Part shown: one piece after another, positions 1 through 64,000 of the stretch
How the letters are laid out: the number at the start of each line of letters is the position of its first letter
Numbering within the stretch: the first letter of the stretch is position 1
Assembly: GCF_963675165.1 (NCBI RefSeq)
Contig: NC_087377.1
Span: 10,092,632-10,156,631 of the forward strand
Source: Halichondria panicea
Taxonomy: Eukaryota; Porifera; Demospongiae; Suberitida; Halichondriidae
Direction: 5' to 3'
DNA length: 64,000 nt
Position numbers and translations under genes: made by a program
The notes under the pieces: model-generated
The model's input: only the letters and a program-made list of their open reading frames with translations
The model's database searches: none
What the model was told of the DNA's origin: nothing

Positions 1-487
1 TTGTAGTGGTCTCATGTTCCACTTTGTACTTGATGCCTAGTTTCTTCAGTGCAGCCGTTACTGTCTCCGCTGTGTACAGCTCGTATGTGCGTTGGTGTGA
101 ATAAAATCTTGTAATGAGATCGTAAAGCGACTGTCGACTGGAGCTAATAATGACCAGCTCCCCTGTGCCAGGCTTCAGTAGCTGCGTGGCACCTGTGAGC
201 ATTGGATCAAGTGCTGAGGCATGGTAGGTACAGTTGGCCATTAGAATAAAATCGAAAGGTTGCAGGCCATCATTTGTAAGTTCTTCGTAGTTCTAGGTTT
301 CCTAGTTCTGACGCTTCCTCAGTAACCTCGCATGCTTGCTCGTCAGCAGTGATACTATACTTGTTAGGAGGGCCTTCGACAATTTCTGAAGTATGACTGA
401 ATCCAGGGAGGCATCTTCACAACCATTGTTAACAAATTTGATACTCAGTCTCTTCTTACCCTTGTTTTTGAGCAAGCCCCTTCATTT
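1..487 (-). pseudogene. HNMT-like methyltransferase pseudogene, copy 1 (cut by window edge)
   Basis: Nearly every segment aligns with the intact methyltransferase gene at 12594-13496, in the same minus orientation and starting inside its C-terminal half. A stretch is missing around 285-303, where the intact gene encodes the segment after the acceptor-face motif. Small indels follow, for example in the region matching the SIGCED motif. The reading frame does not survive, so I call it a pseudogene. Similarity stops near 487, and the 3' end of the gene lies outside the window. Confidence 0.8.
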
Positions 488-489
488 TT

Positions 490-781
490 TCAATGAAAGG
501 TAGGTGTTCCTTGATCCGACTTTCTCACTTTCCTCATGAATATCCTCCAACGAACCCTCGCTGAGGGCTTTGAGCAAATCGTCACTATAAAGTGTAGTTT
601 AGAATACGTCTTTAGTAGAGGGGCTGTGTCTTCTTTACTAGCTGACGGGTCGTGGTTGTTAATCGTGAATGTATCGATTTGTGTGATTTTTAGACCTCGT
701 ATTTCTTCCAGAAGCTGTTTTTTGTCGACTTTTAGCTTCAAAAAGAGCCTTTCTGGAACCTTAGCTGAATGGCACTTCTAG
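490..781 (-). CDS. Possible orphan exon, unknown product
   Basis: An open frame of about 96 codons runs from an AG at the right end to a TGA at 490. It has alternating charged and hydrophobic residues (ERLFLKLKVDKKQLLEEIRG) that look more like a real exon than chance. It lies just downstream of the last recognised exon of receptor gene A and abuts methyltransferase copy 1. It could be an alternative last exon of A or a fragment of another gene. I do not recognise a family. Confidence 0.3.
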
Positions 782-3700
782 AGACCTGTATAAAGAATTA
801 GCACAATAAAAACTGTCTGCACTACATTATGGTAAAGTATCATCAAACTAATACCTGAAAATTGAATTAAACTGGCAAAGTGTCATCGTATTTATAAGCA
901 TAAATAGGTAACAAACCGTTCTTCCTGACAGTAGAGGCTGCTAGCTGTCTGAACCAGGGGACCCTTCTGTTAAGCTTCGTTTGACCGCTGGTCTTCGAGG
1001 TCACTAAGGGAACGTAGTTGGACGGGTGCGGAGGGCCACCAGCAGTAGCGTCAGCAGGAGGTGTGAAGTGGGTGTGGGAGGACTACTACTAAGGTCACGC
1101 TCAGCACTGACTTGATGGGGAGATGGTAGGTATCTGTGAGTACAGAGACAATGACTGTGATGATTATAGCTTAGTATACTTATTTATGCAATTATCGAGT
1201 CGATCTGTGGAATAGTATGATGCCATTATAGCTGGAAAAGACCGCTATCCGTTTACAGTATCTACGAGTACATAATTAATTTATTTGTAAAGTATTAATG
1301 CAGTAATTTAAAAGTGTACACACAAAATAATTATTATATACCTTCACCGTTTTGTTAGTGAGATCCATCGTGTTGATATCCACTGTGTACGTGATACCGG
1401 GAGTCTCAGCCGTAAGACTTAACTTGCCTTTCTGTATGGAGGAGCATGCAGTTCATAAGAAGTACTGAAACAATGTACATGACACGTATACATAATAACG
1501 TAAGCCTTGAGACCTCCTATGGAAATTAAAATTAATTCAGGATATTATGTTTCTATAATAATTATGCATTGCTAACAACAGGTGTCAGGGAGAACACTCT
1601 CATGCACCTTTAATTTGAACTGTTAAGTTTTGCAACATTAATCATATACTCACCAGGCTTTTGCGATGCATCTTACAATAAATCAGCAAAATCACTGTTA
1701 CCAACACAGCAGCAACTACAGTAGTAAAATGACCACAATAGGGATCACTATAGCAACCATATTGGTCCGAGTTGTCATCACAACAGTATCTATAGGGTGA
1801 AAATACAGAGTGTGTTTAAGTGCACGCAAGGGCTGAGGAGTGGTCAGTACGTACAATGACCTGATTCATAACATAATTATACACCGCAATGGTTTTTGCC
1901 TATTGCGTACATAATCCAACAATCATGACTTGTGTATAAAGATTTGTATAATTAACTCTGTTACAGTAGTGTCTGTGACAAGAAGGTCTAAGGAATACCG
2001 GGTTCAACACAATTATCTACACAACAATCCATTTAACCACACAACTCCTAGCTAAAAGGGATGATTCCCGGAGAGGATATTTATAAATCAAATAGTTAAT
2101 GTTCCAGTGGATGTGTTTGTACACTCCCCACACTGTGTACACAGCCGCATGCAGACCATCAACAACAAGACACTATATACTTATGTGCTAGCAGTTATTA
2201 ATGTATTGCTGGACTTCACCTATACTAACACAGTGAAGAGGGATACTTACTTCTAAGAGGTTGTTTTATTTACTTCTGAGAGGTTGTTTTACATTGTTGA
2301 AATTCTCTTTGTGACAACACAAAAGGTGATTGAGTAAGCACGGGATAGTTGTTACCAACCACAAAGATCGAGGGTCGAAGACTAGACCATAATTATTTTA
2401 CTACAGCAATGAATCACTCACCTAAAAGTACAGGTATTTCACAACTAGTAGCCATGGTGAAGTTGGTCATACCCACAATCTTCGTGACCTAGCTATCCTG
2501 AAGCTGCCCACAGAGCCACTGTTTTCGATATCAAACACGCTGATGCCCATCGTATCTGTACGCAGAACGTTGAGAGTTACATTGTGACACTGTGATTCCG
2601 CCTCCTTCTCCTCGCATCACAAAGAATTCTTGTTGACCAGTCTCATTCGTGTTCGGTGAGAATCGGAACAGGCATCCCAGAGACTGAGTGACGTCGGCGA
2701 GTCTGCAACTGAGCTGGACGTACGTCTGGTGAAAGATGACCTCAGCTAATTGGACATCCGTGGTTTCTATGGTTATGAAAGAGATAAAATGTGGTTTTTC
2801 ATAGTCACTGTAATCTTTCATTGTGGTGGTTACCAAAAAGGTCACCTCTTTATTTGTCAATATGAATTTGACAACAAGCACTTTTTGGGCGGTCTTTCAA
2901 TAACCAACTACCAGAGGAGGTACGACACGGTCACATGACCAGCCAAACAGATTATGAATCTCATTAACTTGTGCATGAATATCATTCAAGACTGTGTACT
3001 TTGACAGTGGATTTGGTGTGAAGTGTATCTTTCAAGAAATACACTTGACGTTTCTAAGATCAGGCTGGTTGATTGTTGGGCTTATGCTGATATGAAAAAG
3101 TTTTTCAACCAATTTCAACCACCACTTAGAATCACTGCCAACATCTGAGCCTTGGTAACAACAAATCTAATCTCTACTCTAGCTACTAGCCAGCAACAAA
3201 TTCACCGAGTTTTATGCTCTAAACTTGTCTCTTTATGGCGCTTACTTGACACCAGCTAAATGTTGTCATTGGAATGCATTTTTAACGACTTCATTGTCTT
3301 TCTTGCCTTCAATCAAGAAATAGCAGCCACGTGAGCTTGACCGAGTGTCGTACCTCCTCTGACCGACTACTTAATTGTAGTAAAAATATTCAATTAGCCT
3401 ACTTCTATTGATATTGTACATTTTATAGCCAAGTGTTTTTGCAGCTTTATTCTACGGTAGCCCAGAAAGTTCCCGAGAGTTGACCTTTGCTAGTGGACAG
3501 TACGTACGATTAACCTTCGCTAGTAGAGAGTTCACCTTCGCTAGTCAGTGGTTATCAGTAACTCTTTAAGTCAAAAAGTAACGTTTGTATAGCATACATT
3601 ATTAATGAACATAATTATTCAGAAGTACATGCACAGTGAAATCTGTCTACAGTGTTCAGCCCATGAAAGCAGTTCACCCTATAACATGAAACCAGAAGTT

Positions 3701-4779
3701 ATCTATTTGGCACGTACGGTTTACACCTGTGTTAGTTTAATAGTAGGCCAACTCTCTTTACTACAACACAATTAATGGTCGGTCACTCACGAATTCTCTG
3801 ACTCGTGGAGACTCTCTGAGATACCTTGCTCACGGATATTAAGTAGAGCTTGTTGTTGGGCAGAGGAGTGATGCTGGAGTTGACAGTGACATTGATCAGA
3901 GTCAGGAGCACGACATTGGAGGCCAAGACAACCAGTCTTGGTTGGCTGTTCACATTGATAGTGTAGCCTAACACGGGGAAGTTAATACTGCACGAGTTCA
4001 CCGTCTGTGTGTGTGTGTGTGTGTGTGTATGTATGAGAGGTGATGTGTGGGTGGGTAGAGTTTATAATACGAGCTCCAAACGGACACACACATAATTATA
4101 ATTATGCACACCATTAAATCATGCTGTCTATAAGCAATCAAACAAGCTAGTAATGACTTAACGAGGTGACAACTACGATATTAAGGCCATATCCCAAACG
4201 AACAATTAAGTGTGTGTACACAAACAACACTCAATAAAGGACACCTCTGTTATAATGGCCATACTTAATTCCATCAACCTTTTTTTCTGCTTCCACTTAA
4301 GCTGACTACATTTCTCTAGTTTAGTAAGTAAACGTACCCGGAATTGTATTGTGAACAAAGTTTCATTCCCGATTCCCAGATTTAGAAACACAAGACGGAG
4401 GGTGGCATCAATGTCTGACGTGTTAGCAGCTGCAGAGAGAGAGGGGGGAGGGGGGAGATTAGACAAAACAAGGAAGTTATAATACTTAAAGGTGACGACA
4501 CAAAACAGAGAATTCAAGAGGTTACCTAGGTACGTACATATAGGTAATATTCCAACACAATGTTGTTTCTCGGATCAACAAGTGTGTTTGTTCAACCAGC
4601 GTTATTTCAAGTACAACACATTGTTGCAGTATGGCTAAGCCTACTAATCAAGCAAGCACTTTCATAAACAATATAGCCTAGCTCTAACAGAATAATTAAT
4701 AACTGGGAAGAGTGCCACACATAATTCTTTATCAACCAAAGATAAACCTTATTATTTGCACCGACTTGCTAGTTGATCT

Positions 4780-5943
4780 TACCATAGATAGAAGAGAAAG
4801 GCAACGAAAGCAGTGCACGTGATGATTTTACATTGAACCTTCAATAAAACCTCGAAAAATATCCGCGTTACGCCCTATAAACGAGGCTATTTTGCCGGGT
4901 AACTTGCTTAAAATAAGAAAGTTGTGTTTCCTCGAGACATTATCTCTTTCAGCAATTTATAACATGCCTAGTCTGTGAGCCACGTGTAGTACTTGCTAAT
5001 GACTGACCACACCCAGTAAAAAGGGACATTCTAGTAAAGTTATAAGCGTACAGCTGCTATTTATAGTCCTGTATTGCTAAAACGTGCAAGCGTGCTGGTT
5101 ATAACTGCTAAAATAGGTATAAACCTTTAGTGAGTTGCACAGACTGAGCATATATGCTTGTTGTTTAATTTATTATGCACTGTGTGTAGAAATAGGCCAT
5201 CAGCTTGGCTAGCCGGACCACACCCATTACACTCGATTAAACCGCGGGTAAAGCGGATGATACTCGAGGGTACCCGTTTCCAATCCCTCTTCCTCTTCTA
5301 TCTATGATCTCACAATGTCCAGAGACTCCTCTAGGAATTAGACTGAGTATGCTGGTCAGAATTGAGACACAGATTGGGCATGGCAAATGAGAATAAGGAA
5401 ACCTGTCTACAGTGCATAGCAGTCACTCTTTTGGCTGCATGTAGTACAGACTGAGAGCTAGGGTGACCTCTTTACAGGGACCACGGTTATAGAGACAGTT
5501 GTCCCAACACCACCACAACAGCATGCTGGCACCTACCACCAACCCTAGCCCTAACCCAACTGACTCCCTAACCCTGACCCTGCATGGACCCACCAAAATG
5601 TCCCTGTCTTGAATTAACTATTGTGTAGAGAGCACATACAACAATGACAGCTAGAGCACAACAATAGCCATTATAAGTTAGCAAACTTACTGACAAGCAC
5701 TGTTTCATTGTAGATGACGGGACTCCACGTGGCTCATGGACTAGGTGTGTTATAAAAATTGCCGAAAGAGATGATGTCTCGAGAAAACACAACTTTCTTA
5801 TTTTGAGGGAGTTACCCGGCATAATAGCCTCGTTCATAGGGCGTAACGTGGATAGTTTTCGAGACTCCACTGCAGATTCAATGTAAAATCATCACGTGCA
5901 TCACTCCGTTTCCTATCCCTCCAACTCTTCCATCTATGATAAA
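4780..5943. mobile_element. Compound inverted-repeat DNA transposon remnant
   Basis: About 210 bp at 4780-4990 return as the reverse complement at 5705-5943, with the outer ends reading ATAGATAGAAGAG and CTTCCATCTATGAT. A second end-like copy at about 5275-5312 (TCTATCTATGATC) suggests two nested elements. No transposase is visible, so this is a non-autonomous element in an intron of gene A. Confidence 0.65.
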
Positions 5944-6403
5944 AGGTAACTGTTACTTAACTACAACACTGATAGGAGCAGTGCAAAGCAACGATTAATT
6001 ATTTTTGTAAGCAAACCTGGTGATAGAGACCGTCCGAGTGACCTCCCCTCGGTTGAGATCCCTGAAGCCGGTGCACTGACATTCGAGAATGTTCGAAGAG
6101 GCCTCTCCCAATCTCGTGTTCCTACCCTCGGCAGTGATTATCAGTCGCGTCGTATTAGTGGAGAGAATCTCGATAAATATTCCAGTGTTAGCGAAATCTA
6201 GGACTATGGAGTCAGTAGGGTTGATGAGCTGGAAGGAGTTGATAATCCACGCTGGCTGGTTGCCGGGGGTAACGGAGCAGTCGTACGATATGTTCTCTGA
6301 AAACGTGACGGGTTTCGTGAAGTTGGTCTGTGGTGATACCACCGCATTGATGGATTCTGCCCCTATAAGTATTATAAAATATTCACAAATTTAAGCTTTG
6401 ATG

Positions 6404-6742
6404 TACCGTAAGACCTCGATTTAAAGTGACACTTTTTAATAACTACGAAGCCAGAGGTTGCTTCTTTTGGAGGTTGAAAAATTATATTGAAGTCCTGGTG
6501 TCGCATATTTAGAGGGTCGCATCTAATTGGAGGTAACTTTACAGAGTCTACTTGCCTCGATTTCAGGCCGCTTAGAAACACTGATTTTCCAGTGGGCTAC
6601 AATCGAGGCTAGGGAGTGGCTACATTTACCTCTATTTAGAACGCAACATTACAAAATAATTGTCAACGCAGCTGTCGCTACTTGCTGAAGCTCCTGGGTG
6701 TCACATATTTGGAGGGTCGCCTTAAATCGAGGTCTTACGGTA
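6404..6742. mobile_element. MITE, TIR TACCGTAAGACCTCGATTTA
   Basis: The ends are near-perfect inverted repeats (TACCGTAAGACCTCG and CGAGGTCTTACGGTA). Sub-repeats with GGAGGGTCGC lie inside. It is 339 bp long, has no coding capacity and sits in the first intron of gene A. Confidence 0.85.
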
Positions 6743-6912
6743 TATGCAAGCCATGATTAAGGTTGGGTGCAATCCCAATCGTGCTATTAAATGGACCGTG
6801 TCACAACTAGTTACAGTACTAAAAGGCGCTAGGCTATAGCCAGCTACATACAATTACAATACTGTTTCAAACTTCCCACTGCCACTGTAGATCTCATCTA
6901 GTTGACACTCAC

Positions 6913-6982
6913 TTGCAATTCCTGTATGTATTAAAGTCAGGAGGGAAAGTATCAAAATTAATAGAGCCAGATGATACTTCAT
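6913..6982 (-). CDS. Gene A exon 1, signal peptide
   Basis: ATG at 6980-6982 opens a 23-residue hydrophobic leader ending in THTGIA, followed by a consensus donor GTGAGT. The intron is phase 1 and is compatible with the next exon, whose acceptor is at 6363-6364. The start faces that of gene B at 7209 on the other strand. Confidence 0.75.
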
Positions 6983-7208
6983 TGTACGTACAGAGGAGCG
7001 TAAGATCTAAATACAGTCGGTCAGGTCTGGTTCAGCATGATCAATCGTGGTTCTGGTGTTTCTCTGCAATAAAAGTGCTCAGTAAGCACGTACATAAGGT
7101 CGTGACGCAATCTTGCAAACTTTTGGGGCGTACCTCGATTTGCAAGCTAGATCGAACTAGATAAAACAAGTTTTGCTCATTATGAGTAGATCTTGCTCTC
7201 AGTGAAAG
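6983..7208. promoter_or_regulatory. Shared divergent promoter region of genes A and B
   Basis: The initiation codons of A (minus) and B (plus) are separated by only 226 bp. Both encode receptors with signal peptides, so one bidirectional promoter is likely. I see no certain TATA box or initiator. This is inferred from spacing only. Confidence 0.4.
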
Positions 7209-9099
7209 ATGTTGCTTTTTAATGCTATTATGATTTTGCTACTTTCTGGACATTATTTTGCTCAAGGTCTGTATTAGCTAGGCTACAGATCTTCTCTGTA
7301 CTGTATAGATAAGTATAAAATAATGCTATTTTTATTGTCAATAAACTATCTGATGTTGATTATACTGCAGATGAAACCAGCATTACTCACAATCATTGTC
7401 CAAGAATGGGGTTCACACTTTGGAGCAATTTGACACTAACTTGTAGTCGAATTTGCAGCCAACAAGCAGAAAGCGATCGCGATCTAGATTTATGGTATAT
7501 TCTACCAGGAGAAAATTTGCTCCGTCAATTAGATCTCCCTAATAACTTTACTTACATTATTGGTGGAAACCAGCAGAAAATAAACGAATTTGAGAATGAT
7601 ACTGGAGTGTCTTTAAGTTTAACTAATAACAACACTGAAGATTCGTGTAATGCAGGTGAAGTGATTCAGTATTCACTCACCATAGAGAATGCAAGGAGCA
7701 GTATTGATGGGCTTGTGGTTGCTTGTGGAGCTAGAAAAATTGAGAATGGTAAAACCACTGACCGGAGGACTTCAAACTCAACCGTGTTATATCTAAGTAA
7801 GACAAAGTCTAATTTTTAATTATTATAAAATGTTTTTTACATGCAGAAAGTCAGATTACGACATATACAACCTCTAAAATAACAGTGTTTCCTGGTAGCA
7901 GCACCACAGTTAGCTGTACCCGTCAACTGTATCCTGATAGAGAGGACTCTATACGTAATCGATTGAGACTTCAATTACAAGGCGAAATATTTAAAATCGA
8001 GGAAAATCTTGACAAAATAGTTGCATTTCTTGGCATAACTTTGGAATGGAATACAAGTCCCAACACATGTACGTATAAAGGGTTTGTGAACTACACTCTT
8101 ACTATTGGAAACATTAACCAAAACGTTGATGGAATGTTGATAACATGTGGAGCTAGAACAGTTATCGGAACTGCCAACCATGATGAATGGTATGCTGATC
8201 ACTCAGTGGAACTAGTTTTACGTGAGTTAATATATATAAGCATTGAATATACAGTAGACTCTCGCTACTCCGGCTCTCTGAAATATGGCCACCTTGATAT
8301 ACCGGCCATTTGGTTTGGCACGGAATGCTAGCTAGATGTTTACTGCACAAAACTCACCCTGAAGTACGGCCACTCGCTATTCCATATACTGGCCAGTGCA
8401 TGCTGGCTACCCCCAAACTAGGTTTCAATGTAATTACGGCCAGATATGACGTTTTGGGTGTGGTTTGGCAGATATAATTGAATTACACTTAAATAGAGAG
8501 CAGAATGATTTTCATTATCCTCGGGACAAGAACTGCAAAATTATTATTAGATTCGAGGTAAGGTCATTTTTAAGCCGTGGTTATTTCCTGAAATACAGCC
8601 ACCTCGCTATTCCGGCCAAGCTACACTGTCCCAAGGGTGACCAGATTAACGAGAGTCTACTGTACACACATAAATCCTTGAAACACAGAGGCACCACTTT
8701 CAACAAATTCACAATTCATAAAGTATGCCCATATGTTTCCATAGATAACACAACAGAGCTTGAAGCTACTATAGAACAGCTGGAAAAGTGCAAAGGTGAG
8801 AAAAATATCATTAGGGGTACACTCAAAACAATATTGCCAATACTTTGCTGCGATCGTCTAGCATTACATTGTTTCCCTCTTTAGATAACATAACTGAGCT
8901 TGAAGCTACCATAGTAGCCGCAATGGCACCGCTGGAAAAGTGCAACGCTGATAAAGATATCATAATTGGTACACTCGGAACAATTTTACTACTAGTTGCC
9001 CTATTCATAATACTTTTAATAGTTATCAGATACTGCATATTCCTTAAAACTAAATATAATAATCGAAGAAAAACATCTGTGGGAAAAGAGCACTCGTAG
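7209..9099 (+). CDS. Gene B: two Ig-like domains plus TM, short tail
   Basis: Exons: 7209-7266 (signal peptide MLLFNAIMILLLSGHYFAQ), 7371-7796 (Ig-like 1), 7847-8221 (Ig-like 2) and 8885-9099 (stalk, TM, tail, TAG at 9097). All introns are phase 1 with GT/AG ends, and the joined frame has no stops. Both Ig-like domains share the pattern LTC or VSC near the start and the ending VVACGAR or LITCGAR before the last strand. The TM segment is GTILLLVALFIILLIVIRYC. The tail is short and basic (KTKYNNRRKTSVGKEHS) with no obvious signalling motif. The predicted protein is a type I surface protein of about 357 aa. The last intron holds a pogo-type MITE and a second copy of the stalk exon. Family unknown. 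Confidence 0.75.
8252..8662. mobile_element. pogo/Tigger-like MITE (CAGTAGACTCTCG ends, TA target)
   Basis: The left end is TA-CAGTAGACTCTCG and the right end is the reverse complement, CGAGAGTCTACTG-TA. CAGTAGACTCTCG-type ends and a TA target duplication are typical of pogo/Tigger elements. Non-autonomous, about 411 bp, in the last intron of gene B. Longer relatives occur at 20614-21278 and 44554-45217. Confidence 0.8.
8745..8795 (+). CDS. Candidate 51-nt cassette exon of gene B (duplicate of stalk exon)
   Basis: ATAACACAACAGAGCTTGAA here copies the start of the next exon at 8885. It has its own AG acceptor and a GTGAGA donor, and it is 51 nt, phase 1 to phase 1, so inclusion keeps frame. 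It would add a second ELEATIEQLEKCK stalk repeat. Reading past its donor meets a stop before the TM, which would give a secreted form. It may equally be a dead duplicate. Confidence 0.45.
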
Positions 9100-9516
9100 C
9101 TCGAAAACGACCTGAACTGTAATGATCTAGAACATTCTAGATTGTGTGTAGGCGTATAGGTATATATTTATGATTTGTGCCATGTGCTGTTAGTATCTCC
9201 ATTTATTCCTTTTTGTTAAAGCTGAGCTGTTGTTCTAAATTCTGTTGCTATCGCTATTATAAACTGACTGGCTGCGCCAACAACATCAGCATGAGGTTCA
9301 AAGTAACCTTTGACAATGTTTATGCTAATTATAATTATGTAACTGGCTTTATTTTTTTTCTGTCCCTGTAATTATAATTATGTATGTAAGTTTTCTGATG
9401 AATTTGAACCTCAAATGAACACTGTCTGACTAGCTAAGTATAATTATAACTGTTAAAAGATAGGCATGTTTAATTCAATTAACGAGCAAACTAATTTTAA
9501 TGTCTGCAGATAATTA

Positions 9517-10128
9517 TCATGTCACTCACTGATGTAGCAACTCTCTTTCATCCGTTTGTAGTAGAAACAGATTCCAGAAACTCGATCCACGCAAAACTTG
9601 GCAAATTGAGGAGCGTAATCCTGTAGCTTTGTGAATACAAGGTGATCCAAAATAAGTGAAGCTTCTTCACTCGAAAATCCCTCGGCAAACTGTTGAGTCA
9701 GATGAAATGTATGGTCTCATGTTCTAGTTTGCCTAGTTTCCCCAGTGCAGCTGCTACTGTCTCGGTTGTGTACAGCTCGTATATGTGCGTTGGTTTGGAT
9801 AAAATCGTGTGATCAGCTCGTAAAGCGACTGTCGGCTGGAGCTAATAATGACCAGCTCCCCTGCACTGTAAAAAAAAAAGTGCGGTGAGCACACTAAAAC
9901 CGTCGCATATAGCACACTTTTTCAAAAAAGCGTGCTATATGCGACGGTTTTAGTGTGTCCACCGCACTTTTTTTCAATCATTTTTTACAGTGTGTGCATG
10001 GTTTTAGTAGCTGCGTGGCACCTGTGAGCATTGGATCAAGTGCTGAGGCATGGTAGGTACAGTTGGCCATTAGAATAAAATCAAAAGGTTGCAGGCCATC
10101 ATTTGTAAGTTCTTCGTAGTAATTAATA
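9517..10128 (-). pseudogene. HNMT-like pseudogene, copy 2, split by a MITE
   Basis: Collinear with the C-terminal two thirds of the intact gene (12594-13496), but with deletions (for example in the GLKYKVEHETT region), frameshifts and a 129-bp palindromic element at 9864-9992. Homology ends at about 10128, at the sequence encoding YEELTNDGL. Downstream sequence to about 10560 matches that right of the intact gene, showing tandem duplication of a larger unit. Confidence 0.8.
9864..9992. mobile_element. 129-bp near-perfect palindromic MITE
   Basis: CACTGTAAAAA opens and TTTTTTACAGTG closes the element. The arms, including GTGCGGTGAGCACACTAAAA and CCGTCGCATATAGCAC, pair almost completely around a short AT-rich loop. 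The empty site is seen in the paralogues at 11411 and 12960 (CTCCCCTGTGC), so the insertion point is directly readable. Confidence 0.85.
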
Positions 10129-10134
10129 ATGATA

Positions 10135-11080
10135 TGATGCACAATTTAACATGCAGTTTTAGATGTCTATATGTATACAGTAGATAACAACATGAGACAT
10201 TAAATGAAACATGACCTATAAGCAGCATTATATATACTGTGTAAGTTAGCAGTTGCTTAATTTCCCACAGTGCATTTTGAACATATATTCGATTAAGGAT
10301 CATATCCCAAAGAGTGTTGTATACATTCTCTGATTTTTAAAACTAAGGATCATTTCCAAGAAAACTTACAAGTCTACATGAAAAATAATCAATGAGAACA
10401 CACCTGCACAGAATAAAACGTATATATCAATGCAGTTAATATGCTTAATCGTTGAGAAACACGAGCAGTGGATTGAAAAATGAGTTAACAGAGTCCGCTG
10501 ATTTCTTTGCACGTATCTCTCCCCCGGAGTATCATTGCAGCACGAAACAGGTTTTGCCAAGGTAACTCAATATAGTTACAAATTATAGTATATAAAATTG
10601 ATACATTTTCTCCATCGTATACAGATGTTGCAGGGGTGATCGTACCTTCTGTTTTTTTGGTATGAATTGTTGCAGTACTGGCAGTTTATGTGCATTGTGT
10701 GCATTATATGTACTAAATAATTATATGTTCCCATTTCGGCCTAAGATCAGTTGCTCCAGAATTTGTCACAAAAAAAAAAGCAGATCATCCAGAAGACAAA
10801 ACTCTATAACTCAAGCTGATGCTATAGGATCAACATCTGATCCTGTATTATAGATAAGCCATCAGTATTATATATACTTTTTACTGAGTCTATACAATGC
10901 ACTGATATACGTGTTTTGTGGGTAATACCGTACACATGTAATGCGTGCATAATTATATACATGCAGTCTTGAAGTTAGATTTTAGCGAAATACTCAATGT
11001 TGTACATTGTCAATCAGATCAGACCTTTGCACAGTCTACATGGTTAAATACACGAATGATATCAATTATTGACTACAACT
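10135..11080. other. Tandem-unit spacer with remnants of receptor exons
   Basis: 10490-10560 repeats the end of the last exon of gene C (TCTTTGCACGTATCTCTC as in 14335-14352, product ERYVRR). On the plus strand, 10630-10855 contains a hydrophobic run (IVAVLAVYVHCVHYMY) interrupted by a stop, then a basic tail. A diverged copy lies at 12205-12380. I read these as decayed receptor fragments carried along in the tandem duplication. No intact gene is present. Confidence 0.45.
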
Positions 11081-11082
11081 AT

Positions 11083-11943
11083 CATGTCACTCACTGACAT
11101 TACCACTCTATTCACTCCATTTGATGGATTCCAATAACTCTCCGCACAACTTGGAAACTTGAGGAGCATAATCCTGTAGCTTTGTGAAGACAAGGTGATC
11201 CAATATCAGAGCAGCTTCCTCACTGCTAAATCCCTCAGCAAATTGTTGTGTTAAGTCAATTGTAGTGGTCTCATGTTCCACTTTGTATTTGATGCCTAGT
11301 TTCTCCAGTGCAGCTGTTATTGTCTCCGCTGTGTGTACAGCTTGTACGTACGTTGGTGTGAATAAAATCGTGTGATCAGCTCGTAAAGCGACTGTCGGCT
11401 GGAGCTAATAATGACCAGCTCCCCTGTGCATGGTTTTAGTAGCTGCGTGGCACCTGTGAGCATTGGATCAATTAGTGCTGAGGCCATGATTTGTAAGTTC
11501 TTCGTGATTTCGCTCCAACAGTTCCACCTGGACATTAGACCCTATAGATTTCCTAGCTCTATAATGTTTCCTTGGCAACCTCGCATGCTTGCTCATCAGC
11601 AGTGATACTAGTGTACTTAAACATTTTGTCAGGAAGGGCCTTCGATAATTTCTGAAGTATGACTGAACCCAGGATTTAAGGCATCTTCACAACCAATGCT
11701 ACAAATCTGATACTCTTCTTGTCCTTCGGTGCGCATGCGCAAGCGAGGTATAATTATATTACAGTAGTATGTTAATTTGCTTGTGTGTGTGTGTGTGCGT
11801 GCCTACTTGGTCTTGTGTCACATGTAATAAGACCACGACACCGAGGCATCAGCACCTGCGAGGCTTTCGGCCCATTGGCTGATAAAGTTTCCGAGTTGCT
11901 TGAAGAGGGAGAGATGTCCTAGGTCTTTGGGAGATCGTTTTGA
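11083..11943 (-). pseudogene. HNMT-like pseudogene, copy 3
   Basis: Follows the intact gene from its C terminus (SVSDMIVVVNN region) to its N terminus with several deletions (GTAGAAACAG lost near 11127, most of the region after 11495). About 100 bp of unrelated sequence with a (TG)n tract are inserted at about 11720-11840, then the N-terminal region resumes at 11855-11943. The frame is lost in several places. Confidence 0.8.
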
Positions 11944-12593
11944 AACTGTATATACATGCATGCAGGTAGATCTATATTATAGTACTGTACTAAATGTACA
12001 CCTCTTCAAGATGAGCTGTGACTGACAGCTGACCCATGCAGTGAGCACCTGCTTGTTGGCTATACATAGAAGTAGCACACTCTATATAGGTAATTATACT
12101 ACAACATATCTTAGTGCATATCATATAATATCTGGCTACTGTACGATATGGACAATGCAAATTTCTGAGTAATTTGCACTACCATCTTAGGTTATAATTA
12201 TGCGAAGATTGGCAGGGTAATTGTTGTAGTACTGATAGTTCATGTTGCATTGTGCATTGTATGTAAGTGAAAAGTTCAGCCTAAAGTTCAACGATTACTC
12301 AAAACATCAACCACTCCAAAGCCAGAAGACAACTCAAGCTGACAGTGCTATCACAATCATTAATAAGCTTGTGTAAACAGTAAACAGTAAATTATCAGTA
12401 TTTTTGCTGAGTCTACCATGCTAATTCTATGATTTATTCAGTAATGCATGTATAGTGTTGAAGTTAATTTAGCATAATAATCAATGTTGGGAAGATGTGC
12501 AAAAACAATTACATTTTAACCAGATCAGAATCAATAACACCTTTGCACAGCCTATAATTATGTTAATTGTACGAAAAATCCAATAGCATGAGA
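11944..12593. other. Spacer between methyltransferase copies, no gene seen
   Basis: 12000-12130 matches 13570-13700 (CAGCTGACCCATGCAGTGAG), the 5' flank of the intact copy, so it belongs to the tandem unit. 12205-12380 carries the decayed hydrophobic remnant also present at 10630-10855. Confidence 0.5.
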
Positions 12594-13496
12594 TCAATTA
12601 TTGACTACAACTATCATGTCACTCACTGACGTTACCACTCTCTTCGCTCCATTTGATGTAGAAACAGATTCCAATAACTCTCCGCACAACTTAGAAACTT
12701 GCGGAGCATAATCCTGTAGGTTTGTGAAGACAAGGTGATCCAAAATCAGAGCAGCTTCCTCACTGGTAAATCCCTCAGCAAATTGTTGTGTTAAGTCAAA
12801 CGTAGTGGTCTCATGTTCTACTTTGTATTTGATGCCTAGTTTCCCCAGTGTAGCCGTTACTGTCTCCGCTGTGTACAGCTCGTATGTGCGTTGGTGTGAA
12901 TAAAATCGTGTGATCAGCTCGTAAAGCGACTGTCGGCTGGAGCTAATAATGACCAGCTCCCCTGTGCCTGGCTTCAGTAGCTGCGTGGCACCTGTGAGCA
13001 TTGGATCAAGTGCTGAGGCATGATAGGTACAGTTGGCCATTAGAATAAAATCGAAAGGTTGCAGGCCATCATTTGTAAGTTCTTCGTAGTCTCGCTCCAA
13101 TAGTTCCACCTGGACATTGGACCCTAGATTTCCTAGCTCTAACGTTTCCTCGGCAACCTCACATGCTTGCTCATCAGCAGTGATACCAGTGTACTTAAAC
13201 ATTTTGTCAGGAAGGGCTTTCGACAATTTCTGAAGTATGACTGAATCCAGGGAGGCATCTTCACAACCAATGCTACAAATCTGATACTCTTCTTGTCCTT
13301 GTTTTTGAGCGAGCCCCTTAATTCTTTCGGCAATCCATTGGCTGATGACTTCTTCAAAGTTTCCGAGTTGCTTGAAGAGGGAGAGATGTCCTGGGTCGTG
13401 GAGATGCGACAGATCTGACGGAGGGCCGCACCATTTCACACCAGCTAGCTCCTTGTCCAAATCAGCTAGTATGTCTTTGGGAGATCGATTTGACAT
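12594..13496 (-). CDS. Histamine N-methyltransferase-like SAM methyltransferase
   Basis: Single-exon frame of 300 aa. I chose the ATG at 13494-13496 (MSNRSPKD) because codons upstream need a non-ATG start, and the size matches HNMT (about 292 aa). The class I methyltransferase layout is visible: motif I SIGCEDASLD (residues 75-84, where HNMT has SIGGGAGEID), a central FDFILMANCTYH, LLKPGTGELVII (about 173-184) and the C-terminal LGIKYKVEHETTTFDL and SDMIVVV, which parallel HNMT. The expected reaction is transfer of methyl from S-adenosylmethionine to a small amine, in the cytosol. The glycine-rich loop is altered (CED for GGA), so substrate and activity are uncertain. It is the only intact member of a local four-copy family and lies tail-to-head beside receptor gene C. 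Confidence 0.75.
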   Translation of the reverse strand: MSNRSPKDILADLDKELAGVKWCGPPSDLSHLHDPGHLSLFKQLGNFEEVISQWIAERIKGLAQKQGQEEYQICSIGCEDASLDSVILQKLSKALPDKMFKYTGITADEQACEVAEETLELGNLGSNVQVELLERDYEELTNDGLQPFDFILMANCTYHASALDPMLTGATQLLKPGTGELVIISSSRQSLYELITRFYSHQRTYELYTAETVTATLGKLGIKYKVEHETTTFDLTQQFAEGFTSEEAALILDHLVFTNLQDYAPQVSKLCGELLESVSTSNGAKRVVTSVSDMIVVVNN

Positions 13497-14317
13497 CTTG
13501 AAACTGTACACAGGTATAGTTCAGTCAATCAATCATTAGCAGACTTATAGCAACTGAGTATTTCTAAATGTACACGTCTTATACGCCACGCCACTTCAAA
13601 ATGAACAGTGACTGACAGCTGACCCATGCAGTGAGCACCTGTTTGTTGGCTATACATAGAAGTAGCACACTTTATAAGGTCATTACTACAACATACCTTA
13701 GTGCTGCATCATATGATATCTGGCTACAATATGGACAATGCAAATTGCCGAGTAATTTGTGCTACCATTTTAGGTTATAATTATGTGAAGATTGGCAGGG
13801 TAAACGTTGATGCTAATGTGAGGCTTGGCAAACTCACAGTGCAGTGGTATAATACTGTAATATAGCTAGATCTAATACGTACATGACAATCCAACTGTTA
13901 GATGTATATGTACTGATCAGAAATGTACAGTAGATCTATTCACATTAAGAAAACATGACCTAGTACCTACAAGCAGCATACCAGTGTTATACTGTATCTG
14001 ATGATAAGTGACTGTGTGCAGTTCTGCTTCACCTTGCATGCTTTCACAGTGCATTTTGAGCATATTCGATTAAGGATCATATCCTAAAAGTATTGTATGC
14101 ATTCTCTGATTTTTAAAATTAAGGATCATTTCCCGGCAAGAAAACTTAAGTCATGAAAAATAATATTTAGAAACAAACTCGAACAAAATAAATACACACC
14201 TGTACAAAATAAAAATAAATGGATTTTGTATCAATGCAGTTAATATGCTTAGAAAAATGACACGAGTAGTGACTTAATTGTGCTGAAATGAGTAAACAAA
14301 GTCCTGGCTATAATGTT
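13497..14317. other. Spacer between methyltransferase and gene C, no gene seen
   Basis: AT-rich sequence. 13570-13700 and 14030-14150 have counterparts at 12000-12130 and 10270-10360, marking repeat units of the tandem array. No open frame of interest. Confidence 0.5.
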
Positions 14318-17300
14318 TTAAATGAGTAGACTTCTTCGCACGTATCTCTCCTCCGGAGTGTCACCTGTCTCACTCTCCTGACGATTCATCCTCTGTGAGA
14401 CTAGTTGCAGACTCAGACTGGGCCTAATGGGAGAGTGGGTGGAAAGAGACGTAGCGTCGTTTCGGGGTAGTGAATGACAGCTGCTTTGCTCTTTGGTCAC
14501 TCTTGCAGTTGCTGGGTTCATGATGGTGTAAGCGTCCTCTCCTGATGGGACTCGGGATAGAGGAAGTGTGAGCATGGCGTCAAAGTCTTTGGCAGGGAAG
14601 CCGGCACCATTTTGGTCGAGGGGTTCCTTTATTTCCTCAAACTCTTCCTCTGAGTGGGGGAATCAAAACACAAGTGGGATGACTTATAGCTGTGAAACTG
14701 AATGACCAACAAAACACTGTTTGCCTTAATTATTTGATCATGCATGCACCTGTAAGTAAACAAACAGACAAATTAATACACGCTAGCTAAATGACATGTT
14801 CTTTGATATAGCTGATTCAAAATTTCCGTGGTCAATGCATGTGAGTGATTCATAGCTTAAGAGAAGGTTAATACCTGGGCCTGCATGCATATGAAATTAT
14901 ACCTTGCATACGTATTACGTTGTAGTGCATGGCCCCTCCATTCATCTTTCCTTCAATAGTGACATACTCCGAGGAAGGAGTGCCAGGTCCCGTGGGCTGT
15001 TCTCTGATCAAAGTGTTGAAGTTTTTCTCTCCAGGAATCTCTTCGTAGATAGGCCCTCCCGTCTCGTACAGTGGGTTGTTTACCTCAGGCATTCGTGGTC
15101 TTCTTTGAGTCTCAACTAAGAAATTTTAGGGTTTTTATTGAACAATTAAAGACGGGATATAAACTCTAAATTGTATAGGTGCTGAATTAATCACTGTCTC
15201 TGATCCCCCTCTATAATTATAGTGTTTTGGCCTAGCTGCCATGCAGTATAAGAGAAACCTTTTATGTAATAGCTGCTCCTAGAGAGTATAGAATCAGTAA
15301 TTATTAGGATTCTTGTGCACTATGATTAGTCATCATTAGGGTATTTTTTAAAGGCATTGAATAACTTTCAATAAGGTTTCTCACACCTTTCACACAAATA
15401 TAGGATTGTGATTGTTGTAAGCATGCATGCATTCAGCCTTATATGAGAAAGTATACAACTGAACATGCAGATGGGATGGGCCATTCAAAGCTGGTTAAAC
15501 AGCAGCTATGAAGTATGGATTTGCAGTTTGCATAGTACGTGTTTATAGTTACCTTTTCGTTTTCTCTGTCGAAGACTCACAATAATTAGCACAATACTAA
15601 TACCCACAATCAATGCTACGATGATTGATGAGCCCAGTGCAATCGCAATGACAATTACAGTACTCAGACCTGTGGTGGGATTAATTCATGCATGAAACAA
15701 GTATCGCTATGCAAGTGGATGGCAGCTAAATTATCTGTTTGCATAACATTTGACTTATAGTGTATATATACCATGATTACGGTACCCCCCAGTAAGCTGT
15801 TTATCTTGAGCTATTCTAAACAAAGTGTAAACTGAAAATAAATAAGTCGATCTAAATTAGATATCGGCCACAAACAGTCGGTGTTGGGGAACAACGATAA
15901 AGCTTTATCAATACTGCTATACACATGCAGGTGCAAAGTGGCCTTAAGAGCAGACACATGCACAACACATGCACAACACCTTCTTTTAACAACGGATATG
16001 GGCTTGGTAGTTACTTATACACACTGTTAAGTTTCTTACGAATGCCAACACTTCATGGTTTAGCTCTCCACAACATAATAACTAGGAAATTCATCAGTTT
16101 GTAATTTATAAACTGTCACAATTACAGTTGACACACAACTTACCAGTTGGCGTACTAATACCTGCAGAGAAGGAAGAACAACAAGCAATATACTATATAT
16201 ATAGTACACAGTATACAGCTATACACATAGATCATAGCATAACAAACACTTTTTCACTTACCACCTGTCGATGCTGGAGACACTGCATGTTGCAAAAACA
16301 GCCATATGTAAGTTAACATTAATCATTACAATGTGCAATCAAACCTGGAGAAGTAGTTTGTTGATTTGGTCCAAATGCAGTACCTGAAAATAGATAAGCG
16401 TACACTCAATGAACATTTAACATGCCAATGACATGCACTTACTGAAATCAGATTCTGTTCTGATAGATTCTCCAAAAGTCTCTGCAGTGACAACAGTCCT
16501 ATACAACTGATTTAAAACCAAACCAGTGCTGAAAGATCGAGTAATCCGTGAATTATCTGTGCCTCTATAAGTTAGTGGACCTAAAAACATCACTTCAGTG
16601 TCCTCAACGAATAACTGTATCTTGTATGTTCCTTTCTGGTACCAGCAAATGGGCGGGTACTGCAGTTAGGTTGAAATAGTGATTGAAGCTGTAAACGGCA
16701 ATGAATCTAACTATAGCTAGCATAGCTTCATGAACCTTGTATAGTTAAACAAACCTCAAATGAAATGGAAACTCGTGGAACCAGATCTCGTGTGAATATA
16801 ACCTCGGTAGTGACATTGGAAGCAAATTCACTTGGACCTACAGAAACGTTTACAAGTATAATAATTATAGAGAATTATCCACAAAAGTTTACAGGGACTT
16901 ACCCACTGGAAAACCACTGACAGCGTTCCCAGGTCTTTCATTTTCATCATCGCTACTACGAGCTAGAACTGTAAAACTGATGTTATGGCAACCAACATTT
17001 GCTACATCCGCAGAGTTGTACAAGTAAACCATTGGATACGATGTAAAATCTGCTGACACATTAAAGACCTCCTCTTGAAGATAAAAGTGGTCTGATTCGT
17101 TTCGGATAACAAGGATGTAACTTATTGCCACATTGTGTTGGATTGAAGATGTTCTGTTCCAGTGTACGCTTATTGCAGTTGAGTTGACAATGGTTAACAG
17201 TGGTATATCTGTATAACAGTGTAAAAGAAAGAACTTCAAGAATGTGGAACCGATCAAAAAAATGCTTGATGATTAATGGGCTTAACAGTCGTAACAATGC

Positions 17301-19345
17301 ATGTACTACTCAATTACACAAAAAACGTGCGATATAATTATAATATACCTTGCGGTGCGACACTGTAGCTTGTGTCTGTAAGGATAAAGAATTAAAAAAA
17401 TTGGCTACCACAAGTAAATTTGATTTAAATGAGCTTACTAAATCGACTTGAAGCATTTTTGGTCCCCGTCAGTGTATCGATAATAACAATTGCATCATAC
17501 ACTTTCTCCAAATCAACTCCATCATTATACGCTTCCGATATGGTTGTTATGCCACCGCCATGGTAACTTCCAATTCTAGTGGAAAGACTTAGGGCTTGAG
17601 TTGAGGCATCCAGGATTCTCAGTTCATAACTGGCGTCTTGAAACCAGCACACTGTTGGAGGCTGTGTACAAAACAATAAAGTTGCTACATTTTTTACTGT
17701 AAACTGTAAACAAAAACACATAATTATAATGATACACAATGAATGGTTACTGACTCCATTGCATGCATGGCATTATTTGTATACGAATGATGAAGGTTAC
17801 AGTGCATGTGCGTGGATATATGTGATTTACGTTAAATGTGATGTTAATGATGGGGGCCAAGTCTGCTGTGAAGGTAACTACGACGACAGGAGGGAGCAGA
17901 AAGTCACCAAGAACTGCAAAAGAAACACAACTTTTGAATAAACCCTAGCAGATAAGAATTGCATGACTGTACAAGAGAGCACAATAAAGATAGCTTTGCA
18001 TGCAGTAGTGAAATACTCTTATATCAATTCACTCAAAATGAAAGTGCCAGAGATAACATTGTACATGTGGTTTGGAGTATTTGAAACACCAAAACACGGT
18101 ATCAGCATCCTGCACAACAATGGTACAACCACGGAGAATTTCTATGCTTGTCCTATAGCTGGACCACTGTCGATTATGCACTATACAGCTATTAATATCT
18201 ATATAACACCTTATAGTCGGAAGATTATGCATGCCTAATACATAAACAGACTGAGAACCATGCATGCAGTACAGTAACTATAATAATTTAGCCTTCTAGT
18301 TTTCCCGGCTTAAATTGTGCAGTGCATGCAGTATTGGTGGCTTGTGCGTATGAGGGAGGTACATTGTTGGATATACTCGTTAATACAATGACACCAGCAT
18401 AAAAATTGACTCACGTATTGGAAATCCACCAATGGCAACACCTGCAGCACTAGGTCCTATACTGTTCGTGGCAATGATCTCAAACGTTATATTGTGGCAA
18501 TCTCTGTGAACACTGTCCGTGGTTAACACATACTCCAGGGCACTCAGTGAGGCATTGTAGAGGGGTGCTGAGTGGTCAGCAGTGCTTCGAATGATTAGAG
18601 TGTAGTTGAGAATAGGAAAACCAGTGTGAGCAAACGGCTCAAACCAGGATACCCTTAAAGCTGTTGTGTTGACCGTAACTAGCTCAGTGACAGGGGCATT
18701 GAGAACATCTGTAGGGGATATTATTGAGACATTTACTGCATGTCCTCTATGATTATGAGGTAGTATACACGTGTATATATGCATGGATACCGGTTAGCAG
18801 AACAACAGTGCTGGCTGAACTGATAATCACTATGATACATGCATGCATGCAGTACTTACCGACAATATAGAGAAATACAGGTGGTTCAGATCTATCAGTG
18901 GCCTGATCAGAGCCTGTAGCAAGACACTCGATCTTCGTCCGATTACGTCCTTGAGTTCTCACACCGATTCGTCTCGTCACCTCAACATTAGGAAAGTCAT
19001 GTATATCGTCGTACAGTATTATCCAGCTGGGAATATTGTTAAAGAGTGTTTCGCCATTGATGTACCAGAATACGGCAGAGGCTCGAGCACGACAGGTGAA
19101 CTGGGCTTCATACTGGGTCACAGGGACAGTCTGTGTCACTGGGCCATCCAGTACTTCTGCAAAACAAACGTGTATTGCAGAATAAAATTATAGACCCTTG
19201 GAAGATCTACACATAATCTATTTTTTATGCACTGTAGCTAAATCAATCTCGATTTGTTGGATGAAATACCTGGAACAACTTGAGTAGACAGTTCCACTCT
19301 TGATAAGCAGATGACAAAAAACAGCTTTAGTGCTAGTATCTCCAT
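14318..19345 (-). CDS. Receptor gene C: SP, Ig, two fn3 plus fn3-like pairs, stalk, TM, tyrosine tail
   Basis: Fifteen exons join in perfect phase into 780 aa: 19270-19345 (signal peptide), 18860-19156 (Ig), 18415-18708 (fn3), 17831-17913 with 17439-17661 (fn3-like pair), 17349-17375, 16903-17208 (fn3), 16755-16837 with 16443-16659 (second fn3-like pair), micro-exons 16345-16383, 16265-16282 and 16144-16161, TM 15553-15669, tail 14903-15115 and 14318-14649. The Ig exon has Cys in FTCRA and IECLA. The fn3 exons carry the ALRVSWFEP core. The TM is VIVIAIALGSSIIVALIVGI. The tail carries NPLY, IYEEI, SEYVTI, HYNVI and AYTIM tyrosine motifs, so SH2/PTB-dependent signalling is expected. The doubled fn3/fn3-like unit implies an internal duplication. 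Ligand unknown. Confidence 0.85.
14903..15115 (-). CDS. Gene C cytoplasmic tail exon with SH2/PTB-type tyrosine motifs
   Basis: Codes for NNPLYETGGPIYEEI, then SSEYVTIEG and HYNVI. NPLY fits the PTB motif NPxY, YEEI is the classic Src-family SH2 ligand, and SEYVTI fits the ITIM pattern [SIVL]xYxx[IVL]. The motifs are visible in sequence. Function is inferred from vertebrate receptors. Confidence 0.6.
16144..16383 (-). CDS. Gene C micro-exon cluster (39, 18 or 21, and 18 nt)
   Basis: Three tiny exons, 16345-16383, 16265-16282 (or to 16262 with an alternative donor) and 16144-16161, each have AG and GT borders and phase 1-1. They encode Gly/Ser/Thr/Pro-rich peptides (GTAFGPNQQTTSP, VSPASTG, ISTPTG) between the last fn3-like domain and the TM. 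Each can be skipped without changing frame, so stalk length is probably adjustable by splicing. Confidence 0.65.
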
Positions 19346-19370
19346 TTCACAATGTAGCTTATCTAGATTG
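17226..19370. repeat. Block P (parent of P' at 59.87-62.04 kb)
   Basis: About 2.1 kb holding the first six exons of gene C and their introns recurs in direct orientation at about 59870-62040, with scattered substitutions and short indels, more diverged in introns than exons. All exon lengths are conserved except the signal peptide exon (76 against 73 nt). Confidence 0.9.
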
Positions 19371-19907
19371 AACTAAAACACTGGCTATAATTATAATACA
19401 GAAAGTAGCCTCACACGCATGCGTCAACATAAAAGGGTGGGGCTGATGCAGAGGAGGTTTGAACCACTTGACCTTAGCTAATTAAGGTCACTAATTGGCA
19501 AACTCTGGGATTGGAAACGGCGGAAGTACCCTCGAAGTACCATCCGTGTATCTCCGCGGTTTTAATCGAGGTTTACTTTTTGACGCGAAGGCTAAACATG
19601 AATAATTCATGAGAATTGTTTTGCTCTCTGTAAGAAGTCCACGAGCAGTTCTGCTGCTAAACATCTAATACTTGAGGCCATTTGGGACACAGGATACTAT
19701 TTAGTTACAAAGCCTTAGCTATATCAAAGGTACTATAGGAACACAAGCATGAAAAGGCGCTCTGTGTACCTCTAGCTACTTCATGACAATCGAGATTATA
19801 TTTTCTTTGGTTTCCAATTGATACCTACTATCAGGGGGCATGTGATTCAGTAATGGGGGTAGCTCTGATATGTATGCAATAAGTTTCCCGGGCTTTTGCG
19901 GGAGTTA
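19371..19907. other. Upstream flank of gene C with half a MITE
   Basis: Contains GGGATTGGAAACGG at about 19506 and CCATCCGTGTATCTCC near 19550. The reverse complement of both lies at 19908-19995, so an approximately 490-bp inverted-repeat element spans 19503-19995. The left edge of block S falls inside it. No gene seen. Confidence 0.5.
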
Positions 19908-20613
19908 TGAGGAGATACACAGATGGTCCCAGAGCCACTACTGAACGTAGACTAAAACATCACATGAATCACTTCCGTTTCCAATCCCTCCTTTACTCTA
20001 TATATGGTCGCATCTAATTGGAAGTTTCTCTTTGTTCAGAACGGAAGTTATTTAACCACAACCACACCCCTAGAATTCTTCACATAATAATTATAAGCCT
20101 CAGGGCACAACATTCATGAAGGAGTAGTGGATGATGCTGAAAGCCTCCTAGAGCTGTACTTTCAGCTCTACTTTACTAAGTAGACTACTATGAGTACATT
20201 GGTGCCAGGACTCCAGTGAGCAAGCTATAGAAACAGGTGCAGGTGGACGACGAAAACAGATCACCCATTGTTACCAAAATAACATTAAAATTGTTATTAC
20301 AAATATTGAACATGATTAATTTGTAGGTAACCATTCAGGGCAATTAAATAATGTTCGATAGTATCCCATTATTGTTTCGAGCATTCGAAAGCAGCATTGC
20401 AGTGCCATGTCAACTTTTGGTCAGCACGGTACTTTACTTCAACATCTAGTTGAACACGTCTCCAAGATACACGCGTACACACAAAGTGGGCTGTCCACTT
20501 TTCATGTATATGAGTTGATACTTCCCATCATTTGCTGTTTCCATTGAACCCAGCAACCATTCACTCGGATCTAGAAAACACTGAAAGGCAACAAAAATTG
20601 CAGCTCTAACGTA

Positions 20614-21278
20614 CAGTACACTCTCGCTATTCCGGCTCCCTGAAGTACGGTCACCTGATATACCCGCCATTTGGCTTGGCACGGAATGCTAGCTATATGT
20701 TTACTGCACAAAACTCACCCTAAGTACGGCCACTCGCTATTCCGGTTACTGGCCGTGCTGGCTGTCCCAAACTAGTTGGGCGGAGCCCGACCGTCCCTGA
20801 CGGGAGGTCGGGTTTCAAGCCTATGTCAGGATTTGTCTTGCTGAACTATGTAACACGTTGATAAGCAGCTATGAATAATCATTTATTCTGAAGTGGGTGT
20901 TAACCAATTTTACCTTGCTTGAGGTTGCGCAACCGGACGTGACACAGACCACAGTAGAAATGCTGCAATCTGATTGGGCTGCAACTATAGTTGCAGCAAA
21001 AGACAAATCCTGGCTTGAAACCCTACCTCCTGGTCAGGGACGGTCGGGCTCCGCCCAACTAGTCCCAAACAAGGTAATTTTATACGTGTATTTACTTTAG
21101 CAAATAAAATTGAATGATTCATTATCCTACATTATCCTCGAGACAAGAACCGCAAAGCAGTAATTAGATTCGAGGTAAGGTCGTTTTTAAGCCGCGGCTA
21201 TTTCCTGAGCTATAGCCACCTCGCTATTCCGGCGCCAAGCTGCATGGTCCCAAGGGTGACCGGATTAACGAGAGTCTT
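20614..21278. mobile_element. pogo/Tigger-like element with a nested MITE
   Basis: Left end TA-CAGTACACTCTCGCTATTCC. Right end CGAGAGTCTTAACAG. It belongs to the family of 8252-8662 but is interrupted at AAACTAG by a 282-bp element (20777-21058). No transposase is present. Confidence 0.75.
20777..21058. mobile_element. MITE, TIR TTGGGCGGAGCCCGACCGTC, CTAG target duplication
   Basis: Begins TTGGGCGGAGCCCGACCGTC and ends with the reverse complement GACGGTCGGGCTCCGCCCAA when read across both arms. It is flanked by CTAG on both sides. The related element at 8252-8662 shows the uninterrupted site (CCAAACTAGGTTTC). Confidence 0.8.
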
Positions 21279-21500
21279 AACAGAGAAGTGGAGACAACAA
21301 AATGTAGTAACATACGATACTCTCGGAGACAAGATAAGGCACTAAGACAATCATTTGCATGGTGAAGTTCTACATTCAAATGACACGCTCTCTCTTGGTA
21401 CCAAGAGTGTATGAAGAGGAGTATGACTGTAGCTTTCAGTTGTAGTGTAAACCAGGTTCCGGTATGTTTTGGTGCAGTATTTTGCGTGTTATTTACTCAC

Positions 21501-21632
21501 GTCTGCACTCGGGCTCCGTTTCGTCCCATTGTGCAACGACGTCGTCTAGATCCGGACGGCATGTCCTCATTTCATTCCCTCCATGCAGCTCAAATCCCTC
21601 AACACAGGTATATACATAGCCTCGATCCCAGG
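21501..21632 (-). CDS. Sushi/CCP domain exon (second half), acceptor within a transposon end
   Basis: 132 nt, phase 1-1. Encodes VYTCVEGFELHGGNEMRTC, then WDETEPEC, the classic C-W-C second half of a complement control protein module. The AG acceptor and first 16 nt (AWDRGY) lie inside the inverted repeat of a DNA transposon that starts at 21617. The first half is the exon ending at 22433. The remainder of the gene (signal peptide, further domains) is not recognised. Confidence 0.55.
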
Positions 21633-21975
21633 CTGAGTTTTCGCTTTTATAACGGTTAGGCGAACAACTAGGCCTGGTACTAGTTGTCTGTGCATGCGTC
21701 AAATTTTCATTGTATTTTGTAGTCGGCAAAAATATAGGTAATTTGAAAATTCACACACACAGAGTGTATACAAAACATGCACATAGGAAGCTGCTTCACA
21801 AGGGGAGTTGTCGGTTGTGCTGCAGCATGATTTATAGTGACCCGGACCCAGGGCAACTTCAAAATGCCTTAAATAACGTTTCAAGAAGGTTTAGCAGGCT
21901 GCTGGACCTCTCTGATTCTAGGCCCCTACTCATGCAGGTAAACCTTGTTTGAGAAACGTAGATTCTTGAAAATCC
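21617..21975. mobile_element. Partial DNA transposon (TAGCCTCGATCCCAGG end)
   Basis: Matches, in reverse orientation, the right 400 bp of the element at 41220-42696, including the AAGCTGCTTCACAAGG and GCAGGCTGCTGGAC stretches. The left terminal repeat is present. The other end is lost near 21975. Confidence 0.7.
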
Positions 21976-22432
21976 GTAAGCGCCAATAAAGTACCACCCA
22001 CGGCCGTTCATTGCCTTTATATAGGGAACCTAGTTTTCAACCATTAAAATAATGTTGTGCATATAATATAGGCGATGCATGGTATAATAATTATATTATA
22101 TATAGCTATAATTATGGCAGTGGTCTTCATTTTCCATAAAGTGTCTGTCCATGAATATAGCATTACTGTGACAGCCATGGTAATAATTATAACGGGTATA
22201 CTGCCAATATACGGCTGTGGTCAGACAGCTAGTTTTATGTATAAGAAGTCTTTGTGGCGCAACCATGGTACATGCAATAACCTATTGTTGCCAGGTTCCA
22301 GAACAGCAATAAAATTATATTTTATACTGCAGCAAATAAAGTCGACTTACGCACCTGCACAAAAGGTTCGACACCACTCCACACTCCATTTCGACTAGCA
22401 AGTCCTCATGTCAAACGCGGCCTGAGTGTCAC

Positions 22433-22490
22433 CTGCGTAGACAATTTCACCATTGGCAGGGTCGGAAAGGTCAGGACACACGTTATAGAA
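22433..22490 (-). CDS. Sushi/CCP domain exon (first half)
   Basis: Encodes CPDLSDPANGEIVYA and ends at a GCAG-GTGAC donor, phase 1, matching the sushi second-half exon at 21501-21632. C-x-x-L-x-x-P-x-N-G is the expected opening of a CCP module. The acceptor on the right is uncertain, and the frame stays open to 22622. Confidence 0.45.
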
Positions 22491-22668
22491 CCCATTTTCA
22501 CTGTTCTCAGTGGCCTGATTCTTATCTTTACTCGGTAGCGACATTATTACATACTTCTGTGAGCAGTGAGGCTGTGTGATGTTATGAATTTCGTCATGAC
22601 GAATAGTTAGGAAGCCCCCCATACATGTGTTGCAGTTGCATGTCTTAGGGATGTTGCTGAGCTGTCAG

Positions 22669-23200
22669 TTATATCTTATACATAATTATAGGGCGTCTCT
22701 GAAATCTCCTTTGTGTAACAGGAAGCTGTGTGTGCATGCCTATGGGTAGAACTGATAGCCATGATGAGGCTCCTTTTTCGCTTGCCAAATCTGTGTGATG
22801 TTTCAGATCACTGGGTATAACATCATTAGCTTGTTGAGCATGTTCCACACGGTTCAGGGCTCTCACATCTCTTTTAGCGGCTGCTGTTTTCTCCAGGTCC
22901 TGCATTCTGATCCATGTCTTGACGACAGACTATAGGGGATTACTCAGATGCCTTGTAGAATTGTGAGGACAGGGTTGCATGCAGGGTTAACAACGCCCAA
23001 TCTTCCATGTCTCACAGGGAGAGCAAGTAGATCTCTTTCTAACGTTGAACAAGGTGGGAGACCTGATAGAGCGGGGATGAGAAGATGTGTTATTCCTGTC
23101 TCCAGAGGAAGGAGGAGATTTGGGATTGTTTGAAGTAGGAAAGTCCATCTACCTGTGAGACCATTATTATGTGAAAGCTGCATATGCAGCGTAGGGTTGA
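22669..23200 (-). mobile_element. Retroelement polyprotein remnant (reverse-transcriptase 3' region)
   Basis: Two adjoining minus-strand frames read GLTGRWTFLLQTIPNLLLPL, RDLLALPVRHGRLGVVNP and LASEKGASSWLSVLPI. These phrases are typical of the C-terminal part of reverse-transcriptase polyproteins common in sponge and cnidarian genomes. That comparison is from memory of the family, not a search. Frames are broken and no RT catalytic core is seen. A copy lies in S' at 46605-47136. Confidence 0.6.
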
Positions 23201-24580
23201 TACTGCAACACAGACGAGGCGTTAATTCGACTTTCTGTGTACATTCCTTAACTTTTCCAGTAACATAAAAAAAACAGCTGTAAAACTGCATGTGAGGACC
23301 ATTACCACATTGACCATCGTCATCGACATTGATCATCAAGTGAATAAGGTCAAATTGACATCGATCGTGATATCGGTATCGATCATCGCGACATCGACAT
23401 TAAACATCAAATGAACAAGGTCAATGATATATATAATTCTTAGACATGAATTTTGTCCTCTATGGCGCTCCATATACGTACGCATCAATCTATGTGTAAA
23501 TGGAAAATCCATTGTCAAAAATCGCATTAGAAATCGATCTTCAAAAATCAATTTTATATTGGATGCATACACCAATTTACATTCTGCATGAATTTTGTCG
23601 CAAACGGCATTCCATACTAGTCTCGCGGGCCATACTTCGAAAACATACTACGTATTGGTGACTATAGCCAGGTTTTCATGTTGAGTTCAAAACGATGGTA
23701 TTTTAAGCATTTTCACACAAAAATGTACCACAAGCATTCAAAAGGGGTGTCGTTTACAATCGTCTGCCCTTGCTAAGAAGTTGACAAGCTCCACTGAGTG
23801 TACTGTTGGTTGTACAATCAGGCACTCTAAAGGATCAAGACTCACTGTATTGCTTTCTTATATAGCTGATGGATATAGCTGCAGTCAACAGAGTGAATAG
23901 GGAGCCCAACAGTTGGAAAAACTAGGGTTTCATTATTCCAGGCAGAAATAGCGAAGACCTCTTCTCTCCAGAGTTACTGAACGTGATATGGGGGCAGAAA
24001 TCAGTGCAATATATTTGTATGCTCAGCTCTACAGATCTAGATCTACAATCAATAATACTGTAAGCTCAAATTAAGTTATACTTGTGACAACCAACCTGAA
24101 AACCTCCAGTCAATCGTATAGCCACATGGCATGGTTATATACGCATGTGAAATATAATATTATTATATATTGCATTTAAAATATCGCATCCAAAAACAGT
24201 AAAATCCCTGAAAACGTTATAATCACAGCTCTAATTACTAATATTCATATCTACAGCTAAAGTTTTTCAACTGGCTTCACTTCAAACTTCACTTCAATTC
24301 TTCTGACCATTTGTAAAGCCGATTGCTTCTGAAAGAGACTTAGATAGTAAAATTATAGTCCAAAAATCATTATTAATTTTATGTAAATCACAGCTCTAGC
24401 AACTGTACTACCCGCTATTTGGTCAAACAATGTTGTGTCTTCCGTTAGCTAAGCACTAGTGGTTTTGTGGAGGATTGCATGCTAACCCACGAACATAGCA
24501 AAAATTAAACCCCTTAAAAATGTCACGTTATAAAACCCATTTTCACTGTTCTCAACCTCTGGTTCTTATCAATGAAGCAT
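23201..24580. other. Spacer in block S, no gene seen
   Basis: 23300-23430 has a twice-repeated unit rich in GACATCGAT/ATCGATGTC-type half-palindromes ending in GAACAAGGTCA. The remainder is AT-rich without supportable exons. 24530-24570 is a short copy of 22470-22520 (AACCCATTTTCACTGTTCTC). Confidence 0.5.
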
Positions 24581-27304
24581 CTATAACCCATTCCTTGACT
24601 TCTTACCTGCAATGCAGTACTTCTTCCCTCCCCCGGTCTTGCATCGCCTGATACAGTAGAAACAGCCTATGATGGCCAACACCAAGGCAACGGTACCTAC
24701 CACCGAGCCCACAATGGTGACACCTATCACGGCCTCCTGGGACAGTATCATGCTGGAGTCAGCTGTGCATGGGGGAATAGGATGTGAGTCACTTGCTACT
24801 TCAGTTTCACTTTTAATTAAACACACGTAAACGGATTCATGCATGGTACTGCAACTCCCTCACTACGTATAAACCCATTTACTGATAATTAAACAAAAAT
24901 GTGCGGCTGGCTGCCTATATAATTATATCTTTTACAGTAATACCAACAACCAAATGAGGCTTTAGAGCACAATAAATAAGTCACGTTGTAAAAAATAGAT
25001 GGTCGCAATAATTATTGTAAGTCTAGCTGAGAATTGTCAGGGGGCCTGTATCATAGCAACGTTCGTAGGTTACGCTTACGATTATAATATCATTGTGAGT
25101 GAATTCAAATTTGAACGATATGCACGCAAACTATCCATGTCATTTGTAACCAATACTAGGACCATAACACATCACCAAGGATATTAAACAAAACTGTTCG
25201 CGGCTCAAAGAGCAGTTTGCCTCAGGTTCTTTGAAAGTCAACGGGAAACCTTTGAGAGTGCACATTCTCAAAAGCAACTCAATCCTCATATAAAAGCACC
25301 GGTACTTATAATTGCCATCACTCTCTCTTAGCTACTCACCCGTGTTGAATGTAAACAGACTGCTTTGTTCCCCCGCACCGCCAGCGTTGACCCCGTAAGC
25401 CACAGCTGTGTACTGTGTTCCCGGGCTCAACCCACCAACAGTCACTTCAACCACCTCCCCTCGTGAGAATGCTCCAGTACGATTACTCATAGCAACTAGT
25501 TGGGTACTATCACGTATCTCCACAACGATATATTCTATTGGCTCTGTGGCTATTTCTGACAGCGTCACTTGCAGAATGATGTAGGTCTCCGTGATGGACA
25601 TTTGCACAGTCGGGGCCCCAGGGAGAACTGGGAGAGGAGAAGATTATAACTAAGAGTAAGATCTACGCTATTACACACTATACAATGTTTTGTTCATTGT
25701 TTTTGTACAATGTCATAGTCTCAAACAAATGTTGCCGCTGTAATTGCAATATTTGCATGCATAGGCATCAGTAGAATCTCACATAAATTATTATCGTATA
25801 GCGGATTATGTTGTACTTTTGTACACGAGTATTAATCCGAAAATTAAAACAGCGAAATTGTTATAATTATAATTATTATGTGCAATAGGTGCTACGTTAC
25901 TATTCTGAGCTGTTAGAATAAATGTAGTTCATCCGAAAATGTGCACCAACGAAAATTACTCGCTATACGGTACACCAATTTAAACCAAGGGCTTAAAAAG
26001 AGAAAAGGACATGCAACTTACTATCTACCCTATGTCTTCATGTCAGAGGCAGGATATACTACCAGTAGTGGCGGCAGAAGTCAAGCATTCGCGCACGGGG
26101 AATGTCTAAAAATAGTAACAGTATGAAGTTGGATGATTGAGTTGCATACCCTCTTCTCCTTATAAGCCCTTGTTTAAACAAAGCATATCCACTAGTACTG
26201 ACTTACTGAAGCTCTGTCTAGTGCTGGCCGCCATTGTCAGAGATCGCTGGTTTGTGAGAGATACAGAGAACTCCAAGTCAGTCGAATACTCCAAACTCTT
26301 GACCTTGTCACTGACCACCATTCCCGTCAATGTGTTCCGGGACGTTGATCGCACGTCACTGACCGGGAAAGTACGTCCATTGACTGATAAAGAGATGGTA
26401 GTGATGTCACCTCCTCCAGTGTAGTGCAGGTCAAAGGTGAGGCTTAAAGCAGTCGAGTTGAGACGTTGAACATCAGCAGAGATGATGAGGGGAGCTGTGC
26501 AGTGGAGACAAGCTCACCATAATTGGTAGCTTCTAAACACATGGCGTATGGTAAATTTTGCATTGTAAAAAGCTAAAATTTTACCAAAGGATTATCTAGT
26601 AAAGGGACATCCAAATGCACTAACCTGCTGCAGGAGTGGTGAACACTACAGGATCAGTGCTGACACTCCCGTCCACATTGGCAGCTGTCAGAGAGAGAGT
26701 GTAATCATTACCAGGCTCCACCTCAAAAACAAAGATCTCACTGACTGAGGAGGGCACCTGTAGTGACCAGGGAAACAATAATTATTATTTTTTTTGATAA
26801 ATTAAATTGAGGCACGTAGAGGTCCTGGGTTATAGCAGTCGGTCAGTGTGTTCGTGTGTCTGATTCTAAACAAATGGGAGGCTCCAGTTTATGAATGCTT
26901 AGTTTCTTTGCTGAATCTGCTGTGATCTTATAGTCTCTGTTCCAAATTGCAAGGCCTAGCTCCAGCTGGGGATCAATTTAAAAAACACTGTCCTAATATT
27001 TATTAACCTAATTATTATACCTATTACTGTTTAATTACAGTTGGCCTTTCGCCATTTAAAATAAGGTTCCCCATGCACTGTACATGTGCACAGATGTTAC
27101 TTAATACCATGTTACCTGAATGATGGCAGGAGACGGTTGGGAGACGGTAATTAATGAACAGGGTGGAGGCTTGTTGATCGGGTGTGGTGTGAGTGAGAGT
27201 CCATGTGATATTGTAACGTGTTGTATTGATACTAGCGACTGTTAGTGAAGTCGGTAGAGCAGGCGGTACTATCGGAGGAGGTGGAGAAAGCATTACATCG
27301 CTGT
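24581..27304 (-). pseudogene. Receptor H: truncated fn3 x3 + TM gene in block S
   Basis: Exons: 27116-27304 and 26625-26757 (fn3 in two exons), 26207-26494 (fn3-like), 25340-25627 (typical fn3, SPGTQYTAVAYGVNAGG), 24581-24762 (TM VTIVGSVVGTVALVLAIIGC, then a short Cys/Lys tail, stop at 24581). The first exon is 189 nt against 185 in the S' copy. The extra four bases (TTAATTACC for TTAACG) shift frame. There is no signal peptide or Ig exon upstream, because the kinase exons 27466-28467 begin 160 bp away. I read H as a 5'-truncated dead copy of the 3' half of receptor J. Confidence 0.75.
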
Positions 27305-27465
27305 CTGAATGCTACAGTTTATATGCGCTATATAATTTATAGTCTATATAGTCCAGGGCATGCAAACTACCATAATACAGTATACACGCATGCATTAGAG
27401 GTGTTCATACATGTAGAGGTGTTATTTTACGCACATGTACTACAGGATTGGCAAAACGCACGCTT

Positions 27466-28467
27466 CTATTGATTTACGTATCTACAATCAAGATAATCCA
27501 GAACTTTCTCCAACTTGGCTGCTAGCTCATCGAAGGATGGCCTCTCTTCACAATCCCTGTACCAACAGCTGGTCATCAGCGAGACCCTGTAATAACACAA
27601 TCATTATCATAGTTACATAACCAACGCCAATGTTACCCAACACAACGTTACAATCACAGCCTTATAGTATAATTATAGGCTGCCTTGACAAAACAATAAC
27701 GTTTTCAAGAGGTGAACATGAATGTAAATTTCCTGCTAGTATAAACAAGTGTATAATAATTACATTCGATCTGTTGAGCAGGCAGTTCTTGCCCTCTCTG
27801 AGTAGAGCCACCATGGACATTGGGTCCACTCCAGGGTAGGGAGTCCGGCCACTACTGAATACCTCCCACACAGTCACACCATATATATACATACAACCAC
27901 TGGACTGTATTATTGAGAATACAATAACAAGGCTAGTCGAAATGTCAAGCAAGTATATCGTGTCAAGCTTTAAAGAGTATATAGACCATGTGTAAGTGTA
28001 GTCTAGAACATCAGAAAGTATTACATTCTGTAGCTCAATCTGTTCAAGGACTGGTTGGTAAGATAACTATATATAACAACTTACCACGTCAGTCTTCTCG
28101 TTGAAGATGACATCATTTAATTTTAGACTCTCCACTGCTAACCATTTGTACGGCAGTTGGACTCCCTCAGTTTGACTCTGTCTGAAGTATCCTTGCGCAT
28201 ACATGTCCTCAGCTAGACCAAAATCACCAACTTTGAGGTTACCATCAATTTTGAATCCAACATATGAGGATTAAAGACTGTGATTGCATTGTGATGATTA
28301 GATATGTGCGAATCATCATGTTACTGTGCAAGTACACTAACTAATTCAGTGTCTCACATGCAGTTCCTGGCAGCCAGGTCTCAATAAACGAAATTGTGCT
28401 AAGAATGCATGATACACCATTCCAAGAGCTATCTGATGACAAATTTTCAACAGCAGCTTCCTCACAG
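27466..28467 (-). pseudogene. Receptor tyrosine kinase, 3' exons of the kinase domain, broken
   Basis: Four exons: 28358-28467 (KICHQIALGM, then DLAARNC shifted in frame), 28085-28260 (KVGDFGLAEDMYAQGYF, then LPYKWLAVESL), about 27780-27890 (YGVTVWEVFSSGRTPYPGV) and 27466-27586 (LMTSCWYRDCEERPSFDEL, stop). DFG, the activation-loop Tyr and the WLAVESL motif identify a receptor-type tyrosine kinase. Damage: four bases are missing at the catalytic-loop HRD (TTTATT-GAGACCTGG), the acceptor before exon 28260 reads CATAT instead of AG, and the Trp-Ser before YGVTVW is lost. The ATP-binding lobe and ectodomain are absent from the window. Confidence 0.8.
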
Positions 28468-28468
28468 C

Positions 28469-28866
<398 letters not shown>

Positions 28867-29189
28867 TGCATGACAGTGCAATGATCAAGATAAAAGAAGC
28901 AAGTATGAAAAATGCTGCAACTTTCACAACGAAGGAATTTATTCACTGTATCAAACCTACAAGATCGTGTACCATCTAGAATTTCTAACGTACTACACTT
29001 CCACCCTGCAGGGCTATGGTGTGATATTATAGTGTCAAAATTAGGGTGATTGCAATTTTTCAATGAGGGTGCATGTGTTTTCATACATTGAGGGTGCTTT
29101 CTAATCTTATGAGGGTGTACTTTCTGCCAGTGAGGGTGCTTGCTATTTTATAATCATACGACCTCTTTTCTTCGAGCCAGTGATTCTGA
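28867..29189. other. Upstream of kinase exons, no gene seen
   Basis: No N-lobe kinase motif (GxGxxG, VAVK) is found on the minus strand here. 29040-29150 has three loose GAGGGTGC repeats. The missing part of the kinase gene is therefore not close by. Confidence 0.4.
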
Positions 29190-29610
29190 GTGTGTACCAT
29201 GATCTAAAACAAAGCTGGGAAAGTCTCTCGCTTGCGAGACTGTGTACTATGATGTAAGTAAACACAAGGGGGAGAGTCCCTTGCTTGCAATAATACTACA
29301 CCACACATGCAATGTGCAAACAAGAGTCCCTCCTTGCATGCTCCCTAGCTAGACCTCAAACAATGTGAAAGTTGCTATGATTGGCCGGGGTAAATACCAA
29401 AAGCTAGCTTAGCTACTTAGCAGCGTGCGAGGACATGCAGCCTGAGGAGTATGTCAATCTGCCATAACATCAATCTCGTGCATGATATATTCTTTAAAGC
29501 ACTTTGTGGTGCTGCACTTTAGCGACTCGCAAATTGCATGTGTGGTTTAGTATTATTGCAAGCAAGGGACTCCCCCTCCCAGCCTTTACTTACATCATGA
29601 TACACATGCA
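29190..29610. mobile_element. MITE with TIR around TGTACTATGATGTAAGTAAA
   Basis: 29232-29300 (GATGTAAGTAAACACAAGGG, GAGTCCCTTGCTTGCAATAA) is mirrored at 29535-29605 (TTATTGCAAGCAAGGGACTC, TTTACTTACATCATG). No coding content. Confidence 0.7.
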
Positions 29611-29697
29611 GTCCCAGAAGAGGTACGACAGGCGCAGTGAATACTAATTATCTAAAAACTAAAGTTACGGCAATGGAAAGAGTATGTTAACTAACAT

Positions 29698-30139
29698 AAA
29701 GATGGCGACATTTTGTAGGTAAGAGAAATTGAGCCTGAGAGGTCATGTGCCTCGTGAAAGCGATCGTAAATCTGAGGAAAATGCCCATGGTCAGGATTGT
29801 AGTTGTCTGGAAACTGGTTGCAGAATGTCATGATGATCCTTGTACACAGAGGAAAAGCTTCTCAAGAAACTTACTTACTTACTTACTTAGTCAGTCACCG
29901 TTTGCGGTGAAATGCGGTAATAGTGAACTTTTTCAAATGTCAATATCTATGCATGTGAACATTTTTATAATGTCATAACATATATACATGCACAAGAAGA
30001 GCTGCTGCATCTATCAGGGTAGTTAGTTTCCAGATCTGATGCTCCCCTGCAGAGATAGAATAGTTTAAACATAGGTGAAAATATGTCAAATTGTTAAAAT
30101 TGCTACAAAAGTGGTGCCAATCCTAGTTAAAGCCTACCG
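29698..30139. repeat. Left arm of inverted repeat (mate 39949-40423)
   Basis: Runs from CTACCTCTT-adjacent GGCGACATTTTGTAGGTAAG to AAAGCCTACCGGCTTTAAC and recurs reverse-complemented at 39949-40423. The arms differ mainly in an ACTT/AAGT tetranucleotide tract (about 5 units here, about 11 in the mate). The same open frame lies in both arms, but I do not recognise it as a gene. Confidence 0.85.
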
Positions 30140-30608
30140 GCTTTAACAATAGCAACACGAGGATTTCTCATGTTATATCTGTTTTATATCACGACGACCA
30201 TTACCACATTCTGTTCAGTCCCTGCCGTGTTATGTAATAGATATAACATGAGACCGAGTGTTGTATGGAATATACAGGCACAAGCCCGAAGGCTACGACC
30301 GTGTAATATAAATAATATAACACGGCAGGGACTTGTATAACTATTATAACACCCTAGTAACCTTGACAACGGGATATAAATAAAGTATATACATGGCATG
30401 GTATAGATGTTTCCCTCATACTTCACACTTGGCAAGAGAGACATGCACATGGAAAATACTCAATAGAGGACATTGTGGTTTAGTTGCCAGTATAGCAAAT
30501 TATGTATAGAATGAAAATGAATTTGTATAATAATGAGATTCAAGGTAAAGATCTATACAGAAAGAAATGGATATTGCAAAAGCAAACACACACACACACA
30601 CACAGTGA

Positions 30609-30786
30609 CTATGAGTTGGTCTTCATAGCTATAAGTCCTCTCATAATGTCAAAAGAGTTGCCATCAGGTTGCAAGCTCAGCTCCTGTCTATCCTCTCTCC
30701 TCCGCACCAGTAGGTAGCCATACTGATCGATACCAGTGATAACAGCTTCAGCATGACCGTAGTTACTCAGCCGAACCACAGAGCCA
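30609..30786 (-). CDS. HLCS: Last exon of a biotin-protein ligase (holocarboxylase synthetase)
   Basis: The minus-strand exon starts after TATAG and ends in a stop at 30609. It reads VVRLSNYGHAEAVITGIDQY, then GYLLV and LQPDGNSFDIMRGLI. G-[IL]-D-x-x-G-[YF]-L-x-V followed by x-P-D-G-N-S-F-D is the C-terminal SH3-like domain of eukaryotic biotin-protein ligases, which attach biotin to carboxylases. No other exon of the enzyme is found upstream: the next 2.4 kb are G-tracts and satellites, and then an unrelated PH-domain start. It is therefore an orphan exon, or the gene has a very long, repeat-filled intron. Confidence 0.65.
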
Positions 30787-30793
30787 CTATAGT

Positions 30794-30827
30794 GTATGTG
30801 TGTGTGTGGGGGGGGGGGGGGGGGGGG
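30794..30827. repeat. (GT)n followed by a 20-G run
   Basis: GTATGTGTGTGTGTG then about 20 consecutive G at 30808-30827, directly upstream of the ligase exon acceptor. The inverted copy has (C)n at about 34132-34144. Confidence 0.95.
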
Positions 30828-31044
30828 CGTAAATAGTGGCTTTAGTAGATTTGATGCATGTACATAAGAGTTCAGAGACTGTGTCCGACCCTCTACACCA
30901 GGCTGACATAAGGTACAGCTTGTATCACATAATAACAGGTTGTAAATAGACTTCAGCTATAATTATAGGGACATGAGATTGCAACCTATTAACCATGAAT
31001 TAATATGATGACCCTGTGCAACTTGTAACAATCAAGTGTATCAC

Positions 31045-31760
31045 ACGATAGATGTTGGAGAAAAACGCAAGGCCTTGATTCGATGGATTTCGACTATTCA
31101 CAAAACTAGTATCTAAACACATTATTGGAAAGGTATTTTCGAGATCTACAGATGGCATCAATTAGTTTTGAAATTGGACAAAGAGAACTAAAGTTATAGG
31201 CTCTCAAAGATAGCTATCAAACAGGCTGAATGTTGGTGAAAAACGCAAGGCTATAGCCTTTGCTTTTGATGGATTTTGACTTTTCACAAAAGTAGTATAT
31301 AAACACATTATTGGAAAGGTATTTTCGAGATCTACAGAATGCATCAATTAGTTTTGAAATTGGACAAAGAGAACTAAAGTTATAGGCTCTCAAAGATAGC
31401 TACCAAACAGGCTGAATGTTGGTGAAAAACGCAAGGCTATAGCCTTTGCTTTTGATGGATTTCGACTATTCACAAAACTAGTATCTAAACACATCATTGG
31501 AAAGGTATTTTCGAGATCTACAGAATGCATCAATTAGTTTTGAAATTGGACAAAGAGAACTAAAGTTATAGGCTCTCAAAGATAGCTATCAAACAGGCTG
31601 AATGTTGGTGAAAAACGCAAGGCTATAGCCTTTGCTTTTGATGGATTTCGACTATTCACAAAACTAGTATCTAAACACATCATTGGAAAGATATTTTCGA
31701 GAGCTACAGAATGCATTAATTAGTTTTGAAATTGGACAAAGAGAACTCAAGTACATGTAT
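31045..31760. repeat. Satellite array 1, about 4 units of ~180 bp
   Basis: Units restart at about 31048, 31229, 31409 and 31589 (GTTGGTGAAAAACGCAAGGC). Each contains TTTGATGGATTTCGACTATT and AAACACATCATTGGAAAGG. Units 2-4 are nearly identical. Confidence 0.95.
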
Positions 31761-31847
31761 AGTATAATTGTGTGTGTGTGGGGGGGGGGGAGGGGGGGGG
31801 ATAGCTTTGCTAGATTTGATACATGTACATACATAGAGTTCAGAGAT

Positions 31848-33025
31848 AAATAAAGAGCAATGTTTAACTCTCAAATTTGCGACGTAGCAACATTTCTCAT
31901 TTTCAGCACATGACCATAGGCTATAATCCATGGTCCCGTCTAGTGTAGCATCTTCCAACAGCCATAAAACTTGAGTTCTGGTGACCCGATTTCAATAATT
32001 TTTTGATATTCTGAAAGCTTAAAAGGAGCTCTTTCAATTGCAATGTTTAACTCTCAAATTTGAGACGTAGCAACATTTCTCATTTTCAGCACATGACCAT
32101 AGGCTATAATCCATGGTCCCGTCTAGTGTAGCATCTTCCAACAGCCATAAAACTTGAGTTCTGGTGACCCGATTTCAATAATTTTTGATATTCTGAAAGC
32201 TTAAAAGGAGCTCTTTCAATTGCAATGTTTAACTCTCAAATTTGCGACGTAGTAACATTTCTCATTTTCAGCACATGACCATAGGCTATAATCCATGGTC
32301 CCGTCTAGTGTAGCATCTTCCAACAGCTATAACTTGAGTTCTGGTGACCCGATTTCAATCATTTTTGATATTCTGAAAGCTTAAAAGGAGCTCTTTCAAA
32401 TGCTATGTTTAACTCTCAAATTTGTGACGTAGCAAAATTTCTCATTTTCAGCACATGACCATAGGCTATAATCCATAGTCCCGTCTAGTGTAGCATCTTC
32501 CAACAGCTATAACTTGAGTTCTGGTGACCCGATTTCAATAATTTTTTGATATTCTGAAAGCTTAAAAGGAGCTCTTTCAATTGCTATGTTTAACTCTCAA
32601 ATTCGCGACGTAGCAAAATTTCTCATTTTTAGCACATGACCCTAGGCTATAATCCATGGTCCCGTCTAGTGTAGCATCTTCCAACAATTATAACTTGAGT
32701 TCTGGTGACCCGATTTCAATAATTTTTTGATATTCTGAAAGCTTAAAAGGAGCTCTTTCAATTGCTATGTTTAACTCTCAAATTTGTGACGTAGCAAAAT
32801 TTCTCATTTTCAGCACATGACCGTGGGCTATAATCCATGGTCCTGTCTGGTGTAGCATCTTCCAACAGCCATAACTTGAGTTCTGGTGACCCGATTTCAA
32901 TAATTTTTTGATATTCTGAAAGCTTAAAAGGAGCTCTTTCAAATGCTATGTTTAACTCTCAAATTTGCGACGTAGCAAAATTTCTCATTTTCAGCTCACA
33001 TGACCGTGGGCTATAATTCATGTCA
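31848..33025. repeat. Satellite array 2, about 6.5 units of ~181 bp
   Basis: Units restart at about 31860, 32043, 32226, 32406, 32587, 32767 and 32948 (TGTTTAACTCTCAAATTTG). Each contains CCATGGTCCCGTCTAGTGTA and CTGAAAGCTTAAAAGGAGCT. It differs in sequence from array 1, but the unit length is nearly the same. Confidence 0.95.
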
Positions 33026-33078
33026 CACACACACACACACGCACGCACGCACGCACGCACGCACACACACACAGAGGG
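33026..33078. repeat. (CA)n/(GCAC)n simple repeat
   Basis: ACACAC tract, about six GCAC units, CACACA tract, then AGAGGGAGAGAGAG. Borders the end of satellite array 2. Confidence 0.95.
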
Positions 33079-33205
33079 AGAGAGAGAAGAAAGCTTTACA
33101 GCAGGAGCTTATGAGAAAGGTTGGTTATACTGACAGTAAAGCTTGTCAATTCAGTATTAGGTACATGCGAGGTATGCACATACATCACCATTATTTCCTG
33201 CTCAC

Positions 33206-33555
33206 CATTTTGGTTTCCATGTTTTTATGGGTAGCTTGAGGCTCTGCTTCATCAGATAACCACACAGCGACTTGGGAGCATCCTGTAACACATACACACG
33301 ACCAATGAACACACTGTGTTTGAATGATAACCATCCCCTATAGGCCTAGCTATAAATGTATGTATATCTTGTTGCTTGTGTGAACGTGTGTGATGTGATA
33401 TTATTTATTGAATGTGTACATGATTTAAATATACTTACAGAGCTTGTAGGCTTTGTGGGGGGTACCATATTCTCTGCAGGGGGTGTAGGGGTGGTTGCCT
33501 CATCCCCCTGTGCAGACTGCTTATTCTTGTCTTGTTGAGGGCTCTCAGTATTCAT
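33206..33555 (-). CDS. 5' end of a PH-domain protein gene (partial)
   Basis: Exon 1, 33439-33555, starts at ATG (MNTESPQQDKNKQSAQGDE), is rich in Pro/Thr and ends phase 0 at GTAAGT. Exon 2, 33206-33282, encodes DAPKSLCGYLMKQSLKLPIK, then TWKPKW and GTGAGC. GYLMKQ-x-x-TWK-x-x-W is the beginning of a pleckstrin homology domain (membrane phosphoinositide binding). The rest of the domain should lie further left but is replaced by satellites, so this is a truncated gene or one with a distant third exon. Confidence 0.5.
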
Positions 33556-34106
33556 GACACCGCTCTTGTGGGGCACTCAGTGATGGAGGTAAGGCTCAGG
33601 CTGTCATGCTCAAGACTAGGCAGAAGTATAGTAAGATGGGTAGCTAGCTAGCTTACTGCACAGTGTTGTACTGTACGTAATAGCTAGTGGTAATGATCGT
33701 GCTTGATAGTAGTGTCAATCAACTCCATAAATGGCACAAGGTAAAGATCCATAGAGAGACAAATGAATAATTATTGCAATACAAATGCACAGTAAGAAAG
33801 GGGGAGGACCTCGGGATGGCAACAAGAGGTTGAGCTAGCTTGGAATTTCTCAAGAGATTGTTGCATTGCAAGGCAGGTTTCCTCCAAGTGGGAACTCATA
33901 GCTTGAGACAGAATGGAGGCACTCACCTCGCTGACGAGAGGTCTGGACTGGACTAGAGGAGGTGCTCTATTACAGTACTGGGTAATACATTCATGTAGTG
34001 TGCAATCTCATGGGTGAAACTATGGTGAAACCTCCTTAGCCTAGTCTTTATTTACCACCTCGATACAAACCCTATAGCTCATGTCAGTGTAGTGAACTTT
34101 ATGCGA
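33556..34106. other. Upstream of the PH-domain gene, no gene seen
   Basis: Probable 5' flank. No TE ends or open frames of note. CTAGCTAGCTAGC-type simple sequence at about 33640. Confidence 0.4.
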
Positions 34107-34330
34107 CTATGCGTACAAAGCCACTATTTACGCCCCCCCCCCCCACACACACACACTATAGTGGCTCTGTGGTTCGGCTGTGTATAACTACAGAGCTACT
34201 CTGAACTCTTTTGACATTATGAGAGGGCTTGTACACTATTAGGTATATGAAGAGTAACTCATAGTCACCGTGTGTGTTGTTCGTATTGCAATATCCATTT
34301 CTTTCTCTATAATTTTCTACATATATTATA
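34107..34330 (+). pseudogene. Inverted, shortened copy of the biotin-ligase last exon
   Basis: Reverse-complement copy of 30570-30840: CACTATAGTGGCTCTGTGG, then a deletion, then AACTCTTTTGACATTATGAG and GAGTAACTCATAGTCACC. The centre of the exon (VITGIDQYGYLLV part) is deleted and stops appear. The flanks, including GCAATATCCATTTCTTTCT, are also inverted copies. Confidence 0.8.
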
Positions 34331-34530
34331 CATGACTAAACCACAATGTCACTACACTGGCTATACTAGTCTATATTTAGTCTATATATTTTCCATGTCC
34401 ATGTCTCTCTCGCCTGGCCTGATTAGCATCAGTAACTGACGTCCATAATTTTAGCCATGCAAGTCTGCAAGGGGTATATATATATATAGTATGCAATAAA
34501 TTCAGTGAACAGTACGATTATGTCTATATG

Positions 34531-34962
34531 TCAGTAACATATTATCAATGCACACACTATAAGACCTATACCTTGCAGCTCAGCCTGCTTGGCCTCTTTC
34601 TCTTTCCAACCACTAGGACAGCCGGTCATTATGAAAGGGGGTACACACAAACCTGCGAGTATGTGTGCATGAAGCATTGTATATTATAGAGATCTACATG
34701 CATGCATGCATGTATACTTAATATAATTATATAGTATCTATATAGCCAGGGTTACACACGCTATAAGGCTATAAGGCTATAAGACGTATATATACTGGCT
34801 TGCAGCGAGGCCTGGGCCTCCGAATAGTATAGGAAGGGAAAACAAGGCCTTTTAGCAACAGTTACTGTGGCATGTGAGTATATAGCACCTACCACCAGCA
34901 GGTGCTCCAGTCACAATAGTTGCAATGGCAACAATGCAAAAGAGCACACAAAGAGTCTTCAT
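34531..34962 (-). CDS. Small secreted protein G
   Basis: Exon 1, 34893-34962: ATG, signal peptide MKTLCVLFCIVAIATIVTGA, donor GTAGGT, phase 1. Exon 2, 34572-34652: LCVPPFIMTGC and GWKEKEAKQAELQ, followed by a usable donor GTATAG. No third exon is found. Reading on gives a stop at 34531, for a peptide of about 65 aa. Exon 2 and both flanking introns are nearly identical to exon 2 of protein F at 35965-36042. Likely secreted. Function unknown. Confidence 0.55.
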
Positions 34963-35244
34963 GATGAATAGATCAGAGTCTATGGTTTTTTAGAATGGCT
35001 GGATATATGTGAATAGCTGACCTATAGATTTAGCATGCAGTCCTTATTTATATACTACACAAAATTCCATGCCCGTGGTTTAATTTCTCATAATGATTAA
35101 CATGATTATAATTAAATCCAAGTCTCTACGTATACACGGTACTTGCTAAACTATAATTTTTCTAAGCATCTCTATAGTTTGATTTCGCTATAATTTAAGG
35201 CTACAGTTGTTCTCAATCAAGTTCGGTCATGCAGCTTTCAAATT

Positions 35245-36209
35245 TCAATATGGGCATTGTGGTCCACTGAAATTTTCAACAGCCAAATAGACTAGCTTTC
35301 CACCTACAATCTTGTAGAAGATGTCGGCTTGCATTATTTGGCTACCACCCTCGCCAATCGGAATAGACACTCTTTCTTGTGTAGCTCCACTGTAGTCTTG
35401 CGTCCCCTGAAAGAGTCGAGCACTTGTACCACGCCTACAAAGTCCACCTGCATGTGTGAGTAAAGATGGTGAGTACGTACATGCATGAATAAATAGGGAT
35501 TCCTAATACATAATACTTATGGATAGCTGGATGTACTATTAAGCCCATACTCCTGCACATTATAGATCTATATATGCATGATAAATTATGTATAATTGGC
35601 ACACATGCATAACAATATTTAGCTAAGAGCTTTAAGTTACCAATGTCACAGAGATCTACGAAGGTGTCGTAAGCTTTCCTCAGTGTAACTCGTGTGCATG
35701 TTGCCCAGCTACCAGGATGTTTCACACAGGACACCTCAATGTCAAATTGATTCCCATATTGCTGCAACTTGTGTAGCGAAGGGTTAATTGAGAGAAAGTC
35801 TTGATGACACCCGATTGTCCTGAACCCACTGCTTTGTAGGCTAACATCATCTTTACCCTCGACCATAGCTAGAGCTTCAAAGAATGTCATCAGCTTCGCG
35901 ACAGCTTCTTCATGTGTGCCTGAAGCATTGTATATTATCAATGCACACACTATAAGACCTATACCTTGCAGCTCAGCCTGCTTGGCCTCTTTCTCTTTCC
36001 AACCACCACAGCCGGTCATTATGAAAGGGGGTGCACACAAACCTGCGAGTATGTGTGCATGAAGCATTGTATATTATCAATGCACACACTATAAGACCTA
36101 TACCTTGCAGCTTCGCGACAGCTTCTTCATTGTATGGAGCTCCTTTTAGCTGAGCTGGCTGGGCTGCCAGAACAATGACAATCGCCACGAAAACTGCGAG
36201 TATCTTCAT
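35245..36209 (-). CDS. Secreted cysteine-containing protein F
   Basis: Four exons, 36104-36209 (signal peptide MKILAVFVAIVIVLAAQ), 35965-36042, 35641-35919 and 35245-35447, join in frame (all introns phase 1) to 221 aa ending SGPQCPY. The last two exons hold a globular domain with Cys at GCHQD, VSCVK, ATCTR, DLCDI and GLCRR. The sequence EEAVAKL occurs both at the end of exon 1 and at the start of exon 3, and exon 2 is a copy of exon 2 of protein G, so exon 2 looks like a recent insertion by duplication. I do not recognise the family. Without exon 2 the frame is also maintained. Confidence 0.65.
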
Positions 36210-36704
36210 GTTGAATTTGAGAAGGCACTTGGCTATATAGTTGATCAATGAGAGTTGAATGAGATTTTGGTAACTCAGCAGCCAAAAACTCTCCTTATAT
36301 AAAAATAGGGGTATTAATTAAGGCAGCACCTTTAGGGATGCTCCAGACCTGCTAATGTTACCTTTCTCATTGCTGTATAGAGAAACTACTCACATTCGTT
36401 GCAGTGAATAAATTACGTCATTGGAATGTCATTAACAAAGGGTCTATTGGTTCAAAGAACTGCTGCACTTGTGGTCGATCATAGGCTTCATTGGTGGTGG
36501 TTATCAATTCATACTGATTCAGAAAAATACTACTTAAAAGCAACTCAATAAGAACTGCTGCACCTAGTCTAGGCTTAATGCACTGAGACAGACCATCACC
36601 ACTTCATGAGTAGACTCGTTGATTCTTTCACTGCCGGATGCAGTTAGCTACTGTGATTCAGAACATCCCATAATACATTGCTATAATATTATAGTTACTG
36701 ATGC
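36210..36704. other. Spacer 5' of protein F, no gene seen
   Basis: Presumed promoter region of F. No elements or exons could be supported. Confidence 0.4.
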
Positions 36705-37025
36705 ACTAACTCAATATACACTGTATACGTGACACCCTGGTTGCCGTTGACGTCCCTCTGGTAATTCCTGGCTCTGCGTAGAGGAATGGTTCATGGGATC
36801 TGGTGATACACAATGTCACAAAATATTGTACAAGTGATTTCCAATTAACAAACTTCCTGTCCACTACATGTATTAGCATCGGCCACGAGGATAGAATGAT
36901 GATAGTCTACAATTATGCTTTAAATTATCAACATCGACTGCGTAAAAAATGCTCCACTTGTGCAAAGTAGTTGGCCGGGTTCCTGTTGAGAACCATGCAG
37001 TCGTTCTGTTCCAGAGCAAAATCAT
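36705..37025 (-). pseudogene. Catalase remnant
   Basis: Two pieces in the order expected for catalase on the minus strand: about 36945-37025 reads MVLNRNPANYFAQVEH and about 36705-36785 reads ARNYQRDVNGNQG. These match the conserved catalase phrases LVLNRNPxNYFAEVEQ and ARVANYQRDGPM. The stretch between them (DPSNMPPG region in the family) is missing, and no other exons were seen, so it is a fragment. Confidence 0.65.
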
Positions 37026-37154
37026 CAAAGGATTACATCAATCATTATGTGGTTAGTCTGGCAAATTACACAGAGCAGTCTAAGTGATTGTTAAGTGGTC
37101 TGTGGTTTGAGGGAGAACTTGTGAAACCACATAATTAGATTTGGTGCTCCACAT

Positions 37155-39889
37155 GTAGGAGTTGGTAGATTATGCCAGCATAATCTTGAGCATAATAGAC
37201 CCATGGTGAGAATTATGCTGGCATAATGAGCAGCTTTTAAAGTTTTATGAGAATAATAGGCAGGTTTTGGAAAAACAGGTCAATTATACCGAATCACAAG
37301 TTGCCAGCTAGGCCTTATACTGGGTAATTTCCCATACATGAATAAATTATTGGTGGTTAAATATCCCTTGATTTCTGGCTGTAATGTTAAACAGAGTCAT
37401 GTGTCCGTAATGGCATTGTTGTATTATAGTTTGATGTTACTTGCGCGACATAAATGGATGTGTTGTGCTTGTGGTTTAAATTGAGGAATAATGTGGGTTA
37501 ATAGGTATTTTGAAAAGAAAAATATGCTGTTATTTTGAGAATAAAAGAATAGCATTGGGCAGTGGCCTGAGCATAATCTACTTCCCGTCTAGAGCATGAG
37601 AAGTCGGGAATTTTCTAGAACTAACTTGGAGAGTAGCATTACTTGAGTTTTGAATCCCAATTAATACATGACAATCTTCGTCTCTTAACAAGTGGGAAGT
37701 AACTACGCAGAATTGCATGTACTAAAACGATAATGTTTCCTAATGTAACAGCTGCATGTGCAGGTCTAATATAGCTTCCAGGACAAGTGGACAGCATAGC
37801 TACCTGCACTCCGTTACCAAAACAATGTGAAATGTTCCATGGAGCTTTTAACATTCCACTTTTGAAATGTTCCATGGAGCTTTTAACATTCCACTTTTGA
37901 AATGTTCCATGGAGCTTTTAACATTCCACATTTGATCCTGTGTGGTAGCTATACTGCCCACTCTGTTACCATGACAATGTGAAATGTTCCATGTAGCTTT
38001 TAACATTCCACTTTAATTTGATCCTAGCTGTGTGTGTGGTAGCTATACTGCCCACTTGCTCAGGATTCCTACAACTGTTATTGAATTTGACCTCGCATTA
38101 TTTCAGACGAAGACTCTGACACAAGTTGTCCAGACAAGGTTTAATTAAGGTATAGTAAGTAACAGTGCGTAGCTATTTACTCTGATGAGCCGATGCAAGT
38201 GAGCATACAGCTTGGAGACATTTTGTATCTGCACAATTGCCTTGACTGTTAGGAAAATAACAGACACATTAGATCTAATTGTTGTCAATGTACACTATTG
38301 AGTTGCAGTGCACTAATACAATCCAGTAAAAAGTTAAACAGCTAGAAATCTAATTATCAGTCTCCACTGGGTGCCAGAATACCATATTATTGTAGTACAT
38401 GTTTGTTTTAGTTTTGAAATCGGACAATCCTATAGGTAGCCAACGTTCAACAGCAACCACTGCCCCTCCGTGTAATTACATACTCTTTCCATTGCCGTAA
38501 CTTTAGTTCCACGGATCCAATTTCAATAATTTTCTGATTTTCTGAAAGCTTACAAGGAGATCTTTCAAATGGTACCATCAAAGTTCATATTTGGAATTTG
38601 CCAATTCTGGCCTCTGACCATGGATTATAGCCCATGCTCCAAGGGCCGAAAGTGACAAATTATGGTCCCAACCAAAATAGGGATTTAAACACATCATTTG
38701 AAAGGTATCTTTCTAAGCTTTCAGAAAATCAGAAAATCAATGAAATTGGATAATCGGAAATAGAGTTATGGTCGTTTGAAATTGGTACCGAAGACGCAAG
38801 AAGTGATCTCTGGGCACTTAAAAAATAGCAGACCCATGTAACTCTGGCACCATCTGCCCTCCAACGAAAGGGTTGAACAATTGTCACAATTTGCAAATTA
38901 TTTGTGTACCACCTTAAAGTGGAATGTTAAAAGCTACATGGAACATTTCACATTGTCATGGTAACAGAGTGGGCAGTATAGCTACCGGCCACACAGGATC
39001 AAAAGTGGAATGTTAAAAGCTCCATGGAACATTTCAAAAGTGGAATGTTAAAAGCTCCATGGAACATTTCAAAAGTGGAATGTTAAAAGCTCCATGGAAC
39101 ATTTCACATTGTTTTGGTAACGGAGTGCAGGTAGCTATACTGTCCACTTGTACTGGAAGCTATATTAGACCTGCACATGCAGCTGTTACATTAGGAAACA
39201 TTATCGTTTTAGTACATGCAGTTCTGTGTAGTTACTTCCCACTTGTTAAGAGACGAAGATTGTCATGTATTAATTGGGATTCAAAACTCAAGTAATGCTA
39301 CTCTCCAAGTTAGTTCTAGAAAATTCCCGACTTCTCATGCTCTAGACGGGAAGTAGATTATGCTCAGGCCACTGCCCAATGCTATTCAAAATAACAGCAT
39401 ATTTTTCTTTTCAAAATACCTTAATTTGATCCTAGCTGTGTGTGTGGTAGCTATACTGCCCACTTGCTCAGGATTCCTACAACTGTTATTGAATTTGACC
39501 TCGCATTATTTCAGACAGCGAAGACTCTGACACAGAATTGGAATTGTCCAGACAAGGTTTAAATAACACATCGAATTTGAATTTTTATATCAAACCCTGT
39601 CTGTGGTGTACTTTGCATGTTTCCTAGACATGCTGTGTGAAATAACACTACATGTAACTATACACTAAGCTTTGTGGTGTAATGAATAATTGATGTATAA
39701 TGGGCAGCTTTTAAACTTATTATAGTTTGATGTTACTTGCGTGACATAAATGGATGTGTTGTGCTTGTGGTTTAAATTGAGGAATCATGTGAGAATAATA
39801 GGCATCTTGAAAAGAATAATAGCCTATTATTTTGAGAATAAAAGAATAGCATAATAGGCAGTGGCCTGAGCATAATTTACCAACCCCTA
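37155..39889. mobile_element. Composite inverted-repeat element (GTTGGTAGATTATGC ends)
   Basis: The left end GTTGGTAGATTATGCCAGCA and right end GAGCATAATTTACCAACCCC resemble the ends of the element at 57729-59563. Inside lies a large palindrome (37506-39421) and, at 38510-38760, a smaller one built on CTGAAAGCTT and AAGCTTTCAG. No transposase seen. Confidence 0.55.
37506..39421. repeat. Large imperfect palindrome, arms about 505 bp, loop 0.9 kb
   Basis: Arms at 37506-38015 and 38918-39421. Each arm holds three tandem copies of a 38-bp unit (AAATGTTCCATGGAGCTTTT). A 130-bp direct repeat (GATCCTAGCTGTGTGTGTGG) follows each arm at about 38012 and 39425. Confidence 0.9.
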
Positions 39890-39948
39890 TCCACATGTAT
39901 CTCAGAAGCACTATACTGCATTTCTTGAAACTAGAGATAGGTTATTGT

Positions 39949-40218
39949 TAAAGCCGGTAGGCTTTAACTAGGATTGGCACCACTTTTGTAGCAATTTTAA
40001 CAATTTGACATATTTTCACCTATGTTTAAACTATTCTATCTCTGCAGGGGAGCATCAGATCTGGAAACTAACTACCCTGATAGATGCAGCAGCTCTTCTT
40101 GTGCATGTATATATGTTATGACATTATAAAAATGTTCACATGCATAGATATTGACATTTGAAAAAGTTCACTATTACCGCATTTCACCGCAAACGGTGAC
40201 TGACTAAGTAAGTAAGTG

Positions 40219-40249
<31 letters not shown>

Positions 40250-40423
40250 TTCTTGAGAAGCTTTTCCTCTGTGTACAAGGATCATCATGACATTCTGCAA
40301 CCAGTTTCCAGACAACTACAATCCTGACCATGGGCATTTTCCTCAGATTTACGATCGCTTTCACGAGGCACATGACCTCTCAGGCTCAATTTCTCTTACC
40401 TACAAAATGTCGCCATCTTTATG
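39949..40423. repeat. Right arm of inverted repeat (mate 29698-30139)
   Basis: Reverse complement of 29698-30139, with an expanded AAGT tract at 40205-40250. Confidence 0.85.
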
Positions 40424-40940
40424 TGATTGTTCGCGCATGTGCAGTAGTATGAAGACCTCATGGCCACTTATTAAATGGGCGTGGCCGTGACAGGACTAGC
40501 TTCTAGCTTCTCTAACTAGCTGTACTGTTCTACAGTACAGTCTAGCAGTACATGCAGTAGCTCCTTGCATACAGGTATGTGTACATTCTCAGTACTGGCC
40601 AGTGCTTACCATACCTCTCTTGGCTGTTGAACTCTACAGGCAGACATAAAACTTGCTAGTCTAGTATCTATAGACTAGCTACCTCTCTTGTATATTCTGT
40701 GATACATAAATGTCATAATCATGAAAAGGACACAGTGTATAGATCTAGTCTACATCAATAACATTTCATTATGCTCATTCCTGTGTAGAGAACTTCCTCC
40801 AATTGCTATCTCCTCTTCTTGTACTTCTACTCCTGTACAATAAAAAAAGCATGGGAACAAGCTCCCAAAAACATCTGCAATGTAAAAATTTCTAGGATTG
40901 GCCAGGGAAAGCACCAAAAAGTATAGAAACAAGCAAGCAG

Positions 40941-41219
40941 GAGAAAGCCCTAGTACGTCAATCCGTTAAACAAGCAACAATCCCTTACAATGTCACATGA
41001 TACAGCTAGTGTTTATACATAGCATGAATTCGCATTGCTACATGCAGTTCCTGAAATCCATCACAATTGAGCATTCAACATACTGAACAATTTGCATCCA
41101 TTGTTACACTTCTCTTATTTATAATTAGCTAATAATATGTCCCCAAATGATGCATGTGCATGAATGATGTTGCAACGGATTGTTGCTTGTTTAACGGATT
41201 GACGTACTAGGGCTTTCTC
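40941..41219. mobile_element. MITE, TIR GAGAAAGCCCTAGTACGTCA
   Basis: About 45-bp terminal inverted repeats (GAGAAAGCCCTAGTACGTCA to AACAAGCAACAATCC, mirrored at 41172-41219). Non-coding interior. Confidence 0.85.
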
Positions 41220-42696
41220 TAGCCTCGATCCCAGGCCGAGTTTTCGCTTTTATAACGGTTAGGCAAACAACTGGGCCTGGTACTAGTTGTCTGCGCATGC
41301 GTCAGTCGTTCGTCAGATTCTGACGAATGGATATTCTCGTTCACTTTCGTGACATTTATATTCGTGTACTATCGTGTACTAGAAGTCAGTTCCCGTTTTA
41401 TCATTATTGGAATAGATTGGAATGGCTCTTAGCTGAAGCTTCTCTCTTCTCTGAAGCTTATTCTGAAGACTGAACAACAAGGGAAGAGGTATAAAGCTTT
41501 GTCAAGCTTGTTAAGGTCAGATATTTTTGTGTGGGCCCTATGGCCGGCTATGCTATCAAGTCTTGTTTATGTTTGGCAAGAATGTAGGTAGACTATAGTT
41601 TCATCATTAATATCAGGGGCGTAGGGAGGGGGAGGGCTTTGGGGGCTGGAGCCCCCCCTTTCTCTGCAAAAACTACACTAAGAGCCCCACCTTCTCTGAT
41701 GAGTCTTCAGCCTGGGAATTACTGGTATAGATTAGTGGCAGACAAACAGCATGTCCAAGAGCTAGCTATACTATACTAGTAACTTTGATTCTTTAGTGCA
41801 ACTAGCTACGGCTAGCTAGCTAGCTAGCTTTAGCAGTATTATTAATTGAAGCAAGGTGTGGCTATTTTCTTGCACATGCGCAATGAGCCATTAATTAGGG
41901 GGTGTGGCTTCCGGTCACCGGAAAATTTCGGCGCTCAGCCCCCCTTTCCTCAAATTCCTGCCTACGCCCCTGAATATGGTGGATCAAGTGAAGAGTGTGA
42001 GCTAGAGAACTTGGTGCTGCCATCATCAGCTCGTCGACAATGACACTATAACCGAGAAATTTAATATGTATAGATCTACACGTATTTAAAATGTCTACTT
42101 CTCTGTACAGGAGCAATGGCTAATATCCAGCTATCCCAACAGTGCTCCTCTTGGCTATACTAACGGACGAGACTGGACAGTTTGAGGTAAGGGTTTAACC
42201 GTCTTTGGTTTCTTTTAATATTGTCCTATACTCACAGACACAGGACTGGAGTATGACCTGCTCATTCGAGCGTTGCTGGGTAGCTCAGAGACATCAAGAG
42301 AATCTACGTTTTCTCAAGCAATGAGTTACGAGTTGGGGCCTAGAATCAGAGAAGTCCAGCAGCCTGCTAAATCTTTTTGAAACGTAATTTGAATGAAGTT
42401 GCCCTGGGTCACTGTAATTGTGCTGCAGCACAACTGGCAACTCCCCAGGCCTTTGTGAAGCAGCTCCCTATGTGCATCTTTTGTGTACTCACTCTGTGCA
42501 TTTTCTGTGTACAAATTTCTATTATTGATTTATTAAATATTTTTGCCGACCACAAATATACAATGAAAATTTGACGCATGCGCAGACAACTAGTACCAGG
42601 CCCAGTTGTTCGCCTAACCGTTATAAAAGCGAAAACTCGGCCTGGGTTGTTCGCCTAACCGTTATAAAAGCGAAAACTCGGCCTGGGATCGAGGCT
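41220..42696. mobile_element. DNA transposon, 1.5 kb, TIR TAGCCTCGATCCCAGGCCGA
   Basis: Terminal repeats of about 85 bp include GGGCCTGGTACTAGTTGTCT and the sequence GCATGCG. The right terminal segment (TTATAAAAGCGAAAACTCGG) is duplicated in tandem at 42608-42690. A MITE is inserted at 41614-41972. No intact transposase frame is seen. Shorter copies occur at 21617 and 45558. Confidence 0.8.
41614..41972. mobile_element. MITE, ends CAGGGGCGTAGG/CCTACGCCCCTG, AATAT target duplication
   Basis: CAGGGGCGTAGGGAGGGGGA at the left, CTGCCTACGCCCCTG at the right, flanked by AATAT on both sides. Nested in the 41220-42696 element. Sister element at 58244-58858. Confidence 0.8.
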
Positions 42697-42839
42697 AAGT
42701 CTGGGTAGGCATTGTGATTCTTTTATGTCTACCAAGAGTGCATGAATGTAGATGTAACATCTACAGTATACATCCTTTTGTTGATTAGAACGAGTTTTTT
42801 ATATTAACTTTTTCATATTCAGTTCACTTATTAATATGA

Positions 42840-43048
42840 CAGTCAAAAGTAAAAGTGTGAGCAAATTGTAAAAAGCAAAAAATTTCGCCTCGCCGCAAAA
42901 GTAAAAGTGTGAGCAAATTTTAAAAGCAAAAAATTTCGCCTCCGGCGAGGCGGGAGGGGGATGCTCCCCCTCCCATACCCACCCTCGTACGGGGCTTTGC
43001 CCCTTTCTACTAGCCCCCCCCTTTCATTTTTCCTGGATCCGCCCCTGT
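42840..43048. repeat. Repeat fragment with GGATCCGCCCCTG end
   Basis: Two tandem copies of AAAAGTGTGAGCAAATT, then CCTCCGGCGAGGCGGGAGGG and an end GGATCCGCCCCTG. It abuts the left border of block S'. Probably a transposon end. The other end was not found. Confidence 0.45.
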
Positions 43049-43072
43049 TATGAGGAGATACACGGATGGTCC

Positions 43073-43866
43073 TAGCCTCGACCCCAGGCCGATCCGTCTC
43101 CAATTGAACGCTAGGTCGCCTACCTAGGCCTGGTATTGATTGTATTTGGGCGTGATCTGGGCGTGGTTTTTTAATAAATTGACTCTGTGGTATAACAAAA
43201 AATGAATCCTCCAACAGTGGTCTTCAACAACAGCCTCTGGGGCAGTATACAGCAGGAAATACTTCCCAGAAGACACTTCTTTGGCAGTGGCAACCAAATC
43301 TTTGTCGATTCCTTTATTGCTACTGAGGATGGCAGCAGAAACACCGCTATTGTTTAGACTCCTGACCTGGTCAATCATGAGTCTCATGATGAGAGATACA
43401 AGGGGAGAGACAATTAACAAGAACAACACTTTTGTCAACAGGAGGAGCCTTGGTCCTACCTAGCTTGTAGTCCATTAAAAGGGTAGCAACTGATATAGCA
43501 GAGAGACTTGCCATACCCCGTTGGGAACCAGATAAACACATCCCTTCCCTCAAACAGGAGCTTGAGAGCCTGGGCCTGTTCTGCCATGAGAGTGAGGCCA
43601 TCTTGCTTCAAACAAGACAACGCGTTGCATGCCATAGCTAGCTAGCTATAAATTGAGAACATAACACGGAGCTACATTACTGTAACTTTTACGGGAGTAA
43701 AATGCCTCTACGTACACCTTTAGTATTACAGAAAAAAAGCAGGAAACAAAATGTGAAGAATCTCTGCTTTTGTTTCCTGTTCCTGCCACGCCCAGATACA
43801 ATCAATACCAGGCCGTATTTTTTAACTTCATTCTATTAAAGAAAAATCGGCCTGGGACCGAGGCTA
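43073..43866. mobile_element. DNA transposon carrying a RecQ-like helicase fragment, 9-bp target duplication
   Basis: Ends TAGCCTCGACCCCAGGCCGA and TCGGCCTGGGACCGAGGCTA. Inner repeats include CAATACCAGGCC and its complement TGGCCTGGTATTG-like sequence. It is flanked by GGATGGTCC on both sides, and the S copy has the uninterrupted site. A 9-bp duplication with long TIRs resembles Mutator-like elements, but no transposase is present. Confidence 0.85.
43124..43640 (-). pseudogene. RecQ-like DNA helicase fragment inside the transposon
   Basis: The minus strand reads FEGRDVFIWFPTGYGKSLCY (Walker A of a superfamily 2 helicase) and, after a frame change, SPLVSL, DQVRSLNNSGVSAAIL and YTAPEAVV (motifs Ia-II region, typical of RecQ). 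The DEAH motif and the C-terminal helicase half are absent. A captured, broken host-type helicase segment is the simplest reading. Confidence 0.7.
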
Positions 43867-44553
43867 GGATGGTCCCAGAGCCACTACTGTACGTAGACTA
43901 AACATCACATGAATCACTTCCGTTTCCAATCCCTCCTTTACTCTATCTATGGTCGCATCTAATTGTTCAGAACGGAAGTTATTTAACCACAACCACACCC
44001 CTAGAATTCTTCACATAATAATTATAAGCCTCAGGGCACAACATTCATGAAGGAGTAGTGGATGATGCTGAAAGCCTCCTAGAGCTGTACTTAGGAGGCT
44101 TTCAGCTCTACTTTACTAAGTAGACTACTATGAGTACATTGGTACCAGGACTCCAGTGAGCAAGCTATAGAAACAGGTGCAGGTGGACGACGAAAACAGA
44201 TCACCCATTGTTACCAAAATAACATTAAAATTGTTATTACAAATATTGAACATGATTAATTTGTAGGTAACCATTCAAGGCAATTAAATAATGTTCGATA
44301 GTATCCCATTATTGTTTCGAGCATTCGAAAGCAGCATTGCAGTGCCATGTCAACTTTTGGTCAGCACGGTACTTTACTTCAACATCTAGTTGAACACGTC
44401 TCCAAGATACACGCGTACACACAAAGTGGGCTGTCCACTCTTCATGTATAGGAGTTGATACTTCCCATCATTTGCTGTTTCCATTGAACCCAGCAACCAT
44501 TCACTCGGATCTAGAAAACACTGAAAGGCAACAAAAATTGCAGCTCTAACGTA

Positions 44554-45217
44554 CAGTACACTCTCGCTATTCCGGCTCCCTGAAGTACGGCCACCCGATA
44601 TACCCACCATTTGGCTTGGCACAGAATGCTAGCTATATGTTTACTGCACAAAACTCACCCTAAAGTACGGCCACTCGCTATTCTGGTTACCTGCCGTGCT
44701 GGCTGTTCCAAACTAGTTGGGCGGAGCCCGACCGTCCCTGACGGGAGGTCGGGTTTCAGGCCTATGTCAGGATTTGTCTTGCTGAACTATGTAACACGTT
44801 GATAAGCAGCTATGAATAATCATTTATTCTGAAGTGGGTGTTAACCAATTTTACCTTGCTTGAGGTTGCGCAACCGGACGTGACACAGACCACAGTAGAA
44901 ATGCTGCAATCTGATTGGGCTGCAACTATAGTTGCAGCAAAAGACAAATCCTGGCTTGAAACCCTACCTCCTGGTCAGGGACGGTCGGGCTCCGCCCAAC
45001 TAGTCCCAAACAAGGTAATTTTATACGACTTTAGCAAATAAAATTTAACAAAATGATTCATTATCCTACATTATCCTCGAGACAAGAACCGCAAAGCAGT
45101 AATTAGATTCGAGGTAAGGTCGTTTTTAAGCCGCGGCTATTTCCTGAGCTATAGCCACCTCGCTATTCCGGCGCCAAGCTGCATGGTCCCAAGGGTGACC
45201 GGATTAACGAGAGTTTT
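44554..45217. mobile_element. pogo/Tigger-like element with nested MITE (S' copy)
   Basis: Same as 20614-21278, including the nested element at 44717-44999 flanked by CTAG. Confidence 0.75.
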
Positions 45218-45441
45218 AACAGAGAAGTGGAGACAACAAAACGTAGTAACATACGATACTCTCGGAGACAAGATAAGGCACTAAGACAATCATTTGCATG
45301 GTGAAGTTCTACATTCAAATGACACGCTCTCTCTTGGTACCAGGAGTGTATGAAGAGGAGTATGCAACTGTAGCTTTCAGTTGTAGTGTAAACCAGGTTC
45401 CGGTATGTTTTGGTGCAATATTTTGCGTGTTATTTACTCAC

Positions 45442-45573
45442 GTCTGCACTCGGGCTCCATTTCGTCCCATTGTGCAACGACGTCGTCTAGATCCGGACGG
45501 CATGTCCTCATTTCATTCCCTCCATGCAGCTCAAATCCCTCAACACAGGTATATACATAGCCTCAATCCCAGG
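45442..45573 (-). pseudogene. Sushi second-half exon, S' copy, with nonsense codon
   Basis: Identical to 21501-21632 except for a few bases. One change turns the transposon-derived CGA codon into TGA (plus strand CTCAATCCC instead of CTCGATCCC), closing the frame. Confidence 0.6.
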
Positions 45574-46604
45574 CTGAGTTTTCACTTTTATAACGGTTAG
45601 GCGAACAACTAGGCCTGGTACTAGTTGTCTGTGCATGCGTCAAATTTTCATTGTATTTTGTAGTCGGCAAAAATATAGGTAATTTGAAAATTCACACACA
45701 CAGAGTGTATACAAAACATGCACATAGGAAGCTGCTTCACAAGGGGAGTTGTCGGTTGTGCTGCAGCATGATTATAGTGACCCGGACCCAGGGCAACTTC
45801 AAAATGCCTTAAATAACGTTTCAAGAAGGTTTAGCAGGCTGCTGGACCTCTCTGATTCTAGGCCCCTACTCAGGTAAACCTTGTTTGAGAAACGTAGATT
45901 CTTGAAAATCCGTAAGCGCCAATAAAGTACCACCCACGGCCGTTCATTGCCTTTATATAGGGAACCTAGTTTTCAACCATTAAAATAATGTTGTGCATAT
46001 AATATAGGCGATGCATGGTATAATAATTATATTATATATAGCTATAATTATGGCAGTGGTCTTCATTTTCCATAAAGTGTCTGTCCATGAATATAGCATT
46101 ACTGTGACAGCCATGGTAATAATTATAACGGGTATACTGCCAATATACGGCTGTGGTCAGACAGCTAGTTTTATGTATAAGAAGTCTTTGTGGCGCAACC
46201 ATGGTACATGCAATAACCTATTGTTGCCAGGTTCCAGAACAGCAATAAAATTATATTTTATACTGCAGCAAATAAAGTCGACTTACGCACCTGCACAAAA
46301 GGTTCGACACCACTCCACACTCCATTGCGACTAGCAAGTCCTCATGTCAAACGGGGCCTGAGTGTCACCTGCGTAGACAATTTCACCATTGGCAGGGTCG
46401 GAAAGGTCAGGACACACGTTATAGAACCCATTTTCACTGTTCTCAGTGGCCTGATTCTTATCTTTACTCGGTAGCGACATTATTACATACTTCTGTGAGC
46501 AGTGAGGCTGTGTGATGTTATGAATTTCGTCATGACGAATAGTTAGGAAGCCCCCCATACATGTGTTGCAGTTGCATGTCTTAGGGATGTTGCTGAGCTG
46601 TCAG

Positions 46605-47136
46605 TTATATCTTATACATAATTATAGGGCGTCTCTGAAATCTCCTTTGTGTAACAGGAAGCTGTGTGTGCATGCCTATGGGTAGAACTGATAGCCATGA
46701 TGAGGCTCCTTTTTCGCTTGCCAAATCTGTGTGATGTTTCAGATCACTGGGTATAACATCATTAGCTTGTTGAGCATGTTCCACACGGTTCAGGGCTCTC
46801 ACATCTCTTTTAGCGGCTGCTGTTTTCTCCAGGTCCTGCATTCTGATCCATGTCTTGACGACAGACTATAGGGGATTACTCAGGTGCCTTGTAGAATTGT
46901 GAGGACAGGGTTGCATGCAGGGTTAACAATGCCCAATCTTCCATGTCTCACAGGGAGAGCAAGTAGATCTCTTTCTAACGTTGAACAAGGTGGGAGACCT
47001 GATAGAGCGGGGATGAGAAGATGTGTTATTCCTGTCTCCAGAGGAAGGAGGAGATTTGGGATTGTTTGAAGTAGGAAAGTCCATCTACCTGTGAGACCAT
47101 TATTATGTGAAAGCTGCATATGCAGCGTAGGGTTGA
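46605..47136 (-). mobile_element. Retroelement polyprotein remnant, S' copy
   Basis: Copy of 22669-23200 with the same broken frames. Confidence 0.6.
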
Positions 47137-48508
47137 TACTGCAACACAGACGAGGCGTTAATTCGACTTTCTGTGTACATTCCTTAACTTTTCCAGTAAC
47201 ATAAAAAAAGCAGCTGTAAAACTGCATGTGAGGACCATTACCACATTGACCATCGTCATCGACATTGATCATCAAGTGAATAAGGTCAAATTGACATCGA
47301 TCGTGATATCGGTATCGATCATCGCGACATCGACATTAAACATCAAATGAACAAGGTCAATGATATATATAATTCTTAGTCATAAATTTTGTCCTCTATG
47401 GCGCTCCATATACGTACGCATCAATCTATGTGTAAATGGAAAATCCATTGTCAAAAATCGCATTAGAAATCGATCTTCAAAAATCGATTTTATATTGGAT
47501 GTATACACCAATTTACATTCTGCATGAATTTTGTCGCAAACGGCATTCCATACTAGTCTCGCGGGCCATACTTCGAAAACATACTACGTATTGGTGACTA
47601 TAGCCAGGTTTTCATGTTGAGTTCAGAACGATGGTATTTTAAGCATTTTCACACAAAAATGTACCACAAGCATTCAAAAGGGGTGTCGTTTACAATTGTC
47701 TGCCCTTGCTAAGAAGTTGACAAGCTCCACTGAGTGTACTGTTGGTTGTACAATCAGGCACTCTAAAGGATCAAGACTCACTGTATTGCTTTCTTATATA
47801 GCTGATGGATATAGCTGCAGTCAACAGAGTGAATAGGGAGCCCAACAGTTGGAAAAACTATGGTTTCATTATTCCAGGCAGAAATAGCGAAGACCTCTTC
47901 TCTCCAGAGTTACTGAACGTGATATGGGGGCAGAAATCAGTGCAATATATTTGTATGCTCAGCTCTACAGATCTAGATCTACAATCAATAATACTGTAAG
48001 CTCAAATTAAGTTATGCTTGTGACAACCAACCTGAAAACCTCCAGTCAATCGTATAGCCACATGGCATGGTTATATACGCATGTGAAATATTATATATTG
48101 CATTTAAAATATCGCATCCAAAAACAGTAAAATCCCTGAAAACGTTATAATCACAGCTCTAATTACTAATATTCATATCTACAGCTAAAGTTTTTCAACT
48201 GGCTTCACTTCAAACTTCACTTCAATTCTTCTGACCATTTGTAAAGCCGATTGCTTCTGAAAGAGACTTAGATAGTAAAATTATAGTCCAAAAATCATTA
48301 TTAATTTTATGTAAATCACAGCTCTAGCAACTGTACTACCCGCTATTTGGTCAAACAATGTTGTGTCTTCCGTTAGCTAAGCACTAGTGGTTTTGTGGAG
48401 GATTGCATGCTAACCCACGAACATAGCAAAAATTAAACCCCTTAAAAATGTCACGTTATAAAACCCATTTTCACTGTTCTCAACCTCTGGTTCTTATCAA
48501 TGAAGCAT

Positions 48509-51500
48509 CTATAACCCATTCCTTGACTTCTCACCTGCAGTGCAGTACTTCTTCCCTCCCCCGGTCTTGCATCGCCTGATACAGTAGAAACAGCCTATGA
48601 TGGCCAACACCAAGGCAACGGTACCTACCACCGAGCCCACAATGGTGACACCTATCATGGCCTCCTGGGACAGTATCATGCTGGAGTCAGCTGTGCATGG
48701 GGGAATAGGATGTGAGTCACTTGCAACTTCAGTTTCACTTTTAATTAAACACACGTAAACGGATTCATGCATGGTACTGCAACTCCCTCACTACGTATAA
48801 ACCCATTTACTGATAATTAAACAAAAATGTGCGGCTGGCTGCCTATATAATTATATCTTTTACAGTAATACCAATAACCAAATGAGGCTTTAGAGCACAA
48901 TAAATAAGTCACGTTGTAGAAATAGATGGTCGCAATAATTATTGTAAGTCTAGCTGAGAATTGTCAGGGGGCCTGTATCATAGCAACGTTCGTAGGTTAC
49001 GCTTACGATTATAATATCATTGTGAGTGAATTCAAATTTGAACGATATGCACGCAAACTATCCATGTCATTTGTAACCAATACTAGGACCATAACACATC
49101 ACCAAGGATATTAAACAAAACTGTTCGCGGCTCAAAGAGCAGTTTGCCTCAGGTTCTTTGAAAGTCAACGGGAAACCTTTGAGAGTGCACATTCTCAAAA
49201 GCAACTCAATCCTCATATAAAAGCACCGGTACTTATAATTGTCATCACTCTCTCTTAGCTACTCACCCGTGCTGAATGTAAACAGACTGCTTTGTTCCCC
49301 CGCACCGCCAGCGTTGACCCCGTAAGCCACAGCTGTGTACTGTGTTCCCGGGCTCAACCCGCCAACAGTCACTTCAACCACCTCCCCTCGTGAGAATGCT
49401 CCAGTACGATTAGTCATCGCAACTAGTTGGGTACTATCACGTATCTCCACGACGATATATTCTATTGGCTCCGTGGCTATTCCTAACAGCGTCACTTGCA
49501 GAATGATGGAGGTCTCCGTGACGGACATTTGAACAGTCGGGGCCCCAGGGAGAACTGGGAGAGGAGAAGATTATAACTAAGAGTAAGATCTACGTTATTA
49601 CACATTATACAATGTTTTGTTCATTGTTTTTGTACAATGTCATAGTCTCAAACAAATGTTGCCGCTGTAATTACAATATTTGCATGCATAGGCATCAGTA
49701 TAGAATCTCACATAAATTATTACCGTATAGCGGATTATGTTGTACTTTTGTACATGAGTATTAATCCAAAAATTAAAACAGCGAAATTGTTATAATTATA
49801 ATTATTATGTGCAATAGGTGCTACGTTACTATTCTGAGCTGATAGAATAAATGTAGTTCATCCGAAAATGTGCACCAACGAAAATTACTCGCTATACGGT
49901 ACACCAATTTAAACCAAGGGCTTAAAAAGAGAAGAGGACATGCAACTTACTATCTACCCTATGTCTTCATGTCAGAGGCAGGATATACTACCATGCAGTA
50001 GTGGCGGCAAAAGTCAAGCATTCCGCACAAGCTGAATGTCTAAAAATATATAGTAACAGTATGAAGTTGGATGATTTAATCAATCAGTCTAAGAATAGCC
50101 TGAGTTTGCATGCCCTCTTCTCCTTATAGCCCTTGTTTACAAAGCATATCCACTAGTACTGACTTACTGAAGCTCTGTCTAGTGCTGGCCGCCATTGTCA
50201 GAGATCGCTGGTTTGTGAGAGATACAGAGAACTCCAAGTCAGTCGAATACTCCAAACTCATGACCTCGTCACTGACCACCATTCCCGTCCATGTGTTCCG
50301 GGACGTTGATCGCACGTCACTGACCGGGAAAGTACGTCCATTGACTGATAAAGAGATGGTAGTAATGTCACCTCCTCCAGTATAGTGCAGGTCAAAGGTG
50401 AGGCTTAAAGCAGTCGAGTTGAGACGTTGAACATCAGCAGAGATGATGAGGGGAGCTGTGCAGTGGAGACAAGCTCACCATAATTGGTAGCTTCTAAACA
50501 CATGGCGTATGGTAAATTTTGCATTGTATAATTTTACCGAAGGATTATCTAGTAAAGGGTCATCACATCCAAATGCACTAACCTGCTGCAGGAGTAGTGA
50601 ACACTACAGGATCAGTGCTGACACTCCCGTCCACATTGGCTGCTGTCAAAGAGAGGATGTAATCGTTACCAGGCTCCACCTCAAAAACAAAGATCTCACT
50701 GACTGAGGAGGGCACCTATATAGTGACCAGGGAAACAATAATTATTATTTTTTTTGATAAATTAAATTGAGGCACGTAGAGGCCCTGGGTTATAGCAGTC
50801 GGTCAGTGTGTTCGTGTGTCTGATTCTAAACAAATGGGAGGCTCCAGTTTATGAATGCTTAGTTTCTTTGCTGAGTCTGCTGTGATCTTATAATATAGTC
50901 TCTGTTCCCAATTGCAAAGCCTAGCTCCAAGTTCATCAATTAAAACACCGTCCTAATTTATGAACCTAATTATTACAGCTATTACTGTTTAATTACAGTT
51001 GGCCTTTCGCCATTTGAAATAAGGTTCCCCATGCACTGTACATGTGCACAGATGTTACTTAATACCATAATACCTGAATGATGGTAGGGGACGGTTGGAA
51101 GACGTTAATGAACAGGGTGGAGGCTTGTTGATCGGGTGTGGTGTGAGTGAGAGTCCATGTGATATTGTAACGTGTTGTATTGATACTAGCGGCTGTTAGT
51201 GAAGTCGGTAGAGCAGGCGGTACTATCGGAGGAGGTGGAGAAAGCATTACATCGCTGTCTGAATGCTACAGTTTGTATGCGCTATAGGCCAGCTAGGGCA
51301 TGCAAACTACCATATACAGTATACACGCATGCATTAGAGGTGTTCATACATGTAGAGGTGTTATTTTACGCACATGTACTACAGGATTGGAAAAACGCAC
51401 GCTTCTATTGATTTACGTATCTACAATCAAGATAATCCATTGTTAAACAGGGGAAACATTAACAAAAGGTGTTAGAATAGATTTCACTAAACTCACCTTT

Positions 51501-54500
51501 TACAGTAAACTCAAACATTTTGCTGACTGTTCTCTGGTCTACTGGAACCACTTCATAAGAGTTAGTGATAGTCACTTGATACTGACCACTGTCACTTCTA
51601 GTTAGAGAGTTGAAGTTGAGAGAAGTCGTTGCATTACCGAAACCATCGTCCAACCAAACTGTTTCCACCTGTGCCCCCGAGGGCATGTTCCCACTGAGTC
51701 TGGTCCAGCTGACAGTAGTACTGTTCATTGTCCTGCTCACAAAAGAGACCCTCAGGGATTGTGTGGATCCTCCGCTGACTTGTATCGGAGACTGAGAGTA
51801 GGCGGTGATCCATGGAGGAACTGTGCATGTGTGTGTATGTGGGCGAGGGTGTATATGTGTACTTGCCAGTACTGATAGTGTCATTGACTACCACCACAAG
51901 GTTGATAAAATTACAGTTCTGAAATTTAAAATGCAGGTGAATGGGAGTAGAGTTATTCAGAGCGAGAGCAAGTGTACAAACCTGATATAGCACATACAAA
52001 ATTATAGATTAAAACACAAGAGGAATTACTCGTAAGCTAGATAACCTCATGCTCTGTAGCTCTCACCTACTACAATAGCTTCCGATTGTCGCTGAGTGTT
52101 CACTTGGTCAGCAGTGTCCGTCAAATAAAACAAGATATTGTATCGATACTCTCCAGCCAACTCGTTCTCCACCTGGGCATTTGTTATCACGGGATCGGCA
52201 GGTGTATTTGACGAAGCATGTTGCCACACCCCCAACACATTATCCGTTAGCGTTGTCGAGTACTCGAGTGTAATACTACCACCCTTCAGTACGTACTGTT
52301 TTGGCGGGACAATCAGCTGGGACGAATCTGAAGATATGGAGCGATCATAATCATCATGAGTCTACATTCATATCCAGACTACGAGAGACTACATGTACTG
52401 TACATATACACAGTATGTGTTGTGACTTGTTGACAGCTGATCATGCACATTAGCAATCATGCATGATTAATGCATAAACTAACGGAATGTGATTGCAACA
52501 AAATATTCATTTCAAAACCAACAGAATGTCAAAATCACAAAAAGTATTATCATAAACAGATATAACCGCACACATATTCTAGATATTTGATACACACCAG
52601 CTACACTTCTGAGCTACCCCCCCCCCCAGTCGCTAGTAGATTGAGTACTCACCTGCAACATTGAGGAACCCTGCCGACACAGGACCAACCACGCTACCAT
52701 TGTTAAGCACCACCCTACAACTGTACTCCCCAGCATGCGAGAGCTGGACATTCTCTATAGCCAGCGGCAGAGCTGATGACGACGATGTATTGCGTACTGG
52801 CTGACTTAGGTCACCATTGTGAATCCATTGCAGCTCGTCAAGCATGTTTGTATCACTACGGAAATGGCCTCCATAATAAACATTATAATTTTGGGAACTT
52901 GACATTTGCCTATTATAGCTATGAAGCTATAATATTATACTCTTAGATCCCATTTGAGTGTATTTAGCAGGGAACTACATATGTACACTATGTTATATAG
53001 AACATGGGCATGAGGTATCTATGTGTTATAGTGTCCAAAGCTCGAGGGCGTAACATACATCCACTAAAAATACTTGCAATCTGACCCCGTGTATTGGCAC
53101 AGTCGATTAAATTCAGCTCCTTCATTGGAGAAAAGCGTCTTGTTTTCACGATTTAATTCTATCCCTGCAAAACAAACAGTTGCATTGTAAAAATGTTCAA
53201 GGCATTCACTTAAAGTGCCCGAAACCCCTCTGTCCTAGAATTCTCATATGAAATTCATGAAATTTCGTATAAACTATAATTTAATAGTGAAAGATTTTCC
53301 ATGAAAATCAGATTTGTTCACCAATTTCACTCTTCAAGAGTGATCAGACATAACCAATCATTAAATTGAGCGTGATAATTGATGTGTCTCTTTGGGTTCA
53401 TAGTAGTATCAACATCATAATGCAAGCATCAGGTACTAGTTGGTATTAACAGGTGTACATCGTCAAATGAATGAGCGACCACCACTAAATAAAGTGAATT
53501 CCTTTCGATTAATCAACCAGATACTGTTCGTGGGATAAGTACTACACACTGACACTGGCTTTACAAAACGACATTCATGAATACTCACACAGAAAAGAAT
53601 TTAATCATTTTATACCACAATCAAGCACAGGACCAGTGCTATATAGCTGATTGTAAAAAATACAGTATCGCAAAAATATTTCATCTTTGCACTCATAATT
53701 ATTATTGATTATTATGCCTCGAGGCGTAGCCGCACGAGGGATACGGTAAAGCTGACTGTGTGTGTATCTGTCTATGTGTGTATTCCAGCTATAACTGCTC
53801 AACGGTTGCAATGTGACGAAAACTAACAGCTTCTATAGGTTTCTAGCCACGTTCTCTTCGATTTTGATTCGTGGATTAGCAAACTAAAGCTTCTTTCTTG
53901 AGTTATGGCTAGTTTGACTCACATTGAAGGCTGTTGCAGTCTCTTCAGAATCTTTCATAGTTCGCACAAACTTTCTATTCAACTTATGAGTTAGCCTTGC
54001 ACTTAAGCACTAGCTTTTTGTTGGCTACAAGAGTTAGAAAGCTGCTAAAGAAGCTACCGTACTTCTTCTAAATAAGGCACCTCTTTTTAATAATTACGAT
54101 ATGAGCAAGGGCCATAATTAGATTTGGTCCAGGGAGGCGCGTATTTAGAAGGGCGCCTTATAAATAGAGGTTATTTGAACAATCTTGGTATCCTTGATTC
54201 CAGGCCGTGTCTCATCATCCTCAAGCTTTCTGAAAAAAGATGTGATGTTAGCCTCATTTACAACGCACCACCAAAAAAAATCTCTCTAGCCACCTGGAGC
54301 TCTAGCTATATGGAGACTTTAAAATTACTTTTCAGTCTGGGTGGCGCCTTATTGGAAGGGCGCCTTATTTAGAAGAAGTACGGTAGCTATTTTAGTAGCC
54401 ATTATTGATTAAACTTGCAAACACACCCCTATTCCTGGATGTAGATCTAATGCGCATGCGCGCTCAATACCACGTGTAAGAGAATCCATTTTGCAGAATC

Positions 54501-54630
54501 AGAATCAATTTTCTTCTTTGTTGAGGTCCAGGTAAGCCACAAACCAACCTTTTCTGATGACTCTTTTTAGACTGCTTTCCTCTGTAATTGAATTCTGTGA
54601 TTTTAGACTGCACACATACCCGCACACACA

Positions 54631-54695
<65 letters not shown>

Positions 54696-57600
54696 CCGCA
54701 CACACACACACACACACAAACCAACAAACACGTACCACACATGCATACTCACATGGATGCGTGCACACACACACACATACCTAAACATGCGAGCAATGTC
54801 CTCTATTATCACTTAATTACATTATTTTCAATTTGTATTATTCGTTACTGTGTTTAATGTTCATTCAATTGCTAACACCTATTTTGTCAATTTGAAATCA
54901 TATAATTATTGCAAATTATTATAACACTCTAATACTTTTGAGCGAAAGCAAAAACATGGCGAGAGGCATTAGCACAGCGCCAGCTTGAACACTAGTTGAT
55001 AGAGCAGTTATTATAGCAAGTATACCAAAGCAATTTTCGAGCGAAGTTTGCATGTTAATTGCTTCAAATACTGGTGTGTACCCGTGGTTACCGTAAGGTG
55101 TTTAGCTATTACTGTGAGAAACTAATTCATGAAACTTAAGAGTGTTCAGTCTTACGTAGTTAGATGGGCACTTGTTCTCAATCCATGCACTACTATTGAG
55201 GGACTAGCTAGTATATGGGATCATGTGCTAAAGAATTAGATTGATATAATAAGTGAATTAAGAGATCGAATTACACTCAGTGAAATGTTACCTCACACAT
55301 CAAGCACAACCACATACAAACGCCGACATATTACATGCTTCAATGCATGACCTCTTGTGTGGGACTGCCTGGAGATATTCACTCACTGTTGGGGAGGGTC
55401 ATATTGCTATACTTCCAACGACGCTGTTGTATGTATACGGCTTAGTGATCACAGAGTAGTGTAGGTGTGTCACTATAGCTAAACCCATGCACTCATCAAC
55501 ACCACCACACAACACCCACACTTGTTGAAATGTAAATTGAGTAATACATTTATTTACCTATATAATTATGCTAGAGGGAGAAGCATACATTAATTCATGG
55601 AACAGCTGCATGTATCCATTAATACCGAGAGTGTAAAAATCAAGTAAAAGGCCGGTGATATCAGGTGTGCCAAAGGGCAGCATTTTAGGTCCCCTTCTAT
55701 TCCTCATCTATGTAAATGATCTGCCTGATAAAATCCAGCATGTGAGATGCTTTATGTTTGCCGATGACACCAAACTGCTAAAAGCTATCAGCAAAGAAGA
55801 GGATGAGCTTTTACTACAAAGATATCTGAATGCCGTGGACACATGGTGTGAAAAGTGAAAAATAAGTCTAAATGTAGATAAGTGCAAGACTATGAGAATG
55901 TCCCTCAGAAACAAATCTCAAGATACCTACGAATACACCATCAATTCTAATGACTTGAGAAAATCAGAGACTCAAAGAGACCTTGGAATTCTAGTTCACC
56001 AAAATCTTACTTGGAGGCAGCACCACAGTCTAGTCTGCAAAAAATCATACATCTCTCTCTACTTAATCAAGAGGACGATCCCAGCAAACTCTTTAACTAA
56101 TCTAAAAAAACAACTGTATCTATCTCTGGTAAGAAGTAACCTATCATACTGCTCTCAGTTATGGAGGCCAATGTATATCAAAGACATACAAAGTATAGAA
56201 CGTGTACAAAAAAGAGCTACGAAATACATTCTGAACGACTTTACCTCATGTTACAAATCAAGACTATTGAAACTAAAATTGTTACCACTAATGCATTGGC
56301 TAGAATTGCAGGACATTATGTATCTTGTAAAATGTCTGAAATTGCCCCAAAATACCATTGCTCAACTAGTATCTTTCATATCAAGTAAAACAAGAGCAGG
56401 TCAGACTGGAAGGAAACTTTATGTGACAAGGGGAAAAACCAACTAGACTATACAAGACATTTCTACCTAAACAGAATTACCAAATTATGGAACTCACTCC
56501 CGGCTGATATATTGGACTTTTCAGCATCTGTCTACAGTATAAAACAAAAAGTACGGCAATATTTAATATCTAATTTTGAAAGAAATTTTAAACAATCAAA
56601 TGTGTGCTCGTACCACCTGATATGCCCATGCCAGAACTGCCACACAATTTAATGATTTTTTGTTTTGTTTGTTTTGTTTTTTTCTTGTTTTGTTTTGTTC
56701 CAGCTGCCCCTGAAAAGGGGTAAGTCTGTCAGCATTAGGATGTATGCCTGCTAGACCTTACTACCTTACTCTATTTTCTGTAATGTCATATGCTGTAAAG
56801 CTCTAATAATAATAATAATAATATAGGTGCCAACTGTCCCGAATTGGCAGGGACAGTCCAACTCTGTTAGAATCATAAAACAATGCACAGAAACAAGAAA
56901 ACTTAAGGTATAGCCAGCGATCGATTACGACAGATGTTTTTAATATATCTGATGATAGATTATGATTAGTGCTCTCTAGTGGTGGTCTTGGATTTCCAGT
57001 GCCTTGCTTGGTTCTCTAGATATGGGCCTTTACCCACTCGCCAGACCACGCCCAGCTACTTTCGGCCTTCATATCTAGAGAACCAAGCAAGGCACTGGAA
57101 ATCCAAGACCACCACTAGAGAGCACTAATCAAGATCTATCATCAGATATATTAAAAACATCTGCCGTAATCGGATCGCTGGCTATACTAGCTAGCAAGCT
57201 AGCTAGCTCGATCAGCAAATAAGTGGGTGGGGCTAACTTTATTTGTGCAATTAATAATGACGTCATTATTGTTATGAGCATGCGCAGTGAGCTAGTGAAG
57301 CCACATCAGAGCTGAGCCTGCCACAACAATTCACTTCTTTTGTATGGAAGGTATAAATTATTGTCTTTGCACCAGAGTTAAATTATTGTGAATTCCCCAA
57401 AAGTTTCCTCCTTCAATTGACATTTATTGTAGCTACTGTACATCGATCGCTATAGGCTAGTGGTTGCTTTATCAGAGAGATCAGGGTAACCCAATTACCT
57501 AGTGGGAGAGTAGACTGAGAAATGCATCATCAACACAAATCGGTGCTCTGTTGAACTGGGAATATAGCGAACAAGATAAAAAGCCATTTGTGTGTGTGTT

Positions 57601-60600
57601 CATGCATGACCTAACAACTCAAGCTCAGTTAATTACAAATTTAAATTTAAATCCCAAGCCAATTCATCTAAGCTAGTTGTCGACCTAGCATTATTGTGTC
57701 CGGGATTTTCAAGGTTGCAGAGTATAGCTAGGGGTTGGTAGATATAAATTATGTTCGAGATAACTAGTATGCTATTCTTTTATGCTCAAGTGAACAGCCA
57801 GAGATACAAAAGAAAGGGGATTGGAAACGACCGCCCACGCCCTATGTAAAAGGACTGACATCCGGTGAAGCACTCCGTGTAATTATTGCGCTCGCAAATA
57901 ATTACATGGAAAAGTTTTATATCCCTGGTTTCTAGCTCTCCTATCCACTAGAGATCACTCAGGGCCTGGGAGATACTTGAGAGAAGTAAGCTTATACCAC
58001 TGACAAGCTCTAAGTCCGTTGTCTTTACTCTGTTTCCAATTTTTTTGAGTTTAGCTTGAATTACTCTATGTCAACTTTTCTCTGTCCCTCCTGTGAAGTC
58101 AAAACAGCAAAGGACATTGCTTGACTTGGTTATTATGTATCTAAGTGCTACATAGAATGGCTTCATGCTATAGATAAGCTGTACTGTTCATAAACGTTTG
58201 CAGTATAGTCCTTCAAACTGCTTTAGTATACTTTTAGACACGCCAGGGGCGTAGCTACCATTGTTTCCTGGTTGCCCAGAAACCCCCCCAGGAGCTGCTG
58301 AGAAAATTGGGCAGGGCTCCCCAATAGTTGAAATCAAGCAGCCCTGCCCATCTTTTCATGCACGTGGCTGCAAATCATGTAGAGATAGCACCGTGAATCG
58401 TTTCACTTTGGCTAGCTTTGTCTCAGCTAACTAGCTAGCTACCTCAAACAAAGAAGACCAAGACTTAAGTTCTAGTATCAATCCTGCATGCTCCAGTATT
58501 CTCAGACTCAGCTTTAAGCACAACTTTATTCGATATTCAGGAAGGACAAGTTTAGAACAATCTCAGCCACATGAAACCTCTCAGGTAAATGTAATGGTGC
58601 TCAGCTAGACTAGCAATACACAATTGACACCTGCCTTTTAGAATGTCTATAGCTAGCTAGACTAGCTAGTCTAGCTAGCTTCTCACAAACATGTAAAAAA
58701 AGTCATTACAAACAATGAGCAGTAGGTGTAACCAGTAGGTGTGCCCCAATCAAGAGGGTGTGGCACCGAAAGTGGGCGTGGTTAAAATTTCCCGGCGCTA
58801 CCGCGCAGGCTGGTTTTTCAAAGGAAACCCCTATGTCAAAAGTCTGGCTACGCCCCTGCACGCCACGGGCCTGTCCCTCCTACGACTTCATAGTAAAGGC
58901 TATTTCTTCTTGCATAGCATTTATTTGTCTAGTAATAGTGGCTGCATGGCTTAGTCGACTTTTTAGAGCTAAATTCTCTTTACTTTTTAGAAAAATCAAC
59001 ATTAAAAATGATCAATTTCACTGTTTCTATGTACAGCACATTGTAGAGCAGTCAAGACTGGTAATGAGCATGCTGACTATAAATATAATCCTTTGTAGTT
59101 TTAGCCACGCCCTATAACGCGGAATGCTTCACGCAAAAATTTCGTAAAAATTTCGTTTCCAATCCCCTTTCTTTTGTATCTCTGGAACAGCCTATTATTC
59201 TTTTCAAATCGCCTATTATTCCGACATAATTATATTATTCCTCCAAAGCACAATACAGACCATAATTATGTGATATTGCACAAGTAACATCAAACTATTA
59301 AATTAATGGCCACATGTCTCTATCTATAACACTATAATACAGATACCAAGGAGATATTTATAACCATCAGTATAATTATATACTTATATACTTCCGTTAT
59401 GACCATCAGGCCTACAACTACTGACCTGCATGTACTTCCAAAACCTGCCTATTATTCTCATAATTATTATAAAGGTACTTATTATGCCAGCATAATTCTC
59501 ACCAAAAAAATGTGCCTATTATCCTCAACATAATATTATGCCAGCATAATCTACCAACCCCTACTCCTGCTGGGATAATTAAGTCCAAAAAGGTAACTAT
59601 ATATTATGGCTTGGAAGCTGAAATCATGAACAGAATTCAGTTTCTTGCACTATTCAGTTGCTGTCTATTTATCGCTACGATTAAACATTGTTTTGCAGTT
59701 TGTGGGTCGGGCTCTCCGCAAAATCATACTGAGCATGCGCAGGAAGCAACCGCTAATAATAAATCTCCATTGAGTGTCATTACAAAATAGGGATAAAGCC
59801 CTCGATAAATTTTTTTGGTCCCGGAAATATTACTTGGAGGTTAGCACATGTGTAGATCATCTGATCACGAAAGAACTTCAAGAACGTGGAACCATCAAAA
59901 ATGTTTGTGATGATTAAATAAATGCGCTGAACAGTCGTAACAATTAATGTACTCAATCACACAAAAAACATGTGATATATAATATACCTTGCGATGCGAT
60001 ACTGTAGCTTGTGTCTGTAAGGATAGAGAATTAAAAAAATTGGCTACCACAAGTAAATTTGATTTAAATGAGCTTACTAAATCGACTTGAAGCATTTTTG
60101 GTACCCGTCAGTGTATCGATAATAACAATTGCATCATACACTTTCTCCAAATCAACTCCATCATTATACGCTTCCGATATAGTTGCTATGCCACCGCCAC
60201 GGTAACTTCCAATTCTAGTGGAAAGACTTAGGGCTTGAGTTGAGGCATCCAGGATTCTCAGTTCATAATTGGCGTCTTGAAACCAGCACACTGTTGGAGG
60301 CTGTGTGCAAGACAATAAATGTGCTGCATTTTTTTATTTTAGAAACAGTAAACTATAAGTAAACAGACACACATGATTATGTATACACAATGAAGTATGG
60401 AAATTAATTTTGATTCCATTGAATGGCATATATCTTGTATATGTATACGAATTAAGATTTCAGTGTGCGTAGATATAATTGTAAGATTCACCTTAAATGT
60501 GACGTTAATAATGGGGGTCAAGTCTGCTGTGAAGGTAATTACAACAACAGGAGGGAGCAGAAAGTCACCAAGAACTGTAAAAAAACACAACTTTGGAAAA

Positions 60601-62010
60601 AACCCTGACAGATAAAAATTGTATGACTGTACGAGAGAGCACAATATAGATAGATAGCTTTGCATGCAGTAGTGAAATACCCTTATATCAATTCACTCAA
60701 AATGAAAGTGCCAGAGATAAACATTGTAATGTATGTACACAAGGGGGTTTGGAGTATTTAAAACACCAAAACACAGTATCAGCATCCTGCACAACAATGG
60801 TACAACCACGGAGAATTCCCATGTTTGTCCTATAGCTGGACCACTGTCGATTATGCACTATACAGCTATTAATATCTATATAACACCTTATAGTCGGAAG
60901 ATTATGCATGCCTAATACATTATTAACAGACTGAGAACCATGCATGCAGTACAGTAACTACAATAATTAGCCTTCTAGTTTTCCCGGCTTGTGCAGTGCA
61001 TGCAGTATTGGTGGCTTGTGCGTGGGAGGAGGTACATTGTGTTGGATGTACTCGTTAATACAATGACACCAGCATAAAAATTGACTCACATATGGGAAAT
61101 CCACCAATGGCGACACCTGCAGCACTAGGCCCTATACTGTTCGTGGCAATGATCTCAAACGTTATATTGTGGCAATCTCTGTGAATACTGTCCATGGTTA
61201 ACACATACTCCAGGGCACTCAGTGAGGCATTGTAGAGGGGTGCTGAGTGGTCAGCAGTGCTTCGAATGATTAGAGTGTAGTTGAGAATAGGAAAACCAGT
61301 GTGAGCAAACGGCTCAAACCAGGATACCCTTAAAGCTGTTGTGTTGACCGTAACTAGCTCAGTGACAGGGGCATTGAGAACATCTGTAGGGGATATTATT
61401 GAGACATTTACTGCATGTCCTCTATGATTATGAGGTAGTATACACGTGTATATATGCATGGATACCGGTTAGCAGAACAACAGTGCTGGCTGAACTGATA
61501 ATCACTATGATACATGCATGCATGCAGTACTTACCGACAATATAGAGAAATACAGGTGGTTCAGATCTAACAGTGGCCTGATCAGAGCCTGTAGCAAGAC
61601 ACTCGATCTTCGTCCGATTACGTCCTTGAGTTCTCACACCGATTCGTCTCGTCACCTCAACATTAGGAAAGTCATGTATATCGTCGTACAGTATTATCCA
61701 GCTGGGAATATTGTTAAAGAGTGTTTCGCCATTGATGTACCAGAATACGGCAGAGGCTCGAGCATGACAGGTGAACTGGGCTTCATACTGGGTCACAGGG
61801 ACAGTTTGTGTCACTGGGCCATCCAGTATTTCTGCAAAACAAAAGTGTATGCAGACAGATCTTAGGTTGATCTATACATGATCTATTTTTTATGCACTGT
61901 ATATAGCTGATCAATCTTGATTTGTTGGATGAAATACCTGGAACAACTTGAGTAGACAGTCCCACTCTTGATAAGCAGATGACAAAAAACAGCTTTAGTG
62001 CTAGCATCAT
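48509..62010 (-). CDS. Receptor J: chimeric SP-Ig-fn3-fn3-like-Ig-Ig-Ig-fn3 x3-TM
   Basis: Exons in order: 61938-62010 (signal peptide MMLALKLFFVICLS), 61535-61831 (Ig), 61090-61383 (fn3), 60492-60574 with 60078-60300 (fn3-like), 59988-60014, 53074-53164 with 52653-52897 (Ig), 52067-52327 (Ig-like), 51497-51820 (Ig), 51074-51258 with 50583-50715 (fn3), 50168-50455 (fn3-like), 49267-49554 (fn3), 48509-48690 (TM and short tail). Every junction has GT/AG ends and matching phase. The sum is 2994 nt, about 997 aa plus stop, with no internal stop. The TM is VTIVGSVVGTVALVLAIIGC and the tail is about 25 residues, rich in Cys and Lys, with no tyrosine motif. If the donor at 48533-48534 is used instead, an unseen tail exon follows. 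The 6.8-kb intron 59987-53165 holds the LINE and MITEs. The likely role is surface recognition or adhesion. Transcription as one unit is inferred. Confidence 0.6.
51411..51438 (-). pseudogene. Last codons of the tyrosine kinase gene stranded in a J intron
   Basis: Reads DYLDCRYVNQ and stop, the same as the end of the kinase last exon at 27466-27497. The exon is cut at 51438, the block S' border. Confidence 0.85.
51497..53164 (-). CDS. Three Ig-domain exons unique to receptor J
   Basis: 53074-53164 with 52653-52897: LCQYTG, ELQWIHNG and AGEYSCRV give the Cys-Trp-Tyr/Cys pattern. 52067-52327: ITLEYS, VWQHAS, AGEYRYNI, without the cysteines. 51497-51820: LRVSFVS, VSWTRLSG, SDSGQYQVTI. They are not present in block S. 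Their source gene is not in the window. Confidence 0.7.
53165..54050. other. J intron sequence with a CTCGAGGCGTAGCCGCACGA repeat
   Basis: 53715-53960 starts with CCTCGAGGCGTAGCCGCACG and GGGATACGGTAAAGCTGACT, which looks like one end of a dispersed element. A related CGCATGCGCAAGCGAGGTA lies at 11730. No gene seen. Confidence 0.35.
54054..54384. mobile_element. MITE, TIR TACCGTACTTCTTCTAAATA
   Basis: TACCGTACTTCTTCTAAATAAGGC opens and its complement GCCTTATTTAGAAGAAGTACGGTA closes the element when read across positions 54055-54080 and 54360-54384. Similar in style to 6404-6742 (TACCGTAAGACC). Confidence 0.85.
54617..54775. repeat. (CA)n/(GCAC)n simple repeat
   Basis: Interrupted CACA and CGCACGCA tracts. 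Any frame across it is only Thr-His or Cys-Val repeats. Confidence 0.95.
54785..55650. other. J intron sequence, no gene seen
   Basis: AT-rich, with no repeat ends or exons that I can support. Confidence 0.4.
55652..56824 (+). mobile_element. 5'-truncated non-LTR retrotransposon (Jockey/CR1-like RT)
   Basis: RT phrases GVPKGSILGPLLFLIYVNDL, the catalytic FADDTKLLKAI (FADD), YCSQLW and ERVQKRATKYIL show the 3' half of a non-LTR reverse transcriptase. One TGA after WCEK (55856) and a frameshift near 56435 break it. The C terminus continues as RITKLWNSLPADIL. It ends in (ATA)n at about 56805-56824, as CR1/Jockey-group elements often do. It lies in the long intron of J, opposite in orientation. 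Confidence 0.9.
56909..57186. mobile_element. Long-hairpin MITE, arms about 118 bp
   Basis: TATAGCCAGCGATCGATTAC at the left pairs with GTAATCGGATCGCTGGCTATA at the right. The arms (for example GTGCTCTCTAGTGGTGGTCT, ATATCTAGAGAACCAAGC) are almost perfect complements around a 40-bp loop at 57028-57066. Confidence 0.9.
57729..59563. mobile_element. 1.8-kb non-autonomous DNA transposon with nested MITE
   Basis: TAGGGGTTGGTAGAT at the left, ATCTACCAACCCCTA at the right. Inner inverted repeats are CCAGAGATACAAAAGAAAGG at about 57799 and its complement at about 59162. A CAGGGGCGTAG element is inserted at 58244-58858. No transposase. Confidence 0.75.
58244..58858. mobile_element. MITE, ends CAGGGGCGTAGC/GCTACGCCCCTG, CACGC target duplication
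   Basis: CAGGGGCGTAGCTACC and GTCTGGCTACGCCCCTG ends, flanked by CACGC on both sides. Same family and same 5-bp duplication length as 41614-41972. Confidence 0.8.
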
Positions 62011-62040
62011 CTCCAACAATTTACAATTTAGCTTATCTGA
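59870..62040. repeat. Block P' (copy of 17226-19370)
   Basis: Direct repeat of the 5' part of gene C. All six exon frames and splice sites are retained here, supplying the N terminus of receptor J. Confidence 0.9.
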
Positions 62041-62119
62041 GACAGTCGAACAGCAACTGCACACTGTTGCATGCATGCAAAACCCTGCATACACATGGTA
62101 CGTGGTTTCCATTATAATC

Positions 62120-62172
62120 AGTATTATTTTTGGTTGGCTTCTGTTAGGATAACAGAAGCCAACCAAAATATT
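62120..62172. repeat. Perfect short hairpin
   Basis: TTTTGGTTGGCTTCTGTTA and TAACAGAAGCCAACCAAAA are exact complements separated by GGA. It lies about 110 bp upstream of the J start codon. Confidence 0.9.
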
Positions 62173-62880
62173 GGTTGCTTGCTTCATTTTGGCAAAATGA
62201 AATGAACTAAAACTTGATAGGGAGCGAGGGCCTGTGCTTACTATCCATACATTTTATCTGGGTCTAACTATACTGCTGCATATGTAGTGAACCAAATCCA
62301 AACAGGAAGGAGTTGTTCAAAATTGGATTTTTCCGGAAGCAGCTTGTTGACCTTGAGCATCAAGTATAAATGAGTATAGGAGGAGTGATAAATGCTAAAC
62401 AGGACAGCTGTTTATTCTCTGAAACCACAAATAACACCCAAATCACACTACATCCCACAACATATCTCATGATCCCATTGGAATCCTAGAACCAAACTTG
62501 TCACACTTCAAGAGATGGTATAAGGAACAACATACACAAAAAGAAAAAACAGTGCTTTTGAGAAGTCAGAGTTCAAAGTATACTAATTAGATGCAATACC
62601 TAAAATGTATTGAGTGAAGCCGTACATGCAACATACCAAATGATGCGGAATTTCTTAGGCAACAAGATGATATACAGTCTTGAATGTTCCTAAAAGTGGG
62701 GAATTTCTGCAATCTCAGAAGCCATATTGTTTACAAACCCCAAATTTTCCGGAGATGCTATCATACATTATTATACCAAGTTCCGTGCAATTCTAAAGAG
62801 GTCACGTTTTAAATTTCGTACAAATGAGAGTATTATTATAATTTTTGTATGTAAGCCAGAACTTTACAATGTAGACTTTG

Positions 62881-62986
62881 CCATGCAAATAAGAGAGAGC
62901 AGCCTGTCGAATGTCATTTGTAGAACTTCACCATGCAAATAAGAGAAAGTGTGTCATTTAGATGTAGAACTTTACCATGCAAATGG
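62881..62986 (+). promoter_or_regulatory. Three POU octamers (ATGCAAAT) in a 44-50 bp repeat
   Basis: ATGCAAAT at 62883-62890, 62933-62940 and 62977-62984, each preceded by CC and lying in a loosely repeated unit (GTAGAACTTxACCATGCAAAT). ATGCAAAT is the canonical Oct/POU site. It lies about 0.9 kb upstream of receptor J. Function is inferred. Confidence 0.45.
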
Positions 62987-64000
62987 TTTGAAAAAGAGCT
63001 GGAGGTTTTGGCACTGATCACCTCCCATAGGAAAACCACTGTACAGCTGTTTGCATAGACTATAGACAGAGTTATGCCAAGGGCGTGTATATGCCCCTTG
63101 GTTATGCATAGAAATACTATCACTGCATTACCACAAATCACCATACAATGTTGCTATGCAAACAACATGGCTTCTAGAACTTGTATATAACGGTACTTTT
63201 TGAGGGGTATATACCGCTACATAGGAATACACATGCGGAGGGAGCTATATATAGTGCTCAAAGAATATGGTGCCAAAACAAATCCATAAATTAAACACAT
63301 AATATTTTCACAAAAATGGCGAGGAAAAATTAGACCCTCGAATATAAGGCAGTATCAATAATAAATGCTCTTTGGAGTCTTGGTGGTAAGGAAACTCATA
63401 TACAAATTATGGTGAGATTTGAAGTAAGTGGAGAATGGGCTGATGGGACTTGCATGCATACCAGCAGATATAGCTTGCAGTGTGAAGAAGTTTCAGGCTG
63501 AAGAACTGTTAGTACTGCAAAGGATCTCAAACACTGACAGATTACAAAAGATTGTTTTGGAGAAGCCTTTTCAGACTTGTTATAGTCATGGTCAAAACTG
63601 CATGGTATAATACCGCATGCAGTGAGCGAGTCAGGCATAAAATTTTTCCTACAGCATGCAAGTCTCAGCATAAGGTGTATAGGGATAAGTGGGGATTAGT
63701 TGGAGATTAGACTTGAAGTTGCTCCCTACCTAGGGGAATTAGACAGATCACCTGATGCATGCATTGGGTCAAAGATCAATTAAAGATCACATGATGTCTG
63801 CCACACTCTTCCTTCCAACACATGCTGAATACAGTGGAGCAAAATTTACAGTTGACTCTTCACTAGCTATATACTGTCAATATTTATATAGTAATTCTGA
63901 TACTTCAAATAATCTGTTTATCTTCTCGCTAGAAACCACGAAGAAATAGCTATAGTGTGATACAGGTCTAATCCCCACATCACCCCCATGTTTTACTAGG
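62987..64000. other. Right end of window, no gene seen
   Basis: No splice-supported exons, TE ends or RNA genes recognised. The short open frames here have no recognisable motif. Confidence 0.4.

Follow-up and report, generated by a model that had tools for sequence, protein, structure and literature searches.

Partial duplication can create genes with new structures: in Drosophila yakuba, according to the partial text of one report (PMC5460883), partial (tandem) duplication yields chimeric gene structures, for which RNA-seq is given. In primates, the paired immune receptors Siglec-11/16, which are shaped by gene conversion and whose function is described, have like ectodomains with different signalling ends (partial text of PMC5701461). 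In the sponge Halichondria panicea itself, two NCBI models come close to the locus studied here. P0001, annotated as 'neural cell adhesion molecule L1.1-like isoform X2' (paralogue parC below), has the same Ig3-fn3x3-TM exons with 90% identity over the shared part, but it has a 127-aa tail and no gene C front. P0002 (LOC135341740 isoform X2, the copy C3 below) carries, like our model, a front of gene C exons 1-5 on a foreign membrane end. Here we analysed a window of 64 kb around 10.14 Mb of C1 that contains both a gene C front and a receptor of the P0001 type.

Results

Fifteen exons on the minus strand (Table 1) join with AG/GT at 14 of 14 introns and a single, terminal stop, as the preliminary description had it in a version of 2994 nt (exon 7 to 53074, exon 8 from 52897, exon 11 from 51258). 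Its open frame and most of its sites stand, but the E7/E8 and E10/E11 borders were misplaced: P0001 and the splice sites conserved in the paralogues put the donor of exon 7 at 53086 and the acceptors of exons 8 and 11 at 52855 and 51222. The corrected model has 2904 nt and 967 aa; the frame is open and AG/GT is found at 14/14 introns in both border versions, and there is no internal frame-breaking change across the 15 exons. Of the 14 junctions, four (E1 to E5) match P0002, with identical residues at the exon 1/2 and exon 2/3 junctions, eight (E7 to E15) match P0001, and the E5/E6 splice sites are also kept in gene C. The sole join without precedent is E6/E7 (59988/53164). It connects phase 1 to phase 1, which by itself is weak evidence (1 in 3 by chance); Ig and fn3 modules usually have this phase. 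The frame as a whole is beyond chance, judging from the P' exons without indels and from the splice sites of exons 7-15 that recur in parA, parB and parC (exon 15 of parB was not found in the stretch examined). Pfam matches over the cut-off in the fused protein are Ig_3 (53.1 bits, 2 stretches), fn3 (44.9, 2 stretches), I-set and V-set. The strongest hydrophobic segment lies at about residues 917-948, with about 25 residues C-terminal to it, so the order is Ig domains, fn3 domains and one TM, as in Ig/fn3 cell-adhesion molecules (L1/NCAM-like).

Table 1. Exons, duplicated blocks and flanking elements in the window.
Feature	Position	Strand	Remarks
Exon 1	61938..62010	-	signal peptide MMLALKLFFVICLS
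Exon 2	61535..61831	-	Ig-like (C..W..C by eye; no Pfam match over cut-off)
Exon 3	61090..61383	-	fn3-like by eye
Exon 4	60492..60574	-	
Exon 5	60078..60300	-	
Exon 6	59988..60014	-	9 residues; donor would feed the new joint
Exon 7	53086..53164	-	first part of Ig domain; paralogue border (previously 53074)
Exon 8	52653..52855	-	previous length implies 52897
Exon 9	52067..52327	-	Ig-like
Exon 10	51497..51820	-	Ig_3 domain
Exon 11	51074..51222	-	first half of fn3-like domain (previously from 51258)
Exon 12	50583..50715	-	second half of the fn3-like domain of exon 11
Exon 13	50168..50455	-	fn3-like
Exon 14	49267..49554	-	fn3 domain
Exon 15	48509..48690	-	transmembrane segment and short tail
Block S'	43868..51439	-	direct copy of S 19922-27500, 96.8% identity
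Block S	19922..27500	-	5'-truncated copy, 4-base frameshift in exon 11
Block P'	59869..62042	-	partial copy of gene C; vs P 17227-19367, 91.3% identity
Gene C	14318..19345	-	modelled with 15 exons and 781 aa; parent of P'
Old 5' flank of Ig3-fn3 receptor	57456..57651	-	other places only upstream of parA, parB, parC (best 40 of 82 candidates)
Old promoter/first-exon region	55202..55552	-	4 genome copies (4/4 candidates scored)
Young mobile element	57798..59185	-	33-base terminal inverted repeats; longer flank at at least 21 other places, 99-100%
Second mobile element	58244-58858		nested in the 57798-59185 element

The gene had been described as three unique Ig domains between two duplicated blocks. 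The block alignment bears out that the fn3-TM exons of S' are common to S, but the Ig exons are not unique, having three further copies (parA, parB and parC) at C1:11.13-11.19 Mb. Together with S' these exons make up a single inherited receptor copy, to which the three copies elsewhere are related, so there is one new joint (E6/E7), not two. S was ruled out as an intact parent by its 5' truncation and its frameshift in exon 11. Exon 13 is 54 bases shorter in parA, with the frame kept. The dN/dS of exons 7-15 of the 10.14 Mb copy was 0.32, 0.28 and 0.28 against parA, parB and parC; these values and the following counts leave out the 4 inserted columns of S, parB exon 15 and exons 7-10 of S, which are absent there. 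In exons 11-15 since the S/S' split, S' shows 7 synonymous and 5 replacement changes (binomial 0.016) vs 1 and 8 plus the frameshift in S, counted at codons where paralogues A, B and C agree, though the direct S' vs S contrast reached p 0.067 only. Thus the receptor half appears to have stayed constrained after the split, whereas S looks neutral.

The tail-poor end that had been noticed before was also found by us: the 127-aa tail of the paralogues was found only at parA and parC, and no tail exon was found at the 10.14 Mb locus. The model leaves unused a consensus donor CTGCAG/GTGAGA (exon end 48535) that lies in exon 15 before the stop, and the first AATAAA downstream of exon 15 is at 44828.

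The block alignment likewise agrees with the earlier view that P' is a copy of gene C exons 1-6. The copy starts 20-30 bases ahead of the ATG and stops 18 bases before C exon 7 is reached, without the gene C promoter, and a dispersed repeat lies upstream at 62408-62827. In P' the ATG that gene C uses is altered, and ATGATG opens the copy about one codon later. Between P and P' the six exons are free of indels, whereas the introns and short flanking stretches have 20 indel events. In the part common to C3 (exons 1-4 and part of 5), the P' lineage has 0 exonic vs 5 intronic indels (P about 0.004) and 14/883 exonic vs 26/795 intronic substitutions (p 0.025), polarised within the trio of P', C and C3 and with no outgroup, so that the root is not placeable. 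The P'-C dN/dS was 0.57-0.68 from 9 synonymous and 16-19 replacement changes, a value not demonstrably under 1. Polarisation placed 5 synonymous and 6 replacement codon changes on P', with the first two codons dropped and codons missing from C3 tallied apart (1 synonymous, 2 replacement). In gene C's own lineage exon conservation is much stronger than in P'. These data are at most suggestive of constraint on the P' half.

C3 is a third copy of the gene C front, at 9.888 Mb (NCBI LOC135341740), modelled by NCBI as this front fused to a different TM with a tyrosine tail. Unlike P', it breaks inside exon 5 and continues with a short new exonic piece; its TM/tyrosine-tail end has relatives elsewhere on C1. 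In these sequence models one front stands on three different ends: the long tyrosine tail of C, the other TM with tyrosine tail of C3, and Ig3-fn3x3 with almost no tail at P'. Single-sequence structure prediction of P0002 was uninformative (mean pLDDT 38.5), and a PDB sequence search gave no hit at E<=0.001 among 177635 distinct sequences. A protein search with gene C found no match; the length limit of that search alone would exclude P0002.

The 6.8-kb intron between exons 6 and 7 retains the old 5' flank of the receptor, and the four places of 55202-55552 are this locus and the regions upstream of parA, parB and parC. Here the TATA-like box is altered at 55440, and a signal exon, probably the native start of the receptor, has neither its ATG (from about 55346) nor its donor (55301). 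This putative exon, which lies outside P0001, is open in 3/3 paralogues, in parB via compensating indels; a second donor-like GAG/GTAACA just past it is kept in all four copies. P0001 starts within exon 7 at TACATGAG, which reads TACACGGG here, and this start is also missing in parA. The next in-frame ATG (by eye) is in exon 8, without a signal peptide. A scan of 53.2-59.9 kb for signal-like first exons, at the thresholds of our script, gave only frames in CA/TG repeat, including a candidate at 54.6-54.8 kb that was rejected for this location. The five AATAAA in the intron are about the number expected by chance.

Discussion

We consider it fairly probable, on balance, that this locus is a young chimeric receptor which had its own 5' end replaced by the gene C front and lost its tail. 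A copy of the Ig3-fn3x3-TM receptor would have come from the 11.13-11.19 Mb cluster to 10.14 Mb without the cytoplasmic-tail exons, the direction of the move being presumed, and upstream of this copy a part of gene C, 2.2 kb long and bearing the signal-peptide, Ig-like and fn3-like exons, would have been inserted in duplicate. Because first exons lack a 3' splice site, a transcript that reads in from P' would leave out the original first exon of the receptor and join C exon 6 to receptor exon 7, both in phase 1; with that, the native start would be dispensable and decay. The old 5' flank between the two parts and a putative native-start exon without ATG and donor favour a fusion. The predicted product is a 967-aa single-pass surface protein that begins with the gene C front, continues with three exon sets of Ig type and three of fn3 type, and ends in a short tail (about 25 residues). 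Transcription, splicing across 59988/53164 and surface display are presumed, and the 'new surface receptor' of the preliminary description may act as a tail-poor ligand binder or decoy. Both parents are identifiable, gene C for exons 1-6 and the parA/B/C type for exons 7-15, and neither has the combined architecture, as had been stated: no P-type match occurs in 11.12-11.20 Mb, and receptor exons lie close to another P-type place only in the fragment called S, which is found upstream of gene C at a distance of about 5 kb, in reverse order.

Alternatively, the two parts may be unlinked relics, P' being a partial gene C copy and S' a receptor copy that has lost start and tail; they would look intact because they are recent, and would never be joined. 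This is unlikely in our view: the uncopied gene C promoter, the probable loss of the start, the lost tail, the fresh mobile elements between the parts and the P' dN/dS accord with it, but 15 unbroken exons, P' indels in introns only and an S' that is still constrained, whereas S looks neutral, do not. The retained 5' flank, the conserved GAG/GTAACA and the constraint on exons 7-15 would also fit a receptor copy expressed alone from an unrecognised start in that flank, with P' either playing no part or forming a short gene of its own. We regard this as quite improbable, as the putative native ATG and donor are gone, the TATA-like box has changed, the P0001 start is lost, the ATG in exon 8 has no signal peptide and the scan gave only repeat frames. 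Duplicated blocks within one 64-kb window may also raise suspicion of an assembly error or an uncollapsed haplotype, which is hardly credible for copies that differ by 3-9% overall, with different flanks, in one 18.1-Mb contig.

No chimera appeared among 7996 candidates scored in the protein search, which weighs little because gene C itself was also missed; a literature search at the level of titles found none on this gene. If the chimeric receptor is real, a receptor gene was apparently caught in the middle of changing its front, with the old start still readable, the new front placed and both parents known. Moreover, with C3 a single sponge genome would contain two fusions of the same cassette, so that the diversification of sponge surface receptors would be testable with ordinary RNA data. 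As a tentative and still somewhat doubtful proposal, the exon 1-5/6 block of gene C would be an N-terminal receptor cassette that has been mobilised repeatedly in H. panicea; one binding head would then have been tried on both signalling and tail-poor (decoy) bodies.

The Ig-fn3-TM order of the fused gene is shared with L1/NCAM-like molecules, but its tail is not: the L1-type ankyrin-binding tail has FIGQY, which is absent from the residues after the TM. It resembles the D. yakuba chimeras in arising, as we suppose, by partial duplication, though those described in the partial text (PMC5460883) are tandem, whereas the sponge parts come from different places and are known from sequence alone. 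The C, C3 and P' models share an ectodomain part on different tails, the feature of paired receptors seen in Siglec-11/16 (partial text of PMC5701461). If the cassette reading is true, they would be like vertebrate paired receptors, but made by swapping of the front end.

Results

The preliminary description had joined 15 minus-strand exons, E1-E6 from P' (a copy of gene C exons 1-6) and E7-E15 from a receptor half, into one frame. This model was reproduced exactly (2994 nt, no internal stops, AG/GT at each intron), the blocks P/P' and S/S' (the latter with receptor fn3-TM exons) are direct copies with identities of 91.3% and 96.8%, and the observation as reported is confirmed. The open spliced frame stands, but E7, E8 and E11 are shifted relative to the conserved paralogue splice sites and the NCBI protein P0001 (E7 end 53086, E8 start 52855, E11 start 51222); the corrected product is predicted to have 967 aa. 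Pfam found two stretches each of Ig_3 and fn3 in the receptor half and no family over the cut-off in gene C, so the Ig and fn3 labels of exons 2-3 are a motif reading. The single structure model was too poor in quality for use.

When exons 7-15 were searched against the whole genome (131 Mb in total), they recurred at three further Ig3-fn3x3-TM receptor loci, parA, parB and parC; fragment S was also matched. P0001 matched parC at 100% in all 8 exon pieces tested and runs on into a 127-aa tail located only near parA and parC. The Ig exons and S' therefore belong together as a single unit, and the predicted chimera has one joint. The earlier interpretation is partly right: there is a single joint rather than two, the Ig exons also occur in the paralogues, and S is no intact parent. 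S is a fragment that lacks its 5' end and has a frameshift of 4 bases in exon 11; it sits immediately behind exons of kinase-like type.

Coordinates of features in and around the window
Feature	Location	Strand	Remark
Window	C1:10092632-10156631		
parA; parB; parC	C1:11.130-11.136; 11.170-11.183; 11.189-11.194 Mb		
C3 gene LOC135341740	C1:9888085-9893102		inverted-repeat piece at joint, read as exon
C3 TM and tyrosine-bearing tail	9892640-9893102		
More divergent relative of gene C exons 1 and 2	C1:14755010-14758336		59-78% identity
Methyltransferase-like ORF	window 9512-13803	-	by eye; partial tandem copies, ~80-96% alike
Gene C tail	window 14318-15115	-	NPLY, YETGGPIYEEI, SEYVTI; tyrosine signalling motif-like by eye
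3' exons of protein-kinase-like gene	window 27466-28270	-	by eye; continue into start of S; final codons LDYLDCRYVNQ seem drawn from S-block sequence, intronic in receptor paralogues
Two tandem repeat arrays	window 31052-33022		unit ~180 bases, 88-96% alike between shifts
Nearest AATAAA downstream of exon 15	window 44828		
Reverse-transcriptase-like ORF in the 6.8-kb intron	window 55859-56443	+	by eye
Young mobile element	window 57798-59185		second element nested in it
piggyBac-like transposase ORF, two copies past P' end of window	L068:1868-3535 and 6117-7784	-	by eye; ~4.2 kb apart
fn3-rich exons, neighbouring gene on P' side	L069:6064-9658	+	

The 6.8-kb intron between E6 and E7 holds remnants of a receptor 5' flank. 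Window 55202-55552 occurs at four genomic places (4/4 candidates scored): one is the window itself, and the others are in parA, parB and parC, each 2-3.3 kb before exon 7. Window 57456-57651 gave the same four places among the matches listed (best 40 of 82 candidates scored), the remaining 36 of the 40 being a short repeat at one query end. These segments line up collinearly with the paralogues, a single repeat-like match to parB excepted. All three paralogues carry a TATA-like CCGTATAAATAC about 100 bases upstream of an open signal-like exon (MLAALKHVICRHLCVVVI, MLASIEACIICRRLCVVVI, MLAALKCVICRRLCVVVI), which closes with a phase-1 GTGTGT donor and in parB keeps its frame by compensating indels. 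In the window the box reads TATACATA and the frame of the exon is still discernible (ALKHVICRRLYVVVL), with nine bases including the ATG absent and the donor GT changed to AT. This decayed exon was probably the receptor's native start. P0001 has an internal start in exon 7 that is missing from both the window and parA. The young mobile element in this intron has copies at 99-100% in at least 21 other places for its longer flank (best 40 of 935 candidates).

With regard to selection on the receptor half, window exons 7-15 showed dS of 0.123, 0.151 and 0.144, dN of 0.039, 0.042 and 0.040 and dN/dS of 0.32, 0.28 and 0.28 against parA, parB and parC, with no stops. Changes in exons 11-15, polarised by codons identical in the three paralogues, were 15 synonymous/9 replacement where common to S and S', 7/5 in S' only and 1/8 in S only; exons 7-10 of the window had 11/12. 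Binomial tests that took 0.746 as the neutral share of replacements gave 0.016 for S', 0.017 for exons 7-10 and 0.29, in the opposite direction, for S (S' versus S directly, p 0.067).

P and P' are 97.2% identical in exons (969/997) with no indel events, versus 89.5% (1000/1118) with 20 in intron and flank. A three-way comparison with C3, a third copy of the gene C front cassette, covered exons 1-4 and part of 5. The P' lineage had 0 exonic and 5 intronic indels and 14/883 exonic versus 26/795 intronic substitutions; the C3 lineage had 1 exonic and 5 intronic indels. Gene C seems more strongly conserved than P', given 0 exonic and 10 intronic indels and 11/883 versus 58/795 substitutions in its lineage. 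As dN/dS between P' and C (0.57-0.68) comes from few changes and the P' codon changes are 5 synonymous/6 replacement, constraint on the P' half is no more than suggested.

Discussion

A first exon has no acceptor, and hence transcripts reading through from P' would splice C exon 6 by default to receptor exon 7; the phases of the two exons agree. The gene C promoter was not carried along by P', and exon 15 retains a donor pointing to the missing tail. On balance we lean slightly towards a fusion, the main reason being that the receptor half shows constraint though its putative native start is gone.

The front cassette may have been used again. The annotated model P0002 (LOC135341740 isoform X2, 424 aa), which maps to C3, has gene C exons 1-5 with a break inside exon 5, followed by a new TM and by a tail that bears tyrosines; relatives of this tail lie at several places on C1. 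According to this model, C3 shows a second foreign end that appears to carry the cassette. Chimeric genes by partial duplication are well known as a kind; what makes the present candidate interesting is that a start seems to have been replaced and that the front cassette is reused.
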